This document shows positions 1 to 52,531 of a stretch of 52,531 bases of DNA, one piece after another (position 1 is the stretch's first letter; every line of letters begins with the position of its first letter). The position numbers were made by a program, and so were the translations under genes. Below the pieces are notes generated by a model. The model worked only from the letters and a program-made list of their open reading frames with translations. It was not told where the DNA came from and did not search any database. Origin of the DNA: Thiomonas sp. FB-6 (GTDB taxonomy: Bacteria; Pseudomonadota; Gammaproteobacteria; Burkholderiales; Burkholderiaceae_C); NCBI RefSeq assembly GCF_000377645.1, contig NZ_KB898491.1, forward strand, positions 1 to 52,531, in the 5' to 3' direction.

Positions 1-112
1 CGAGCGTAGCGAGGAGGGCAGTCCAGTGAGCGCCGTGCACGGCCGCTCCGAAGCGGCGCTCCACTCCCTCGGGGAGTCGAGCGTAGCGAGGAGGGTAGTC
101 CAGTGAGCGCCG
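1..112. repeat. Direct repeat with palindromic core (copies 1-35 and 78-112)
   Basis: Bases 1-35 recur at 78-112 with one mismatch (C/T at the 19th base). Between them, 63-77 is an inverted repeat (ACTCCC, 3-nt loop, GGGAGT). The second copy contains the Shine-Dalgarno-like GGAGGG and the GTG that starts the following channel gene, so the repeat has become the translation start. The combination CCCTCGGGG next to CGAGCG.AGCGAG recurs in inverted orientation near 38151-38190, which marks a dispersed repeat family. The first copy is cut by the window edge. Confidence 0.75.
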
Positions 113-1323
113 GGGACGGGCGGCGGCCGGGGCGGCGCCTGCGCGCGCTGCTGCAGCCCGTCCAATCGCGTCTGGGAAGCCTGCGCCGCGGGTGGGCCTC
201 GATCGGCCCGCAGGCCCTGGCGGCGCTGCTGGCGGCGCTGGCGGGCGCCATGCTGGTGCGTCCGCAGTTCGCGCACGTGGCGGGCTCGCTGCGCGTGCTG
301 AACGATCCGCAGGCCGTGCTGGGCCTGGCCGACCTGCTGGTGCTTCCGCGCGTGCTGCTGGGCCTGGGCCTGGTGCTGATGAGCTTCGGCCTGCTCGCGA
401 GCGCGCGCCTGGCCTGGGTGATCACGCTGCTGCTGAGCCTGCTGGGCGCTGGCGACGCGCTGGTATCGCTCCACCACACGGGGCCCTTGTTCGTGATGTG
501 CCTGCTGCAGCTGGCCGTGCTGCTGCTGTGGGCGCGCCGCTTCAACCGCAGCAGCATTGCCGCGGGTTCGCTGTTCGCGCTGCTGAGCATCGGCAGCCTG
601 CTTCTGTACGGGGTGCTGGGCAGCCTGTGGTTCGGCGCGGGCTACGCGCCGCCCATCCGCAACCTGGGCACGGCGCTGTATTACTCGGTGGAGACCATGT
701 CCACCGTGGGCTATGGGGACATCGTGCCGCGCAGCCCGCACGCGCGCATGTTCACGGTCTCGCTGATCGTGCTGGGCATCTCGGTGTTCGCGACCACGCT
801 GTCGCTGATCATCGGCCCGGTGATCGGCGGAAGCATCAAGCGGACTCTGGAGGGTCGCATGCATAAGCAGCAACGCCGCAATCATTACGTCATCCTCGGC
901 ATCTCGGCGCTGGCCTACACGACCTGGAAGGCGCTGCAGCAACGCGGGGTGCCGGTCACCGTGGTGGTGTCCGCGGCCGCGAATTCCCCGTTTCCGCCCG
1001 AGGCCGACGTGGTGGTGGGCGACGCCAGCAGCGACGAGGTGCTGGAGCAGGCGGGCGTGCCCCATGCCAAGGCGGTGCTGACCCTGCGCGAGGACGACGC
1101 CGAGAATGCCTTCGCGGTGCTGGCGGTCAAGGAACTCGCCCCGGGCGTGAAGACCATCGCCGGGGTCAACGATGCCCGCCACGTGGCGAAGATCCGCCGC
1201 GTGCAGCCCGACATGCTGTTCGCGCCGCAACTGCTGGGCAGCGACCTGCTGGTGCGCTCGCTGTTCGACGAGCCCATCGACAACCAGACGGTGGCCCGGC
1301 TGCTGTTCGCCGACTCGCTCTGA
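103..1323 (+). CDS. kch: Voltage-gated potassium channel, Kch family
   Basis: This is an inner-membrane K+ channel of 406 aa, close in length and layout to E. coli Kch (417 aa). Hydrophobic segments span roughly residues 35-240, the pore carries the K+ selectivity filter TVGYGD at 201-206, and a cytoplasmic RCK/TrkA-N Rossmann domain follows at about 260-390. The tail QLLGSDLLVRSL matches the family. I chose GTG at 103 because GGAGGG lies 7 nt upstream and no ATG occurs before residue 50, which would remove the first membrane segment. The start adds about 18 residues relative to E. coli Kch. The gene stands alone; the next one begins about 100 bp downstream behind its own promoter-like sequence. 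An internal Met at residue 253 is described separately. Confidence 0.9.
   Translation: MSAGDGRRPGRRLRALLQPVQSRLGSLRRGWASIGPQALAALLAALAGAMLVRPQFAHVAGSLRVLNDPQAVLGLADLLVLPRVLLGLGLVLMSFGLLASARLAWVITLLLSLLGAGDALVSLHHTGPLFVMCLLQLAVLLLWARRFNRSSIAAGSLFALLSIGSLLLYGVLGSLWFGAGYAPPIRNLGTALYYSVETMSTVGYGDIVPRSPHARMFTVSLIVLGISVFATTLSLIIGPVIGGSIKRTLEGRMHKQQRRNHYVILGISALAYTTWKALQQRGVPVTVVVSAAANSPFPPEADVVVGDASSDEVLEQAGVPHAKAVLTLREDDAENAFAVLAVKELAPGVKTIAGVNDARHVAKIRRVQPDMLFAPQLLGSDLLVRSLFDEPIDNQTVARLLFADSL
849..861 (+). promoter_or_regulatory. Candidate internal ribosome binding site and ATG within kch
   Basis: GGAGGG at 849-854 is followed after 4 nt by an in-frame ATG at 859 (Met253, context RMHKQQ). In E. 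coli Kch an internal start at the equivalent Met, between pore and RCK domain, is reported to give a soluble RCK domain. The Met position is conserved here and has a visible Shine-Dalgarno sequence. That a separate 154-residue product is made is inference. Confidence 0.45.
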
Positions 1324-1353
1324 TCCGCGCGACTCGCTCGACACGCGCGCCGT

Positions 1354-1395
1354 ACGACCTGGATCAAGGGCGGCACCGACGCGCCTTGCTAAGCT
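1354..1395 (+). promoter_or_regulatory. FNR/Anr-like class II promoter upstream of the phosphorylase operon
   Basis: ACGAC-N4-ATCAA (1354-1367) is an FNR-type box with a perfect right half-site and a weak left half. Its centre (1360.5) lies 32 bp from the centre of TAAGCT (1390-1395), a -10-like TA...T hexamer. This is the spacing of a class II FNR promoter with the box at -41.5, and predicts transcription start near 1402, 22 nt before the ATG. The same geometry recurs at 5322-5363 and 7432-7473. Confidence 0.5.
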
Positions 1396-1423
1396 GGGCG
1401 CGACAGGACAGCCGGGGCGAGCC

Positions 1424-2962
1424 ATGGAATCAGCCGAGCCACGCGACGGGCCGCCGTTCTCGCTGCGGCCCAGGCGTCTGGGTGTCGATACGCACCACGA
1501 ACCCGTCGTGGTGCTGCGTGCCGACTCCCCGGTGGTGCGCGCGGAGGGCTTCGAGGCGCATGCGCGCATCGAGGTGCTGGGCGAGCGCGCCAGCATCGTC
1601 GCCACGCTGAACATCCTCAGCTCGGGCGGGCTGCTCGGGCCCGACGAGGTCGGCTTGTCGGAGGCGGCCTGGGCACGCCTGCAGCCGGGCGCGGGCGAGC
1701 GCCTGCGCTTTCGCTTCGCGCGCCCCAGCGACGCCATGAGCCACGTGCGGGCCAAGATCTTCGGCAAGCACCTGAGCGAGGGGGCCTTCGAGGCGATCAT
1801 CGGCGACACCGTGGCGGGGCGCCTGTCCAACGTGGAGATCGCCGCCTTCCTGGTGGCCTGCGCCGCGGGCAGCATGAGCCGCGCCGAGGTCAACGACCTC
1901 ACGCGGGCCATGGTGCACAGCGGCGCGCGCATGAGCTGGCCGCATGCGCTGGTGGTGGACAAGCACTGCATCGGCGGCCTGCCCGGCAACCGCACCACGC
2001 CCATCGTCGTGTCCATCGCCACCGCGCTGGGGCTGATCATGCCCAAGACCAGTTCGCGCGCCATCACCTCCCCGGCCGGCACCGCCGACACCCTGGAGAC
2101 CATCACCTGCGTGGACCTCGACCTGGCGCGCATGCGCCGCGTGGTGGAGGCCGAGGGCGGCTGCATGGTGTGGGGCGGGGCCATGAACATGAGCCCCGCC
2201 GACGACCTGCTGATCCGCGTGGAGCGCATGCTGGACCTGGACAGCGAGGCGCAACTGGTGGCCTCGGTACTGTCGAAGAAGGCGGCGGCCGGCTCCACCC
2301 ACGTGGTGATCGACATCCCCACCGGCCCCACGGCCAAGGTGCGCAGCGCCGAGCAGGCACAGTCGCTGCTGCGCGCTCTGTACGCCAGCGCCCACGCGCT
2401 GGGCCTGCGCATGGTGGGCCTGATCAGCGACGGCTCGCAGCCCGTGGGCCGGGGCGTCGGCCCGGCGCTGGAGGCGCACGACGTGTTGCGCGTGCTGCGC
2501 CGGCACCCGCAGGCCAGCACCGACCTGCGTGAACGCTCGCTGGACCTGGCCGCGGCGGTGATCGAGCTCGGCGGCCTGGTGCCCGCCGGGGGTACGGCCG
2601 CGGCACGCGAGCTGGCCGCAGGCGCGCTGGACGACGGGCGAGCGCTGCGCAAGTTCCAGGCCATCTGCGAGGCCCAGGGAGCCTTTCGCGAGCCCGGCGT
2701 GGCACCCTTCCAGCGCCCGGTTCCATCCCCCTGCGCCGGGCGCGTGCAGGCCATCGACAACCGGCTGCTGGCGCGCGCGGCCAAACTGGCCGGGGCTCCG
2801 CACGCACGCAGCGCCGGGCTGCTGCTGGGCGCGCACGTGGGCGAGCGCGTGGAGCGCGGCCAGCCCCTGTTCGAATTGCACGCCGAATCGCAGGGAGAGC
2901 TCGATTACGCGCTGGATTTCGTCCAGGGGCATCCAGGCATGTTCCATCTGGAGGCGCAATGA
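1424..2962 (+). CDS. AMP phosphorylase / thymidine phosphorylase-like enzyme
   Basis: This nucleoside/nucleotide phosphorylase of 512 aa belongs to the long DeoA-like branch. It matches the length of archaeal AMP phosphorylases (about 500 aa) rather than E. coli DeoA (440 aa), with an extra N-terminal domain of about 85 residues. The phosphorylase core shows DKHCIGGLPGNRTTP (179-193) and TSSRAITSPAGTAD (209-222), the phosphate/substrate-binding region of the family. The likely reaction is phosphorolysis of a nucleotide or nucleoside to base plus ribose-(1,5-bis)phosphate; I cannot decide between AMP and thymidine from sequence. The stop overlaps the next gene (ATGA at 2959-2962), so it is translationally coupled to a PRPP-synthetase homologue, which favours a ribose-phosphate role. 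ATG 1424 was chosen because residues from there match the family; an open frame extends further upstream but carries no recognisable domain. Confidence 0.85.
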   Translation: MESAEPRDGPPFSLRPRRLGVDTHHEPVVVLRADSPVVRAEGFEAHARIEVLGERASIVATLNILSSGGLLGPDEVGLSEAAWARLQPGAGERLRFRFARPSDAMSHVRAKIFGKHLSEGAFEAIIGDTVAGRLSNVEIAAFLVACAAGSMSRAEVNDLTRAMVHSGARMSWPHALVVDKHCIGGLPGNRTTPIVVSIATALGLIMPKTSSRAITSPAGTADTLETITCVDLDLARMRRVVEAEGGCMVWGGAMNMSPADDLLIRVERMLDLDSEAQLVASVLSKKAAAGSTHVVIDIPTGPTAKVRSAEQAQSLLRALYASAHALGLRMVGLISDGSQPVGRGVGPALEAHDVLRVLRRHPQASTDLRERSLDLAAAVIELGGLVPAGGTAAARELAAGALDDGRALRKFQAICEAQGAFREPGVAPFQRPVPSPCAGRVQAIDNRLLARAAKLAGAPHARSAGLLLGAHVGERVERGQPLFELHAESQGELDYALDFVQGHPGMFHLEAQ

Positions 2963-3891
2963 GCGACCCGGCGGGTACGCCCTGGCAGCTGTACGCCATG
3001 CCCGGCAACGAGGCGCGCACCGATGCGCTGGTGGTGCGGCTGGGACCGCGCGCGCGGCGAGCGGGGCTGTGGCTGCACCGTTTCCCGGACGGCGAATCGC
3101 TGGTGCGCGTGGCGCCGCCGCCGGTTTCGGCGGCGCTGGTGTGCACGCTGCGCGATCCCGACCCGCTCACCGTGCCGCTGCTGATGGCCGCGGCCACGCT
3201 GCGCGAGCTCGGCGCGGCGCGCCTGGGCCTGATCGCCCCCTACCTGGCCTACATGCGCCAGGACCGTGCCTTCGAGCCCGGGCAGGCGGTGTCCGCGCGC
3301 ATCTACGCGGCCTGGCTGTCCGGCCATTTCGACTGGCTGCTCACGGTGGATCCGCACCTGCACCGCATCGATTCGCTGGACCGCGTGTACAGCCTGCGCA
3401 GCCGCGTGGTGCACGCCGCCGCGCCGCTGGCACGCTGGATCGCGCGTGAAGTGGCGCAGCCCCTGCTCATCGGCCCGGACGCCGAGAGCCGGCAATGGGT
3501 GTCCGAGGTCGCGGCAAGCGTGGGGGCGCCGATGCTGGTGCTGGACAAGCAGCGCCGCGGCGACCTGGACGTGTCCAGCCGGCTGCCCGAGCTGAGTCGC
3601 TGGGCCGGGCGCACGCCGGTGCTGCTCGACGACATCGCCAGCTCGGGGCGCACCCTGGCCGTGGTGCTGGAGCAACTGCGCGGGCGCTCCATGGCCCCGG
3701 CGGTGTGCGTGGTCACGCACGGGTTGTTCGCGGGGGACGCGCTGGAGCTGCTGCGCGCCGCGGGAGCCGCGCGCGTGGCCTGTACCGACAGCGTGGAGCC
3801 GCCGCCCGGCGTGGAGCGCATCGCGCTCGACGCGGAGCTGGCGGCGGCGCTGCCCGAACTCTGCGACCTCTCCCAGGAGCTACTCCCATGA
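2959..3891 (+). CDS. Ribose-phosphate diphosphokinase (PRPP synthetase) homologue
   Basis: This 310-aa protein is a phosphoribosyltransferase-fold PRPP synthetase homologue. Recognisable elements are RFPDGE (41-46), the ATP loop RQDR (100-103), VDPHLHR (130-136, metal and ATP site), the flexible-loop DKQRRGD (196-202) and the PRPP-binding LLDDIASSGRTL (222-233, compare LVDDMIDTGGTL in housekeeping Prs). Key residues look intact, but overall similarity to housekeeping Prs is low, so this is a divergent paralogue. Its start overlaps the phosphorylase stop and its stop overlaps the metallo-hydrolase start (ATGA both times), so the three are probably made together. Possible roles are making PRPP from salvaged ribose-5-phosphate or acting on ribose-1,5-bisphosphate; the second is inference. 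Confidence 0.8.
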   Translation: MSDPAGTPWQLYAMPGNEARTDALVVRLGPRARRAGLWLHRFPDGESLVRVAPPPVSAALVCTLRDPDPLTVPLLMAAATLRELGAARLGLIAPYLAYMRQDRAFEPGQAVSARIYAAWLSGHFDWLLTVDPHLHRIDSLDRVYSLRSRVVHAAAPLARWIAREVAQPLLIGPDAESRQWVSEVAASVGAPMLVLDKQRRGDLDVSSRLPELSRWAGRTPVLLDDIASSGRTLAVVLEQLRGRSMAPAVCVVTHGLFAGDALELLRAAGAARVACTDSVEPPPGVERIALDAELAAALPELCDLSQELLP

Positions 3892-5285
3892 TCCAATGGT
3901 CCTGTCACGGCGCGGCCAAGCAGGTGACCGGTTCCTGCCACCTGGTGCGCACCGCATCCGCCAGCGTGCTGGTGGACTGCGGTCTGTTCCAGGGCGGCCG
4001 CGAGCTGGCGGAGGAGAACGCCGCCGAGTTCGGTTTCGACCCGGCGGGCGTGGACGTGCTGCTGCTCACCCACGCCCACCTGGACCACTGCGGGCGCATC
4101 CCCCTGCTGGTGAAACGGGGCTTCAAGGGGCGCATCGTCTGCACCGCGGGCACGCGCGAGCTGGCCCGCCTGGTGCTGGCCGACGCGGCCGGCCTGCAGG
4201 AGGAGGATGCGCGTCGCGCCCAGCGCCACGGGCGGCGCCAGACCCAGGACGCCGAGCCGCTGTACACGCTGGCCGACGCCTTCCACGCCATGGACTTCTT
4301 CGACGGATCGGCGGAGTACGGGCTGCGACGGGAAGTGGCCCCCGGCGTGCATGCCACCTTCGTCGACGCCGGGCACATCCTGGGCTCGGCGTCCATCCTG
4401 CTGGAGCTGGAGGAGCCGGGCGGGCATTGCAGCGTGTTTTTCTCCGGCGACATCGGCAACCCCGGGCGGCCGCTGCTGCGCGACCCGCAGGCGCCCCCCA
4501 GGCACCCCGACTACGTGGTCATGGAAACCACCTACGGCGACCGCGACCACCGCGACTGGCAGGCCTCGAGCGACGAGTTGGTGCATGCCGTCTCCGACAC
4601 CCTGGCGCGCGGCGGCAACGTTGTGGTGCCCACCTTCGCGCTGGAGCGCGCGCAGGAGCTGCTGTACGTGCTGGCACGGGCGGTGGAGCGCGGACAGCTT
4701 CCGCGCCACCTGCCGGTGTTCCTGGACTCGCCGATGGCCATCTCGGCCACCGAGATCTTCCTGCGCTACCCCGGCTGCCTGCGTCCGGAGTTCTCCTCGC
4801 GCCTGCATGGGCCCGACCCGCTGCAGCTGCCCGGGCTGCGCCTGAGCCGCGAAACCGCGGAATCCATGGCGATCAACACCATCCGGGGCGGCGCCGTGAT
4901 CATGGCTGGCTCCGGCATGTGCAGCGGAGGGCGGGTGCGTCACCACTTGCGCCACAACCTGGGCAACCAGTCGAACAGCGTGGTCTTCGTGGGTTTCGCC
5001 GCGCAGGGAACCCTGGCGCGGCGAATCATCGACGGCGCGCGGCAGGTGCGGCTGTTCGACGAAGTGGTCGAGGTGCGGGCGCGGATCCACACCATCAACG
5101 GTTTTTCCGCCCACGCCGGGTGCACCGAGTTGCTGGCCTGGCTCAAGGGTTGCGGGCGCACGCGGCGGGTGTTCCTGGTCCACGGCGACCTGGATACCGG
5201 CATGCGCGCCTTCGCGCAGCGCCTGGAGCAGCAGGGCATCGCGCACCAGATCCCCGGCGCCGGCGAGCCGATCCTGCTGCGCTGA
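3888..5285 (+). CDS. Beta-CASP metallo-beta-lactamase-fold hydrolase (RNase-type)
   Basis: This 465-aa cytoplasmic Zn-dependent hydrolase is of the CPSF/beta-CASP type. The metal site HAHLDH is at 62-67, followed by DAGHILGSA, SGDIG and the beta-CASP features PTFALERAQELL, SGMCSGGRVRHH, GFAAQGTLARRI, NGFSAHA and VHGD. Family members are usually RNA nucleases, though RNase activity is not proven by sequence. The ATG overlaps the preceding stop (ATGA), making a three-gene unit with the phosphorylase and the PRPP-synthetase homologue. Such a trio could connect RNA breakdown to nucleotide and ribose-phosphate recovery. The following 140 bp contain an FNR-like promoter and no further gene. Confidence 0.88.
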   Translation: MIQWSCHGAAKQVTGSCHLVRTASASVLVDCGLFQGGRELAEENAAEFGFDPAGVDVLLLTHAHLDHCGRIPLLVKRGFKGRIVCTAGTRELARLVLADAAGLQEEDARRAQRHGRRQTQDAEPLYTLADAFHAMDFFDGSAEYGLRREVAPGVHATFVDAGHILGSASILLELEEPGGHCSVFFSGDIGNPGRPLLRDPQAPPRHPDYVVMETTYGDRDHRDWQASSDELVHAVSDTLARGGNVVVPTFALERAQELLYVLARAVERGQLPRHLPVFLDSPMAISATEIFLRYPGCLRPEFSSRLHGPDPLQLPGLRLSRETAESMAINTIRGGAVIMAGSGMCSGGRVRHHLRHNLGNQSNSVVFVGFAAQGTLARRIIDGARQVRLFDEVVEVRARIHTINGFSAHAGCTELLAWLKGCGRTRRVFLVHGDLDTGMRAFAQRLEQQGIAHQIPGAGEPILLR

Positions 5286-5321
5286 TCCCGCCGGGGCGCG
5301 CGCCGTGCCGCGAGCGCCGGG

Positions 5322-5363
5322 CTGCGCCACGTCAAGGAAGCCGCGCCGCGCCGGGGGCACACT
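5322..5363 (+). promoter_or_regulatory. FNR/Anr-like class II promoter upstream of the methyltransferase-esterase gene
   Basis: CTGCG-N4-GTCAA (5322-5335), centred at 5328.5, lies 32 bp from the centre of CACACT (5358-5363), a weak -10. The box is the poorest of the three candidates, but spacing and the flanking TCAAGG are identical to the copies at 1354 and 7432. Predicted start of transcription is near 5370. Confidence 0.35.
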
Positions 5364-5425
5364 GTGCAGGCTGCCGCGGCTGCCAGGCACGCCTGCCGGG
5401 CGGGCGGCCCTGCCGGAGAGACGTG

Positions 5426-7414
5426 ATGGACCACCCGGATTACGCGCGCAGGCGCCAGAACATGGTGCGCGAGCAGATCGCATCGCGGGGCGTGGACGAC
5501 GAACGCGTGCTGGAGGCCCTGCAGCAGGTCGCGCGCGAAGCTTTCGTGCCGGAATCGGCGCGCGAGGCGGCCTACGAGGAGGTCTCGCTGCGCCTGGACG
5601 ACGGCCGCCTGCTGCCCCAGGCCCACGTGCTGGCGGTGGCGCTGGCGGCGCTGGAGCTGCGCGCGGGCGAGAAGGTGCTGGAAATCGGCACCGGCTGCGG
5701 CTATGGCAGCGCCGTGCTCGCCCGGCTGGCCGCCGAGGTGCGCACGGTCGAACCCGACGCGCGCATGGCCGAGCGCGCCGCCTCCCTGTTCGCCCGCCTG
5801 GGCCTGCGCGAGCTGCATGTGCGCCACGGCGAGGCTTCGGCCGGCTGGGAGGAGCAGGGCCCCTACGATGCCATCCTCGTGCAGCCGGGGGTCGAGGCCT
5901 CTGCGCAGGCCCTGCGCGCGCAGTTGCGGGTGGGCGGCCGCCTGGTGATGGCGCAACCCGCCGCGGCGGCCGTGGTGGAACTGGTGCGCACGCGCCGCGT
6001 CTCCGAGCTGCGATTCGAGTCCGAGGACCTGGCCGACCTGCGCATCGCGCCCGCGGCCGGCGAGGCGGCGCGCGACGGCGCCGCGCGCCGCGGCGCGGAC
6101 GCCGCCGCCGGGGCGCAGGCACGCCTGGCGGCGGCGGTGGGCCGTGCCGGGCAGGCCTTCGAGGACCTGGATGCCGCGGATCTGGAGCCGCTGCTGCGGC
6201 GCATCGGACGCGCGCGCGTGGTGCTGATCGGCGAGGCCACCCACGGCACCTCCGAGTTCTACCGTATGCGCCAGCGCATCACCCGCGCCCTGATCGAGAA
6301 GCGCGGCTTCGATTTCGTCGCCGTCGAGGGCGACTGGCCCGACTGCGCGCGCATCGACCAGTACGTGCGCCACGGCGAGGAGCCGGCGGCGCGCTGGAAG
6401 GCCTTCGCGCGCTTTCCGTCGTGGATGTGGCGCAATCGCGAGGTGGCCGAATTCGTCGACTGGCTGCGCGGCTTCAACGCGCTGCAGCGGCCGGCGCTGC
6501 GCACCGCCTTCCACGGGCTGGACCTGTACAGCTTGTACGGCTCCATCGAACGCGTGCTCGACTACCTCGAGCGCGTGGACCCCGCGACCGCGCGCCTGGC
6601 CCGCCAGCGCTATGGCTGCCTCAGCCCCTGGGAGGACGATCCCGCCGGCTACGCGCGCGCCACGCTGACCGCCGGCTACCGCTCCTGCGAGGCCGACGTG
6701 GTCGCCATGCTGGGCGAACTGCTGCACGCGCGCGCCAGCTACGGCGGCTACGACGGCGAGCGTTTCCTGGACGCGCTGCAGAACGCGCGCCTGGTGGCCA
6801 ACGCCGAGCGCTACTACCGCACCATGTATTACGGTTCGCGCGAATCCTGGAACCTGCGTGACGGACACATGTTCGAGACCCTGCGCACGCTGCTGGACTT
6901 CCGCGGGCCGCGCAGCCGCGCCGTGGTCTGGGCCCACAACTCCCACGTCGGCGACTCGGCGGCCACCGAGATGGCCCTGCGCGGGGAATTCAACCTCGGG
7001 CGCCTGTGCCGCAAGGCCTTCGGCGAGCAGGCCTACACCATCGGTTTCGGGACCCACGCGGGGCAGGTCGCGGCCGCCGAGTCCTGGGGCGGGGACATGC
7101 AGGTGATGGATCTGCGCCCCAGCCTGGCCGGCAGCCACGAGCGCGTGTTCCACGACTGCGGCGTGCCGGGCCTGCTGCTGCCCATGCGCGAACTCGCACC
7201 CGACCCCGATCTGGCGGGCCTGCGCGAATCGCGCCTGCAGCGCGCGGTCGGGGTGCTCTACCGCCCGCGCACCGAGATGGCCAGCCACTATTTCGAGTCG
7301 GTGCTGCCCGAGCAGTACGACGAGTACATCTGGATCGACCGCAGCCACGCCGTCACCGCGCTGGACAGCCTGAGCCTGGAAGGCCAGCCCGACACCTACC
7401 CCTTCGGCGTGTGA
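5426..7414 (+). CDS. Fusion of a Pcm-like methyltransferase and an erythromycin esterase-like hydrolase
   Basis: This 662-aa protein has two domains. Residues 1-215 resemble protein-L-isoaspartate O-methyltransferase, with the SAM-binding loop VLEIGTGCGYGSA at 84-96. Residues about 235-660 are an erythromycin esterase-family domain with GEATHG (269-274, catalytic His273), EGDWPDC (301-307) and VVWAHNSHVGDS. The Pcm substrate motif TISQP is replaced by RLLPQ around 61-65, so classical isoaspartate repair is doubtful while SAM binding looks intact. The linker (210-235) is Ala/Arg-rich. ATG 5426 is preceded by GGAGAG at 5 nt. The esterase domain is unlikely to be a dedicated macrolide resistance enzyme; this branch is usually chromosomal and of unknown substrate. 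It sits between the nucleotide-salvage trio and the polyhydroxybutyrate genes and has its own FNR-like promoter. Confidence 0.85.
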   Translation: MDHPDYARRRQNMVREQIASRGVDDERVLEALQQVAREAFVPESAREAAYEEVSLRLDDGRLLPQAHVLAVALAALELRAGEKVLEIGTGCGYGSAVLARLAAEVRTVEPDARMAERAASLFARLGLRELHVRHGEASAGWEEQGPYDAILVQPGVEASAQALRAQLRVGGRLVMAQPAAAAVVELVRTRRVSELRFESEDLADLRIAPAAGEAARDGAARRGADAAAGAQARLAAAVGRAGQAFEDLDAADLEPLLRRIGRARVVLIGEATHGTSEFYRMRQRITRALIEKRGFDFVAVEGDWPDCARIDQYVRHGEEPAARWKAFARFPSWMWRNREVAEFVDWLRGFNALQRPALRTAFHGLDLYSLYGSIERVLDYLERVDPATARLARQRYGCLSPWEDDPAGYARATLTAGYRSCEADVVAMLGELLHARASYGGYDGERFLDALQNARLVANAERYYRTMYYGSRESWNLRDGHMFETLRTLLDFRGPRSRAVVWAHNSHVGDSAATEMALRGEFNLGRLCRKAFGEQAYTIGFGTHAGQVAAAESWGGDMQVMDLRPSLAGSHERVFHDCGVPGLLLPMRELAPDPDLAGLRESRLQRAVGVLYRPRTEMASHYFESVLPEQYDEYIWIDRSHAVTALDSLSLEGQPDTYPFGV

Positions 7415-7431
7415 GCCGCGGCCGGGCCGCG

Positions 7432-7473
7432 CTGATCCAGGTCAAGGACACGCGGGACGCCAGGATCGATACT
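7432..7473 (+). promoter_or_regulatory. FNR/Anr-like class II promoter upstream of the phasin gene
   Basis: CTGAT-N4-GTCAA (7432-7445) matches TTGAT-N4-ATCAA at 8 of 10 positions. Its centre (7438.5) is 32 bp from the centre of GATACT (7468-7473), so the box would sit at -41.5 with transcription starting near 7480, 37 nt before the phasin ATG. This is the best balanced of the three boxes in this block. Confidence 0.55.
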
Positions 7474-7516
7474 AGATTGTGAGCTCATCCTGGTTACCCG
7501 CCGCAGGAGTTGCGCC

Positions 7517-7951
7517 ATGAACCCCAAATCCCAGATCCAGGCCGCCCAGCGCGCCGAGGTCGAATGCTTCACCGACCTGTTCGACGCCGCGCTGGACGGA
7601 TTCGAGCAACTCACGCGCCTGCAGCTGCAGACCATGCGCGAGTTCTCCCGCAACACCTCGCAGCGCCTGTTCGACGCTCTGGAGGCGCGTGATGCGGGCG
7701 ACTGGGCGAAGCTGCCCCAGCAGACGCTGCGCGGCGAGCCCGACGGCGCGACCCGCTACCTGCAGGAATTCGGGCGTATCGCCGGCGCCATGCAGGCCGC
7801 CATGTCCGAGGCCCTGCAGCAGGGCGCCGCCCGTTGGCAGAGCCATCTGCAGGAAGCCGCCGAGACAGCGCCGGCCGAGGCGCCGGCCGCTCCCGCCGCG
7901 CGGCGCGCTCCCGCGGCACCCACCCGTGCGGCCGCCCGCCGCACGTCCTGA
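7517..7951 (+). CDS. Phasin family protein
   Basis: This 144-aa protein would coat polyhydroxyalkanoate granules. Residues about 15-115 form the helical phasin core (ECFTDLFDAALDGFEQLTRL, FSRNTSQRLFDAL), followed by an Ala/Pro/Arg-rich tail from about 116 to the end, typical of betaproteobacterial phasins. It is somewhat shorter than the usual 180-190 residues. GGAG lies 7 nt before ATG 7517. The acetoacetyl-CoA reductase gene follows after 58 bp, supporting a storage-polymer role. No PHA synthase gene is in the window. Confidence 0.8.
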   Translation: MNPKSQIQAAQRAEVECFTDLFDAALDGFEQLTRLQLQTMREFSRNTSQRLFDALEARDAGDWAKLPQQTLRGEPDGATRYLQEFGRIAGAMQAAMSEALQQGAARWQSHLQEAAETAPAEAPAAPAARRAPAAPTRAAARRTS

Positions 7952-8009
7952 TCCAGCATTCACAGGGCGGCCGGCCCCCACGGGCAACGGCGGCCCGGGG
8001 GAGAGCACC

Positions 8010-8735
8010 ATGACGAGAATCGCCCTGGTCACCGGCGGCACGCGCGGCATCGGCGCCGCCATCGCGCGCCGCCTGGCCGCCGACGGGCTGCGCGTGGCCG
8101 TGAACTACCGCGGCAACGAAGCGGCGGCCGAGGCCTTCCGGCGCGACACCGGGCTGAGCGCGTACCGCTGGGACGTGGCTGACTTCGACGCCTGCCAGGC
8201 CGGCGTGCGCGAGGTCGAGCGCGAACTCGGCGGCGGCATCGACGTGCTGGTCAACAATGCCGGCGTCACCCGCGACGCCATGCTGCACAGGATGGACCTG
8301 CGCCAGTGGCGCGAGGTCATGCAGGACGACCTCGACGCCATGTTCCACATGTGCCGCGCGGTGATCGAGGGCATGCGCTCGCGCGCCTGGGGGCGCATCG
8401 TCAATATTTCCTCGGTCAACGGACAGAAGGGGCAGTTCGGCCAGGCCAACTACTCCGCTGCCAAGGCCGGGGTGATCGGATTCACCAAGGCGCTGGCGCT
8501 GGAGTCCGCGCGCAAGGGCATCACGGTCAACGCCGTGGCGCCGGGCTACACCGACACCGACATGCTGGCCGGCCTCGAGCCCCCGGTGCTCGAGGCCATC
8601 AAGGCGCAGATTCCGGCCGGCCGCCTGGGCCGCCCGGAGGAGATCGCGCACGCGGTATCCTTTCTCGTCGACGAGCGCTGCGGCTTCGTCACCGGCGCCA
8701 CGCTGGCCGTCAACGGCGGTCAGTACATGGCTTGA
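8010..8735 (+). CDS. phaB: Acetoacetyl-CoA reductase (PhaB type)
   Basis: This 241-aa short-chain dehydrogenase should reduce acetoacetyl-CoA to (R)-3-hydroxybutyryl-CoA with NADPH. It has the Rossmann loop TGGTRGIG (8-15), Arg34 of NYRG suited to NADPH, NNAGVTRDA (82-90), Ser135 in ISSVNGQKGQFGQ, and catalytic Tyr148/Lys152. The VNGQKGQFGQxNYS block is diagnostic for PhaB against general FabG. An odd point is that the Asn of the classical Asn-Ser-Tyr-Lys tetrad appears as Asp107 (context MQDDLDAMF). Start ATG 8010 has GGGGAGAG just upstream. PPK2 follows after 6 nt, so both are probably on the phasin transcript. Confidence 0.9.
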   Translation: MTRIALVTGGTRGIGAAIARRLAADGLRVAVNYRGNEAAAEAFRRDTGLSAYRWDVADFDACQAGVREVERELGGGIDVLVNNAGVTRDAMLHRMDLRQWREVMQDDLDAMFHMCRAVIEGMRSRAWGRIVNISSVNGQKGQFGQANYSAAKAGVIGFTKALALESARKGITVNAVAPGYTDTDMLAGLEPPVLEAIKAQIPAGRLGRPEEIAHAVSFLVDERCGFVTGATLAVNGGQYMA

Positions 8736-8741
8736 GTCCTC

Positions 8742-9560
8742 ATGGCGCGAAACCCACCCGGCGCGGGCCGGAAGCTTCCCGCGGAGCCGCCCGAAGTCGA
8801 GGCGCGCCCCGACTCCTACGCGAAGACGCTGCGCGCGCTGCAGATCGAACTGGTCAAGTACCAGAAGCACCTGATTGCCCACGACGAGCGCCTGTTGCTG
8901 ATCCTCGAGGGGCGCGACGCGGCCGGCAAGGACGGCAGCATCAAGCGCATCGTCGAGCACCTCTCCCCGCGCGAGACCCGCGTGGTGGCGCTGGGCAAGC
9001 CCTCCGACCGCGAGACCGGCGCCTGGTATTTCCAGCGCTACGTCCCCCACCTGCCCAGCGCGCAGGAATTCGTGCTGTTCAACCGCAGCTGGTACAACCG
9101 CGCGGGCGTCGAGCCGGTGATGGGCTTCTGCGACGCCGCGCAGTACCAGGAGTTCCTCGACACCGTGCCGGTGTTCGAACAGATGCTGGTGCGCTCGGGA
9201 ATCCGGCTGTTCAAGTACTACCTGGACATCGACCGCCAGGAGCAGCGCAGGCGCCTGCAGGCGCGGCGCCGCGACCCGCTCAAGCAGTGGAAGCTCAGCC
9301 CCATCGACGTGGCCGCGCAGGCGCACTGGAAGGACTACAGCCACGCGCGCGACACCATGTTCGCGCGCACCCACACGCTGCACGCGCCCTGGTACGTGGT
9401 GCGCGCGGCCGACAAGCGCGCGGCCCGGCTGGACCTGATGCGCCATCTGCTGAGCCACCTCGAATACCACGGCAAGGACCACGGCCTGCTCGGTGCCGAC
9501 TCCGGCCTGGTGTTCGCCTATTCCGACGAGGCGCTGCGCGCCGGCCACATCGCTCCCTGA
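8742..9560 (+). CDS. ppk2: Polyphosphate kinase 2 family protein
   Basis: This 272-aa, single-domain PPK2 transfers phosphate between polyphosphate and nucleotides. Walker A is GRDAAGKDG (57-65), the lid/Walker B region is VLFNRSWYNR (111-120), and GAWYFQRYVPHLP (93-105) and VMGFC (126-130) match the family. Length and motifs suit the single-domain subclass that phosphorylates nucleoside diphosphates; substrate preference is not certain. It begins 6 nt after phaB with no clear Shine-Dalgarno sequence, suggesting coupling. Co-location with the phasin and the stress protein suits energy storage or ATP/GTP regeneration under stress. Confidence 0.9.
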   Translation: MARNPPGAGRKLPAEPPEVEARPDSYAKTLRALQIELVKYQKHLIAHDERLLLILEGRDAAGKDGSIKRIVEHLSPRETRVVALGKPSDRETGAWYFQRYVPHLPSAQEFVLFNRSWYNRAGVEPVMGFCDAAQYQEFLDTVPVFEQMLVRSGIRLFKYYLDIDRQEQRRRLQARRRDPLKQWKLSPIDVAAQAHWKDYSHARDTMFARTHTLHAPWYVVRAADKRAARLDLMRHLLSHLEYHGKDHGLLGADSGLVFAYSDEALRAGHIAP

Positions 9561-9573
9561 CCCCGAGGCCGCC

Positions 9574-10020
9574 ATGTACTCCCGAATCCTTCTCGCGCTG
9601 GACGCCAGCGCCACCGCCCAGCAAGCCGCCGAACACGCCATCGCGCTGGCACGCGCGCTCCAGGCTTCGCTGCGCATGGTCTGCGTGGTCGACGTGGCGG
9701 GGCTGGCCGGCGCACTGGCCGACGTGAGCCGCGTGATGAGCGACGACGCGCGCCTGCTGCTGGACGACTGGATGAACCGCGCCGCGCAGTTCGGCGTGGA
9801 CGTGAGCACCGCGATCGTCGAGACCGGGCGCCAGACGCCGCGCGTGGGCGATGCCATCCGCGCCGAGGCGCGCCGCTGGGAGGCCCAGCTCATCGTGCTC
9901 GGCAGCCACGGGCGCAGCGGCGTGGGCAACCTGATGCTGGGCAGTGTGGCCGAAGCGGTGGCGCGGGACAGCCGCTGCGCCGTGTTGCTGGTGCACCCGG
10001 GCGACGCCCAGGACCGCTGA
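9574..10020 (+). CDS. Universal stress protein (UspA family)
   Basis: This 148-aa single Usp domain begins MYSRILLALDAS, and near the end carries the nucleotide-binding motif GSHGRSGVGNLMLGS followed by VLLVHPG. It should bind ATP and form dimers. It follows ppk2 by 13 nt and is probably the last gene of the phasin-phaB-ppk2-usp transcript. Universal stress proteins are commonly controlled by FNR/Anr-type regulators in other bacteria, in keeping with the FNR-like boxes upstream of this block. Confidence 0.88.
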   Translation: MYSRILLALDASATAQQAAEHAIALARALQASLRMVCVVDVAGLAGALADVSRVMSDDARLLLDDWMNRAAQFGVDVSTAIVETGRQTPRVGDAIRAEARRWEAQLIVLGSHGRSGVGNLMLGSVAEAVARDSRCAVLLVHPGDAQDR

Positions 10021-10301
10021 GCGGCAGGCTTCACACGGTCGGTGCCGGCCGCCGTGCCGACCGCGCGCGGGATCCGGTGCGGCTCGCCGGGTTCCAACGG
10101 CACTCTTGCACACTGACTCCATGAATGCATTTTCATGGTGTTAAGTGCTGCCAAATTGGAAAAATTTCGCTTTTTTCCGGGTCTATTCTGGTTTCGCGAT
10201 TCGGCCATGCAAGCACGACGATGCTTGCGCGAGAGGGCCGGATCGGGGAGTTGGCGCCACGCCGCGGCATGGCATCCGTTCCACCAGACCCGAGAGCGAT
10301 C
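10021..10301. other. AT-richer intergenic region with two inverted repeats
   Basis: This 281-bp gap separates the stress block from the carboxypeptidase gene. CATGAA-N6-TTCATG (10120-10137) is a perfect 6-bp inverted repeat. GGAAAAA-N7-TTTTTCC (10158-10178) can form an A/T hairpin inside a locally AT-rich stretch (about 10120-10200). It probably holds the promoter of the downstream gene, but I see no convincing -35/-10 pair and cannot assign a regulator. Confidence 0.4.
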
Positions 10302-12203
10302 ATGTCCGAGTTCCGTCACGAAGCGCCACCGCGCGCGGTTTCACGAAGCCCCCATTCCGGCCGGGGGCCGGTCCCGAAGTGGCGCCACCGCGCGGCGCGC
10401 TGGCGTTGCGGGCTGGCGCTGGCGGCGGCCTGCGCGCTGAGCGCCTGCGGCGGAGGTGGTAGCGCCGGCAACGCCGCAGCGGGCGGCGGCGCACGCGGCC
10501 TGGGGGCACCGCCCGCGACGGCGGCCGACCAGGCCTACACCGATCCCGTGCGCTACGACATGGGGCCGAAAGCCTCGCTGGCCCTCGCGCAGGCCATCCC
10601 CGGAGCCGCGGTGAGCCACCACCGTTTCATGGTGCAAGGGCGCCTGGAGTCCTACACCGCCACCACCGGCCACCTGCTGGTGCGTTCGCCCGAGACCGGC
10701 GAGGTCGAGGCGAGCATGTTCTACACCGCCTACACCCTCGACGGCCAGCCCGCGGCGAAGAGGCCGGTGAGCTTTTTCTGGAACGGCGGACCGGGCTCGT
10801 CCAGCATCTACCTGCACCTGGGCGGATGGGGGCCGAAGACCCTGCAGATCGACGAGATGAACCTGCCTTCGTCCGCGCTGAGTACCTCGCCCGATTTCAG
10901 GCTCGAGACCAATCCCGACACCCTGCTGGGCAGCACCGACATGGTGTTCGTCGACCCGGTCGGCACCGGGCTGTCGGAGGCGGTGGCGCCGAACACCAAC
11001 CAGTCCTTCGAGGGCGTCGACCCCGACGCCCGCTCGGTGCTGCATTTCATCGACGCCTGGCTGCTCGCCAACCAGCGCCAGATGTCCCCCAAGTTCCTGT
11101 ACGGCGAATCCTACGGGGGCATCCGCACCCCCATCGTCGCGCGCCTGATGGAGCAGCAGGGGCCGCTGGCGCCGCAGGCCCCGGTGCTGGACGGCGTGAT
11201 CCTGAATTCCCCGGTGCTCGACTACAACGCGAACTGCGACACGCGCTGGTACAACGCCCGGGCCCCCGAGCTCAAGACCCCGGACGGCGCCGTCGCCGCC
11301 GCCCCGTCGCCGGTGTCCTGCGAGGGCGACATCCCCAGCTACCTGATGGTGCACTTCGCGTCGACCCATCTGAACTATTCGATCGAGCAGGCCTCGCGGG
11401 CTGCCGACCGGGCCATGACCCTTGCGCGTGAGGTCTGGGCCCCCGCGTACACCAGCTACGAGGCCACGGTGGGCTCGGACGCCTTCCGCAAGGCCTACGC
11501 GCTTCCGTATCGCGCCAGCGATTTCCCCAGCGCGCTGCAGCAGAGCTTCCAGACCCTGGCCGACGCCAGCGGGCTGAGCGCCGACGACTGGGCGCGCGCC
11601 TTCAACATGGGCTATGTGGACTTCGGCTCGGCGCGGCTCGGCCTGAGCGACCGGCAGTGGGACCGGCAATCCAGGCGGCTGGACGTGTACAACGCCATGG
11701 TCAGCGTGCCGCCGAATGCCTGGGGCTACGTGGACTTCGACGGCCGGCCGGAGCGCTGGGCCGGGGCCTCGGACTATTTCAACAAGGCCTTCCTGGCCGC
11801 GGGGCGCAGCTATTTCAGCGACTTCCTGGGCTACCGCTGCGCGACGCCCTACGTGATCACCAACGGCGGCATGATGCGCGACTGGAACTGGCACCACGAC
11901 GGCAACCTGAGCACGCTGCCGCAGACGGTGAGCGACCTGAAGGAGGCCATCGACCTCGGCGGCCATCTGCCGGTGCTGATCGTGCACGGCGAACAGGACC
12001 TGATGACGCCGTTCTTCCAGACCGTGCTGAACCTGGAGAGCGCCGGGCTGCGCGACAAGGTCGAGTTCCGCCTGTACCCGGGCGGGCACATGGTGTACCT
12101 GAGTCGCCGCAGCCACGATGCCTACAAGGCCGCGCTGGAGCGCTATTTCAGCCGCGTGGCCGGCGGCACATGGTCCCCCGACACCCCTGCAAGGAGCCTT
12201 TGA
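10302..12203 (+). CDS. S10 family serine carboxypeptidase-like lipoprotein
   Basis: This 633-aa secreted peptidase of the S10 (carboxypeptidase Y) family has a long basic N-terminus, then a hydrophobic stretch ending in lipobox LSAC with Cys49 and a Gly/Ala-rich linker, so it is probably an exported lipoprotein. The oxyanion region WNGGPGSSS, nucleophile Ser270 in GESYGG, Asp566 in HGEQDLMTP and His596 in YPGGHMVY give a complete catalytic triad. ATG 10302 was chosen because the frame upstream of it reads into intergenic sequence; a later ATG would lose the signal. It overlaps the next gene by 1 nt. Expected substrates are peptides, taken from the C-terminus at acidic pH, as known for the family. 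Confidence 0.85.
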   Translation: MSEFRHEAPPRAVSRSPHSGRGPVPKWRHRAARWRCGLALAAACALSACGGGGSAGNAAAGGGARGLGAPPATAADQAYTDPVRYDMGPKASLALAQAIPGAAVSHHRFMVQGRLESYTATTGHLLVRSPETGEVEASMFYTAYTLDGQPAAKRPVSFFWNGGPGSSSIYLHLGGWGPKTLQIDEMNLPSSALSTSPDFRLETNPDTLLGSTDMVFVDPVGTGLSEAVAPNTNQSFEGVDPDARSVLHFIDAWLLANQRQMSPKFLYGESYGGIRTPIVARLMEQQGPLAPQAPVLDGVILNSPVLDYNANCDTRWYNARAPELKTPDGAVAAAPSPVSCEGDIPSYLMVHFASTHLNYSIEQASRAADRAMTLAREVWAPAYTSYEATVGSDAFRKAYALPYRASDFPSALQQSFQTLADASGLSADDWARAFNMGYVDFGSARLGLSDRQWDRQSRRLDVYNAMVSVPPNAWGYVDFDGRPERWAGASDYFNKAFLAAGRSYFSDFLGYRCATPYVITNGGMMRDWNWHHDGNLSTLPQTVSDLKEAIDLGGHLPVLIVHGEQDLMTPFFQTVLNLESAGLRDKVEFRLYPGGHMVYLSRRSHDAYKAALERYFSRVAGGTWSPDTPARSL

Positions 12204-12634
12204 TGCGTACCCCCCACCGACCCCTGTTCCGGCTGTTCCTGGGCGTCTGCCTGCTCGCGCCCTGGGGCTGTGCCGCGCTGGCCTCGGCGCTGCCCGCGGC
12301 GGCCTCGCAGCCCTCGAGCGACGCCTCGCGGCCCGACCCGTTCCAGCCTCCCCAGGGGCTGGAGGGTTTCGGAGTTCCCCCGCCGGACCCCACGGCTGCG
12401 CCTGCCGCGCCCGTCACCCCGGCGAGCGCCCTGCAGTTCATGAAGCGCGACATGCGCCACTACTTCGACCGTGCCGCGGACCCGAACACCCATCGGGTCA
12501 GCAAGGAGGGCGCGCAGCGCTCGGGCTGGGGTTACGCGGCCGAGCATTTCGAGGCCATGGACGCCAACCAAGACGGCGAACTCAGCTTCGACGAGGTCTG
12601 GCGCTACGTGCTGGCGCACATCCCGAAGGACTGA
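12203..12634 (+). CDS. Small exported EF-hand protein
   Basis: This 143-aa protein begins with a signal peptide (FLFLGVCLLAPWGCAALASA region, residues 8-29), followed by a Pro/Ala-rich linker and one clear EF-hand loop, DANQDGELSFDE, near residue 122-133. A first, degenerate EF-hand may lie at about 91-103 (DRAADPNTHRVSKEG). It probably binds Ca2+ in the periplasm. AAGGAG lies 6 nt before the ATG and the start overlaps the carboxypeptidase stop (TGATG), so it is co-translated and may stabilise or regulate that enzyme; this partnership is inference. Confidence 0.7.
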   Translation: MRTPHRPLFRLFLGVCLLAPWGCAALASALPAAASQPSSDASRPDPFQPPQGLEGFGVPPPDPTAAPAAPVTPASALQFMKRDMRHYFDRAADPNTHRVSKEGAQRSGWGYAAEHFEAMDANQDGELSFDEVWRYVLAHIPKD

Positions 12635-12650
12635 CGGGGCCGGCCGCACC

Positions 12651-13931
12651 CTAGGCCGGAACGGCGGCCCAGGCCAGCGAGATCAGCATGCTGGCGGCCA
12701 GCCAGGCGGCGGCCGGCAGCATGCCGCGCCGCCGCGACAGGGCCAGCGCGTACACCGCCTTGAGCAGGTTGTTGCTGCCCGAGGCGATGAGCACGGCGTG
12801 GATCACCGCGGAGGCGCCGACCTGGAAGTGCCCCGCCAGCAGCGACAGCACGAAGGGGTCGATGTCGCTGAGCCCGACCACGAAGCTGAGCAGGTTCAGC
12901 CCGCCGACTCCGAAACGGGTCGTGACGAAGGCCGTCAGCCCCGCGAACACCACGAACAGCGCCGCGAACAGCAGCGCCACCGGCAGGTCCAGCGGGTTGC
13001 GCGAGGCCAGCAGCGCCGGCGCCGGCGCGGCGGCGCCGCCGGCCCCCGCCGCGCGCCGCCACAGCAGCCAGGTCACGCCCAGGCTGAGCGCGCACAGCAG
13101 CCCGAAGGGCAGGGCCAGGCGCAGCGCCGCATCGAGGTGGCCCAGCGCCGCGATCACCACCCACAGGCGCAGGTACATCATGGCCGTGGCCAGCACCGTG
13201 GCGGCCGGGGCCAGCGCGGCCGTGGCCTCGTCGCGCCGCGCCTGGCGCGCCAGCACCACGGTGGCCGCGGTGCTGGAGTACACCCCGCCCAGCAGCCCGG
13301 TGAGCAGGGTCGACGCGCGCGGGAACAGGTAGGTATGCGCGAGGTAGCCGGCGTAGGAAATGGCCGAGATCAGCACCACCGCCAGCCACACCTTGGAGTA
13401 GGTGATGGTGCTCAGGCCCGGGATCGGCGTGTCCGGCAGCAGCGGCAGCACGAGTCCCGCGATGATCAGGAACTTCGCCAGCGTGACCCCCTCGGACACC
13501 GGCATGGCGTCGGAGATCTTGCGGATCAGCGGCTTCTCGGCCAGCATCAGGATGGCCACGATGAGCACCGCGGCGACCATCCACGGCGGCTGGCTCTGGA
13601 TCAGCGGGCCCAGCGCGTAGGCCAGCAGCGCGATCATGCCGGGGAGCAATTCGCCGCCGGTGCCGCCGTCGCGCCCGGCGCGCGCCAGGTCCACCGCCAG
13701 CCACAGCGCCAGCGCGGCCAGGCCGGCCAGGTACAGGCCGCGCGGCTGCACGCCGTCGAGCAGCCACAGCACGAAGCCCGCGGCGCCGATCAGGGTCAGC
13801 GTGCGCGTGGTGCCGAAGCCCACGCCCTCGTCCTGCGCGCGCCGGTAGCTGTGCAACTCCAGGCCGAGCACGAAGGCCAGCGCGGCGGTGGCCGCGAACT
13901 GCAGCAGCAGCGGCGGCAGGCTCGGGTTCAT
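12651..13931 (-). CDS. MgtC/SapB and DUF4010 family membrane protein
   Basis: This 426-aa polytopic inner-membrane protein has an N-terminal MgtC-like part (FVLGLELHSYRR, TRTLTLIGAAGF) and a C-terminal DUF4010 part (STAATVVLARQARR, GGLNLLSFVVGLSDIDPF, SGSNNLLKAVYA). Function is not established for the family; Mg2+ homeostasis or metabolite transport are the usual guesses. The start CAT (13929-13931) overlaps the stop of the GntR gene (ATGA), so regulator and membrane protein are coupled. As this pair is divergent from dgoK/dgoA, it occupies the place where a galactonate transporter gene is found in other dgo loci. Confidence 0.8.
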   Translation of the reverse strand: MNPSLPPLLLQFAATAALAFVLGLELHSYRRAQDEGVGFGTTRTLTLIGAAGFVLWLLDGVQPRGLYLAGLAALALWLAVDLARAGRDGGTGGELLPGMIALLAYALGPLIQSQPPWMVAAVLIVAILMLAEKPLIRKISDAMPVSEGVTLAKFLIIAGLVLPLLPDTPIPGLSTITYSKVWLAVVLISAISYAGYLAHTYLFPRASTLLTGLLGGVYSSTAATVVLARQARRDEATAALAPAATVLATAMMYLRLWVVIAALGHLDAALRLALPFGLLCALSLGVTWLLWRRAAGAGGAAAPAPALLASRNPLDLPVALLFAALFVVFAGLTAFVTTRFGVGGLNLLSFVVGLSDIDPFVLSLLAGHFQVGASAVIHAVLIASGSNNLLKAVYALALSRRRGMLPAAAWLAASMLISLAWAAVPA

Positions 13932-14647
13932 TCCAGGCGCCTGCGGGTGTCGGCGAGCAGCCGGCGCATGCGCATGAAGGCGGCGCGCTGGTCCTGCTCG
14001 CGGATGGCCTCGAAGATGCGCAAGTGGTCGTCGAGCGCCTCCTTGAAGGTGTCGGCGCGCCGCGCCGACACGCCCAGCAGCATGCCCAGGGCCGAGCCGA
14101 TCACCGAGGACAGCGGAATCAGCAGCTCGTTGTGCGTGGCTTCGAGCACCGCGACGTGGAACTGCAGGTCGGCGGCCACCCATTGCTCGATCACCTGCGA
14201 CGCGCGCATCGCGTCGCAGGCGCGCTCGAGGGCGCGCAGGTCCTCGGCGTCGCGGTTGCGCGCGGCCAGCATGCAGGCATTGGGTTCGATGATCTCGCGG
14301 ATCTCGCCCAGCTGGCGCAGCATGTCGCCGCCGGGATCGGCCGCGCATCGCCAGGCCAGCACCTCGGGGTCGAGCATGTTCCAGGCCGACACCGGCTGCA
14401 CGCGCGTGCCGATGCGCGGGCGCGCCTTGAGCAGCCCCTTGGCGGCCAGCACCTTCACCGCCTCGCGCAGCGCGGTGCGGCTGACTCCCATTTCGTGGCC
14501 CAGCACCTCCTCGCTGGGCAGGGTGCTGCCGCTGGGGTAGCCGCCGCCGACGATGCGCTCGCCCAGGCGCTGCACGACCTGCCGGTGCAAGGCGGGCCCC
14601 GCCGAGGCACCCTGGCCGGAAGGCGGGACGGAAGCGGTCTTGGTCAT
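13928..14647 (-). CDS. GntR/FadR-family transcriptional regulator (DgoR-like)
   Basis: This 239-aa repressor has an N-terminal winged helix (residues about 20-85: LHRQVVQRLGERIVGGGY, PSEEVLGHEMGVSRTALREA) and a C-terminal all-helical FCD effector domain (REIIEPNACMLAA, DLQFHVAVLEATHNELL). This architecture is shared with DgoR and other sugar-acid regulators. I chose the ATG at 14647 over a start at 14740, because the longer frame would run into the divergent promoter. The gene is divergent from dgoK with a palindromic operator candidate in the 68-bp gap, so it probably responds to galactonate or KDGal and also controls itself and the coupled DUF4010 gene. Confidence 0.85.
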   Translation of the reverse strand: MTKTASVPPSGQGASAGPALHRQVVQRLGERIVGGGYPSGSTLPSEEVLGHEMGVSRTALREAVKVLAAKGLLKARPRIGTRVQPVSAWNMLDPEVLAWRCAADPGGDMLRQLGEIREIIEPNACMLAARNRDAEDLRALERACDAMRASQVIEQWVAADLQFHVAVLEATHNELLIPLSSVIGSALGMLLGVSARRADTFKEALDDHLRIFEAIREQDQRAAFMRMRRLLADTRRRLE

Positions 14648-14663
14648 GGCGTCGCGAGCAAGT

Positions 14664-14691
14664 ATTGTATGATGATTGAAAGGATCGTACA
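14664..14691. promoter_or_regulatory. Candidate GntR operator in the divergent gntR-dgoK promoter
   Basis: TGTATGAT (14666-14673) and ATCGTACA (14684-14691) form an inverted repeat matching at 7 of 8 positions with a 10-nt spacer. On the minus strand a good -10, TACAAT (14669-14664), overlaps the left arm, so binding would block regulator transcription and probably dgoK as well. The regulator-site pairing is inferred from position. Confidence 0.5.
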
Positions 14692-14715
14692 CCTCAGACC
14701 TGCCCAGGAAAACGC

Positions 14716-15681
14716 ATGGCGCCGCGCCCCCACCGCGCACCTCCGACCGGTCCGGCCGAGATCATCGGCATCGACTGGGGGACCACCCATCTGCGAGCTT
14801 ACCGCGTCGCGCCGGACGGGCAACTGGTCGCGCGCTGCGAGGGCGACGACGGGGTGCTGCGCGCGCGCGGGCGCTTCGGCCAGGTCTGCGCCGGGGTGAT
14901 CGAGGGCCTCGGGGCCAGGCCCGGCGAACTGCCGGTGATCCTGTCGGGCATGGTGGGCAGCACCCAGGGCTGGCAGCCGGTGGACTACCTGGGCATCGAC
15001 CAGCCGCTGCGCACGCTGGGAGCCCACCTGGTGCCGCTGCGCGCCGCGGACGCGCCGCCGCGCTGCCATGTGGTGCCCGGCTACGCGGTGATGCCCGAGC
15101 AGGCCGGGCCGGAGCAGGGCATCGACGTGATGCGCGGCGAGGAGGTGCAACTGCTCGGCGCCACGCTGCTCGAACCCGATGCGCGCAACCGCATGGTGGT
15201 GCTGCCGGGGACCCACTCCAAGTGGGCGCAGGTCGGCGGCGGCCTGATCCGCTGGTTCGCCACCTACATGACCGGGGAATTGTTCGCCTGCCTGAGCCAG
15301 CACGGCACCCTGGGAGCCTTGATGAGCCGCAGCGAGGAATCGCCGCAGGCCTTCGCCGAGGGCGTGCGCCGGGCCGGTGCCTCGCGCCTGGCGGGGGCCC
15401 TGTTCAGTTGCCGGGCCATGGTGGTCACGGGCGCCATGCCCGCCGAACATGCGCGGGAGTACCTCAGCGGCGTGCTGATCGGCGCCGAGTTGCACGAGGC
15501 GCTGGGCCGCGGAGGTCCGTTGGCGCGCGCGGTCTCCATCGTCGCCTCCAGCGCGCTGGCGCGGCGCTACCGCGACGCCGCCGCGCTGCTGGGCATCGAG
15601 GCGCGCTGCCTGGACCCGGACGCCGTCTACGTGGCCGCGCTGCGCGAACTGGGCAACAAGCTGCCGGCCCCGTCCCCCTGA
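14716..15681 (+). CDS. dgoK: 2-dehydro-3-deoxygalactonokinase
   Basis: This 321-aa cytoplasmic sugar kinase makes KDPGal from 2-keto-3-deoxygalactonate and ATP, the second-last step of the De Ley-Doudoroff galactonate route. Family motifs are DWGTTHLR (20-27), SGMVGSTQGW, MRGEEVQLLG and LPGTHSKWAQV. Length matches the roughly 300-320 residues usual for the family. The aldolase gene follows after 55 bp in the same direction. No dgoD-type (enolase-superfamily) dehydratase is beside it; the IlvD/Edd dehydratase at 28008-29738 could supply the substrate. Confidence 0.93.
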   Translation: MAPRPHRAPPTGPAEIIGIDWGTTHLRAYRVAPDGQLVARCEGDDGVLRARGRFGQVCAGVIEGLGARPGELPVILSGMVGSTQGWQPVDYLGIDQPLRTLGAHLVPLRAADAPPRCHVVPGYAVMPEQAGPEQGIDVMRGEEVQLLGATLLEPDARNRMVVLPGTHSKWAQVGGGLIRWFATYMTGELFACLSQHGTLGALMSRSEESPQAFAEGVRRAGASRLAGALFSCRAMVVTGAMPAEHAREYLSGVLIGAELHEALGRGGPLARAVSIVASSALARRYRDAAALLGIEARCLDPDAVYVAALRELGNKLPAPSP

Positions 15682-15736
15682 GCCGCCAACCCGTTCCGCG
15701 GCCCGGCCGCGGGCGCCATCCTTCGAGGAACCCGCC

Positions 15737-16381
15737 ATGAACCCATTCCCACCACGCCATCCGGGGCTTGCGCCCGGCGCCGAGCCGCTGGTGGCCATCC
15801 TGCGCGGGCTGCTGCCGGACCAGGCGGCGGCCGTCGGCGCCGCGCTGTTCGAGGCCGGGTTTCGCTGCCTGGAAGTGCCGCTGAACCGGCCGCAGGCACT
15901 GCGCTGCATCGAGATCCTGGCCTCCATGGCGCCGCCGGACGCGCTGGTCGGCGGCGGCACCATGCTGAGCCCGCGCGACGTGGACGAGGTGACGTCGGCG
16001 GGCGGAAGCCTGATGGTGGCGCCGCATTGCGACCCGGAACTCATCGCCCATGCGGCCGCGCGGAGCATGTTCTGCGCCCCGGGCGTGGCCACGCCCAGCG
16101 AGGCCTTCAGCGCTCTGCGCGCCGGCGCGCACGCGCTGAAGCTGTTTCCGGCCGAGCAGATCGGCACGCGGGGCCTGAAGGCCTTGTGCACCGTGCTTCC
16201 TCCCGGCACGGCGGTGTGGCCGGTGGGTGGTGTCGACGAGGCGCAGATGGCCGAATGGGTGCGCGCCGGAGCGACCGGCTTCGGCATCGGCTCGCAGCTG
16301 TTCCGGCCGGGGCTGGAGGCGGCCGAGGTCGGCCGGCGCGGCGCGAGCATGTTGCGGGCCTGGCGCGAGGCCAGGGCGTAG
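15737..16381 (+). CDS. dgoA: 2-dehydro-3-deoxy-6-phosphogalactonate aldolase
   Basis: This 214-aa class I aldolase splits KDPGal into pyruvate and glyceraldehyde-3-phosphate. The KDPG/KDPGal aldolase fold shows Arg23 (ILRG), the catalytic Glu46 (CLEVPLN), the phosphate-binding GGGT (72-75), the Schiff-base Lys135 (ALKLFPAE) and VGGV plus FGIGSQLF near the end. LNRPQA after the Glu and pairing with dgoK favour galacto over gluco specificity. GAGGAA lies 9 nt upstream of the ATG. The gene ends 44 bp from the convergent glpK. Confidence 0.92.
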   Translation: MNPFPPRHPGLAPGAEPLVAILRGLLPDQAAAVGAALFEAGFRCLEVPLNRPQALRCIEILASMAPPDALVGGGTMLSPRDVDEVTSAGGSLMVAPHCDPELIAHAAARSMFCAPGVATPSEAFSALRAGAHALKLFPAEQIGTRGLKALCTVLPPGTAVWPVGGVDEAQMAEWVRAGATGFGIGSQLFRPGLEAAEVGRRGASMLRAWREARA

Positions 16382-16398
16382 CGAAGCCGGGGCGGCGG

Positions 16399-16421
16399 GG
16401 CCGCGAGCGCGCTGCGCGGCC
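16399..16421. terminator. Stem-loop between convergent dgoA and glpK
   Basis: GGCCGCG (16399-16405) pairs perfectly with CGCGGCC (16415-16421) across a 9-nt loop. It lies in the 44-bp gap between convergent genes and lacks a T-tract on either strand, so it is at best a weak or factor-assisted bidirectional terminator. Confidence 0.35.
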
Positions 16422-16425
16422 AGGC

Positions 16426-17934
16426 TCAGCGATCCGGGGCGCTCCAGTCCAGCGAGCGTTGCACGGCCTGCTGCCAGCGCCGCAGCAGGCGCTCGCGCTC
16501 CGGTGCCGGCATCGAGGGCTCCCAGCGGCGCTGCTCCTGCCAGTGCGAGGCCAGTTCGGCGGTGTCGCGCCACAGGCCCACGGCCAGGCCGGCGGCGCAG
16601 GCCGCGCCCAGCGCGGTGGTCTCGCCGCACACCGGGCGGATCACCGGCGTGTCCAGCAGGTCCGCCTGGAATTGCATCAGCAGCGAGTTCACGCTCATGC
16701 CGCCATCGACCTTGATCTCGCGCAATTTCATGCCGCTGTCGCGTTGCATCGCCGCGACGATTTCCTGCACCTGGAAGGCCGTCGCCTCCAGCGCCGCGCG
16801 CGCGACGTGGCCGCGATGCGCGAAATGGGTCAGGCCCACCAGCACGCCGCGGGCGTCCGGGCGCCAGTGCGGTGCGAACAGGCCGGAGAAGGCGGGCACG
16901 AAATACACGTCTCCGTTGTCGGGCACGCTGCGTGCGAGTTCCTCGATCTCCGCCGCCGATCCGATCAGGCCCAGGTTGTCGCGCAGCCAGCGCACCAGCG
17001 AGCCGGTGACGGCGATCGAGCCCTCCAGCGCGTAGCACGGCGCCTGTTCGCCCAGGCGATAGGCCACCGTGCCCAGCAGGCCGCTGGCCGACGGCGTGGC
17101 CTGCTCGCCGGTGTGCATCAGCAGGAAGGATCCCGTGCCGTAGGTCACCTTGGCCTGGCCCGGCGCGAAGCAGGCCTGGCCGATCAGCGCGCCCTGCTGG
17201 TCGCCTACCAGCGCGGCCAGTTCGGCGCCGCGCAGGGCGCCTTCGCGGATGCGCCCGATGCGCTGCGAGGTCGACACCACGCGGGGCAGGCAGGCCGGGG
17301 GCACGCCCAGCGCCTCGCAGATCTCGGCGTCCCATTGCAGGCGCCGGATGTCGAACAGGTTGGTGCGGCTGGCGTTGGTCACGTCGCTGACATGCTGCCC
17401 GCCGTCGGCGCCCCCGGTGAGGTTCCACGCCAGCCAGGCGTCGATGGTGCCGAACAGCAGCTCGCCGCGCGCGGCCGCCTGCGCCGCGCCGGCGTGCTCG
17501 CGCAGCAGCCACTGCAGCTTGCAGGCCGAGAAATAGTTGGCCGGCGGCAGGCCCGTGCGCTCGCGCCAGCCCTGCGGCCCGACGCGCGCCACGATGTCGC
17601 GCACCAGCGACTCGGTGCGGCAGTCCTGCCAGACGATGGCGCGGCCCAGCGTGCGCCCGCTGGCACGTTCCCACAGCACCGCGGTCTCGCGCTGGTTGGC
17701 GATGCCCACGGCCGCCAGCTGCGAGGCCGCGATTCCCGCCTCGCGCAGCGCCTGCGCCGCCAGCTCGTGCACGTTGCGCAGGATCTCGGCGGGATCGTGC
17801 TCGACCCAGCCCGGCTGCGCGCAGATCTGCCGGTGCTCGCGCTGCGCCACGGCCACCACGCGCAGCGCGGCGTCGAACACCATGACCCGCGTGCTGGTGG
17901 TGCCCTGGTCGATGGCCGCCACAAAGCTGTTCAA
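16426..17934 (-). CDS. glpK: Glycerol kinase
   Basis: This 502-aa FGGY-family kinase makes sn-glycerol-3-phosphate. It has DQGTTSTR at 9-16, ERTG-type substrate region NQRETAVLW, ALEGSIAVTGSLVRWLR and KVDGGMSVN, as in GlpK. No ATG lies at the right place: the frame opens with TTG (17934-17932), which overlaps the glpD stop (TTGA) and is preceded by GGGAG about 8 nt upstream. The resulting N-terminus, NSFVAAIDQGTTSTR, matches the family, so I take TTG as the start. It is the last gene of the long galactoside transcript and phosphorylates the glycerol that GlpD then oxidises. Confidence 0.93.
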   Translation of the reverse strand: MNSFVAAIDQGTTSTRVMVFDAALRVVAVAQREHRQICAQPGWVEHDPAEILRNVHELAAQALREAGIAASQLAAVGIANQRETAVLWERASGRTLGRAIVWQDCRTESLVRDIVARVGPQGWRERTGLPPANYFSACKLQWLLREHAGAAQAAARGELLFGTIDAWLAWNLTGGADGGQHVSDVTNASRTNLFDIRRLQWDAEICEALGVPPACLPRVVSTSQRIGRIREGALRGAELAALVGDQQGALIGQACFAPGQAKVTYGTGSFLLMHTGEQATPSASGLLGTVAYRLGEQAPCYALEGSIAVTGSLVRWLRDNLGLIGSAAEIEELARSVPDNGDVYFVPAFSGLFAPHWRPDARGVLVGLTHFAHRGHVARAALEATAFQVQEIVAAMQRDSGMKLREIKVDGGMSVNSLLMQFQADLLDTPVIRPVCGETTALGAACAAGLAVGLWRDTAELASHWQEQRRWEPSMPAPERERLLRRWQQAVQRSLDWSAPDR

Positions 17935-19523
17935 AGGCTTGCTCCCGAATGCACGGCCGCGGGTTCGCCGCGGGCCTGGAGATCGAACCATGCGCTGACC
18001 GCCTCGCGTTGCGCGGGGCTCAGGTCCAGGCCGCATTTGCTGCGGCGCCAGAGGAAGTCCTCGCCGCTGCGCGCCCATTCCCGATGCGCAGCGTATTCCA
18101 GTTCGGCCTCGAACACCCCCGGCGCGATCTCGGCGCCGAGGTCGGCCGGGCCGGCGGCCGCGCCCAGCCAGCGATGCACGCGCGTGCCGTAGGCGCAGGC
18201 CACGCGCCGGCGCATCGCCGCGGGCATCCAGGCATGGCGCGCGCCCAGCGCCCGCTCGAAGGCTGCCAGGTCGTCGGGGCCCGGCCCGGAGCGGCCCAGC
18301 TCGGCGTACAGGTCGCCGCCCGGAAGCAGCGCATGCGCGGTCCAGGCGCCGCGCCGGCAGCCCAGGCTGCCCGCCAGGCGGTCGGCCGCCTGCTCGGCCA
18401 GCAGCCGGTAGGTGGTGATCTTGCCGCCCCAGACGTTGAGCAGCGGCGCGCCCGCGGCGTCGAGCTCGATGCGGTAGTCGCGGGTGACCGCCGAGGGATC
18501 GCCGCTGTGGTCGTCGAGCAGCGGGCGCACGCCGGAAAAGCTCCACACCACGTCCTGCGCTCCCAGGCGCAGGTCGAAATAGCGCATCACGCTCGCGCAC
18601 AGGTAGTCGGTCTCCTGCTCGCTGATGCGCGGTGCCGCGGGGTCGCCGTCGTAGACCACGTCGGTGGTGCCGATCAGCAGGTGCTCGGCGCCGTAGGGAA
18701 TGACGAACACGATGCGCCGGTCGGGGTTCTGCAGCAGCCAGGCCTGGTGCATGGGCCCCCAGCGCCGCACGACGATGTGCGAACCCTTGATCAGGCGAGG
18801 GCGCCGCGCGGCCGCGGCCCCGGCGTCTTGCGCGACGCGCCCGGCCCAGGGCCCGGCGGCGTTGACCAGGCTGCGCGCGCGCACCTGGAAGCTGCCCCGC
18901 GGGCCGTGCAGCTCGGCCAGCCAGGCGCCGGCCTCGCGGCGAAGTTCGCCCACGCGCGTGCGCGTGAGCACGCGCGCGCCGCGCTCGGCGGCATCCAGCG
19001 CGTTGAGCACGACCAGGCGCGCATCGTCCACCCAGCCGTCGGAGTAGGCGAAGCCGTGGCGCCATTGCGGACGCAGCGAGCAGCCGGCGGCCTCGGCCTG
19101 CAGATCCACCATGCGCGAGCCCGGGAGCCAGCGCCGCCGCGCCAGGTGGTCGTACAGCCACAGCCCGGCGCGCAGGGTCCACAGCGAGCGCAGGCGCGGG
19201 TCGTGGGGCACGACGAAGCGCATCGGCCCCATGATGTGCGGCGCGCTGGCCAGCAGCACCTCGCGTTCCTGCAGGGCTTTGCGCACCAGCGCGAATTCGT
19301 GGAACTCCAGGTAGCGCAGGCCGCCGTGGATGAGCTTGGTGGAGGCCGACGAGGTGTGCGCGGCCAGGTCATCCTGCTCGCTCAGCAGCACGCGCAGCCC
19401 GCGCCCCGCGAGGTCGCGCGCGATGCCGCAGCCGTTGACCCCGCCGCCCACCACCAGCACGTCCCAGGGCTCGCCGACGCCGGCGGCGCCGGCCCCGGGG
19501 CCCTGCGTCGGGAGCTGGTTCAT
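17931..19523 (-). CDS. glpD: Aerobic glycerol-3-phosphate dehydrogenase
   Basis: This 530-aa FAD-dependent, membrane-associated enzyme oxidises glycerol-3-phosphate to dihydroxyacetone phosphate and passes electrons to quinone. The dinucleotide fold is VLVVGGGVNGCGIARDLAG (from residue 22), followed by SSASTKLIHGGLRYLE (58-73), characteristic of GlpD, and by the C-terminal GlpD domain. The start overlaps the alpha-galactosidase stop (ATGA, 19520-19523) and its stop overlaps the glpK start, so the three are tightly coupled. That linkage of glycerol genes to galactosidase genes is the key clue to the operon's substrate. Confidence 0.93.
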   Translation of the reverse strand: MNQLPTQGPGAGAAGVGEPWDVLVVGGGVNGCGIARDLAGRGLRVLLSEQDDLAAHTSSASTKLIHGGLRYLEFHEFALVRKALQEREVLLASAPHIMGPMRFVVPHDPRLRSLWTLRAGLWLYDHLARRRWLPGSRMVDLQAEAAGCSLRPQWRHGFAYSDGWVDDARLVVLNALDAAERGARVLTRTRVGELRREAGAWLAELHGPRGSFQVRARSLVNAAGPWAGRVAQDAGAAAARRPRLIKGSHIVVRRWGPMHQAWLLQNPDRRIVFVIPYGAEHLLIGTTDVVYDGDPAAPRISEQETDYLCASVMRYFDLRLGAQDVVWSFSGVRPLLDDHSGDPSAVTRDYRIELDAAGAPLLNVWGGKITTYRLLAEQAADRLAGSLGCRRGAWTAHALLPGGDLYAELGRSGPGPDDLAAFERALGARHAWMPAAMRRRVACAYGTRVHRWLGAAAGPADLGAEIAPGVFEAELEYAAHREWARSGEDFLWRRSKCGLDLSPAQREAVSAWFDLQARGEPAAVHSGASL

Positions 19524-21661
19524 GCGCGCTCCATGCCGAACACCAGCGCCGCCTCGGGATGCAGCGCGGGCAGCGGCAGGCCGCATTGCGCGAGTTCGTG
19601 CCCGTCGGCCAGCACGCCGGGGCCGGCGAGGGCGTGCAGCCAGGCGCTGGACTGCTCGGCGCGCTGGCGCAGCTGCCCGGCGCGTCCGAGCAGGCGCACG
19701 CGCCAGCGGCCGCTGCCGCGCAAGGGCGGCAGGCGCAGCGCCGCGGATTGCGTGCCGGGCATGGCCTCGGGCTGGAACACGCACAGGAACTGGCGTTGCG
19801 GGGTGGAGGCCAGCCACCAGCGCGCGCCGCTGGGGCTGCGCCCCTGCGCGATCTCGCCGTCGTGGATGGTTTCCCGCCACTGCTTGTACAGCGCGATCCA
19901 GCCGGCCAGGCGCTCGCGCTCGTCGGCGCTCATCGCGCGCACGTCGGCCTCCACGCCCATGTGCCCGAAACAGGCCACCGCGCAGCGCAGGTCGATGGAT
20001 TGGGAGCGCCCGGTGGCGTGCGCCGGCGCCGGGCCCACGTGGCTGCCCAGCAGCTCGGGCGGAAACAGGCGCAGCGCGCCGGACTGGATGCCGATGCGTG
20101 AGCTGGCGTCGTTGTTGTCGCTGGTCCACAGGCGCTGCGTGTAGCGCAGGATGCCCAGGTCGGCGCGCGCCCCGCCGGAGGCGCAGCTCTCGATCTCCAC
20201 CCTCGGGTGCGCGCCGCGCAGGCGCTCCAGCAGCGCGTACAGGGCGAGCACCTGGGCATGCATGCCGGGGCGCCCCTGGGCATCCAGCGCTTGCGCGAGA
20301 TCGCGGTTCATGTCCCACTTCAGGTACGAAATCGGCGCGCCGCGCAGCAGCGCATCGAGCTTGTCGAACAGGTAGTGCGAAACCTCCGGGCGGGCCAGGT
20401 CGAGCACCAGCTGGTGGCGCCCGAACACCGGCTCGCGCCGAGGGTCGCCGAGCACCCATGCGGGGCGCTCGCGGTACAGGCGGCTTCGCGGGTTGACCAT
20501 CTCGGGCTCCACCCACAGCCCGAATTCCATGCCCAGGGAGCGTACATGTTCGGCCAGCCCGCCCAGGCCATGAGGATACTTGCGCGCATCCGGCCACCAG
20601 TCGCCCAGCGCGGCGCGGTCGTCGTCGCGCCCCTCGAACCAGCCGTCGTCGAGCACGAAGCGTTCCACGCCGAGCGCGGCCGCCTGCGAGGCCAGTTCGC
20701 GCAGCTCGCCCTCGTCGTGGCGGAAGTACAGAGCCTCCCAGGTGTTCAGGTGCACCGGACGCGGGCGCCGCCGGCCGCCCGGCCAGCGCAGCACCTCGCG
20801 CCGCGCCAGCGCGTGCAGGCCGCGCGAGGCCGAGCCGATGCCGGCCTGGCCCAGCGCCAGGTGCAGCGGCGGCACGCGCAGGCGCGCCCCGGGCGCCAGG
20901 CGCAGCTCGCCGGGGGCGAACCATTCCCCGGCCTGCAGCAGCAGGCGCCCGTCGTCGTGGCGCTCCAGCGCGAAACGGTGGTTGCCGCTCCACGCCAGCT
21001 GCGCGCCGAGCGCCGGACCCTGGTGCTCGCAGGTATGCGCGGCCAGCACGAACAGGCCCGGCGGAGCCTGGTGCGAGCTGCGCCCGCGCCGGTTCTCGCG
21101 CGACCAGCCGCTGGGGCCGACGGCCTGGCGCTCCCACTGGAATTCCTGCGCCCACTCGCCGTGCGGGTAGCAGACCTCGCCGAGTTCGGCGGGCAGCGCG
21201 ATGCTGGCCCCGGCCAGGCGGTCCACCTGCAATTCGGTGTCTCCGCGGTTGTGCAGCTCGGCCTCGACGCGCAGCACGTCGGTGGCGCCGTCCAGGCCGA
21301 GCTCGATGCGCAGGCCCAGGCCGGCGCCGAGGTCGCCGAGCTGCAGGCTCAGCGAATCGGCGGCGGGCTGCTCCCAGGACTCCACGCTCCATTCGTGGAT
21401 GGCGTCGAGCCCGTCGCGGTGGGCGCGCAGCACGCCGTCCTGCGCCAGGCCGTTGCCGTGGCCGGGGGCCAGGCGCGGCGGGCTCGGCGCATCCATGCCG
21501 CCCGGCGGCATGGACAGCAGCTCGGTGCCGGGCCAGGCGGCCAGCAGGTCCAGCGCGTCCAGGCGCGAGCCCAGGTGACGCCACAAGGCGGCGCCGCCCT
21601 GGGTGACTTCCAGCACGGCGCTGCAGGCATTGCCCTCGAGACGCAACAGACTCGCTGGCAT
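19520..21661 (-). CDS. GH36 alpha-galactosidase
   Basis: This 713-aa glycoside hydrolase has an N-terminal beta-sandwich, then the GH36 barrel with LNTWEALYF, VLDDGWFEGRDDD and WVEPEMVNP. The nucleophile is Asp450 in YLKWDMNR and the acid/base Asp lies in the TSDNNDASSRIGIQ segment; CASGGARADLG also matches the family. It removes terminal alpha-galactosyl groups. There is no signal peptide, so it acts in the cytoplasm on imported oligosaccharides or galactosyl-glycerols. It begins 4 nt after the permease stop and overlaps glpD at its end. Confidence 0.92.
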   Translation of the reverse strand: MPASLLRLEGNACSAVLEVTQGGAALWRHLGSRLDALDLLAAWPGTELLSMPPGGMDAPSPPRLAPGHGNGLAQDGVLRAHRDGLDAIHEWSVESWEQPAADSLSLQLGDLGAGLGLRIELGLDGATDVLRVEAELHNRGDTELQVDRLAGASIALPAELGEVCYPHGEWAQEFQWERQAVGPSGWSRENRRGRSSHQAPPGLFVLAAHTCEHQGPALGAQLAWSGNHRFALERHDDGRLLLQAGEWFAPGELRLAPGARLRVPPLHLALGQAGIGSASRGLHALARREVLRWPGGRRRPRPVHLNTWEALYFRHDEGELRELASQAAALGVERFVLDDGWFEGRDDDRAALGDWWPDARKYPHGLGGLAEHVRSLGMEFGLWVEPEMVNPRSRLYRERPAWVLGDPRREPVFGRHQLVLDLARPEVSHYLFDKLDALLRGAPISYLKWDMNRDLAQALDAQGRPGMHAQVLALYALLERLRGAHPRVEIESCASGGARADLGILRYTQRLWTSDNNDASSRIGIQSGALRLFPPELLGSHVGPAPAHATGRSQSIDLRCAVACFGHMGVEADVRAMSADERERLAGWIALYKQWRETIHDGEIAQGRSPSGARWWLASTPQRQFLCVFQPEAMPGTQSAALRLPPLRGSGRWRVRLLGRAGQLRQRAEQSSAWLHALAGPGVLADGHELAQCGLPLPALHPEAALVFGMERA

Positions 21662-21665
21662 GGCG

Positions 21666-22517
21666 TCAACCCTTGGTGGCGCCGAGGGTCAGCCCGGCGA
21701 TGAAATGGCGCTGCATGGCGAAGAACATCACCACCGGGGGCAGCGCGGCGAGGATGGAACCGGCGGCGACCAGTTGCCACTGCGAGATCCACTGGCCGTT
21801 GAGGGACATGAGCCCGCCGGTCACGGGCATGGCGTGGCTGCCCTGGGTGAGCACCGTGGCCCAGAAATAATCGTTCCAGACGAAGGTGAAGATCAGCACC
21901 GCCAGCGCGGCCATCGCGGGGCGGATCAGCGGCAGCACGATGCGCAGGAAGATGCGCAGCTCGCCGGCGCCCTCGATGCGCGCGGCCTCGATCAGCTCGC
22001 GCGGCAGATCGCGGATGAAATTGCGCAGGAAGAAGGTGCAGAAGCCGCTCTGGAAGGCGGTGTGGAACAGGGTCAGCCCCAGCGTGCTGTTGTACAGCCC
22101 CAGGTGCAGCGAGAGCTGGCGTACCGGAACCATGAGGATCTGCGCCGGCACGAAGTTGCCGCCGACGAACAGGAAGAACACGGCCAGGTTGGCGCGGAAG
22201 CGGTACACGCCGAGGGCGTAGCCGGCCAGGCTGGCCAGCGCGATGGATCCGGCCACCGCGGGCACCGTGACCTCGAAGCTGTTGAGGATGTAGCGCAGCA
22301 GCGGGGTGTTGCGGAACACCTGCACGTAGTTGCTCACGCCGGCCCAGGAGGAGGGCAGGCCCCAGTAGTTGCCCGAATTCATGTCGGCCGGCGTGCGCAC
22401 CGACATCATGGCCACCGCCAGGATGGGCAGCAGCCACACCAGCAGCAGCAGCGGAATGCCCACGCGGTAGGCCGTGCGCGTCAGCGGACGCGTCTGTTCG
22501 ATCGGGGTCGGGAACAT
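21666..22517 (-). CDS. Sugar ABC transporter permease (MalG type)
   Basis: This 283-aa inner-membrane permease has about six hydrophobic segments and the EAA loop ELIEAARIEGAGELRIFLRI contacting the ATPase. The end HFIAGLTLGATKG is typical of MalG/UgpE-type partners. The start ATG shares one base with the stop of the partner permease (TGATG). It forms the channel with the gene at 22517-23434 and is energised by the ATPase at 26795-27949. The substrate is most likely a galactoside, from the enzymes on the same transcript. Confidence 0.9.
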   Translation of the reverse strand: MFPTPIEQTRPLTRTAYRVGIPLLLLVWLLPILAVAMMSVRTPADMNSGNYWGLPSSWAGVSNYVQVFRNTPLLRYILNSFEVTVPAVAGSIALASLAGYALGVYRFRANLAVFFLFVGGNFVPAQILMVPVRQLSLHLGLYNSTLGLTLFHTAFQSGFCTFFLRNFIRDLPRELIEAARIEGAGELRIFLRIVLPLIRPAMAALAVLIFTFVWNDYFWATVLTQGSHAMPVTGGLMSLNGQWISQWQLVAAGSILAALPPVVMFFAMQRHFIAGLTLGATKG

Positions 22518-23434
22518 CAGGCGTTCTCCTTTTCCTGCAGGTACACGCGGCGCAGCACGAACACGATGAACACCAGCATGATGAAGAACAGCACGGTTGC
22601 GACGGCGGCGCCGTAGCCCATGCGGTAGCCGTACTCGCTGAGCGCGACCTCGTACATGTAATAGGCCAGGGTGCGCGAACTGCCGTAGGGGCCGCCCTGG
22701 GTCATGATGGAGATCATGTCGAAACTGCGCAGCGAGCCGATCACCGTGACCACCACCGCGATGAAGGTGGCCGGACGCAGCTGCGGCAGCACCACCCTGG
22801 ACAGCATGGACCAGCCCTTGGCCCCCTCCAGCCGGGCGGCCTCGATGAGGTCGGCGCGCACGCCGTTGAGCCCGGTGAGGTACAGGATCATGCAATAGGC
22901 GATCTGCGGGTACAGCCCGGCGGCGACGATGCCGTAGGTGACCAGGTGCGAGTTCGACAGCACCGCCACCGGAGGCAGTCCCAGGGCATGCAGCAGGTGC
23001 ACGAACAGCCCCGAGGTGGGGTCGTAGAACAGCGTGAACACCAGGCCGATGACCACCTGGGAGATCACGAAAGGAAAGAAGAAGGCCGACTTCATCAGGC
23101 GCAAGCCGGCCATGGTCTGATTGAGCAGCAGGGCCAGCGCCAGGCCGATGGGTACCGACAGCAGGTAGCCGAACAGCCAGATCAGGTTGTTGCGCAGCGC
23201 GGTCAGGAAGGCCGGGTCCGAGCCCAGGCGCAGGTAGTTGGCCAGCCCCACCCAGCGCGCGGTGCCCAGCCCGTCCCACTTGTACAGGCTCAGCCCCATG
23301 GACTCGACGATGGGCCCGAGCACGTAGACCGTGAACAGGAACAGGCCCGGGGCCAGGAACAGCCAGGGAGCGAGGGACATGTGGTGCCTCGCCCACCAGG
23401 ATCGGCGGGGCGGCGTGCGCGCGGGAGAGGACAT
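22517..23434 (-). CDS. Sugar ABC transporter permease (MalF type)
   Basis: This 305-aa inner-membrane permease has a short cytoplasmic N-terminus, about six membrane segments beginning APWLFLAPGLFLFTVYVLGP, and the EAA loop DLIEAARLEGAKGWSMLSR. It lies 80 bp after the binding-protein gene, with a strong hairpin in that gap, and overlaps the next permease by one base. An internal Met at residue 19 is an alternative start, but the first ATG keeps the basic N-terminal extension usual for MalF-type subunits. Confidence 0.9.
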   Translation of the reverse strand: MSSPARTPPRRSWWARHHMSLAPWLFLAPGLFLFTVYVLGPIVESMGLSLYKWDGLGTARWVGLANYLRLGSDPAFLTALRNNLIWLFGYLLSVPIGLALALLLNQTMAGLRLMKSAFFFPFVISQVVIGLVFTLFYDPTSGLFVHLLHALGLPPVAVLSNSHLVTYGIVAAGLYPQIAYCMILYLTGLNGVRADLIEAARLEGAKGWSMLSRVVLPQLRPATFIAVVVTVIGSLRSFDMISIMTQGGPYGSSRTLAYYMYEVALSEYGYRMGYGAAVATVLFFIMLVFIVFVLRRVYLQEKENA

Positions 23435-23454
23435 GGCGGAATCGGCGGCGGCTG

Positions 23455-23483
23455 CCGCGCGCCGGCTTCGGGCCGGCGCGCGG
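23455..23483 (-). other. Strong intercistronic stem-loop after the binding-protein gene
   Basis: A perfect 12-bp GC stem (23455-23466 with 23472-23483) closes a TTCGG loop. It sits between the binding-protein stop and the permease start in the same operon and has no following U-tract. Such structures usually protect the upstream message from 3' exonucleases or let only part of the transcription through, giving more binding protein than permease. Comparable elements occur at 33409-33446 and 50706-50731. Confidence 0.6.
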
Positions 23484-23514
23484 ACGGGGGCTGACGGGCC
23501 CGGGGGCCCTGCGG

Positions 23515-24753
23515 TTACTGGCTGTAGACCTGCTTCTCCACCTCGTCGAGGTGCTTCAGGATGTCCTGGCGCTGGGACGGATCCATCAGATAGTGCTGGA
23601 AGCCGTCCAGGCCGGCCTTGGCCATCTGCGCGGGCGCGTCGCGGTCATAGAACTGCGACAGGTCCTTGGCGTTGGACAGCAGCTTGAAGCCGGCCTGCAG
23701 GAAGGGATCGTCCGGCAGCTTGGCGTTCTTGTTGGTCGGCAGCTGTCCGAGGATCGCGTTCATCTTCGACTGCACCTCCGGGCGCGCCAGGTAGGCCAGG
23801 AATTTCTCGGCGTCGGCCTTGTGCTTGGCATGCGCGGGGATGAACACGATGTCGGTGGGCGCCTCCTCGGCGTCGGGCACCTTCGGGTCGATCACCGGGA
23901 AGGGCACGAAGCCGATCTGCGACTCCTTCAGCCCGGCCGACTTCATCACGTCCACCGCGAAATTGCCCATCAGGTACATCGCCGCCTGGCCCTTGACGAA
24001 CAGCGGTACCGCTTCCTGCCAGGCGTAGGACGCGCTGTTGGGAATGAAGTAGCCGGGCTTGGTCAGCTGGTCCCAGTAGTCGAACACCTTCTCCACGCGC
24101 GGATCGGTATAGGGCACCTTGCCCGCCATGAGCTGCATGTGGAAGGCGTAGCCGTTGACCCGCAGGTCGAGGTAGTCGAACCAGCCGGCCGCCGGCCACG
24201 GGGCCTTGGTGCCGATGGCGAAGGGGGTGATGCCGTGGGACTTCAGCGTGGCGCAGTCGGCCAGCAACTCCTTCCAGGTCTTGGGCGGCTGGATGCCCAG
24301 CTTGTGGAACAGGTCCTTGCGGTAGTAGATGCCCCACTGGTAGTAGGTCAGCGGCAGGCCCCACTTGCGGCCGTTGAGGGTCATCGACGACGCGGAGGAG
24401 GCGAAGGCCTGGTTCCAGCCGTCCTTGTTCCACAGCGGGGTCACGTCGGTGAACAGCCCGTCCTTGACGAAGGGGGCCATGCGGTTGGCCGCGTACCAGG
24501 TGGCCAGGTCCGGCGGATCGGCGGACAGGAAGTTGAAGATGGCGCTCTTGTAGCCCTCGTGGTCGAAGGTGTTCACCTTCACGTGGATGTTGGGGTAGGC
24601 GGCCTCGAAGCCCTTCACGCCGGCGGCGATGGCCGCCTTCGGTCCGGGGTCGGAGTAGTCGGTGTTGAACACCAGTTCGTCGGCGTGCGCTGCGGCTGCG
24701 GCGGCGCCCAGAAGCGCGGCGCCGAGCACCAGCTTGCGGGACAGGCGTGGCAT
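23515..24753 (-). CDS. Sugar ABC transporter substrate-binding protein (extracellular family 1)
   Basis: This 412-aa periplasmic binding protein has a signal peptide (KLVLGAALLGAAAAAAHA, cleavage near residue 24), then the family-1 fold with YRKDLFHKLGIQPPKTWKEL and the hinge segment FVKGQAAMYLMGNFAVDVM. It delivers the solute to the two permeases that follow. Aromatic residues around WYAANRM and LPLTYYQWGIYY suit a sugar-binding cleft. It lies 25 bp after the GH42 gene. The bound sugar cannot be read from sequence; galactosyl-glycerol or a galacto-oligosaccharide fits the operon. Confidence 0.92.
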   Translation of the reverse strand: MPRLSRKLVLGAALLGAAAAAAHADELVFNTDYSDPGPKAAIAAGVKGFEAAYPNIHVKVNTFDHEGYKSAIFNFLSADPPDLATWYAANRMAPFVKDGLFTDVTPLWNKDGWNQAFASSASSMTLNGRKWGLPLTYYQWGIYYRKDLFHKLGIQPPKTWKELLADCATLKSHGITPFAIGTKAPWPAAGWFDYLDLRVNGYAFHMQLMAGKVPYTDPRVEKVFDYWDQLTKPGYFIPNSASYAWQEAVPLFVKGQAAMYLMGNFAVDVMKSAGLKESQIGFVPFPVIDPKVPDAEEAPTDIVFIPAHAKHKADAEKFLAYLARPEVQSKMNAILGQLPTNKNAKLPDDPFLQAGFKLLSNAKDLSQFYDRDAPAQMAKAGLDGFQHYLMDPSQRQDILKHLDEVEKQVYSQ

Positions 24754-24778
24754 GTTGTCGTCTCCTCGTGAGTCTTGG

Positions 24779-26767
24779 TCAATGTGCGGAAGCAGCTGGG
24801 AGCAGCTTCCATACGGATAGGCCCCGGGGGGGCAGTTCCAGCGCGCCCAGCAGGCGCGTGGCCTCGCCTTGCGGTGGCTCCCAGCGCACCGGCGAATCGG
24901 AGAAGTTCAGGGCCAGCGCCAGCTCGCCGACGCGGCTGATGCGCAGTCCCTCGGGCAGGCGTTGCAGGCCCAGTCCAGCGGCCGGCGCCAGGTGTTCGAT
25001 CAGCGCCAGCCAGCCGGCCTGGTCGAGCCAGGCGGCCAGGTACCAGCAGTCGTCCTTGCGGGTCAGCGCGGCGGAGCCGTCGGCGAAGCGCGCCTGCGCC
25101 TGCGCGCCGCGCAGCGCCAACTGCTCGCACCAGCGCGACGCCCGCAGCGTGGGGCCGTCGTCGCCCAGGCGCAGCGGCAATTCCACGCCCGGCGGCAGCG
25201 AGCTCACCCGCTGCACCTGCACGCCGGCGAGTTCGGCGAAGGCACCGGGCGCCAGGCCGGCAGGAATGTGCAGTTCTTCCGTCTTGGAGCCCGCGCGGGG
25301 CCCCAGCAGCACCTGCGCGCCGCTGCGCCGCAGCGCCTCGGCCAGCGCGGCCTCGCCGCGCAGCTGCGCCGGCAGCAGCACCAGCGCGTAGCCTTGCAGT
25401 TCGGCGCCGGGGGGCAGCAGGTCCACGTCCAGGCCCCACTGGCGCAGCGCGGCGTAGGCACGAAAGCAGGCCTCCAGCGCCAGGTAGTCGCGGCCCTGGG
25501 GCTGGATGTCGGCCATCCACAGGCTGGCGTAGTCGAACACCAGCGCCACCGGGGCCTGCCGGCGCTGGCGCGCCGCGCGCAGCGGCTCGCGCAGGGCGTC
25601 GAGCTCGCGCGCGACCTGGGCGACCTCCAGCGCGCCCAGGTCGTCGCTGCCGTCGGGGCGTTGCAGCCCCGCGTGCATCTGCTCCTGCGCGTAGGGGGCC
25701 TGGCGCCAGCGGAAGTAGCTGATCACCTCGGCGCCGTGGGCCAGGGCCTGCCAGCTCCACAATCGCACCATGCCGGGATGCGGGGCGGGGTTCCACTGCG
25801 CCCAGTTCACCGGTCCCGGCTGCTGCTCCATGACCCACCAGCGTCCCTGGCACATGCCGCGGTACAGATCGTGGTGGAAGGCGGGAATGTCGGGGTGTCC
25901 GGTGAAGGCGTGGCGCTGCTTCTCGTGCGCGTCGAGGAAGAAGTTCTGCGTGGCGCCCAGGGGGTAGGAATCCCAGGCGGCCACGTCCAGGTCGCGCGCC
26001 AGGCGGTGGTGGTCGAACTCGGTGAAAAACCCCATGAAGTTGTGCAGCACGTCGCGGCCCGGCGAGTGCCTGCGCAGGATGTCCACCTGCATGCGGTTGA
26101 ACTCGGCCACCTCGTCGGAGGCGAAGCGCCGCCAGTCGAGGCGATGCGAGGGGTTGGCCTCGGTCACCGTGCCGGCGGGGGGATCCACCTGCGCGAAGTC
26201 GGTGTATTCCTGGCTCCAGAACACCGTGCCCCAGGCCTGGTTGAGGGCTTCGATGGTGCCGTAGCGCTGCTGCAGCCACGCGCGGAAACGCTCGCGTGCC
26301 GCGGCGGAGTAGCTCAGCACGGTCGAGTGGCAGCCGTATTCGTTGTCGGTCTGCCAGGCGCACACGGCCTCGTGGCTGCCGTAGCGCTCGGCCATCAGCG
26401 TGACGATACGTGCGGCCTGCGCCCGGTATTGCGGGCTGGAGAAGCAGTAGTGGCGCCGCGAGCCGAAGCCGCGCGCATGTCCGTGCTCGTCCAGCGCCAG
26501 GATGTCCGGATGCGCATCGACCAGCCATTTGGGAGGGGTGGCGGTGGGCGTTCCCAGCACCACGCGCAGTTCGTGCCGGTGCAGGGTGTCGAGGGCCTGG
26601 TCCAGCCAGTCCCAGCACAACTCGCCGCTACGCGGCTCGATGCGGCTCCAGGCGAATTCGCCGATGCGCACCACGCGCAGCCCGAGTTCGCGCATGTGGC
26701 GAGCGTCGCGCTCCCACAACTCCCGCGGCCATTGCTCGGGGTAATAGCACACGCCCAGTTCGATCAT
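24779..26767 (-). CDS. GH42 beta-galactosidase
   Basis: This 662-aa glycoside hydrolase family 42 enzyme begins [14 protein letters not shown]. The acid/base is Glu143 in WQTDNEYG and the nucleophile Glu314 in [20 protein letters not shown] and the trimerisation and C-terminal beta domains follow. No signal peptide is seen, so it acts inside the cell. GH42 enzymes hydrolyse small beta-galactosides rather than lactose preferentially. Placement between the ATPase and the binding-protein genes ties it to the imported substrate, and with the GH36 enzyme it can remove both alpha- and beta-linked galactose. Confidence 0.93.
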
Positions 26768-26794
26768 GCTCAGGCTCTCCGGTGCGCGCGGCGC

Positions 26795-27949
<1,155 letters not shown>

Positions 27950-28007
27950 GATCGGTACGGGTGGGCCCGGGCGACGAGGCCGCCGGGGCGGAAGGAAGAG
28001 GGCGCGA

Positions 28008-29738
28008 TCAGTGGGATTCGCGGGGCACCGCGTCGCCGCGGCAGCCGGTGAGAAAGTCCAGGTCGGCGCCCAGGTCGGCCTGCTGCACATGGCGCACGTA
28101 CAGGCGCACGTAGCCCGAGTCGGGCAGCGGCGGCGGGCTCCAGGCGGCGCGCCTGCGCTGCAGCTCGGCCTCCTCCACGAGCAGCTGCAGGCGCCGCGCG
28201 CCGACGTCGAGCTCGATCAGGTCGCCGTCGCGCACCAGCGCCAGCGGTCCGCCGGCGGCGGCCTCCGGCGCGGTGTGCAGCACCACGGTGCCGAAGGCGG
28301 TGCCGCTCATGCGCGCGTCGGAAATGCGCACCATGTCGGTCACGCCCTGGCGCAGCAGCTTGGGCGGCAGGCCCATGTTGCCCACCTCGGCCATGCCGGG
28401 GTAGCCGCGCGGGCCGCAGTTCTTCAGCACCAGCACCGAGCCGGCGTCCACGTCCAGCTCGGGGTCGGCGATGCGTGCCTTGTAGTCCTCGATCGACTCG
28501 AACACCACCGCCCGCCCGGTGTGGCGCAGCAGGCCGGGCGTGGCGGCGGAAGGCTTGAGCACCGCGCCGTCGGGCGCCAGGTTGCCGCGCAGCACCGCGA
28601 GGCCCCCCTGGTCGACCAGCGGATCGGACAGCGGGCGGATCACCTGATCGTCGTCGCACTGGGCCTGCATCACGTGGTCGGCCAGCACGCCGCCGGCGAC
28701 GCTGGGCGCGCGGCCGTGCAGCAGCCCGGCCTCGAGCAGGCGCCGCAGCACCACCGGCAGGCCTCCGGCGTAGTAGAAGTCCTCCATCAGGAAACGCCCC
28801 GAAGGCATCAGGTCGACGATGGTCGGCACGTCGCGCCCGAGGCGGTCCCAGTCGTCCAGGCTCAGCGGCACGCCCACGCGTCCGGCGATGGCCAGCAGGT
28901 GGATCACCGCGTTGGTCGAGCCGCCGATGGCGCCGCACACGCGGATGGCGTTCTCGAAGGCTTCGCGGGTCAGCACCTGGGAGGGCCGAAGGTCCTCGCG
29001 CACCAATTCGACGATGCGCCGCCCGGCGCGCTGAGCCAGGTCGGCGCGCCGCGCGTCGACGGCGGGAATCGCCGCGTTGCCGGGCAGGGCGATGCCCATG
29101 GCCTCGACCAGGCAGGCCATGGTCGAGGCCGTGCCCATGGTCATGCACACGCCGCTGGAGCGGGACATGCAGCGCTCGGCCTGCATGAACTCCTGCTCGC
29201 TCATGGTGCCGGCGGCGACCGCCTCGGCGAATTTCCACACGTGGGTGCCCGAGCCGATGGCCTGGCCGCGGAAACGCCCGTTGAGCATGGCGCCCCCCGA
29301 GACCACGATGGTCGGCAGGTTCACGCTGGCCGCGCCCATCAGCGTGGCCGGGGTGGTCTTGTCGCAGCCGGCCAGCAGCACCACGCCGTCCAGCGGGTGG
29401 GCGCGGATGGCTTCCTCCACGTCCATGCTGGCCAGGTTGCGGAACAGCATGGCCGTCGGGCGCATCAGGGTCTCGCCCAGCGAGCTGACCGGGAATTCCA
29501 GCGGCAGCCCGCCGGCCTGCAGCACCCCGTGGCGTACCCGCTCGGCCAGATCCCGGAAGTGGTGGTTGCAGGGGGTCAGGTCGCTCCAGGTGTTGCAGAT
29601 GCCGATCACCGGGCGGCCGTCGAAGCTGTCGTCGGGCAGGCCCTCGCTTTTCATCCAGCTGCGGTGGATGAAGTTGTCCTTGCTGCGGCCCTCGAACCAG
29701 GCCTGGGAACGTCGCTTCTTCGGCGGGGATGACGACAT
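28008..29738 (-). CDS. IlvD/Edd-family sugar-acid dehydratase (L-arabonate/D-galactonate type)
   Basis: This 576-aa Fe-S dehydratase removes water from an aldonate to give a 2-keto-3-deoxy acid. Cluster ligands are Cys57 (LTPCN), Cys125 (AGCDKTTP) and Cys198 (SGVCMTMGTASTM), with the metal-site Lys127. The opening RSQAWFEGRSKDNFIHRSWM and GICNTWSDLTPCN are typical of the pentonate/hexonate branch (arabonate, xylonate), not branched-chain amino acid IlvD. L-arabonate and D-galactonate share the relevant stereochemistry, so with dgoK/dgoA nearby, D-galactonate is a good candidate substrate. It is the first metabolic gene after the AraC regulator and heads the galactoside transcript. Confidence 0.85.
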   Translation of the reverse strand: MSSSPPKKRRSQAWFEGRSKDNFIHRSWMKSEGLPDDSFDGRPVIGICNTWSDLTPCNHHFRDLAERVRHGVLQAGGLPLEFPVSSLGETLMRPTAMLFRNLASMDVEEAIRAHPLDGVVLLAGCDKTTPATLMGAASVNLPTIVVSGGAMLNGRFRGQAIGSGTHVWKFAEAVAAGTMSEQEFMQAERCMSRSSGVCMTMGTASTMACLVEAMGIALPGNAAIPAVDARRADLAQRAGRRIVELVREDLRPSQVLTREAFENAIRVCGAIGGSTNAVIHLLAIAGRVGVPLSLDDWDRLGRDVPTIVDLMPSGRFLMEDFYYAGGLPVVLRRLLEAGLLHGRAPSVAGGVLADHVMQAQCDDDQVIRPLSDPLVDQGGLAVLRGNLAPDGAVLKPSAATPGLLRHTGRAVVFESIEDYKARIADPELDVDAGSVLVLKNCGPRGYPGMAEVGNMGLPPKLLRQGVTDMVRISDARMSGTAFGTVVLHTAPEAAAGGPLALVRDGDLIELDVGARRLQLLVEEAELQRRRAAWSPPPLPDSGYVRLYVRHVQQADLGADLDFLTGCRGDAVPRESH

Positions 29739-29859
29739 GGCGGGTAGGTGCGCACGGAATTCGTGGGAGGAATGACATTCATCCTACAAATAAACCGCAT
29801 CCGGCAACTCCGAGGTATCCCTAGGAGCCTGGGCCGCGCGGCTGGCGCTCGCCGCCGGC

Positions 29860-30849
29860 TCAATCCCCCGCGGGTGCGGGGATGGCGCGGCGGCGTGCGG
29901 CGCGGCGCAGCGAAGGAGGGCGCCGGTCGAGTCGCCCGGCGTCGCGCGGCGGGGCCGCGGCTTCGGGGCCCGGGCCCTGGGCGAACTGGCGCCGGTAGGC
30001 GCTGGGCGTGGTCTGGCGCGCGGCCTTGAACTGGCGATTGAAATGCGCGAGGTTGCCGAAGCCGCAGCGCGCGGCCACCTCGGACACCGGCAGGCGCGTG
30101 TCGGCCAGCAGGCGGCAGGCGCGGCCGATGCGCAGGCGCGTGAGGTGCTGCACCACGCTTTCCCCCAGGTGTTGCAGGAAGTAGCGCTGCAGGCTGCGCG
30201 GGGACCAGTGCGCGGCCGCGCAGAGGTCGGCCAGGCGCAGCGGCTCGGCCAGGCGCGATTCCATCAGCGCCAGCACGCGGTTGATGCGCTCGGGTTCGTG
30301 CCCCGTGGCGGCGCCGGCGGCCCCGGCGGGGCCGGCGAAGGCGGCGGGCGAGGCCAGCGCCTGCGCCGGGGCATCGGCCAGGCGGCACAGCAGATCGAGG
30401 GTAGCCGCCAGGCGACGGCGCGGCTCGGCCGCGAGCAGTTCGGGCAGTTGCTCGCGCATGGCCTGCGCTTGCGCCGCGGGAAAGCACAGGCCGCAGGTGC
30501 CGCGGCGCAGCAGGCGATGCAGGGGCTCGTACTCGGGGCAGCAGTCGGCCAGGCGCCGCGCCCAGGCGCCGTCGAACCACACCACGATCGCCACCTGCGG
30601 CTGGGCCGCATCGGCGGAGCGGTTGGAGGCCCAGGTGTGCGCGAGATCCGGCGGAACCAGCACCAGGTCGTCGGCGCCGTACTCGGCCACCGAATCCCCG
30701 ATGTAGCGCTTGCCGTGGCTGTTGAGGGTCAGCGTGAGTTCGTACTCGGGGTGGTGGTGCCACTCGAAGGGAATGCGAGGCAGGCGCCGGTGGTAGATGC
30801 GCACCGAGCCATGCGCGCCGAAATCCACATGCTCATAAGCGGGCTTCAT
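29860..30849 (-). CDS. AraC-family transcriptional regulator
   Basis: This 329-aa regulator has an N-terminal cupin-like sensing domain ([17 protein letters not shown], residues 28-44) and a C-terminal pair of helix-turn-helix motifs (about 185-290: [38 protein letters not shown]). A disordered Arg/Pro-rich tail of about 38 residues follows the DNA-binding domain. It lies 121 bp upstream of the dehydratase on the same strand and is divergent from the YbiU-like gene, so it may activate the galactoside operon, its divergent neighbour, or both. Confidence 0.87.
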
Positions 30850-30955
30850 GGCGGAATCCGCAGCAACAATGGCGGGATCCTATCACTTGGCCGGGCTTCG
30901 CGAACCTATGCTGCGCCCATCGCCGGAACACACATTCCAATTCCTGGAGACGAGC

Positions 30956-32230
30956 ATGGCCGCACTGCAGATCGATGACCTCCCCGCAACCATCCGCGCC
31001 GTCAAGGCGCGTCTGCGCGAGCAGCTTCCCGACTACGCCCGGGTGTACGCGCAGCTCGAAGCCGACATGCGCGCGCAGGCGGCGGAGATCGCCGAGCTGC
31101 GCGGCCGCGGCCTGCCGGTGATTCCCGAGATCGCCTACGCCGACATCGCCGAAGGCCGGGTGAGCGAGGCGCAGGCCCAGCTGGTGCGCAGGCGCGGCGC
31201 CTGCGTGATCCGGCGCGTGTTCGAGCCGGCGCGGGCCCGGGCCTGGGACTCCGAGATCGCCGACTACGTCCAGCGCAACGACCTCGACGCGCGCCTGGCC
31301 CACCGCGCCGAGGACAAGTATTTCGGCCAGCTGGCGTCGAGCAAGCCGCAGATCTACGGCGTGTACTGGTCGCGCCCGCAGGTGCTTGCGCGCCAGTCGC
31401 CCGAGCTCGGCGCCACCCGCGTGTTCCTCAACCGCCTGTGGCGCAGCCACAGCGAGGGCCGCCAGCATTTCGACCCCGAGCGCGTGCCGGCCTACGCCGA
31501 CCGGCTGCGCCGGCGCCCGCCGGGCTCGGATTCCCTCGGGCTGTCGCCGCATTGCGACGGCGGCTCGGTGGAGCGCTGGATCGACGACAACTTCCGCAGG
31601 GTCTACCGCCACGTGTTCGACGGGAGCTGGCAGCGCTACGACCCCTTCGACGCCGCGTGGCGCCCGGAGGTGCGCGAGGTGGCGTCGCCGGCGGTGTGTT
31701 CCATGTTCCGCACCTTCCAGGGCTGGACCGCGCTGACCCGCCAGGGCCCCGGCGACGGCACGCTGCAGCTGGTGCCCATCGCCAATTCCATGGCCTACAT
31801 CCTGATGCGCGCGCTGCAGGACGACGTGGCCGACGACGACCTGTGCGGCGCGCTGCCCGGGCGCGCGCTGTCCATCGCCCCGCGCTGGCACGCGCCGCTG
31901 TTCGACGCGCTGTCGTCGATTCCGCTGATGGAGCCGGGCGACGCGGTGTTCTGGCACTGCGACCTGATCCACGCGGTGGAGGACGCGCACCGCGGAACCG
32001 GCTACAGCAACGTCATGTACATCGCCGCCACGCCGGGCTGCGCCAAGAACGACGAGTACCTGCGGCGCCAGCTGCCGGCCTTCCTCGAGGGACGCAGCCC
32101 GCCGGATTTCCCGGCCGACGACTTCGAGACCGACTTCGTGGGGCGCGCCGGAGCGGACATGCTCAGCCCGCTGGGCCGCGAGCAACTCGGGCTCGACGCG
32201 CAGGCCGGGGAGACCGCCAGGAGGGCATGA
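30956..32230 (+). CDS. YbiU/DUF1479-family Fe(II)/2-oxoglutarate oxygenase-like protein
   Basis: This 424-aa protein matches E. coli YbiU in length (421). The cupin core shows [12 protein letters not shown] (the HxD iron pair) and later [12 protein letters not shown] with a following Arg, consistent with Fe(II) and 2-oxoglutarate binding. The biological substrate is not known to me. ATG 30956 was chosen because upstream codons in the frame lie in the divergent promoter region; TGGAGA lies 6 nt upstream. It sits between an AraC regulator and an Frc-type transporter, hinting at sugar or sugar-acid metabolism. Confidence 0.8.
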
Positions 32231-32269
32231 CATTCGGGTTTGTCCCGTGCGGGTTTTCCATTTGTACAT

Positions 32270-32290
32270 CGCATTGATTTATTTAATGCG
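32270..32290. promoter_or_regulatory. Candidate operator upstream of the Frc-type transporter
   Basis: CGCATT-N9-AATGCG is a perfect 6-bp inverted repeat in the AT-rich part of the 177-bp gap upstream of the binding-protein gene. The spacer and flanks include TTATTT, reminiscent of ROK (NagC/Mlc) boxes, and a ROK regulator is encoded in this operon. No clear -10 was identified. Confidence 0.4.
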
Positions 32291-32407
32291 GGGGGCAACA
32301 ATGGCGCCGTTCCCGGATGCGGCCACGAGCGTGTCCGGGAGCAGCGACGCCAGTGCCGGCATTCTCGGCACGCCATTCCATAAGCCCTGAGCACGAGGAG
32401 ACGAACC

Positions 32408-33403
32408 ATGAAATTCCGCCTTGCCGCGCTGGTCGCGGTACTCGCCGGCGCCGCCGGCGCCAGCCAGGCCGCCGAGCCGGTGATCGGCCTGATCACCAAG
32501 ACCGACACCAATCCCTACTTCGTGACCATGCAGAAGGGCGCGAAGCAGGAGGCCGCCAAGCTCGGCGCCAAGCTGATCACCGGCTCCGGGCGCTTCGACG
32601 GCGACAACTCCAGCCAGGTGACGGCGCTGGAGAACATGAGCGCAGCCGGGGCCAAGACCATCCTGATCACCCCGGGGGATTCCAAGGCCATCGTCCCGAC
32701 CATCGAGAAGGTGCGCAAGCAGGGCGTGATGGTCATCGCGCTGGACAGCCCGACCGAGCCCGCCAGCGCGGTCAACGCGCTGTACGCCACCGACAACTAC
32801 CAGGCCGGTGAACTCATCGGCGCCTACGCGGCCAAGGTGATGAAGGGCAAGAAGCCGGTCATCGCCACCCTCGACCTGTTCCCCGGCAGCCCGGTGGGCG
32901 CGCAGCGCCACAACGGTTTCATGAAGGGCTTCGGGCTGCCGGCGGCGGCGGCCAGCAGCAACGAGCTGTCCAAGGATTCCGACATCGTCTGCATGGCCGA
33001 CAGCGACGGCGACCAGGCCAAGGGCCAGACGGCGATGCAGAACTGCCTGCAGAAGAACCCGAACATCAACCTGGTCTACGCCATCAACGAACCGGCGGCC
33101 GCGGGCGCCTACCAGGCGCTCAAGCAGGCCGGGCGCGAGAAGGACGTGGCCATCGTGGCCATCGACGGCGGCTGCAAGGGCGTCGAGCAGGTCGCGCAGG
33201 GCATCATCACCGCGACCGCGCAGCAGTACCCGCTGAAAATGGCCGCGCTCGGGGTCGAGGCCGGCGTGGCCTACGCCAAGACCGGCAAGATGGTCTCGGG
33301 CTACCACAACACCGGCGTGAACCTGATCACCGACAAGCCCATCGCCGGCGTGGCCAGTCACGGCACCAAGTTCGGCATGCGCATGTGCTGGGGCAACCGC
33401 TGA
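32408..33403 (+). CDS. frcB: Sugar ABC transporter substrate-binding protein (FrcB-like)
   Basis: This 331-aa periplasmic protein of the ribose/fructose-binding family has a signal peptide ending near residue 21 (ASQA-AEP), then LITKTDTNPYFVTMQKGAK, ITPGDSKAIVPTI and NEPAAAGAYQAL. The start is supported by GAGGAG 7 nt upstream. Similarity in style is to FrcB of rhizobia (fructose, also ribose and mannose). It is the first gene of frcBCA-fucU-ROK and is followed by a very strong stem-loop. Confidence 0.87.
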   Translation: MKFRLAALVAVLAGAAGASQAAEPVIGLITKTDTNPYFVTMQKGAKQEAAKLGAKLITGSGRFDGDNSSQVTALENMSAAGAKTILITPGDSKAIVPTIEKVRKQGVMVIALDSPTEPASAVNALYATDNYQAGELIGAYAAKVMKGKKPVIATLDLFPGSPVGAQRHNGFMKGFGLPAAAASSNELSKDSDIVCMADSDGDQAKGQTAMQNCLQKNPNINLVYAINEPAAAGAYQALKQAGREKDVAIVAIDGGCKGVEQVAQGIITATAQQYPLKMAALGVEAGVAYAKTGKMVSGYHNTGVNLITDKPIAGVASHGTKFGMRMCWGNR

Positions 33404-33408
33404 GCTGG

Positions 33409-33446
33409 CTGGCCCGGGGCCGGGGGCAACCCGGCCCCGGGGCCAG
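33409..33446 (+). other. Very strong intercistronic stem-loop after frcB
   Basis: A perfect 12-bp stem (33413-33424 with 33430-33441) closes a 5-nt loop, and four more pairs continue below a one-base bulge. No U-tract follows and the permease gene continues in the same direction, so this is better read as an mRNA-stabilising or partial-termination element that raises binding-protein output than as an operon end. Confidence 0.65.
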
Positions 33447-33500
33447 GCCGACCCGATCCATCATCCGGCGCCGCCTGCGCGCCGTGCGGAGACCACCGCC

Positions 33501-34472
33501 GTGAACGCCCTCTCGATTCCCCAGCCCGCGCGGCTGCGCCTGAACTGGGCCAGCCTGGGCCCGCTGGCCGCCCTGGTGCTGGCCTGCGCCTTCTTCTCCA
33601 CCCAGAGCGACCGTTTCCTGCATCTGCAGAACTTCGCGCTGATCCTGCAGCAGGTGATGGTGGTCGGCACCATGGCCATCGGGCAGACCCTGATCATCCT
33701 GACCGCCGGCATCGACCTGAGCTGCGGCGCGATCATGGCGCTGTCCAACGTGGTCATCGCCAAGCTCGCCGTCACGCTGGGCTGGAACCCCTACCTGGCG
33801 GTGCTGGCCGGCGTGGCGCTGGCCGCCGGCATGGGCCTGGCCAACGGGCTGCTGGTGACCAAGGCGCGCCTGCCCTCGTTCATCGTCACGCTGGGCACCT
33901 TGAACATCGCCTTCGCCGCCACCCAGATCTATTCGGGCGCGCAGACCATCACCGGATTGCCGGGCCCGATCACCGCGCTGGGCAACCCGCTGATGGTGGC
34001 CGGCGCGCCCGTGCTGTGGGGCTCGCTGATCATGCTGGCGCTGTACCTGCTGGCCTGGCTGGCGCTGCGCGAGACCGCGCCGGGGCGCCATGTGTACGCG
34101 GTGGGCAACAGCCCGGAGGCGGCGCGCCTGAGCGGCATTTCCGTGCACCGCGTGCTGCTCGGCGTGTACACCACGGCGGGGGCGCTCTACGGCATCGCAG
34201 CGCTGCTGTCGCTGGCGCGCACCGGCGTGGGCGATCCGCAGGCCGGGCAGGTCGACAACCTGGCGGCCATCACCGCGGTGGTGCTGGGCGGCACCAGCCT
34301 GTTCGGCGGCCGAGGGCCGATCCTGGGCACCCTGGTGGGTGCGCTGATCGTCGGCGTGTTCCGCAACGGACTGACCCTGATGGGCGTGGAATCGGTCTAC
34401 CAGATGCTGATCACCGGGATCCTGGTGCTGCTCGCGGTGGCCACCGACCAGATCGTGCACAGGAACGGGTGA
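33501..34472 (+). CDS. frcC: Sugar ABC transporter permease (FrcC-like)
   Basis: This 323-aa inner-membrane protein of the RbsC/FrcC permease family has about eight to ten hydrophobic segments, with QTLIILTAGIDLSCGAIMAL and ITAVVLGGTSLFGGRGPILG, both hallmarks of the family. The start is GTG (33501) with GGAGA 8 nt upstream. It is followed after 31 bp by the ATPase gene. Confidence 0.9.
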   Translation: MNALSIPQPARLRLNWASLGPLAALVLACAFFSTQSDRFLHLQNFALILQQVMVVGTMAIGQTLIILTAGIDLSCGAIMALSNVVIAKLAVTLGWNPYLAVLAGVALAAGMGLANGLLVTKARLPSFIVTLGTLNIAFAATQIYSGAQTITGLPGPITALGNPLMVAGAPVLWGSLIMLALYLLAWLALRETAPGRHVYAVGNSPEAARLSGISVHRVLLGVYTTAGALYGIAALLSLARTGVGDPQAGQVDNLAAITAVVLGGTSLFGGRGPILGTLVGALIVGVFRNGLTLMGVESVYQMLITGILVLLAVATDQIVHRNG

Positions 34473-34503
34473 GATCATGAACGCACGCATGCAGGAGACT
34501 TCC

Positions 34504-35316
<813 letters not shown>

Positions 35317-35329
35317 GCCCATCCCTGCC

Positions 35330-35785
35330 ATGCTGAAGAACATCGATCCCCTGCTGACCCCCGAGTTGCTCAAGGTGCTGGCCGAGATGGGCCACGGCGA
35401 CGAGATCGCCGTGGTCGACGCCAACTTCACCGCGGCATCGCTGGCGGCGGCGCACGGCCGCGTGCTGCGCCTGGCGGGCGCCGGCCTCGTGGCCGCCTGC
35501 GACGCGGTGCTGTCGCTGTTGCCGCTGGACGCCGGCGACGCCAGCCCGGCCGCGTTCATGCAGCATGCCGGCATGCCCGAGGGCCAGCCCTCGGCGCTGC
35601 AGGCGCGGGTGATCGACTCGCTGGTGCGCGTGGGCGGGGTGCCGGCGCGTTCCTGCCAGGCCATGGAGCGCTTCGCCTTCTACGAGCGGGTGCGGCACGC
35701 CTGGGCCGTGGTGCAGACCTCCGAGGCGCAGCCTTTCGGCAATTTCCTGTTCAAGAAGGGCGTGATCCTCGCGCAGCAGGCATGA
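35330..35785 (+). CDS. RbsD/FucU-family sugar mutarotase
   Basis: This 151-aa enzyme interconverts sugar anomers or ring forms. LLKVLAEMGHGDEIAVVDANF (residues 13-33, with His22 and Asp30) and FAFYERVRHAWAVVQT plus FGNFLFKKGVI match E. coli FucU (L-fucose mutarotase, 140 aa) better than RbsD. It follows the ATPase by 13 nt and overlaps the ROK gene (ATGA). Its presence raises the question whether the transporter carries fructose, ribose or a 6-deoxy sugar such as L-fucose. Confidence 0.87.
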   Translation: MLKNIDPLLTPELLKVLAEMGHGDEIAVVDANFTAASLAAAHGRVLRLAGAGLVAACDAVLSLLPLDAGDASPAAFMQHAGMPEGQPSALQARVIDSLVRVGGVPARSCQAMERFAFYERVRHAWAVVQTSEAQPFGNFLFKKGVILAQQA

Positions 35786-37050
35786 GGATGGAATCCTCGA
35801 GCGACGAGCCGCGGGGAGACGAGGCGCCGCCGGGCGACGAGGCGCCTGCGCGCACGCGGGCCTGGGCGCGCGGCTCGAACCACGTCGGCATGCGCCAGTT
35901 CAACGAGCGGGTGGTGCTGCAGGCCATCCGCGTGCAGGGCAGTTGCTCGAAGGCGGAGATCGCGCGCAGGACCCACCTGACCGCGCAGACCGTGCAGCAG
36001 ATCATCGGCCGCCTGGAGGCCGACGGGCTGGTGCTCAAGCAGGGCAGGGTGCGTGGACGCGTCGGCCAGCCCTCGGTGCCCATGGCGCTCAACCCCGACG
36101 GCGCCTACGCCATCGGGCTGACCATCGGCCGGCGCAACGCCGAGGTTCTGCTGGTCGACTTCTGCGCCAAGGTGCGGCGGCGCCTGAACGTCGAGTACGC
36201 CTTCCCCGACCCGCAGACCCTGTTCGCGCGCATCGAGGAGATGGTCTCCAGCCTGCTCGAGGATCTGGGGCCCGCGCAATCCCAGTTGCTGTGCGGCATC
36301 GGCGTGGCCGCGCCGCTGTCGCTGGAAGCCTGGCAGGGCCTGCTGGGCTTCGAGTCGCAGGCGCGCGCCTGGCAGGCCATCGACATCCGCGCGCGCATCG
36401 AGCAGATGTTCGGCATGCCGGTGCGGTTCATCAAGGACACCAGCGCCGCCTGCGTGGCCGAGCTGGTGGTGGGCCGCGGGCACGATACCCGCGACTTCCT
36501 GTACCTGTTCATGGATACCTTCATCGGCGGCGGGCTGGTGCTCAACAACCAGCTGCACGTGGGCCTGCACGGCAATGCCGGCGCGGTGGGTTCGCTGCCG
36601 GTGCGCCTGGCCCTGCCCGGGCAGCGCGAGCGGCCCGAGCAACTGCTGGGCGTGGCGTCGCTGCACCAGTTGCAAGCCGCCTACCGGGAAGCCGGGCTGG
36701 AGCCGCTGGCCTGGCGCGACCAGCGCGCGCTGGCCGCGCCGTGGCGCGAGCACACGCTGCGCTGGATGGATTCGGCAGCCTTCGCCATCGCGCTGGCCAT
36801 CCACAACGTCAGCTGCCTGCTCGACATCGACCACGTGATCATGGACGGCTGCTTCAGCGCGGACTTGCGCGATGCGCTGCTGCAGCGCCTGCCGCAGGCC
36901 ATGGACGCCTACGACTGGCAGGGGGTGGTGCGCCCGCGCATCCACGCCGGCGCGGTGGGTGCCGACGCGCGCGCGCTCGGTGCCGCGCTGCTGCCGCTGT
37001 ACGCCGAGTTCATGCCCAGCCCCGAACTTTTCCTGAAGGCGCTACGCTGA
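35782..37050 (+). CDS. ROK-family transcriptional regulator
   Basis: This 422-aa protein has an N-terminal winged helix (about 45-95: CSKAEIARRTHLTAQTVQQI) fused to a ROK sugar-kinase-like domain. The Zn-binding CxCGxxGCxE motif normally found near residue 260-270 is absent, and the nucleotide motif DxGxT reads GLTIGRR, so it has no kinase function. It overlaps the FucU gene (ATGA) and is probably the local repressor of the Frc operon. The N-terminus is Glu/Asp/Pro-rich and low in complexity. Confidence 0.87.
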   Translation: MRMESSSDEPRGDEAPPGDEAPARTRAWARGSNHVGMRQFNERVVLQAIRVQGSCSKAEIARRTHLTAQTVQQIIGRLEADGLVLKQGRVRGRVGQPSVPMALNPDGAYAIGLTIGRRNAEVLLVDFCAKVRRRLNVEYAFPDPQTLFARIEEMVSSLLEDLGPAQSQLLCGIGVAAPLSLEAWQGLLGFESQARAWQAIDIRARIEQMFGMPVRFIKDTSAACVAELVVGRGHDTRDFLYLFMDTFIGGGLVLNNQLHVGLHGNAGAVGSLPVRLALPGQRERPEQLLGVASLHQLQAAYREAGLEPLAWRDQRALAAPWREHTLRWMDSAAFAIALAIHNVSCLLDIDHVIMDGCFSADLRDALLQRLPQAMDAYDWQGVVRPRIHAGAVGADARALGAALLPLYAEFMPSPELFLKALR

Positions 37051-37083
37051 AGCCCGCGTTCCGTTTCGAGATCCACCGTACCG

Positions 37084-38145
37084 ATGACCACGCAATTCCC
37101 CAACTACCAGGCCGACCCGCAACGCTACGACGGGCGCATGCCCATGCGCCGTTGCGGGCGCAGCGGACTGCAGCTGCCGCTGCTGTCGCTGGGCCTCTGG
37201 CACAACTTCGGCGACTCCTCGTCGCTGCAAAACCAGCGCGAGATGCTGCGCACGGCCTTCGACCTGGGCATCACCCACTTCGACCTGGCCAACAACTACG
37301 GCCCGCCCTACGGCAGCGCCGAGTCGAATTTCGGCGAGCTGCTGCGCCGCGACTTCCGTCCCTACCGCGACGAGCTGATCATTTCCACCAAGGCCGGCTG
37401 GGACATGTGGCCGGGCCCCTACGGCCAGGGCGGGGGCTCGCGCAAGTACGTGCTGGCCAGCCTCGACCAGAGCCTGGCGCGCATGGGGCTGGACTACGTG
37501 GACATTTTCTATTCCCACCGCTTCGACGCCCACACGCCGCTGGAGGAAACCGCCGGCGCCCTGGCCACGGCGGTGCACAGCGGGCGCGCGCTATACGTGG
37601 GGATCTCCTCCTACTCCCCGGCGTCCACGCGCAAGATGGCCGCGCTGCTGGCCGAGCACAAGGTGCCGTTGCTGATCCACCAGCCGTCCTACAACCTGCT
37701 CAACCGCTGGATCGAGCCGGAACTGCTCGGAACCCTGGAGCAGGCGGGAGCCGGCTGCATCACCTTCACCGCGCTGGCGCAGGGCCTGCTCACGGGCAAG
37801 TACCTGGAAGGCGCGCCGCGTGACGCGCGCATCCACCGCCCGGGCGGCGCCTCGCTGCGCCCGGAGCACCTGAGCGCCGAGAACATCGAGCGCGTGCGCG
37901 CGCTCGATGCCATCGCCCGCCGTCGCGGGCAGTCGCTGGCGCAGATGGCGCTGGCCTGGGTGTTGCGCGATCCGCGCGTCACGTCCACGCTGATCGGGGC
38001 CAGCCGCGCCGAGCAGATCGTGGAGAACGTCGCCGCCTTGCGCAACCTGGATTTCTCGCCCGAGGAACTGGCCGAGATCGACCGCCACGCCCAGGAAGGC
38101 GGGGTGGACCTGTGGCGCGCGCCCGCCACGGACCAGGCGGTGTAA
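37084..38145 (+). CDS. gpr: L-glyceraldehyde-3-phosphate reductase-type aldo/keto reductase (YghZ/Gpr)
   Basis: This 353-aa NADPH-dependent reductase is strikingly like E. coli YghZ, with SLGLWHNFG, ITHFDLANNYGPPYGSAE, ISTKAGWDMWPGPYG, YSHRFDAHTPLEETA and HQPSYNLLNRW. Catalytic tetrad: Asp67, Tyr72, Lys103 and His145. Known activity in E. coli covers L-glyceraldehyde-3-phosphate and methylglyoxal. It follows the ROK gene by 33 bp and may be the last gene of the Frc transcript. A methylglyoxal synthase gene lies 1.6 kb away. Confidence 0.92.
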   Translation: MTTQFPNYQADPQRYDGRMPMRRCGRSGLQLPLLSLGLWHNFGDSSSLQNQREMLRTAFDLGITHFDLANNYGPPYGSAESNFGELLRRDFRPYRDELIISTKAGWDMWPGPYGQGGGSRKYVLASLDQSLARMGLDYVDIFYSHRFDAHTPLEETAGALATAVHSGRALYVGISSYSPASTRKMAALLAEHKVPLLIHQPSYNLLNRWIEPELLGTLEQAGAGCITFTALAQGLLTGKYLEGAPRDARIHRPGGASLRPEHLSAENIERVRALDAIARRRGQSLAQMALAWVLRDPRVTSTLIGASRAEQIVENVAALRNLDFSPEELAEIDRHAQEGGVDLWRAPATDQAV

Positions 38146-38150
38146 GGGGG

Positions 38151-38222
38151 GCCCCCACGCTCGCTGCGCTCGCTGCCCCCCGAGGGGGCGCAGTCGGCTT
38201 GGGGCGGCCCTGCGCCGACTGC
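38151..38222. repeat. Composite palindromic repeat
   Basis: The 3' flank of the reductase gene holds GCCCCC-cga-GGGGGC (38175-38189), CGCTCGCTGCGCTCGCTG (38158-38175) and a 9-bp stem GCAGTCGGC / GCCGACTGC (38190-38198 with 38214-38222). Read on the minus strand the first two parts reproduce the CCCTCGGGG plus CGAGCG.AGCGAG pattern at 58-95. It may act as a REP-like transcript end for the reductase gene. Confidence 0.6.
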
Positions 38223-38375
38223 GATCCGCGCCCGGCCGGCGGTCGCGGAATGGGCTCCGGCGGGCGATGTATCCGGCGCGCGACACCCTCACTTGCGCTT
38301 CGCCGAAAAGCCAGGCAGATCCGTAGAATCCCTGATATTCCCACGTCTTGCCGCGCACGCGCGCGGTCGGTCGAC

Positions 38376-38678
38376 ATGCGCATCGAGTTGTCTGTATTCA
38401 TCGGCACCGTGGCTGCCAGCCTGACCACGCTGTCGTTCGTTCCGCAGGCCGTTCGTACCTTCCGCACCCGCGACGTGGGCGGCATCTCGCTGTGGGCCTA
38501 CGCCATGTTCTGCACCGGTGTGGCACTGTGGGTGCTCTACGGCATCTACCTGGGCTCGCTGCCGGTGATCCTCGCCAATGTGGTCACGCTGGCCCTGGCG
38601 CTGGGCATCCTGGGCATGCGCGTGCGCTTCGCGCTGCGTGCGCGACCGCGCGCCGGCCGGCCCGACGTGGCGCTCTGA
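38376..38678 (+). CDS. SemiSWEET sugar transporter
   Basis: This 100-aa inner-membrane protein has three hydrophobic segments and the MtN3/PQ-loop signature: Pro23-Gln24 in TTLSFVPQAVRTFRTRD, GISLWAYAMFCTGVALW and NVVTLALAL with the substrate-lining Asn68. Such half-SWEETs dimerise to move small sugars by facilitated diffusion. ATG 38376 gives the usual family length; the frame is open upstream but the extra part has no hydrophobic pattern. It is convergent with the AEC transporter. Confidence 0.88.
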   Translation: MRIELSVFIGTVAASLTTLSFVPQAVRTFRTRDVGGISLWAYAMFCTGVALWVLYGIYLGSLPVILANVVTLALALGILGMRVRFALRARPRAGRPDVAL

Positions 38679-38684
38679 ACCCAA

Positions 38685-38700
38685 CCCCGGCGGGCCGGGG
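38685..38700. terminator. Short GC hairpin between convergent genes
   Basis: CCCCGG (38685-38690) pairs with CCGGGG (38695-38700) over a 4-nt loop in the 27-bp gap between the SemiSWEET and AEC genes. There is no T-tract, so termination is plausible but weakly supported. Confidence 0.3.
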
Positions 38701-38705
38701 CATGG

Positions 38706-39680
38706 TCAGCGCAACAGGTGCAGCAGTCCAGCCTGCTGCAGCAGCGCGACCCAGACGATGAGCGTGGCGAAAGCCGCCGCGGTGGCCAGCAGCACCGTGG
38801 CCGAGCACAGACCGTGCAGGCCGCGCAGACGGCCGATCACCGGATAGGAACTCAGCATGGGCATCGCCGCCATCAGCACTCCGGCGGCGGCCAGCCCGTT
38901 CGGCTGGGGACGCAGGCACAGCATGGCCAGCAGCACCAGCAGGGGGTGACCGAACAGCTTGGCCAGGCCGATCGCCCCGGCCGGCACCAGGCTGCGCCGC
39001 AAGGCCGTGCCTGCCAGCGAGCCTCCCAGGAAGAACAGCGCGGCGGGCGCCGAAGCGTGCGCCAGCAGGCCGATCGCATCGTGCACGGGCCGCGGGGTCT
39101 GCAGGCGCAGCGCCTGCAGCAGCAAGGCCAGCGCGATGGCCGCCAGCACCTGGTTGCGCCCCAGCGCGCGCAAGGTCCCGAGCAGCAGGCGCCAGCGGCT
39201 GCCCGCCGGCTGCTCCCCTTGCCTCTTGGGTTGGGCGAGGCTCAGGCACAGGGGCAGCATCAGGCTGTTCTCGACCACCACGGTGAGTGCGAGCGCCAGC
39301 GAGGCGATCGGCCCGAGCAGCTGATGCAGGATGGGGAAGCCCATGAAGGCGCTGTTGGAGCAGGAAACGCCCAGGGCCAGCACCGCTGCGTCGCCGCGCG
39401 GCAGGTCGCGCAAGCGCCGGGCGAACAGCAGGACCAGCCCGAACATGCCCAGCGAGCCCAGCGCGTAGGCCGCCAGGTAGCGCGCGTCGAGCAGGTCGTG
39501 CAGGGGGAATTCCGACACCGCCGAGAAGATGAGTGCCGGCAGGCACACGCGCAGCACGAAGGCGGCCAGGCCGTCCAGGCTCGCGCCGCCCAGGTAGCCG
39601 GCGCGTACCGCCAGCCAGCCGGCGGCGATGAGCAGGAACAGCGGCGCGCTGGTCTGCGCGATGGCGGCGGCCAGGCTCAT
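38706..39680 (-). CDS. AEC (auxin efflux carrier) family transporter
   Basis: This 324-aa inner-membrane carrier has about ten hydrophobic segments in two halves. Family hallmarks are CLPALIFSAVSEFPL in the first half, SCSNSAFMGFPILHQLLG in the middle and ASAPAALFFLGGSL in the second half. Bacterial members export or import organic acids such as malate or malonate; the substrate here is unknown. It lies 48 bp after mgsA on the same strand, so the two may be co-transcribed. Confidence 0.87.
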   Translation of the reverse strand: MSLAAAIAQTSAPLFLLIAAGWLAVRAGYLGGASLDGLAAFVLRVCLPALIFSAVSEFPLHDLLDARYLAAYALGSLGMFGLVLLFARRLRDLPRGDAAVLALGVSCSNSAFMGFPILHQLLGPIASLALALTVVVENSLMLPLCLSLAQPKRQGEQPAGSRWRLLLGTLRALGRNQVLAAIALALLLQALRLQTPRPVHDAIGLLAHASAPAALFFLGGSLAGTALRRSLVPAGAIGLAKLFGHPLLVLLAMLCLRPQPNGLAAAGVLMAAMPMLSSYPVIGRLRGLHGLCSATVLLATAAAFATLIVWVALLQQAGLLHLLR

Positions 39681-39728
39681 CGGGGGAGCGCGCGCGACGC
39701 GCCCGCCGCAAGGCCCGGGGCGCGGCTC

Positions 39729-40106
39729 TCAGGCGGCATCGGTGACGCGCAGGCTGAGCAGCAGGCGCCGCGCGCTGGCTTCGTTGGTGGCGCAGGCCAC
39801 GTCGTGCACGTCGCAGGCGCGCAACAGGGCGGTGATGTCGGGCTCGTGGGGCTGCGCCGTCATCGGGTCGCGCAGGAAGATCACCATGTCGATCTCGCCC
39901 TGCGCGAGGCGCGCGCCGATCTGCAGGTCTCCGCCCAGCGGGCCGCTGCGCAGGCACTCCACGTCCAGTCCGACCTGCTCGTGCAGACGCGAGCCGGTGG
40001 TGCCGGTGGCGACCAGGCGGTGGGCGGCGAGCAGCGCGGCGTGTTCGCGCGCCAGGCGGATCATGGTGTCTTTCTTGGCGTCGTGGGCGATCAGGGCAAT
40101 GTTCAT
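39729..40106 (-). CDS. mgsA: Methylglyoxal synthase
   Basis: This 125-aa cytoplasmic enzyme turns dihydroxyacetone phosphate into methylglyoxal and phosphate. Motifs are [10 protein letters not shown] (3-12), ATGTTG (33-38), [12 protein letters not shown] (54-65, catalytic Asp60 equivalent to E. coli Asp71), FLRDP (77-81), His87 and Asp90. It is shorter than E. coli MgsA (152 aa) at both ends but complete in the active site. Its substrate is produced by GlpD and by triose metabolism of the neighbouring sugar loci; the YghZ-type reductase nearby can remove the product. Confidence 0.92.
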
Positions 40107-40480
40107 CGGAAGCTGGCGCGAAGTACCGGATGCAGGGGCCCGGAGCAGAGGCCATGATGCAACAGTCGGGGATGTGAAAACCTGTAGTTAAGTATCATCA
40201 TAACAACATCCCCCCTCCCGAATCCCCGGCGAAACTGCGGCTTGATCCGCGAAAAACCGCTGAAATCTAGGGGAAAATCCGACTATTTCAAATTGTAATT
40301 GTTGCTCTTAGGGAAAACACGAGCAGGCGTGTTGCGTAGTATTGCTACATTGTCTCCATCCGGCAACGAAGCCCGATCTCAAGGGCCGGAACCGGATCCA
40401 CGCGCGGTGCAGGGGTGCGAAGGGGCCCCGCTGCGTCGCTCAAAACTCGCCGACAACTCTCTGGCATAGGAGACAACACA
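40107..40480. other. 374-bp intergenic region upstream of the porin
   Basis: This is the most AT-rich stretch of the window, between divergent mgsA and the porin gene. It holds runs such as TAAGTATCATCATAAC (about 40190) and CTATTTCAAATTGTAATTG (about 40280) and should contain both promoters. I could not fix a convincing -35/-10 pair or a regulator box. I see no RNA gene in it. Confidence 0.5.
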
Positions 40481-41788
40481 ATGCAATCCCTGAGGAGACT
40501 TCAACTCACCGCGATGGGCGCTGCCATGGCCGCGGCCTTCGGCATGAGCCTGCCCGCGCATGCGGACACCTTCGGCTTCAACGGCTACTTCCGCGCGGGT
40601 CCCGGCACCACGAGCAACAGCTCCAACGGCGGGCCGGCGCGTCAGTGCTACAACCTGCCGGGGGTCGACGCCGGGCACTACCGTCTGGGCAACGAGTGCA
40701 ACTTCTACGGTGAGTTCGGCTTCAACGACTACGGCTCCGTGGGTACGGCCAAGTACCACAACGAAGTCATGATCAACGAATACAGCCCGGGCACGGACAT
40801 CGGCACATCGAGCTCGAGCTTCGAGCAGATGTACGGTTCGGTCAGCGGCGTGGACTTCGCCCCCGAAGTGCACTTCTGGGCCGGCAAGCGCTTCTACGGT
40901 CGCGCCAACATCGACATGCTCGACCACTTCTTCGTGCGCATGGACGGTGTGGGCGGCGGTGCGGATCACATCGCGCTGGGCAACAGCGGCGCCACCGTGG
41001 GCCTGGCCTACTTCGGCTCGGATTCCTACGCCGGCTTCGGTGACGGCGGCAATGACCTGTCGACCAAGTCGGGCCGCCGCTTCAACGTCGACGTGATGTC
41101 CATCCCGGTCAACCAGGGCGGCACGCTGCGCATCACCGGCACGCTGACCAAGAGCAACGCGGTGGGCGGCACCAGCGGCAGCGCCATCAGCTTCCAGCAC
41201 AACCAGAAGCTGCCGCAGATCGGCGGCGGCAACGTGCTGTGGCTGCAGTACGCCCGCGGCTCGGCCTCGCTGGCGCAGAACTTCGGCTCCGACACCTCGC
41301 CCAGCAGCGCCGCGGCGTGGCGCATCGCCGATGCCGTGGACTGGCAGGCCGGCCGCTTCGGCGGACAGGGCGACCTGGTCTACGGCCATCACGACGCCGG
41401 CAGCAACAACAACACCCTGGCCTATGCCAACGGGTTGGTGGCCTATACCAACACCTCGCTGGGCGCACGCTTCACCTACGCGCTCACCGGCAACCTGCGG
41501 GTGATCGGCCAGTTCGGCCACATGACCAAGAAGCCGGACGGCAACTCGACCGAGACCCTCAACCTCGAGACCATCGGCCTGAGCGTCGTGCCCGATGCGT
41601 ACAAGTACTACTCGCGGCCTGAAATCCGCCTGTACTACACGCACGCCTCGTGGAACGCCGCCGCCGCGCTGGATCCGGCCAACACCGCCTACAACGGCGA
41701 CAACGGCCTGCCGGGCTACAGCACCACCGGTGCCGCCGGCTCCACCAGCGGCAACAGCATCGGCTTGCAGGTCGAGGCCTGGTTCTAA
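40481..41788 (+). CDS. LamB-like maltoporin / sugar porin
   Basis: This 435-aa outer-membrane channel has a signal peptide (residues 1-28, ...SLPAHA) and mature start DTFGFNGYFRAGPG, the LamB-type first strand. Alternating beta strands fill the rest, and the protein ends LQVEAWF with the terminal Phe needed for outer-membrane insertion. ATG 40481 has AGGAGA 7 nt upstream. It is monocistronic, with two terminator-like hairpins behind. It could admit the oligosaccharides that the neighbouring ABC operons use; specificity cannot be told from sequence. Confidence 0.9.
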   Translation: MQSLRRLQLTAMGAAMAAAFGMSLPAHADTFGFNGYFRAGPGTTSNSSNGGPARQCYNLPGVDAGHYRLGNECNFYGEFGFNDYGSVGTAKYHNEVMINEYSPGTDIGTSSSSFEQMYGSVSGVDFAPEVHFWAGKRFYGRANIDMLDHFFVRMDGVGGGADHIALGNSGATVGLAYFGSDSYAGFGDGGNDLSTKSGRRFNVDVMSIPVNQGGTLRITGTLTKSNAVGGTSGSAISFQHNQKLPQIGGGNVLWLQYARGSASLAQNFGSDTSPSSAAAWRIADAVDWQAGRFGGQGDLVYGHHDAGSNNNTLAYANGLVAYTNTSLGARFTYALTGNLRVIGQFGHMTKKPDGNSTETLNLETIGLSVVPDAYKYYSRPEIRLYYTHASWNAAAALDPANTAYNGDNGLPGYSTTGAAGSTSGNSIGLQVEAWF

Positions 41789-41808
41789 GGGCTTCGCAAG
41801 GCAGTACC

Positions 41809-41861
41809 GGAATCCGGCGGCGTGGGGACGACGCCGGATTCCCGCCAGAGTTGTGTTTTTT
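41809..41861 (+). terminator. First hairpin downstream of the porin
   Basis: A perfect 11-bp stem (41809-41819 with 41832-41842) with a 12-nt loop starts 21 bp after the porin stop. A run of six T follows, but only 13 nt below the stem, so it is an imperfect intrinsic terminator or a message-protecting structure. Confidence 0.5.
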
Positions 41862-41927
41862 GACGAGAGCGTGGAGATGCGTCGAATCGTTTTCCAGGGT
41901 TGGGTTCGATGATCTGGTTGGCTCTTG

Positions 41928-41965
41928 GGCCGGCATGTTCGCGATGATCCATGCCGGCCTTTTTT
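41928..41965 (+). terminator. Rho-independent terminator downstream of the porin
   Basis: GGCCGGCATG (41928-41937) pairs perfectly with CATGCCGGCC (41950-41959), loop 12 nt, immediately followed by TTTTTT and a further T-rich stretch. This is the clearest intrinsic terminator in the window. It separates the porin from the SHOCT-protein gene. Confidence 0.88.
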
Positions 41966-42090
41966 CCTTTTGTTTCCAGTCTTTCCAAGCCACGCCATCG
42001 CGTCTCCAGGATGGCCCGCGGACTGCTAGCATCGAGTGGGACGCGCCACGTCAGTCGGCGCGCATCGACGACCTCCAGGAGACATTCACC

Positions 42091-42987
42091 ATGACGTTCA
42101 AAGCCCGCGCGCATCACCTCGTGGCCTTGGCCACTCTGGGCGCGGCCGCAGTGCTCGCGCAGCAGCCGGCGCAGGCCGGGATCTTCGACGGACTGCTGGG
42201 CAGCGCGCATGCCAGCGAAGGCGCCCCCAGCGGGCAGACCACGTGGCAGATCAGCCACTTCTCCTTCGTGCGCATCGTGCCCGAGGAGGCCGGCGCGGAG
42301 CCGAATTCCCAGCCGCTCAAGCTCGACCGTGACGCGCTCGCCAAGTGGCTGGAGCAGATCCACTTCACCACGTCGCAGGGCCAGGAACACCTGTTCGCCC
42401 GCGACGAGGCACGCAGCCTCGCGCCCGCGCTGGTCGAGGCCTTCGCCAACGCCAGGCCGGACCAGGACATCGTGTTCTCCAGCGCGTCGCGCCGCGGCAG
42501 GGGCTTCCTGGTCGGGCCGACCGCGGTCACCGCGCGGGTGTTCGTGCGCGACGGTTTTTTCAACCTGATCGTGCATGACGCGCGCGACGACTTCTACGAC
42601 CAGTACCGCGGCACCCTGCAGATGCCCACCTTCACCTACGGCTCGCGCACCCAGGCCGGCAAGGTGCAGTTGTCCTGCCCCGAAGCCGTCAACGTGAAGG
42701 CCGACTGGATCCGCCTGCCGCTGAACCCCGGCGCGGTGCCGCAGCCGACGGCGCCGTCCTCGCTGCTGCAACAGCCGGCCGCCGCGCCCGGCGCGCTGGT
42801 GCCCGCCCCCGCGCAGCCGATGCAGCAACCCATGCAGCAGCCCATGCCGCAGGCCGCCCAGCCGGCGCCCAACAGTCCGGAAGGCATCGAGCACCGCCTG
42901 GCCGTGCTGAAGGACGCCTACCAGCGTGGGCTCATCACCAAGCAGGAGTACGAGGCCAAGCGCGAGGAACTGGTCAAGCAGTTCTGA
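42091..42987 (+). CDS. Exported protein with C-terminal SHOCT domain
   Basis: This 298-aa protein of unknown function has an N-terminal signal sequence (LVALATLGAAAVLAQQPAQA, residues 10-29). The middle (50-215) is an unrecognised globular part with one Cys. It is followed by a Pro/Gln/Met-rich linker with QPMQQPM repeats (about 240-262) and a C-terminal SHOCT module (EGIEHRLAVLKDAYQRGLIT, EYEAKREELVKQF), a short oligomerisation motif. AGGAGA lies 9 nt before the ATG. It is flanked by terminators on both sides and so is monocistronic. Confidence 0.7.
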   Translation: MTFKARAHHLVALATLGAAAVLAQQPAQAGIFDGLLGSAHASEGAPSGQTTWQISHFSFVRIVPEEAGAEPNSQPLKLDRDALAKWLEQIHFTTSQGQEHLFARDEARSLAPALVEAFANARPDQDIVFSSASRRGRGFLVGPTAVTARVFVRDGFFNLIVHDARDDFYDQYRGTLQMPTFTYGSRTQAGKVQLSCPEAVNVKADWIRLPLNPGAVPQPTAPSSLLQQPAAAPGALVPAPAQPMQQPMQQPMPQAAQPAPNSPEGIEHRLAVLKDAYQRGLITKQEYEAKREELVKQF

Positions 42988-43013
42988 TCGGCGCGGACGC
43001 ACCGGCAAGCCAG

Positions 43014-43041
43014 GGCCGCCCTTCGGGGCGGCCTTGTTCTT
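43014..43041 (+). terminator. Rho-independent terminator of the SHOCT gene
   Basis: GGCCGCCC (43014-43021), a TTCG tetraloop and GGGCGGCC (43026-43033) form an 8-bp stem followed by TTGTTCTT. It lies 27 bp after the stop codon and before the convergent xylulokinase gene. Confidence 0.8.
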
Positions 43042-43084
43042 GAGGGAGCCGCGGCCGGCACGCGCGAGCGGCGCGTGCGCCGGT

Positions 43085-44551
43085 TCAGCGGCAGGCCGCG
43101 TACAGCGCGCGAAAGCGCGCGTGGCGCTCGCGCAGGAGCTCGCGCGTGGCGGCTGCGGGTTCGAACACGCGCTGCGCCGCCGGCGGCGCCCGCAGCACCT
43201 GCTCCAGCGGGCGTCCGGCCGCCAGAGCTCCCAGGCGCGCCGCCCCCACCGCGGCGCCTCCGGCGGCGTCGGCGCGCACGCGCAGTGGGATTTCCAGCAC
43301 GTCGGCCAGCAGCTGGGCCCACAGCTCGCTGCGCGCGCCGCCGCCGACCAGGTCCAGCATGCGCACGCGCGCGCGCAGCGAGGCCGGCATGCATGCCAGG
43401 CCGTCGCGCAGGCCGAAGCTCACGCCCTCGATCACCGCCCAGGCCAGCGCCGCCGCATCGTGCTCATGGCCCAGGCCGTGGAACAGGGCCCGCGCGCGCG
43501 CATCGTTGTGCGGGGTGCGCTCGCCCCCGAGGTAGGGCAGGAACAGCGGCGCGCCGGCGCGCTGCCCGGCGTCCAGGCGCGCGGCCGCGGCCAGCGCATG
43601 CGCCTCGTCGGGCTGTCCGCTCAGGCGTGTGACCCAGCGCAGGCATTCGGCCGCGGACAACATCACCGACATCTGGTGCCAGGTGCCCGGCAGTGCGTGG
43701 CAGAAGCTGTGCAGGGCACTCGCCGGATCGGGCTCGTAGCGGTCGGCCGAGACGAACACCACGCCCGAAGTCCCCAGGGACACGAAGCCCTCGCCGGGCG
43801 CGACAGCGCCGGTGCCGATGGCCGCGGCGGCGTTGTCTCCGGCGCCCGCGGCGATCGGCACCCCGGCGGGGATCGACCAGCGCCGGGCCAGTTCCGCGCG
43901 CAGCGTGCCGGCGGCGGCGCAGGCCTCCAGCACCGGCGGCATCTGCTCGCGCCGCATGTGCCCGGCCTGCAGCAGCGCGGGCGACCAGTCGCGCCGCGCG
44001 ATGTCCAGCCACAAGGTGCCCGAGGCGTCGCTGGCATCGGTGGCGGCTTGCCCGCTCAGGCACAGGCGCAGGTAGTCCTTGGGCAGCAGCACCAGGTCGA
44101 CGCGCTCGAAGTCGCGCGGCGCATGCTCGCGCAGCCACAGCAGCTTGGGCGCGGTGAAACCGGGCATGGCCAGGTTGCCGGCCACGCCTTCGAAGTCCCG
44201 CAGGTTCGCGCGCAGGCTGCGGCATTGCGCCTCGCTGCGGGTGTCGTTCCACAGCATGGCGGGGCGGATCGGTTCGCGCGCGGCGTCCAGCAGCACGGCG
44301 CCGTGCATCTGCCCCGACAGCCCGATGCCGGCGACGCGAGCGCCGAAGCCCTCGGCGCACAGCCGGTCCAGGCAGTCGACGCAGGCCGTCCACCAGTCGC
44401 GCGGATGCTGTTCCGACCAGCCGGGTTGCGCATGGTGCAGGGCCAGCGCGGCCGAAGCGCTGCGCACGACCCCGCCGTGCTCGTCGATCAGCACGGTCTT
44501 GAGTTCGGAGGTTCCCAGGTCGATGCCCAGGAACAGGTCGGCGCCGGGCAT
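43085..44551 (-). CDS. xylB: Xylulokinase
   Basis: This 488-aa FGGY-family kinase phosphorylates D-xylulose to xylulose-5-phosphate. Motifs include GIDLGTSELKTVL (9-21), GLSGQMHGAVLLD, LWNDTRSEAQC, LPKDYLR, AAGAGDNAAAAIGTG and LVGGGARSELWAQ, all XylB-like. It is the last gene of the polyol operon, starting 4 nt after the AraC gene ends. In mannitol/arabitol operons of pseudomonads the corresponding gene (mtlY) handles xylulose made from D-arabitol by the mannitol dehydrogenase. Confidence 0.93.
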   Translation of the reverse strand: MPGADLFLGIDLGTSELKTVLIDEHGGVVRSASAALALHHAQPGWSEQHPRDWWTACVDCLDRLCAEGFGARVAGIGLSGQMHGAVLLDAAREPIRPAMLWNDTRSEAQCRSLRANLRDFEGVAGNLAMPGFTAPKLLWLREHAPRDFERVDLVLLPKDYLRLCLSGQAATDASDASGTLWLDIARRDWSPALLQAGHMRREQMPPVLEACAAAGTLRAELARRWSIPAGVPIAAGAGDNAAAAIGTGAVAPGEGFVSLGTSGVVFVSADRYEPDPASALHSFCHALPGTWHQMSVMLSAAECLRWVTRLSGQPDEAHALAAAARLDAGQRAGAPLFLPYLGGERTPHNDARARALFHGLGHEHDAAALAWAVIEGVSFGLRDGLACMPASLRARVRMLDLVGGGARSELWAQLLADVLEIPLRVRADAAGGAAVGAARLGALAAGRPLEQVLRAPPAAQRVFEPAAATRELLRERHARFRALYAACR

Positions 44552-44555
44552 CGCG

Positions 44556-45470
44556 TCAGCGCCGCGCGAAACAGGTGCTGGCCTGCTGCCGGAACTGGCT
44601 GGGCGTGACGCCCTTGATGCGCAGGAACTGGCGGTTGAAATGCGCCACGTTGTTGAAGCCGACGTCGAAGCACACGTTGGCCACGTAGGCGTCGGTCTCC
44701 ATCAGCAGCTGGCAGGCCTTGTGCACGCGCAGGCGGTTGACGAAGTCGGTGAAGGTATTGCCCGTGGCGCGCTGGAAAAAGCGCGAGAAGGCGCTCTCGG
44801 ACATGCCTTCGAGCCGGGCGATCCGCGCCATCGACAGGTTGGCCGCGCTGTGCTCGGTCAGGTAGTCGATGATGCGGGCGATCCGCGCCTGCGCCTTGGC
44901 GTCGTCCAGGCTCTGCAGTTGCACCGAGGACAGCAGCCGATAGTCGGCGCAGCGGGTCAGCCGTTGCAGCAGCTCGACGAACACCGCGAAGCGTTCGATG
45001 CCGCGGGTCGCGTGCACCTGCCGGATGGCCTGCTCGGCCTGTTCGCTGATGCCGAAGAACTCGATGCCGTGGCGCGCGCGCTCCAGCAGCTGCAGCACCT
45101 CGGCGAACTCGGGCAGCGCCTCGGCCGCCTGGCGCATCGGGGCGTCGGGGAACTGCAGCAGGATGTCGCGCTCGGGCAGGCCGCCCGGCGGCGTGTCCAG
45201 GGAGATCCAGTTGTGGGGCAGGCGGGGGCCGGTGAGCACCAGGTGGCCGGGCTCGAACTGGCCGATGTAGTCGCCCACGAACACCCGCCCGCTGCTGCCG
45301 AGGATCAGGTGCAGCTCGTATTCCTCGTGGTAGTGCCAGCGCACCAGCGGGTTGGGGTAGCCGTGCTCCAGGTAGCGCACGCAGCCGTAGGAGCCGGGCT
45401 CCTCGTAGCCCAGGCTCGCGCTGCGCGCGCCATCGTGCTCGAGTTCGGGTCTGTGCCGGAATGCGTCCAT
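44556..45470 (-). CDS. AraC-family regulator of the polyol operon (MtlR-like)
   Basis: This 304-aa regulator has an N-terminal cupin-like sensor (VRWHYHEEYELHLILGSSG, about 43-62) and a C-terminal double helix-turn-helix (about 200-300: MARIARLEGMSESAFSRFF, VANVCFDVGFNNVAHFNRQF). It is embedded between the sorbitol dehydrogenase and xylulokinase genes, as local activators of polyol operons often are. A 21-bp direct repeat upstream of the operon's first gene is a plausible binding site. Confidence 0.87.
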   Translation of the reverse strand: MDAFRHRPELEHDGARSASLGYEEPGSYGCVRYLEHGYPNPLVRWHYHEEYELHLILGSSGRVFVGDYIGQFEPGHLVLTGPRLPHNWISLDTPPGGLPERDILLQFPDAPMRQAAEALPEFAEVLQLLERARHGIEFFGISEQAEQAIRQVHATRGIERFAVFVELLQRLTRCADYRLLSSVQLQSLDDAKAQARIARIIDYLTEHSAANLSMARIARLEGMSESAFSRFFQRATGNTFTDFVNRLRVHKACQLLMETDAYVANVCFDVGFNNVAHFNRQFLRIKGVTPSQFRQQASTCFARR

Positions 45471-45509
45471 CGCGGCTCTCGCAGATCGTCCTTCGCCCCC
45501 GCGGGGCCT

Positions 45510-46358
45510 TCAGCTCATCACGTTGCCGCCGTCCACGTTCAGGGTCTGCGCGGTGACGTAGCGGGATTCGTCGCTGGCCAGGAACACGGCGGCCCCGCAC
45601 AGGTCGTCCGGGCGGCCCATGCGCCCCAGCGGCACCGCGCGCCCCACGGCGATCTTCTTCTCCCCGGGGCGCAAATGCTCGTAGCGCGCGAACAGCGAGT
45701 CCACATGATCCCACATCGGCGTGTCCACCACACCGGGGGAAATCGCATTGACCCGGATGCCGTGCGGGGCCATGGCCAGCGCGGCCGACTGGGTGTAGCT
45801 GATCACCGCGGCCTTGGTCGCGCAATAGTGCGCCACCAGCGCCTCGCCGCGACGCCCGGCCTGCGAGGCCATGTTGATCACCGCGCCCGCGTGCCCGGAG
45901 CGGCACATGGCGCGCAGGACCGCCTGCATGGTGAAGAACATGCCCTTGACGTTGACGTCGAACAGGCGCTGGTAGCTCGCCTCGTCGGATTCGAGCAGCG
46001 GCCCCATGTCGAAGATCGCGGCATTGTTGAACAGCACGTCCAGCGCGCTGAACTCGGCCTCGGCCTCGTCGACCAGCGCGGCCATCGCCCGCGGGTCGCG
46101 CACGTCGGCCGCGCGGTAGCGCAGCGGCAGCCCGGCGTCCAGCAGGGCCTGCACCGCCTCGGGCGCGCGCGGGGCGAGGTCGACCACGGTGCAGCGCGCG
46201 CCCTGTTCGAGATAGGCGCGGGCCACGGCCAGCCCGATGCCGCCGCCGGCCCCGGTGAGCAGCGCATGGCGCTGGTGCAGCCGGGCGTAGGGTCCGGGCA
46301 GCGGGGTGGGAACCGCGTCGGTGGCCGGCGCGGCGGCGGGGGCTGAGGACATGGACAT
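45510..46358 (-). CDS. smoS: Sorbitol dehydrogenase (SmoS-type short-chain dehydrogenase)
   Basis: This 282-aa NAD-dependent enzyme should oxidise sorbitol to fructose or galactitol to a ketose. Rossmann loop GAGGGIG (36-42), Asp60 favouring NAD, NNAAIFDMGP (111-120), Ser165, Tyr178 and Lys182. INMASQAGRRGEAL, YCATKAAVIS, GEKK and VAQT/NVDGG-type ends closely follow Rhodobacter SmoS. It carries about 25 extra N-terminal residues (Ala/Pro-rich). The ATG at 46358 has AGGAG upstream; an ATG two codons later is possible. Confidence 0.88.
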   Translation of the reverse strand: MSMSSAPAAAPATDAVPTPLPGPYARLHQRHALLTGAGGGIGLAVARAYLEQGARCTVVDLAPRAPEAVQALLDAGLPLRYRAADVRDPRAMAALVDEAEAEFSALDVLFNNAAIFDMGPLLESDEASYQRLFDVNVKGMFFTMQAVLRAMCRSGHAGAVINMASQAGRRGEALVAHYCATKAAVISYTQSAALAMAPHGIRVNAISPGVVDTPMWDHVDSLFARYEHLRPGEKKIAVGRAVPLGRMGRPDDLCGAAVFLASDESRYVTAQTLNVDGGNVMS

Positions 46359-46408
46359 GCGCTCTCCTGCGGGACTTTCGGGGCTGTCGGGGCCGTGGGG
46401 CTTGCGGA

Positions 46409-47860
46409 TCACTGGGTGGCGCGCCACGCGCGCACCTGGCGCAGGGCTTGCTCGAAGGCGGCGACCAGGCGCGGATCGCCGGCGGCGCTGCCCCACAACG
46501 CACGCTCGCAGGCGAAGGCGCGCGCAGCGTCGGCGCCGGCCAGCAGGGCGCGCACGTGCGGCGCGTCCATGGCCTGGTCGTCGTAGGGGTCGCGCAGGCG
46601 CCCGGCGGCCCATTCGCCCAGGAATTCGAGGAACAGCGCCGGCAGCACCAGGGCGGGGCGCGGATCGATGCCGTGCTCCAGGCATTCGCGCACCGTGGGC
46701 GCGATGAAGCCCGGCACCTTGGAATAGCCGTCCATCGCCACGCGGCGGTTGGTGTCGCGCAGGAAGGCATTGCCGAAGCGGTCCAGCACGGTATCCCGGT
46801 AGGCGCCCAGGTCGACCGGGTAGGGGTCCTGCTGGTGGCGCAGGCAGGGAATCACGCAGTCGCTGACGTAGGCGTGCGCCATGGCACGGATCGAAGGGTT
46901 CGCGGTGCCCTGGTCGATGGTCTCGTAGCCCAGCAGGGAACCGGCCCAGGCGATGCAGCTGTGGCTGGCGTTGAGCACGCGGATCTTCGCTTCCTCGTAG
47001 GGCTGCACCGACTCCACCAGTTGCACGCCCACGCGCTCCAGCGGCGGGCGCACGCCCGCGAAACGGTCCTCGATCACCCACTGCAGGAAGGACTCGGCCA
47101 TCACCGGGGCCGCGTCCTCGCGCCCCGTGGCGGCCAGCACGCGCTGCGCCAGCCCGGGGCCCGGGCGCGGGGTGATGCGGTCGACCATGGCGTTGGGGCA
47201 GGTGGTGTGCGCCTGCAGCCAGGCCGCCAGCGGCTCGTCGCCGCGCAGCCGCACGAATTCCAGCAGGCCGGCGCGGAAGCGGTCGCCGTTGTGGCGCAGG
47301 TTGTCGCAGTTCAGCAGGGTCAGCGCGCCGCCGCCGGCGCGCATGCGCTGCGCGCACAGGGCGGCCACCGCGCCGTAGATGGTGCACCGGCTGCGCCCGT
47401 CCAGGTCCGCGCGCAGTTCCGGGTTGGCGCTGTCCAGGCGGCCCTGCTGGTCCAGGTAGTAGCCGGCTTCGGTCACGGTGAAGGAGACGACGGCGGTGGC
47501 CGGCTCGGCGCCCAGCGCCACCAGTTCGTCCAGCTGCTCGCTCCAGGGCACCACGTGCGCGATGGATTCGATGCGCTGGTAGGCGTGCTCGCCGGACGGC
47601 GTGACGGTCTCCAGCGTGTAGGCGCCGTGCTGCGAGCCCAGCGCGCGCATCAGCTCCTGCGCGTCGGGGCGGATGTTGCCTCCGGCGAGCACCCAGTCGC
47701 CGACCTGCGCGTCGCGCAGGCGCTGCAGGTACACCGCCTGGTGCGCGCGGTGGAAGGCCCCGAGTCCGAGGTGCAGGATCAGGCGGGTGCCGGAAGGCGG
47801 CGTCCAGGAGGGCGGGGTCGGGGCAGGCAGGGTCCCGGAAGCGGTACGGGGTTCGGTCAT
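46409..47860 (-). CDS. mtlK: Mannitol 2-dehydrogenase (polyol long-chain family)
   Basis: This 483-aa monomeric NAD(H) enzyme converts D-mannitol to D-fructose and, in relatives, D-arabitol to D-xylulose. The N-terminal cofactor motif HLGLGAFHRAHQAVYL (30-45) and catalytic Lys292, Asn297 and His300 (KIRVLNASH) align with Lys295/Asn300/His303 of the Pseudomonas enzyme. The start ATG at 47860 has GGGAGAG upstream, and the gene follows the ATPase after 17 bp. The locus has no fructokinase gene within the window, so fructose must be phosphorylated by an enzyme encoded elsewhere. Confidence 0.93.
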   Translation of the reverse strand: MTEPRTASGTLPAPTPPSWTPPSGTRLILHLGLGAFHRAHQAVYLQRLRDAQVGDWVLAGGNIRPDAQELMRALGSQHGAYTLETVTPSGEHAYQRIESIAHVVPWSEQLDELVALGAEPATAVVSFTVTEAGYYLDQQGRLDSANPELRADLDGRSRCTIYGAVAALCAQRMRAGGGALTLLNCDNLRHNGDRFRAGLLEFVRLRGDEPLAAWLQAHTTCPNAMVDRITPRPGPGLAQRVLAATGREDAAPVMAESFLQWVIEDRFAGVRPPLERVGVQLVESVQPYEEAKIRVLNASHSCIAWAGSLLGYETIDQGTANPSIRAMAHAYVSDCVIPCLRHQQDPYPVDLGAYRDTVLDRFGNAFLRDTNRRVAMDGYSKVPGFIAPTVRECLEHGIDPRPALVLPALFLEFLGEWAAGRLRDPYDDQAMDAPHVRALLAGADAARAFACERALWGSAAGDPRLVAAFEQALRQVRAWRATQ

Positions 47861-47877
47861 GGGGGCTCTCCCGGCGC

Positions 47878-48909
<1,032 letters not shown>

Positions 48910-48980
48910 GCTCGCGTCTCCAGACGATTCCGGGCCGGGCCCGGGTTCTCGCGGCCCCGTCGCCGGAGCCTTGGAAGGAT

Positions 48981-49802
48981 TCATTTCACGGCGCCGAAGG
49001 TCAGCCCCGACACCAGTTGCTTCTGGCTCATCCAGCCCAGCACGATGATGGGCGCGACCGCCATCAGCGAAGCCGCCGACAGCTTGGCCCAGAACAGGCC
49101 CTCCGGGCTGGAGAACGAGGCGATCATGGTGGCCAGGGTTCCCGCGTTGGCCGAAGCCAGGTTGATGGACCAGAAGGATTCGTTCCAGCTCATCACCAGG
49201 GCCAGCAGCCCGGTGGAGGACAGGCCGCCGATGCTCAGCGGGAGCACCACGTAGCGCAGTTCGTGCCAGGTGCCGCCGCCGTCCATGCGCACCGCCTCCA
49301 GGATCTCGTTGGGGATTTCCTTGAAGCTCGAGTACAGCAGCCACACCATGATCGGCAGGTTCATCAGCATGAACAGCAGGGTCAGCGCGCTCAGCGAGTC
49401 CAGCGCGTGCGCCCAGCGCGCGATCAGGTATACGGGAACCAGCGCGCCCACCGCGGGCATCATCTTGGTCGACAGCATCCACATCAGCAGGTCGCGGGTG
49501 CGCCGGGTGCGGAAAAAGGCCATCGAGTACGAGGCCGGCGCGGCGATCAGCAGGCCGATCAGCGTGGACAGCCCGGCGGTGATCGCGGAATTGCGCGCGT
49601 ACAGCAGGTAGTCGCTGCGCGCCTGCACGGCCGCGAAGGCGTGCAGCGTGGGCTTGAACAGGATCTGCGGCGGTATGGAGATGGCCTGCATCTCGCTCTT
49701 GAACGCGGTCAGCGCCATCCAGATCAGGGGGAAGGCCACGAGCAGGCCGAGCACCCAGGCGACCAGGGTGCGCAAGGCGGTGGGCAGGAATCGCTGTGCC
49801 AT
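48981..49802 (-). CDS. smoG: Polyol ABC transporter permease (SmoG type)
   Basis: This 273-aa inner-membrane permease has six hydrophobic segments and the EAA loop NEILEAVRMDGGGTWHELRY. The SMAFFRTRRTRDLLMWMLST segment and the SGLTFGAVK end are typical of mannitol/sorbitol-type permeases. It begins 6 nt after the partner permease ends. Confidence 0.92.
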   Translation of the reverse strand: MAQRFLPTALRTLVAWVLGLLVAFPLIWMALTAFKSEMQAISIPPQILFKPTLHAFAAVQARSDYLLYARNSAITAGLSTLIGLLIAAPASYSMAFFRTRRTRDLLMWMLSTKMMPAVGALVPVYLIARWAHALDSLSALTLLFMLMNLPIMVWLLYSSFKEIPNEILEAVRMDGGGTWHELRYVVLPLSIGGLSSTGLLALVMSWNESFWSINLASANAGTLATMIASFSSPEGLFWAKLSAASLMAVAPIIVLGWMSQKQLVSGLTFGAVK

Positions 49803-49808
49803 GGTGCT

Positions 49809-50666
49809 TCAGTCCAGGTTCTTTCCGATGGCGCGGATCGCGAACAGCGCGACCACGTTGGCCAGCACCACCGCGAGCAGCGCGCCGGCGGAGGCCATGC
49901 CGACGTCGAAATTCACCAGCGCCTGCTTGAAGATCAGGTAGGCCAGGTTGGAGCTGGCGTTGCCGGGCCCGCCGCCGGTGGTGGTGAAGATCTCGGCGAA
50001 CACGCTGATGAGGAAGATCAGCTCGATCATCACCACCATGGAGATCGAGCGCTTGAGGTGCGGGAAGGTCAGGAACCAGAAGCGCTGCAGCGCATTGGCG
50101 CCGTCCATGCGCGCGGCCTCCATCTGCTCCTGGTCCAGCGACTGCAGCGCCGTCATGAAAATGAGGAAGGCGAAAGGCAGCCATTCCCAGGACACGATGA
50201 TGATGATCGACAGCAGCGGCAGCTCGGTCAGCCAGTCCACCGGCTTGAACCCCAGGGCCAGGCTGATCTGCGCCAGCACGCCGTAGATCGGGTTCATCAT
50301 CATGTATTTCCACAGCAGCGCGCTGGCCGCGGGCATGACGAAGAAGGGCGCGATGAGCATCAGGCGAACCACCGGCCGGCCGGGGAAGGGCTCGTGCACC
50401 AGTTGTGCCAGCGCGATGCCCAGCACCACGGTGATGGCGATCACCGAGCCCAGCAGTTCCAGGGTGTTGACCAGCGAAGTACCGAAGGCCGGATCGCTCA
50501 TGAAGTAGCGATAGTTCTGCAGGCCCGTGAACAGATGCCGGCCCGGCATCAGCAGGTTGTAGTGCACCAGCGAGAAATACACGGTCATCGCCAGCGGGAC
50601 CAGCATCCAGGCCAGCAGCGAGACGACCGCCGGCGCCAGCAGCAGGCGGGGAACCAGGCGTTTCAT
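49809..50666 (-). CDS. smoF: Polyol ABC transporter permease (SmoF type)
   Basis: This 285-aa inner-membrane permease has six hydrophobic segments starting LLLAPAVVSLLAWMLVPLAM and the EAA loop EQMEAARMDGANALQRFWF. FVMPAASALLWKYMMMNP and FTTTGGGPGNASSNLAY are shared by SmoF/MtlF-type proteins. ATG at 50666 was chosen as the Met directly before the first membrane segment. An 80-bp gap with a hairpin separates it from the binding-protein gene. Confidence 0.92.
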   Translation of the reverse strand: MKRLVPRLLLAPAVVSLLAWMLVPLAMTVYFSLVHYNLLMPGRHLFTGLQNYRYFMSDPAFGTSLVNTLELLGSVIAITVVLGIALAQLVHEPFPGRPVVRLMLIAPFFVMPAASALLWKYMMMNPIYGVLAQISLALGFKPVDWLTELPLLSIIIIVSWEWLPFAFLIFMTALQSLDQEQMEAARMDGANALQRFWFLTFPHLKRSISMVVMIELIFLISVFAEIFTTTGGGPGNASSNLAYLIFKQALVNFDVGMASAGALLAVVLANVVALFAIRAIGKNLD

Positions 50667-50705
50667 CGTGAGCTCGTTCGGGAGGTCGGGCCGGAGAAGG
50701 CCGGC

Positions 50706-50731
50706 GGGGCGGTCCGCGAGCGGTCCGCCCC
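50706..50731 (-). other. Intercistronic stem-loop after the polyol binding-protein gene
   Basis: An 11-bp stem (50706-50716 with 50721-50731, one T-T mismatch) closes a CGAG tetraloop. It lies 15 bp after the binding-protein stop, has no U-tract, and precedes the permease gene of the same operon. It is the third example in this window of a binding-protein/hairpin/permease order. Confidence 0.55.
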
Positions 50732-50746
50732 GGGGCAGCCTGGCGA

Positions 50747-52060
50747 TTACTTGAGGTAGCCGCCCATCTTCATTTCGCGCGTGGCGGCCGCGTTGCCTTC
50801 GGCCAGTGCCTTGTCCACGCTGATGCGCCCGGTCAGCGCCGCGCTGATGTCCTGGCCCACCTGGGTGCCGATGGCCTGGAACTCGGGGATGGCGGCGAAC
50901 TGGATGCCCACGTACGGGCTCTTGGGCAGCGTGGGGCTGTCCGGATCGGCGCTGCGGATGGCCGCCAGCTCGTCCTTGGCCCACGGCGCCGCGGCCTGGA
51001 ACTTGGGATTGTCGTAGGTGGACTCGCGGGTGCCGGAGGGCACCAGGCCCCATCCGTCATGCGAGGCGACCAGCTTCACGTAGGCGCGAGACGTGGCCCA
51101 GTTGATGAACTTCTGCGCCGCGGCCTCGTGCTTGGCGTCCACGTCGGCCGGAACCGCCAGCGCCCAGGACCACAGCCAGTGCGATCCCTTCGGGGTGACC
51201 GCCACCGGGGCCTGGGCGAAGCCCACCTCGGAGGACACCTTGCTCTGCTTGGGATCGGAGACGAAGCCGGCTGCCACGGTGGCGTCCACCCACATGGCGC
51301 ACTTGCCCTGGTCGAACAGCGACAGGTTGGCGTTGAAGCCGTTGGACGCGGCGCCGGGGGGGCCGTACTTGTTGAGCAGGTTCACGTAGAAGCTCACCGC
51401 GTCCTTCCACGGCGTGCTCTGCAGTTGCGGCTGCCACTGCATGTTGAACCACTGCCCGCCGAAGGTGTTGACCATGGTGCTGAGCAGGGCCATGTTCTCG
51501 CCCCAGCCCGGCTTGCCGCGCAGGCAGATGCCATACACGCCGGCCTTGGGGTCGTTCATCTTCGCGGCGAAGCCCTGGACCTGCTTCCAGGTCGGGTCGG
51601 CGGGCATGCTCAGGCCGGCCTTTTGCATCAGGTCCTTGCGGTACATGAGCATCGAGCTCTCGCCGTAGAAGGGCGCCGCGTACAGCGTGCCCTTGTAGGA
51701 CAGGCCCGAGCGGATCGCCGGAAGCAGGTCGGCCTCGTCGTAGCTGGCGTCGGGCTGGATGGGCTTGAGCCAGCCCAGCTTGGCCCAGATGGGCACTTCG
51801 TACATGCCGATGGTCATGACGTCGAACTGACCGCCCTTGGTCGCGATGTCGGTGGTGACGCGCTGACGCAGCACGTTCTCCTCCAGCGTGACCCACTTCA
51901 CGTGGATGTCGGGGTTCGCCTTCTCGAAGGCCCCGGTGAGTTTCTGCATCTGGATCATCTGACCGTTGTTGACGGTAGCGATCACCAGGTCCGTGGCATG
52001 TGCCGGCAGCATGGCAGCCAGCCCGAGTGCGGTGGCGCCGGCGATGAGCTTCGCTTGCAT
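50747..52060 (-). CDS. smoE: Polyol ABC transporter substrate-binding protein (SmoE/MtlE type)
   Basis: This 437-aa periplasmic protein has a signal peptide ending near residue 22 (LPAHA-TDL) and the extracellular family-1 fold. VIATVNNGQMIQMQKL, FDVMTIGMYEVPIWAK, GWGENMALLSTMVNTFGG and the end REMKMGGYLK follow mannitol/sorbitol binding proteins. GAGGAG lies 8 nt before the ATG. It is the first gene of the polyol operon, behind the 21-bp direct-repeat promoter. Confidence 0.93.
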   Translation of the reverse strand: MQAKLIAGATALGLAAMLPAHATDLVIATVNNGQMIQMQKLTGAFEKANPDIHVKWVTLEENVLRQRVTTDIATKGGQFDVMTIGMYEVPIWAKLGWLKPIQPDASYDEADLLPAIRSGLSYKGTLYAAPFYGESSMLMYRKDLMQKAGLSMPADPTWKQVQGFAAKMNDPKAGVYGICLRGKPGWGENMALLSTMVNTFGGQWFNMQWQPQLQSTPWKDAVSFYVNLLNKYGPPGAASNGFNANLSLFDQGKCAMWVDATVAAGFVSDPKQSKVSSEVGFAQAPVAVTPKGSHWLWSWALAVPADVDAKHEAAAQKFINWATSRAYVKLVASHDGWGLVPSGTRESTYDNPKFQAAAPWAKDELAAIRSADPDSPTLPKSPYVGIQFAAIPEFQAIGTQVGQDISAALTGRISVDKALAEGNAAATREMKMGGYLK

Positions 52061-52125
52061 GAGCCAATCTCCTCGTTTGGAATGGTTTGTTATGGGGGCC
52101 GCGAGTCGCCCGCCGCCCAGCCGAA

Positions 52126-52179
52126 ATTCTAGGAAGGACCCTTGCGCGCATTGATACGTTGCGGTCGATCGCCGATACG
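52126..52179 (-). promoter_or_regulatory. Polyol operon promoter with AraC-type direct repeat
   Basis: On the minus strand TAGAAT (52131-52126) is a good -10. Two copies of CGTATC (revcomp GATACG at 52174-52179 and 52153-52158) lie exactly 21 bp apart, two helical turns, the usual spacing of AraC-family half-sites. The proximal copy overlaps the region 17 bp upstream of the -10, where a -35 box would be (TCAATG, poor), as in AraC class II activation. The likely binder is the AraC regulator at 44556-45470. Confidence 0.5.
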
Positions 52180-52277
52180 AATTTGCACCGACAGCTAGGA
52201 CTTTCCCCAGTTCGGCGCAATTAAGGATGTGCGGCGCAGCATGGCAACGCTCATCGATCTGCTGGAATTGCAGTTAA

Positions 52278-52531
52278 GGCAACGCTGAAGAAGGTCCACC
52301 GCCGAGGGGGCTCGTGCGTTGAAGGTAGATGAAGCAACAGACCCTTGCCATGGCCGCCGATCAAGCCGCCGGATTTGAGCAATACCGTAAGCCGACGAAG
52401 CGCGACGTGTTCCTGCAGACGATGGACGAGATCGTGCCGTGGGCGCAGTTGTGCGAGGTGATCGAGCCGCACTATCCCAAGGGCAAAGGTGGGCGGCCGC
52501 CGATCGGGCTTGAGCGCATGCTGCGCATGTA
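52278..52531 (+). mobile_element. IS5-family insertion sequence, left part
   Basis: The element continues past the window edge. Its left end is placed at GGCAACGCTGAAG (52278) because TTAA (52274-52277) directly precedes it, matching the YTAR target duplicated by IS5 elements, and because the transposase ATG follows after 51 bp. The right end is not visible, so the inverted repeat and target duplication cannot be confirmed. It sits about 100 bp upstream of the direct repeat of the polyol promoter. Confidence 0.6.
52329..52531 (+). CDS. IS5-family transposase, N-terminal fragment
   Basis: Sixty-seven codons are visible before the sequence ends, in one open frame from ATG 52329. GFEQYRKPTKRDVFLQTMDE, VPWAQLCEVIEPHYPKGKGG and RPPIGLERMLRM are the conserved N-terminal DUF772-type block of IS5-group transposases. 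The DDE catalytic core would lie beyond the edge, so I cannot say whether the element is intact. Confidence 0.85.
   Translation, partial: MKQQTLAMAADQAAGFEQYRKPTKRDVFLQTMDEIVPWAQLCEVIEPHYPKGKGGRPPIGLERMLRM

What the first reader, a model, noticed from the sequence alone, without database searches (positions are those of the whole stretch)
16426..29738. A probable operon for galactosyl-glycerol (galactolipid head-group or floridoside) catabolism
One minus-strand run with overlaps or very short gaps encodes an ABC importer, a GH42 beta-galactosidase, a GH36 alpha-galactosidase, GlpD and GlpK, headed by a sugar-acid dehydratase. GH36, glpD and glpK are linked by 4-nt stop/start overlaps. Glycerol genes have no reason to be fused to galactosidase genes unless the substrate yields both sugars. 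Digalactosylglycerol (alpha-galactosyl on beta-galactosyl-glycerol, from thylakoid DGDG) would need exactly alpha-galactosidase, then beta-galactosidase, glycerol kinase and glycerol-3-phosphate dehydrogenase; floridoside would need a subset. The galactose would enter the dgoK/dgoA route next door. I know of no described operon with this full set, though I could not search.
Basis: partly seen in the sequence, partly recalled or inferred. Interest (0 to 1): 0.85.

Follow-up and report, generated by a model that had tools for sequence, protein, structure and literature searches.

The report
Probable operon for eating galactosylglycerols
This bacterial gene set looks built to import small galactose-glycerol molecules, such as the heads of the main lipids of chloroplast membranes, cut them into galactose and glycerol and burn both parts; the arrangement is real and recurs in unrelated bacteria, but the actual food molecule has not been tested.

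Summary
The gene run is real: IlvD-type dehydratase, MalK-type ATPase, GH42, binding protein (SBP), two permeases, GH36, GlpD, GlpK, with dgoA/dgoK convergent. GH36/glpD and glpD/glpK overlap by 4 nt. Of 8 congener genomes with GH36, five keep the whole order. GlpD and GlpK are the genome's only copies at E<=1e-60; no MIP channel was found.

Outside the genus the SBP-permease set with alpha- and beta-galactosidase is widespread (39 of 60 proteobacterial SBP loci have both), but glpD is near it in only 2 of 60. One (L226) is an 11-gene operon ending GH42-glpD-glpK whose GlpD has another origin. GH36 loci with other transporters also carry glpD above chance (6 of 78; about 0.3-0.5 expected). In Caulobacter RHG1 the operon is GH42-esterase-symporter-glpD-glpK beside GH36 and a TonB receptor, which points to galactolipids. 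The SBP's nearest solved relative is AcbH, a beta-D-galactopyranose receptor.

Best reading: import and full use of mono- and digalactosylglycerol from galactolipids (0.6). Against: glp linkage is rare among orthologues, and sole-copy glp genes also serve general glycerol metabolism. Nothing was assayed. New variant of a known kind.

The parts
29860..30849 (-). AraC-family regulator, upstream on the same strand, 121 nt from the dehydratase; likely regulator (inferred)
   Evidence: Pfam HTH_18/AraC_binding; kept in L011-L015 at 86-88%, no hit in L016
28008..29738 (-). IlvD/Edd-family aldonate dehydratase (L-arabinonate dehydratase-like); candidate D-galactonate dehydratase
   Evidence: NF004784 926.7 bits; NF009559 862 bits, just under its cutoff 882; nearest solved 5j83/9evv
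26795..27949 (-). MalK-type ABC ATPase (start inferred)
   Evidence: ABC_tran, OB_MalK, TOBE_2; NF008233/NF008653 below their cutoffs
24779..26767 (-). GH42 beta-galactosidase; no room for a signal peptide (domain starts at residue 7)
   Evidence: PF02449 507.9 bits; 1kwg and 6y2k nearest
23515..24753 (-). family-1 solute-binding protein, AcbH-like galactoside receptor
   Evidence: PF01547; AcbH best by sequence and fold; loop comparison
22517..23434 (-). ABC permease A
   Evidence: PF00528
21666..22517 (-). ABC permease B (start inferred at the TGATG junction)
   Evidence: PF00528; junction
19520..21661 (-). GH36 alpha-galactosidase (AgaA/AgaB type), no signal peptide evident
   Evidence: PF02065 374 bits, PF16875; 4fnr/4fnq nearest
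17931..19523 (-). GlpD, FAD glycerol-3-phosphate dehydrogenase; 4-nt overlap with GH36
   Evidence: NF008899 above cutoff; only copy at E<=1e-60
16426..17934 (-). GlpK glycerol kinase; 4-nt overlap with glpD if it starts at TTG
   Evidence: TIGR01311 above cutoff; only copy at E<=1e-60
15737..16381 (+). dgoA, KDPGal aldolase (convergent)
   Evidence: PF01081
14716..15681 (+). dgoK, 2-keto-3-deoxygalactonokinase
   Evidence: PF05035 256.6 bits
13928..14740 (-). GntR/FCD regulator next to dgoK
   Evidence: PF07729, PF00392; synteny kept in congeners

Best explanation
A catabolic operon for galactosylglycerols, most likely the mono- and digalactosylglycerol left when galactolipids (MGDG/DGDG) are deacylated. 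An AcbH-like receptor with an ABC importer takes them up intact. Cytoplasmic GH36 removes the terminal alpha-galactose and GH42 cuts beta-galactose from glycerol. Glycerol goes through GlpK and GlpD to DHAP. Galactose is oxidised to galactonate (by dehydrogenase and lactonase, candidates elsewhere in this genome, in the operon in congener G001), dehydrated by the IlvD-type enzyme, phosphorylated by DgoK and split by DgoA into pyruvate and glyceraldehyde-3-phosphate. Shown: gene content, order, conservation, sole-copy status, independent recurrence. Inferred: the substrate, receptor specificity, the dehydratase's substrate, regulation, cytoplasmic location.
For: Whole order with glpDK in 5 of 8 congener genomes that have GH36. 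G001 (L016) adds an SDR sugar dehydrogenase and an SMP-30 lactonase between GH36 and glpD. L226: SBP-permA-permB-GH36-SDR-dgoK-dgoA-SMP30-GH42-glpD-glpK on one strand, glpD 3 nt after GH42, glpK overlapping glpD by 4 nt; its GlpD and the window clade's as one clade is rejected, p-AU 2.8e-50. GH36 loci outside the genus: glpD in 6 of 78 against 0.25-0.49 expected, P 3e-7 to 1.3e-5; as four lineages P 1e-4 to 1.6e-3. Caulobacter RHG1: GH42-esterase with signal-peptide-like start-symporter-glpD-glpK, divergent GH36, TonB receptor. The only GlpD hit at E<=1e-50 lies within about 10 kb of the galactosidase genes in 6 of 8 genomes tested. No MIP channel in G000. alpha- plus beta-galactosidase in 39 of 60 non-genus proteobacterial SBP loci. 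AcbH is the nearest solved structure and is described as a beta-D-galactopyranose/galactose receptor (passages).
Against: glpD is near only 2, and glpK near only 1, of 60 non-genus proteobacterial SBP loci. Sole-copy glp genes must also serve general glycerol metabolism. 14 of 60 SBP loci have beta- but no alpha-galactosidase, one of them beside a galactan endo-galactanase. Lack of an MIP channel is common in the genus (13 of 18 genomes), so it is not diagnostic. No lipase was seen among the window ORFs scanned, and the genome was not searched for the esterase. No dehydratase was hit in the L226 stretch. AcbH was described as galactose-binding; galactosylglycerol binding is not mentioned in the passages I read. 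A pocket for beta-galactose need not accept a 6-substituted digalactosylglycerol.
Confidence: 0.6

Rival explanations
1. A general alpha/beta-galactoside operon (melibiose, raffinose, galactobiose, lactose) beside which the housekeeping glpD-glpK pair landed; operon-like packing without a shared substrate.
For: 58 of 60 non-genus proteobacterial SBP loci lack glpD. glpD-glpK are sole copies here and native to the genus by tree. Congeners without GH36 (G005, G013, G016) keep glpD-glpK in another place.
Against: Separate glpDK-galactosidase fusions in L226 and Caulobacter RHG1, a 4-nt GH36-glpD overlap in Erythrobacter L057 if glpD starts at that ATG, and the enrichment of glpD in GH36 loci need repeated coincidence.
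Confidence: 0.25
2. A floridoside/isofloridoside (alpha-galactosylglycerol) operon: GH36 then GlpK/GlpD, with GH42 serving another sugar.
For: A characterised GH36 enzyme makes isofloridoside from galactose and glycerol by reverse hydrolysis (PMC8509150, passages), so GH36 can act on this bond. One orthologous locus is in a bacterium from the red alga Grateloupia.
Against: A beta-galactosidase is found in 53 of 60 non-genus proteobacterial SBP loci, and 14 of 60 have beta- but no alpha-galactosidase. AcbH prefers the beta anomer. The Caulobacter loci carry an esterase, which floridoside would not need.
Confidence: 0.1
3. The substrate is a glycerophospho-galactoside or a galactosyl-glycerol unit of bacterial glycolipid or teichoic-acid type, not a plant or algal galactolipid.
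For: Would also yield galactose and glycerol or glycerol-3-phosphate; the habitat of the window genome is unknown to me.
Against: No phosphodiesterase or phosphatase was identified among the operon genes, and a kinase is present, which glycerol-3-phosphate would not need.
Confidence: 0.05

Closest known systems
AcbH / GalHFG (AcbHFG) of Actinoplanes sp. SE50/110
   Same: Nearest solved relative of the SBP by sequence (204 bits) and fold (TM 0.80-0.84 by query length, 30-31% identity). The two ligand-site loops named in PMC8233162 are largely kept (YSDxxPKAA and DH).
   Different: AcbH is reported to bind beta-D-galactopyranose/galactose; it lies by the acarbose cluster, and no galactosylglycerol role is mentioned in the passages I read.
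Oxidative (De Ley-Doudoroff) galactoside loci of Rhodobacterales and rhizobia (e.g. Ruegeria TM1040, Paracoccus Arc7-R13)
   Same: Orthologous SBP, permeases and GH36, plus dgoK/dgoA, lactonase, dehydrogenase and beta-galactosidase.
   Different: No glpD/glpK hit nearby; IclR regulators; dgoD or IlvD dehydratase; some have GH2 or GH4 enzymes.
Classical glp regulon (glpFKD, GlpR) (recalled)
   Same: GlpK and GlpD.
   Different: No glpF or glpR in the operon; no MIP channel found in the genome; genes fused to galactosidases.
Egel's proposal that E. coli lac serves galactosylglycerols from galactolipids (1979, 1988; seen only as cited in PMC8333865)
   Same: Same proposed nutrient.
   Different: lac has no alpha-galactosidase or glycerol genes (recalled); ABC import and the oxidative galactose route here.
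Alteromonas macleodii TonB receptor MASE_00935, predicted substrate 'Galactolipids' (PMC7190382, Table 1, passages)
   Same: TonB receptor beside an alpha-galactosidase, as in the Caulobacter loci.
   Different: Prediction from gene neighbourhood only; the passages mention no GH42-esterase-symporter-glpDK operon and no ABC system for it.

Membership tests
AcbH-type galactose/galactoside receptor | Closest to AcbH among solved SBPs, with the AcbH ligand-site loops | tested here: met
   loop positions from the legend quoted
AcbH-type galactose/galactoside receptor | Binds beta-D-galactopyranose | not testable with these tools
   No binding assay
GH36 alpha-galactosidase | Melibiase and GH36 N-terminal domains; KWDMN and SDN motifs (motif roles recalled) | tested here: met
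   domains; motifs in the alignments
GH42 beta-galactosidase | Catalytic and trimerisation domains over the full length | tested here: met
De Ley-Doudoroff galactose pathway | Aldonate dehydratase, DgoK and DgoA present | tested here: met
   (dehydratase substrate inferred)
De Ley-Doudoroff galactose pathway | Galactose dehydrogenase and lactonase present | tested here: inconclusive
   Not in the window operon; candidates at G000:C24 (SDR 48%, SMP30 31-35%); in the operon in G001
Classical glpFKD regulon | GlpF facilitator with GlpK/GlpD | tested here: not met
   No PF00230 match in G000; control rang in 8 of 14 genomes
Galactosylglycerol catabolic operon (proposed) | alpha-gal, beta-gal, GlpK, GlpD and importer in one operon | tested here: met
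   independently in L226
Galactosylglycerol catabolic operon (proposed) | Importer and enzymes act on galactosylglycerols | not testable with these tools
   Needs biochemistry

The most novel reading that the evidence does not exclude
A widespread, unrecognised bacterial pathway for galactolipid head groups exists in at least two transport forms: an AcbH-type ABC form (this window, L226, Rhodobacterales, rhizobia) and a TonB receptor-esterase-sodium symporter form (Caulobacter and relatives). AcbH-type receptors, AcbH included, are galactosylglycerol receptors, and glycerol catabolism has repeatedly been fused into the pathway.
Probability: 0.35. Interest if true: 0.8.

Novelty: new variant of a known kind. 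Interest (0 to 1): 0.6.

Why it matters
Galactolipids are the main lipids of chloroplast membranes and among the most abundant membrane lipids on Earth (recalled). In ten full-text searches (one of them on AcbH, three with longer lists than shown) I saw no described bacterial operon that takes in the galactosylglycerol head and uses both halves. If right, it names a carbon route from dying leaves and algae into bacteria, proposes a physiological ligand for the AcbH receptor family, and makes Egel's old idea testable in a purpose-built system.

Tried and rejected
Floridoside as sole substrate: rejected as best reading because a beta-galactosidase is at least as constant as an alpha-galactosidase. 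Glp as a general feature of the system: rejected, 2 of 60. Sphingomonas L027/L030: glpK and glpD lie about 7-9 kb from GH36 in no shared operon; kept in the count but not used as fusion evidence. L080's 34% GlpD-like hit fell under the 36% identity floor. The Gfo/Idh galactose dehydrogenase has no match in G000 at E<=1e-10, but no positive control was run. Relatives of L226: only 6 genomes in its order, the SBP in 1, itself. A first clade test (p-AU 1e-4) also held L016 away from its neighbours and was confounded; one search repeats it without L016. The Poisson test treats loci as independent, and one of its three densities (0.35 per Mb) is assumed; one search's genomes were chosen because most have glpD near a galactosidase.

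Limits of the counts. The GH36 set is the best 80 of 588 relatives in a capped scan. The SBP set mixes genome samples, plasmid hits that I chose to open, and GH36- or GH42-selected loci, so its fractions are not unbiased rates. L018 and L062 repeat L016 and L013 and were left out. An earlier tally (53 loci) left out seven opened plasmid loci (L197-L203) and, by mistake, L147; one search puts them back: 61 loci, of which one (L203, Nonomuraea) is not proteobacterial and is left out of the 60. L147 is also missing from the SBP tree. One SBP hit (G443) was not fetched. The SBP tree is a quick one with long branches.
Full report
The observation. GlpD and GlpK pass the curated NCBIfam cutoffs. GH36 and GH42 are full-length; GH42 begins within its catalytic domain and neither has an obvious signal peptide, so both are probably cytoplasmic (inference). 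Junctions were read directly: GH36/glpD share ATGA and glpD/glpK share TTGA. dgoA and dgoK are convergent on the plus strand.

Conservation in the genus. GH36 matched in 8 of 27 other genomes of the genus, in the own genome, and in 0 of 32 genomes from outside the genus. Of those 8, five have the whole operon with glpD and glpK (L011-L015). One (G004, L006) is a contig fragment with permB-GH36-glpD; its glpK is on another contig. One (G001, L016) has glpD but no glpK at the locus, with an SDR dehydrogenase and SMP-30 lactonase between GH36 and glpD. One (G017, L017) has GH36 with a different transporter and no glp. In the window genome, glpD and glpK are single at E<=1e-60, and no MIP channel was found at 99.7% completeness; 5 of the 18 genus genomes searched have one. 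Since non-carriers also lack it, this only fits the idea.

The wider family. The SBP matched in 31 of 398 Pseudomonadota genomes, own included, at E<=1e-60 and in 115 plasmid records at E<=1e-50. Fifteen plasmid regions were opened; one was unannotated, and eight have GH36 (one of them by tblastn only). The fullest loci read SBP, two permeases, GH36, dehydratase, galactose dehydrogenase, dgoK, dgoA, lactonase, beta-galactosidase. In the recount, over 60 proteobacterial SBP loci outside the genus, 36 have GH36 and 7 have GH4 instead (GH4 named by Pfam in L144 and L155; the rest by tblastn). 53 have a GH42 or GH2 beta-galactosidase. 39 have alpha plus beta, 14 beta only, 4 alpha only, 3 neither. 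glpD is in 2 (L213, L226) and glpK in 1 (L226). All 11 more distant loci (SBP 30-33%, mostly Actinobacteria) have GH36 and 8 have a beta-galactosidase; none has glpD. So the conserved theme is galactosides, usually with both linkages, and glp is an add-on.

Recurrence of the glp link. A search of 385 Alphaproteobacteria with a Caulobacter GH42 gave 24 genomes. Their 24 stretches include L226, an 11-gene single-strand operon with GH42, glpD and glpK at its end, though without a dehydratase hit; and L213, where glpD and genes for a second ABC system lie some 6-7 kb from the galactoside operon on the other strand. That is 2 of 24 against 0.08-0.15 expected, P 0.003-0.011. GlpD of L226 held with the window clade is rejected (p-AU 2.8e-50), and the window's GlpD is native to its genus; L226's long branch is a caution. 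In GH36 loci, 6 of 78 outside the genus have glpD (L027, L030, L036, L041, L055, L057), with 0.25 to 0.49 expected from densities of 0.18 and 0.24 per Mb and an assumed 0.35. At E<=1e-50 the single GlpD hit of the genome is the one near the galactosidases in 6 of 8 genomes tested (G764, G688, G451, G452, G453, G801); in G454 the hit lies on another contig and G802 had none.

The galactolipid clue. In Caulobacter RHG1 (L041) GH42 is followed by a serine hydrolase (Pfam Hydrolase_4/PAF-AH/PETase-like) whose start looks like a signal peptide, an SSS symporter, glpD and glpK on one strand, with GH36 divergent and a TonB receptor beyond. L036 has the same set with glpD-glpK inverted beyond the receptor. 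Esterase relatives lie at GH36 or GH42 loci in L042 (a partial hit), L053, L088, L208, L209 and L210, without glp there. Its nearest solved structures are weak matches (5yae, PAF-AH), so activity on galactolipids is inferred.

The receptor. The nearest solved protein is AcbH by sequence and by fold of an AlphaFold2 model with mean pLDDT 83.6. Papers I read in passages call AcbH a beta-D-galactopyranose-binding protein (PMC8233162) with high affinity to galactose (PMC3364876; PMC7682106); the original paper was not held. Two loops at its ligand site are largely kept in GH36-linked SBPs and not in the beta-only SBPs L133, L158, L161. AcbH falls with 11 GH36-linked SBPs in the tree, and glp-linked SBPs fall in three separate places.

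Prior ideas. Egel's galactosylglycerol proposal for lac is cited in PMC8333865 (passages). A TonB receptor of Alteromonas was predicted for galactolipids (PMC7190382, passages). A GH36 enzyme makes isofloridoside (PMC8509150, passages). Ten full-text searches showed no described operon of this content; the library lacks most subscription papers, and some lists were longer than shown.

Verdict. Observation confirmed. Galactosylglycerol catabolism is the best single explanation (0.6), with digalactosylglycerol/monogalactosylglycerol ahead of floridoside. The strongest counter-evidence is the rarity of glp at orthologous loci.

Noticed in passing
window 43085-52060 (-): A second carbohydrate cluster: FGGY kinase, AraC regulator, SDR, mannitol-dehydrogenase family protein, a family-1 SBP and at least one ABC permease, probably for polyols.
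   Followed up: partly
window 30848-38145 (+): Divergent cluster: DUF1479/Gig2-like protein, ribose-type ABC genes (SBP, permease, short ATPase), FucU/RbsD-like mutarotase, ROK regulator, YghZ-like aldo-keto reductase. In congener L016 the AKR lies just upstream of the dehydratase on the same strand.
   Followed up: partly
L196 (G000:C24:6001-26000): A second sugar-acid cluster in the same genome: IlvD-like paralogue (69% to the window's), SDR, SMP-30 lactonase and ribose-type ABC genes; candidate supplier of galactose dehydrogenase and lactonase.
   Followed up: partly
L144:6151-7494, L155:12383-14014; also L143, L146, L157, L202, L223: A GH4 enzyme occurs in place of GH36 at otherwise similar galactoside loci, a likely non-orthologous replacement.
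   Followed up: partly
L200 (Burkholderia ambifaria CF3 plasmid): Related SBP and permeases with beta-galactosidase, sugar efflux transporter and arabinogalactan endo-beta-1,4-galactanase, suggesting a galactan-derived substrate in that branch.
   Followed up: no
L213:1-5062: glpD followed by two ATPase genes and two permeases, like a rhizobial-type glycerol ABC operon (recalled), close to a galactoside operon.
   Followed up: no
L134 (Sulfitobacter S190 plasmid) 16688-17541: dgoK annotated as two short separate pieces, so the gene may be decaying there; described only.
   Followed up: no
L036, L041, L042, L088, L208, L209: Recurring GH42/GH36 loci with a PAF-AH/PETase-like esterase and sodium:solute symporter, with a TonB receptor hit in 4 of these 6: a possible galactolipid utilisation locus in its own right.
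   Followed up: partly
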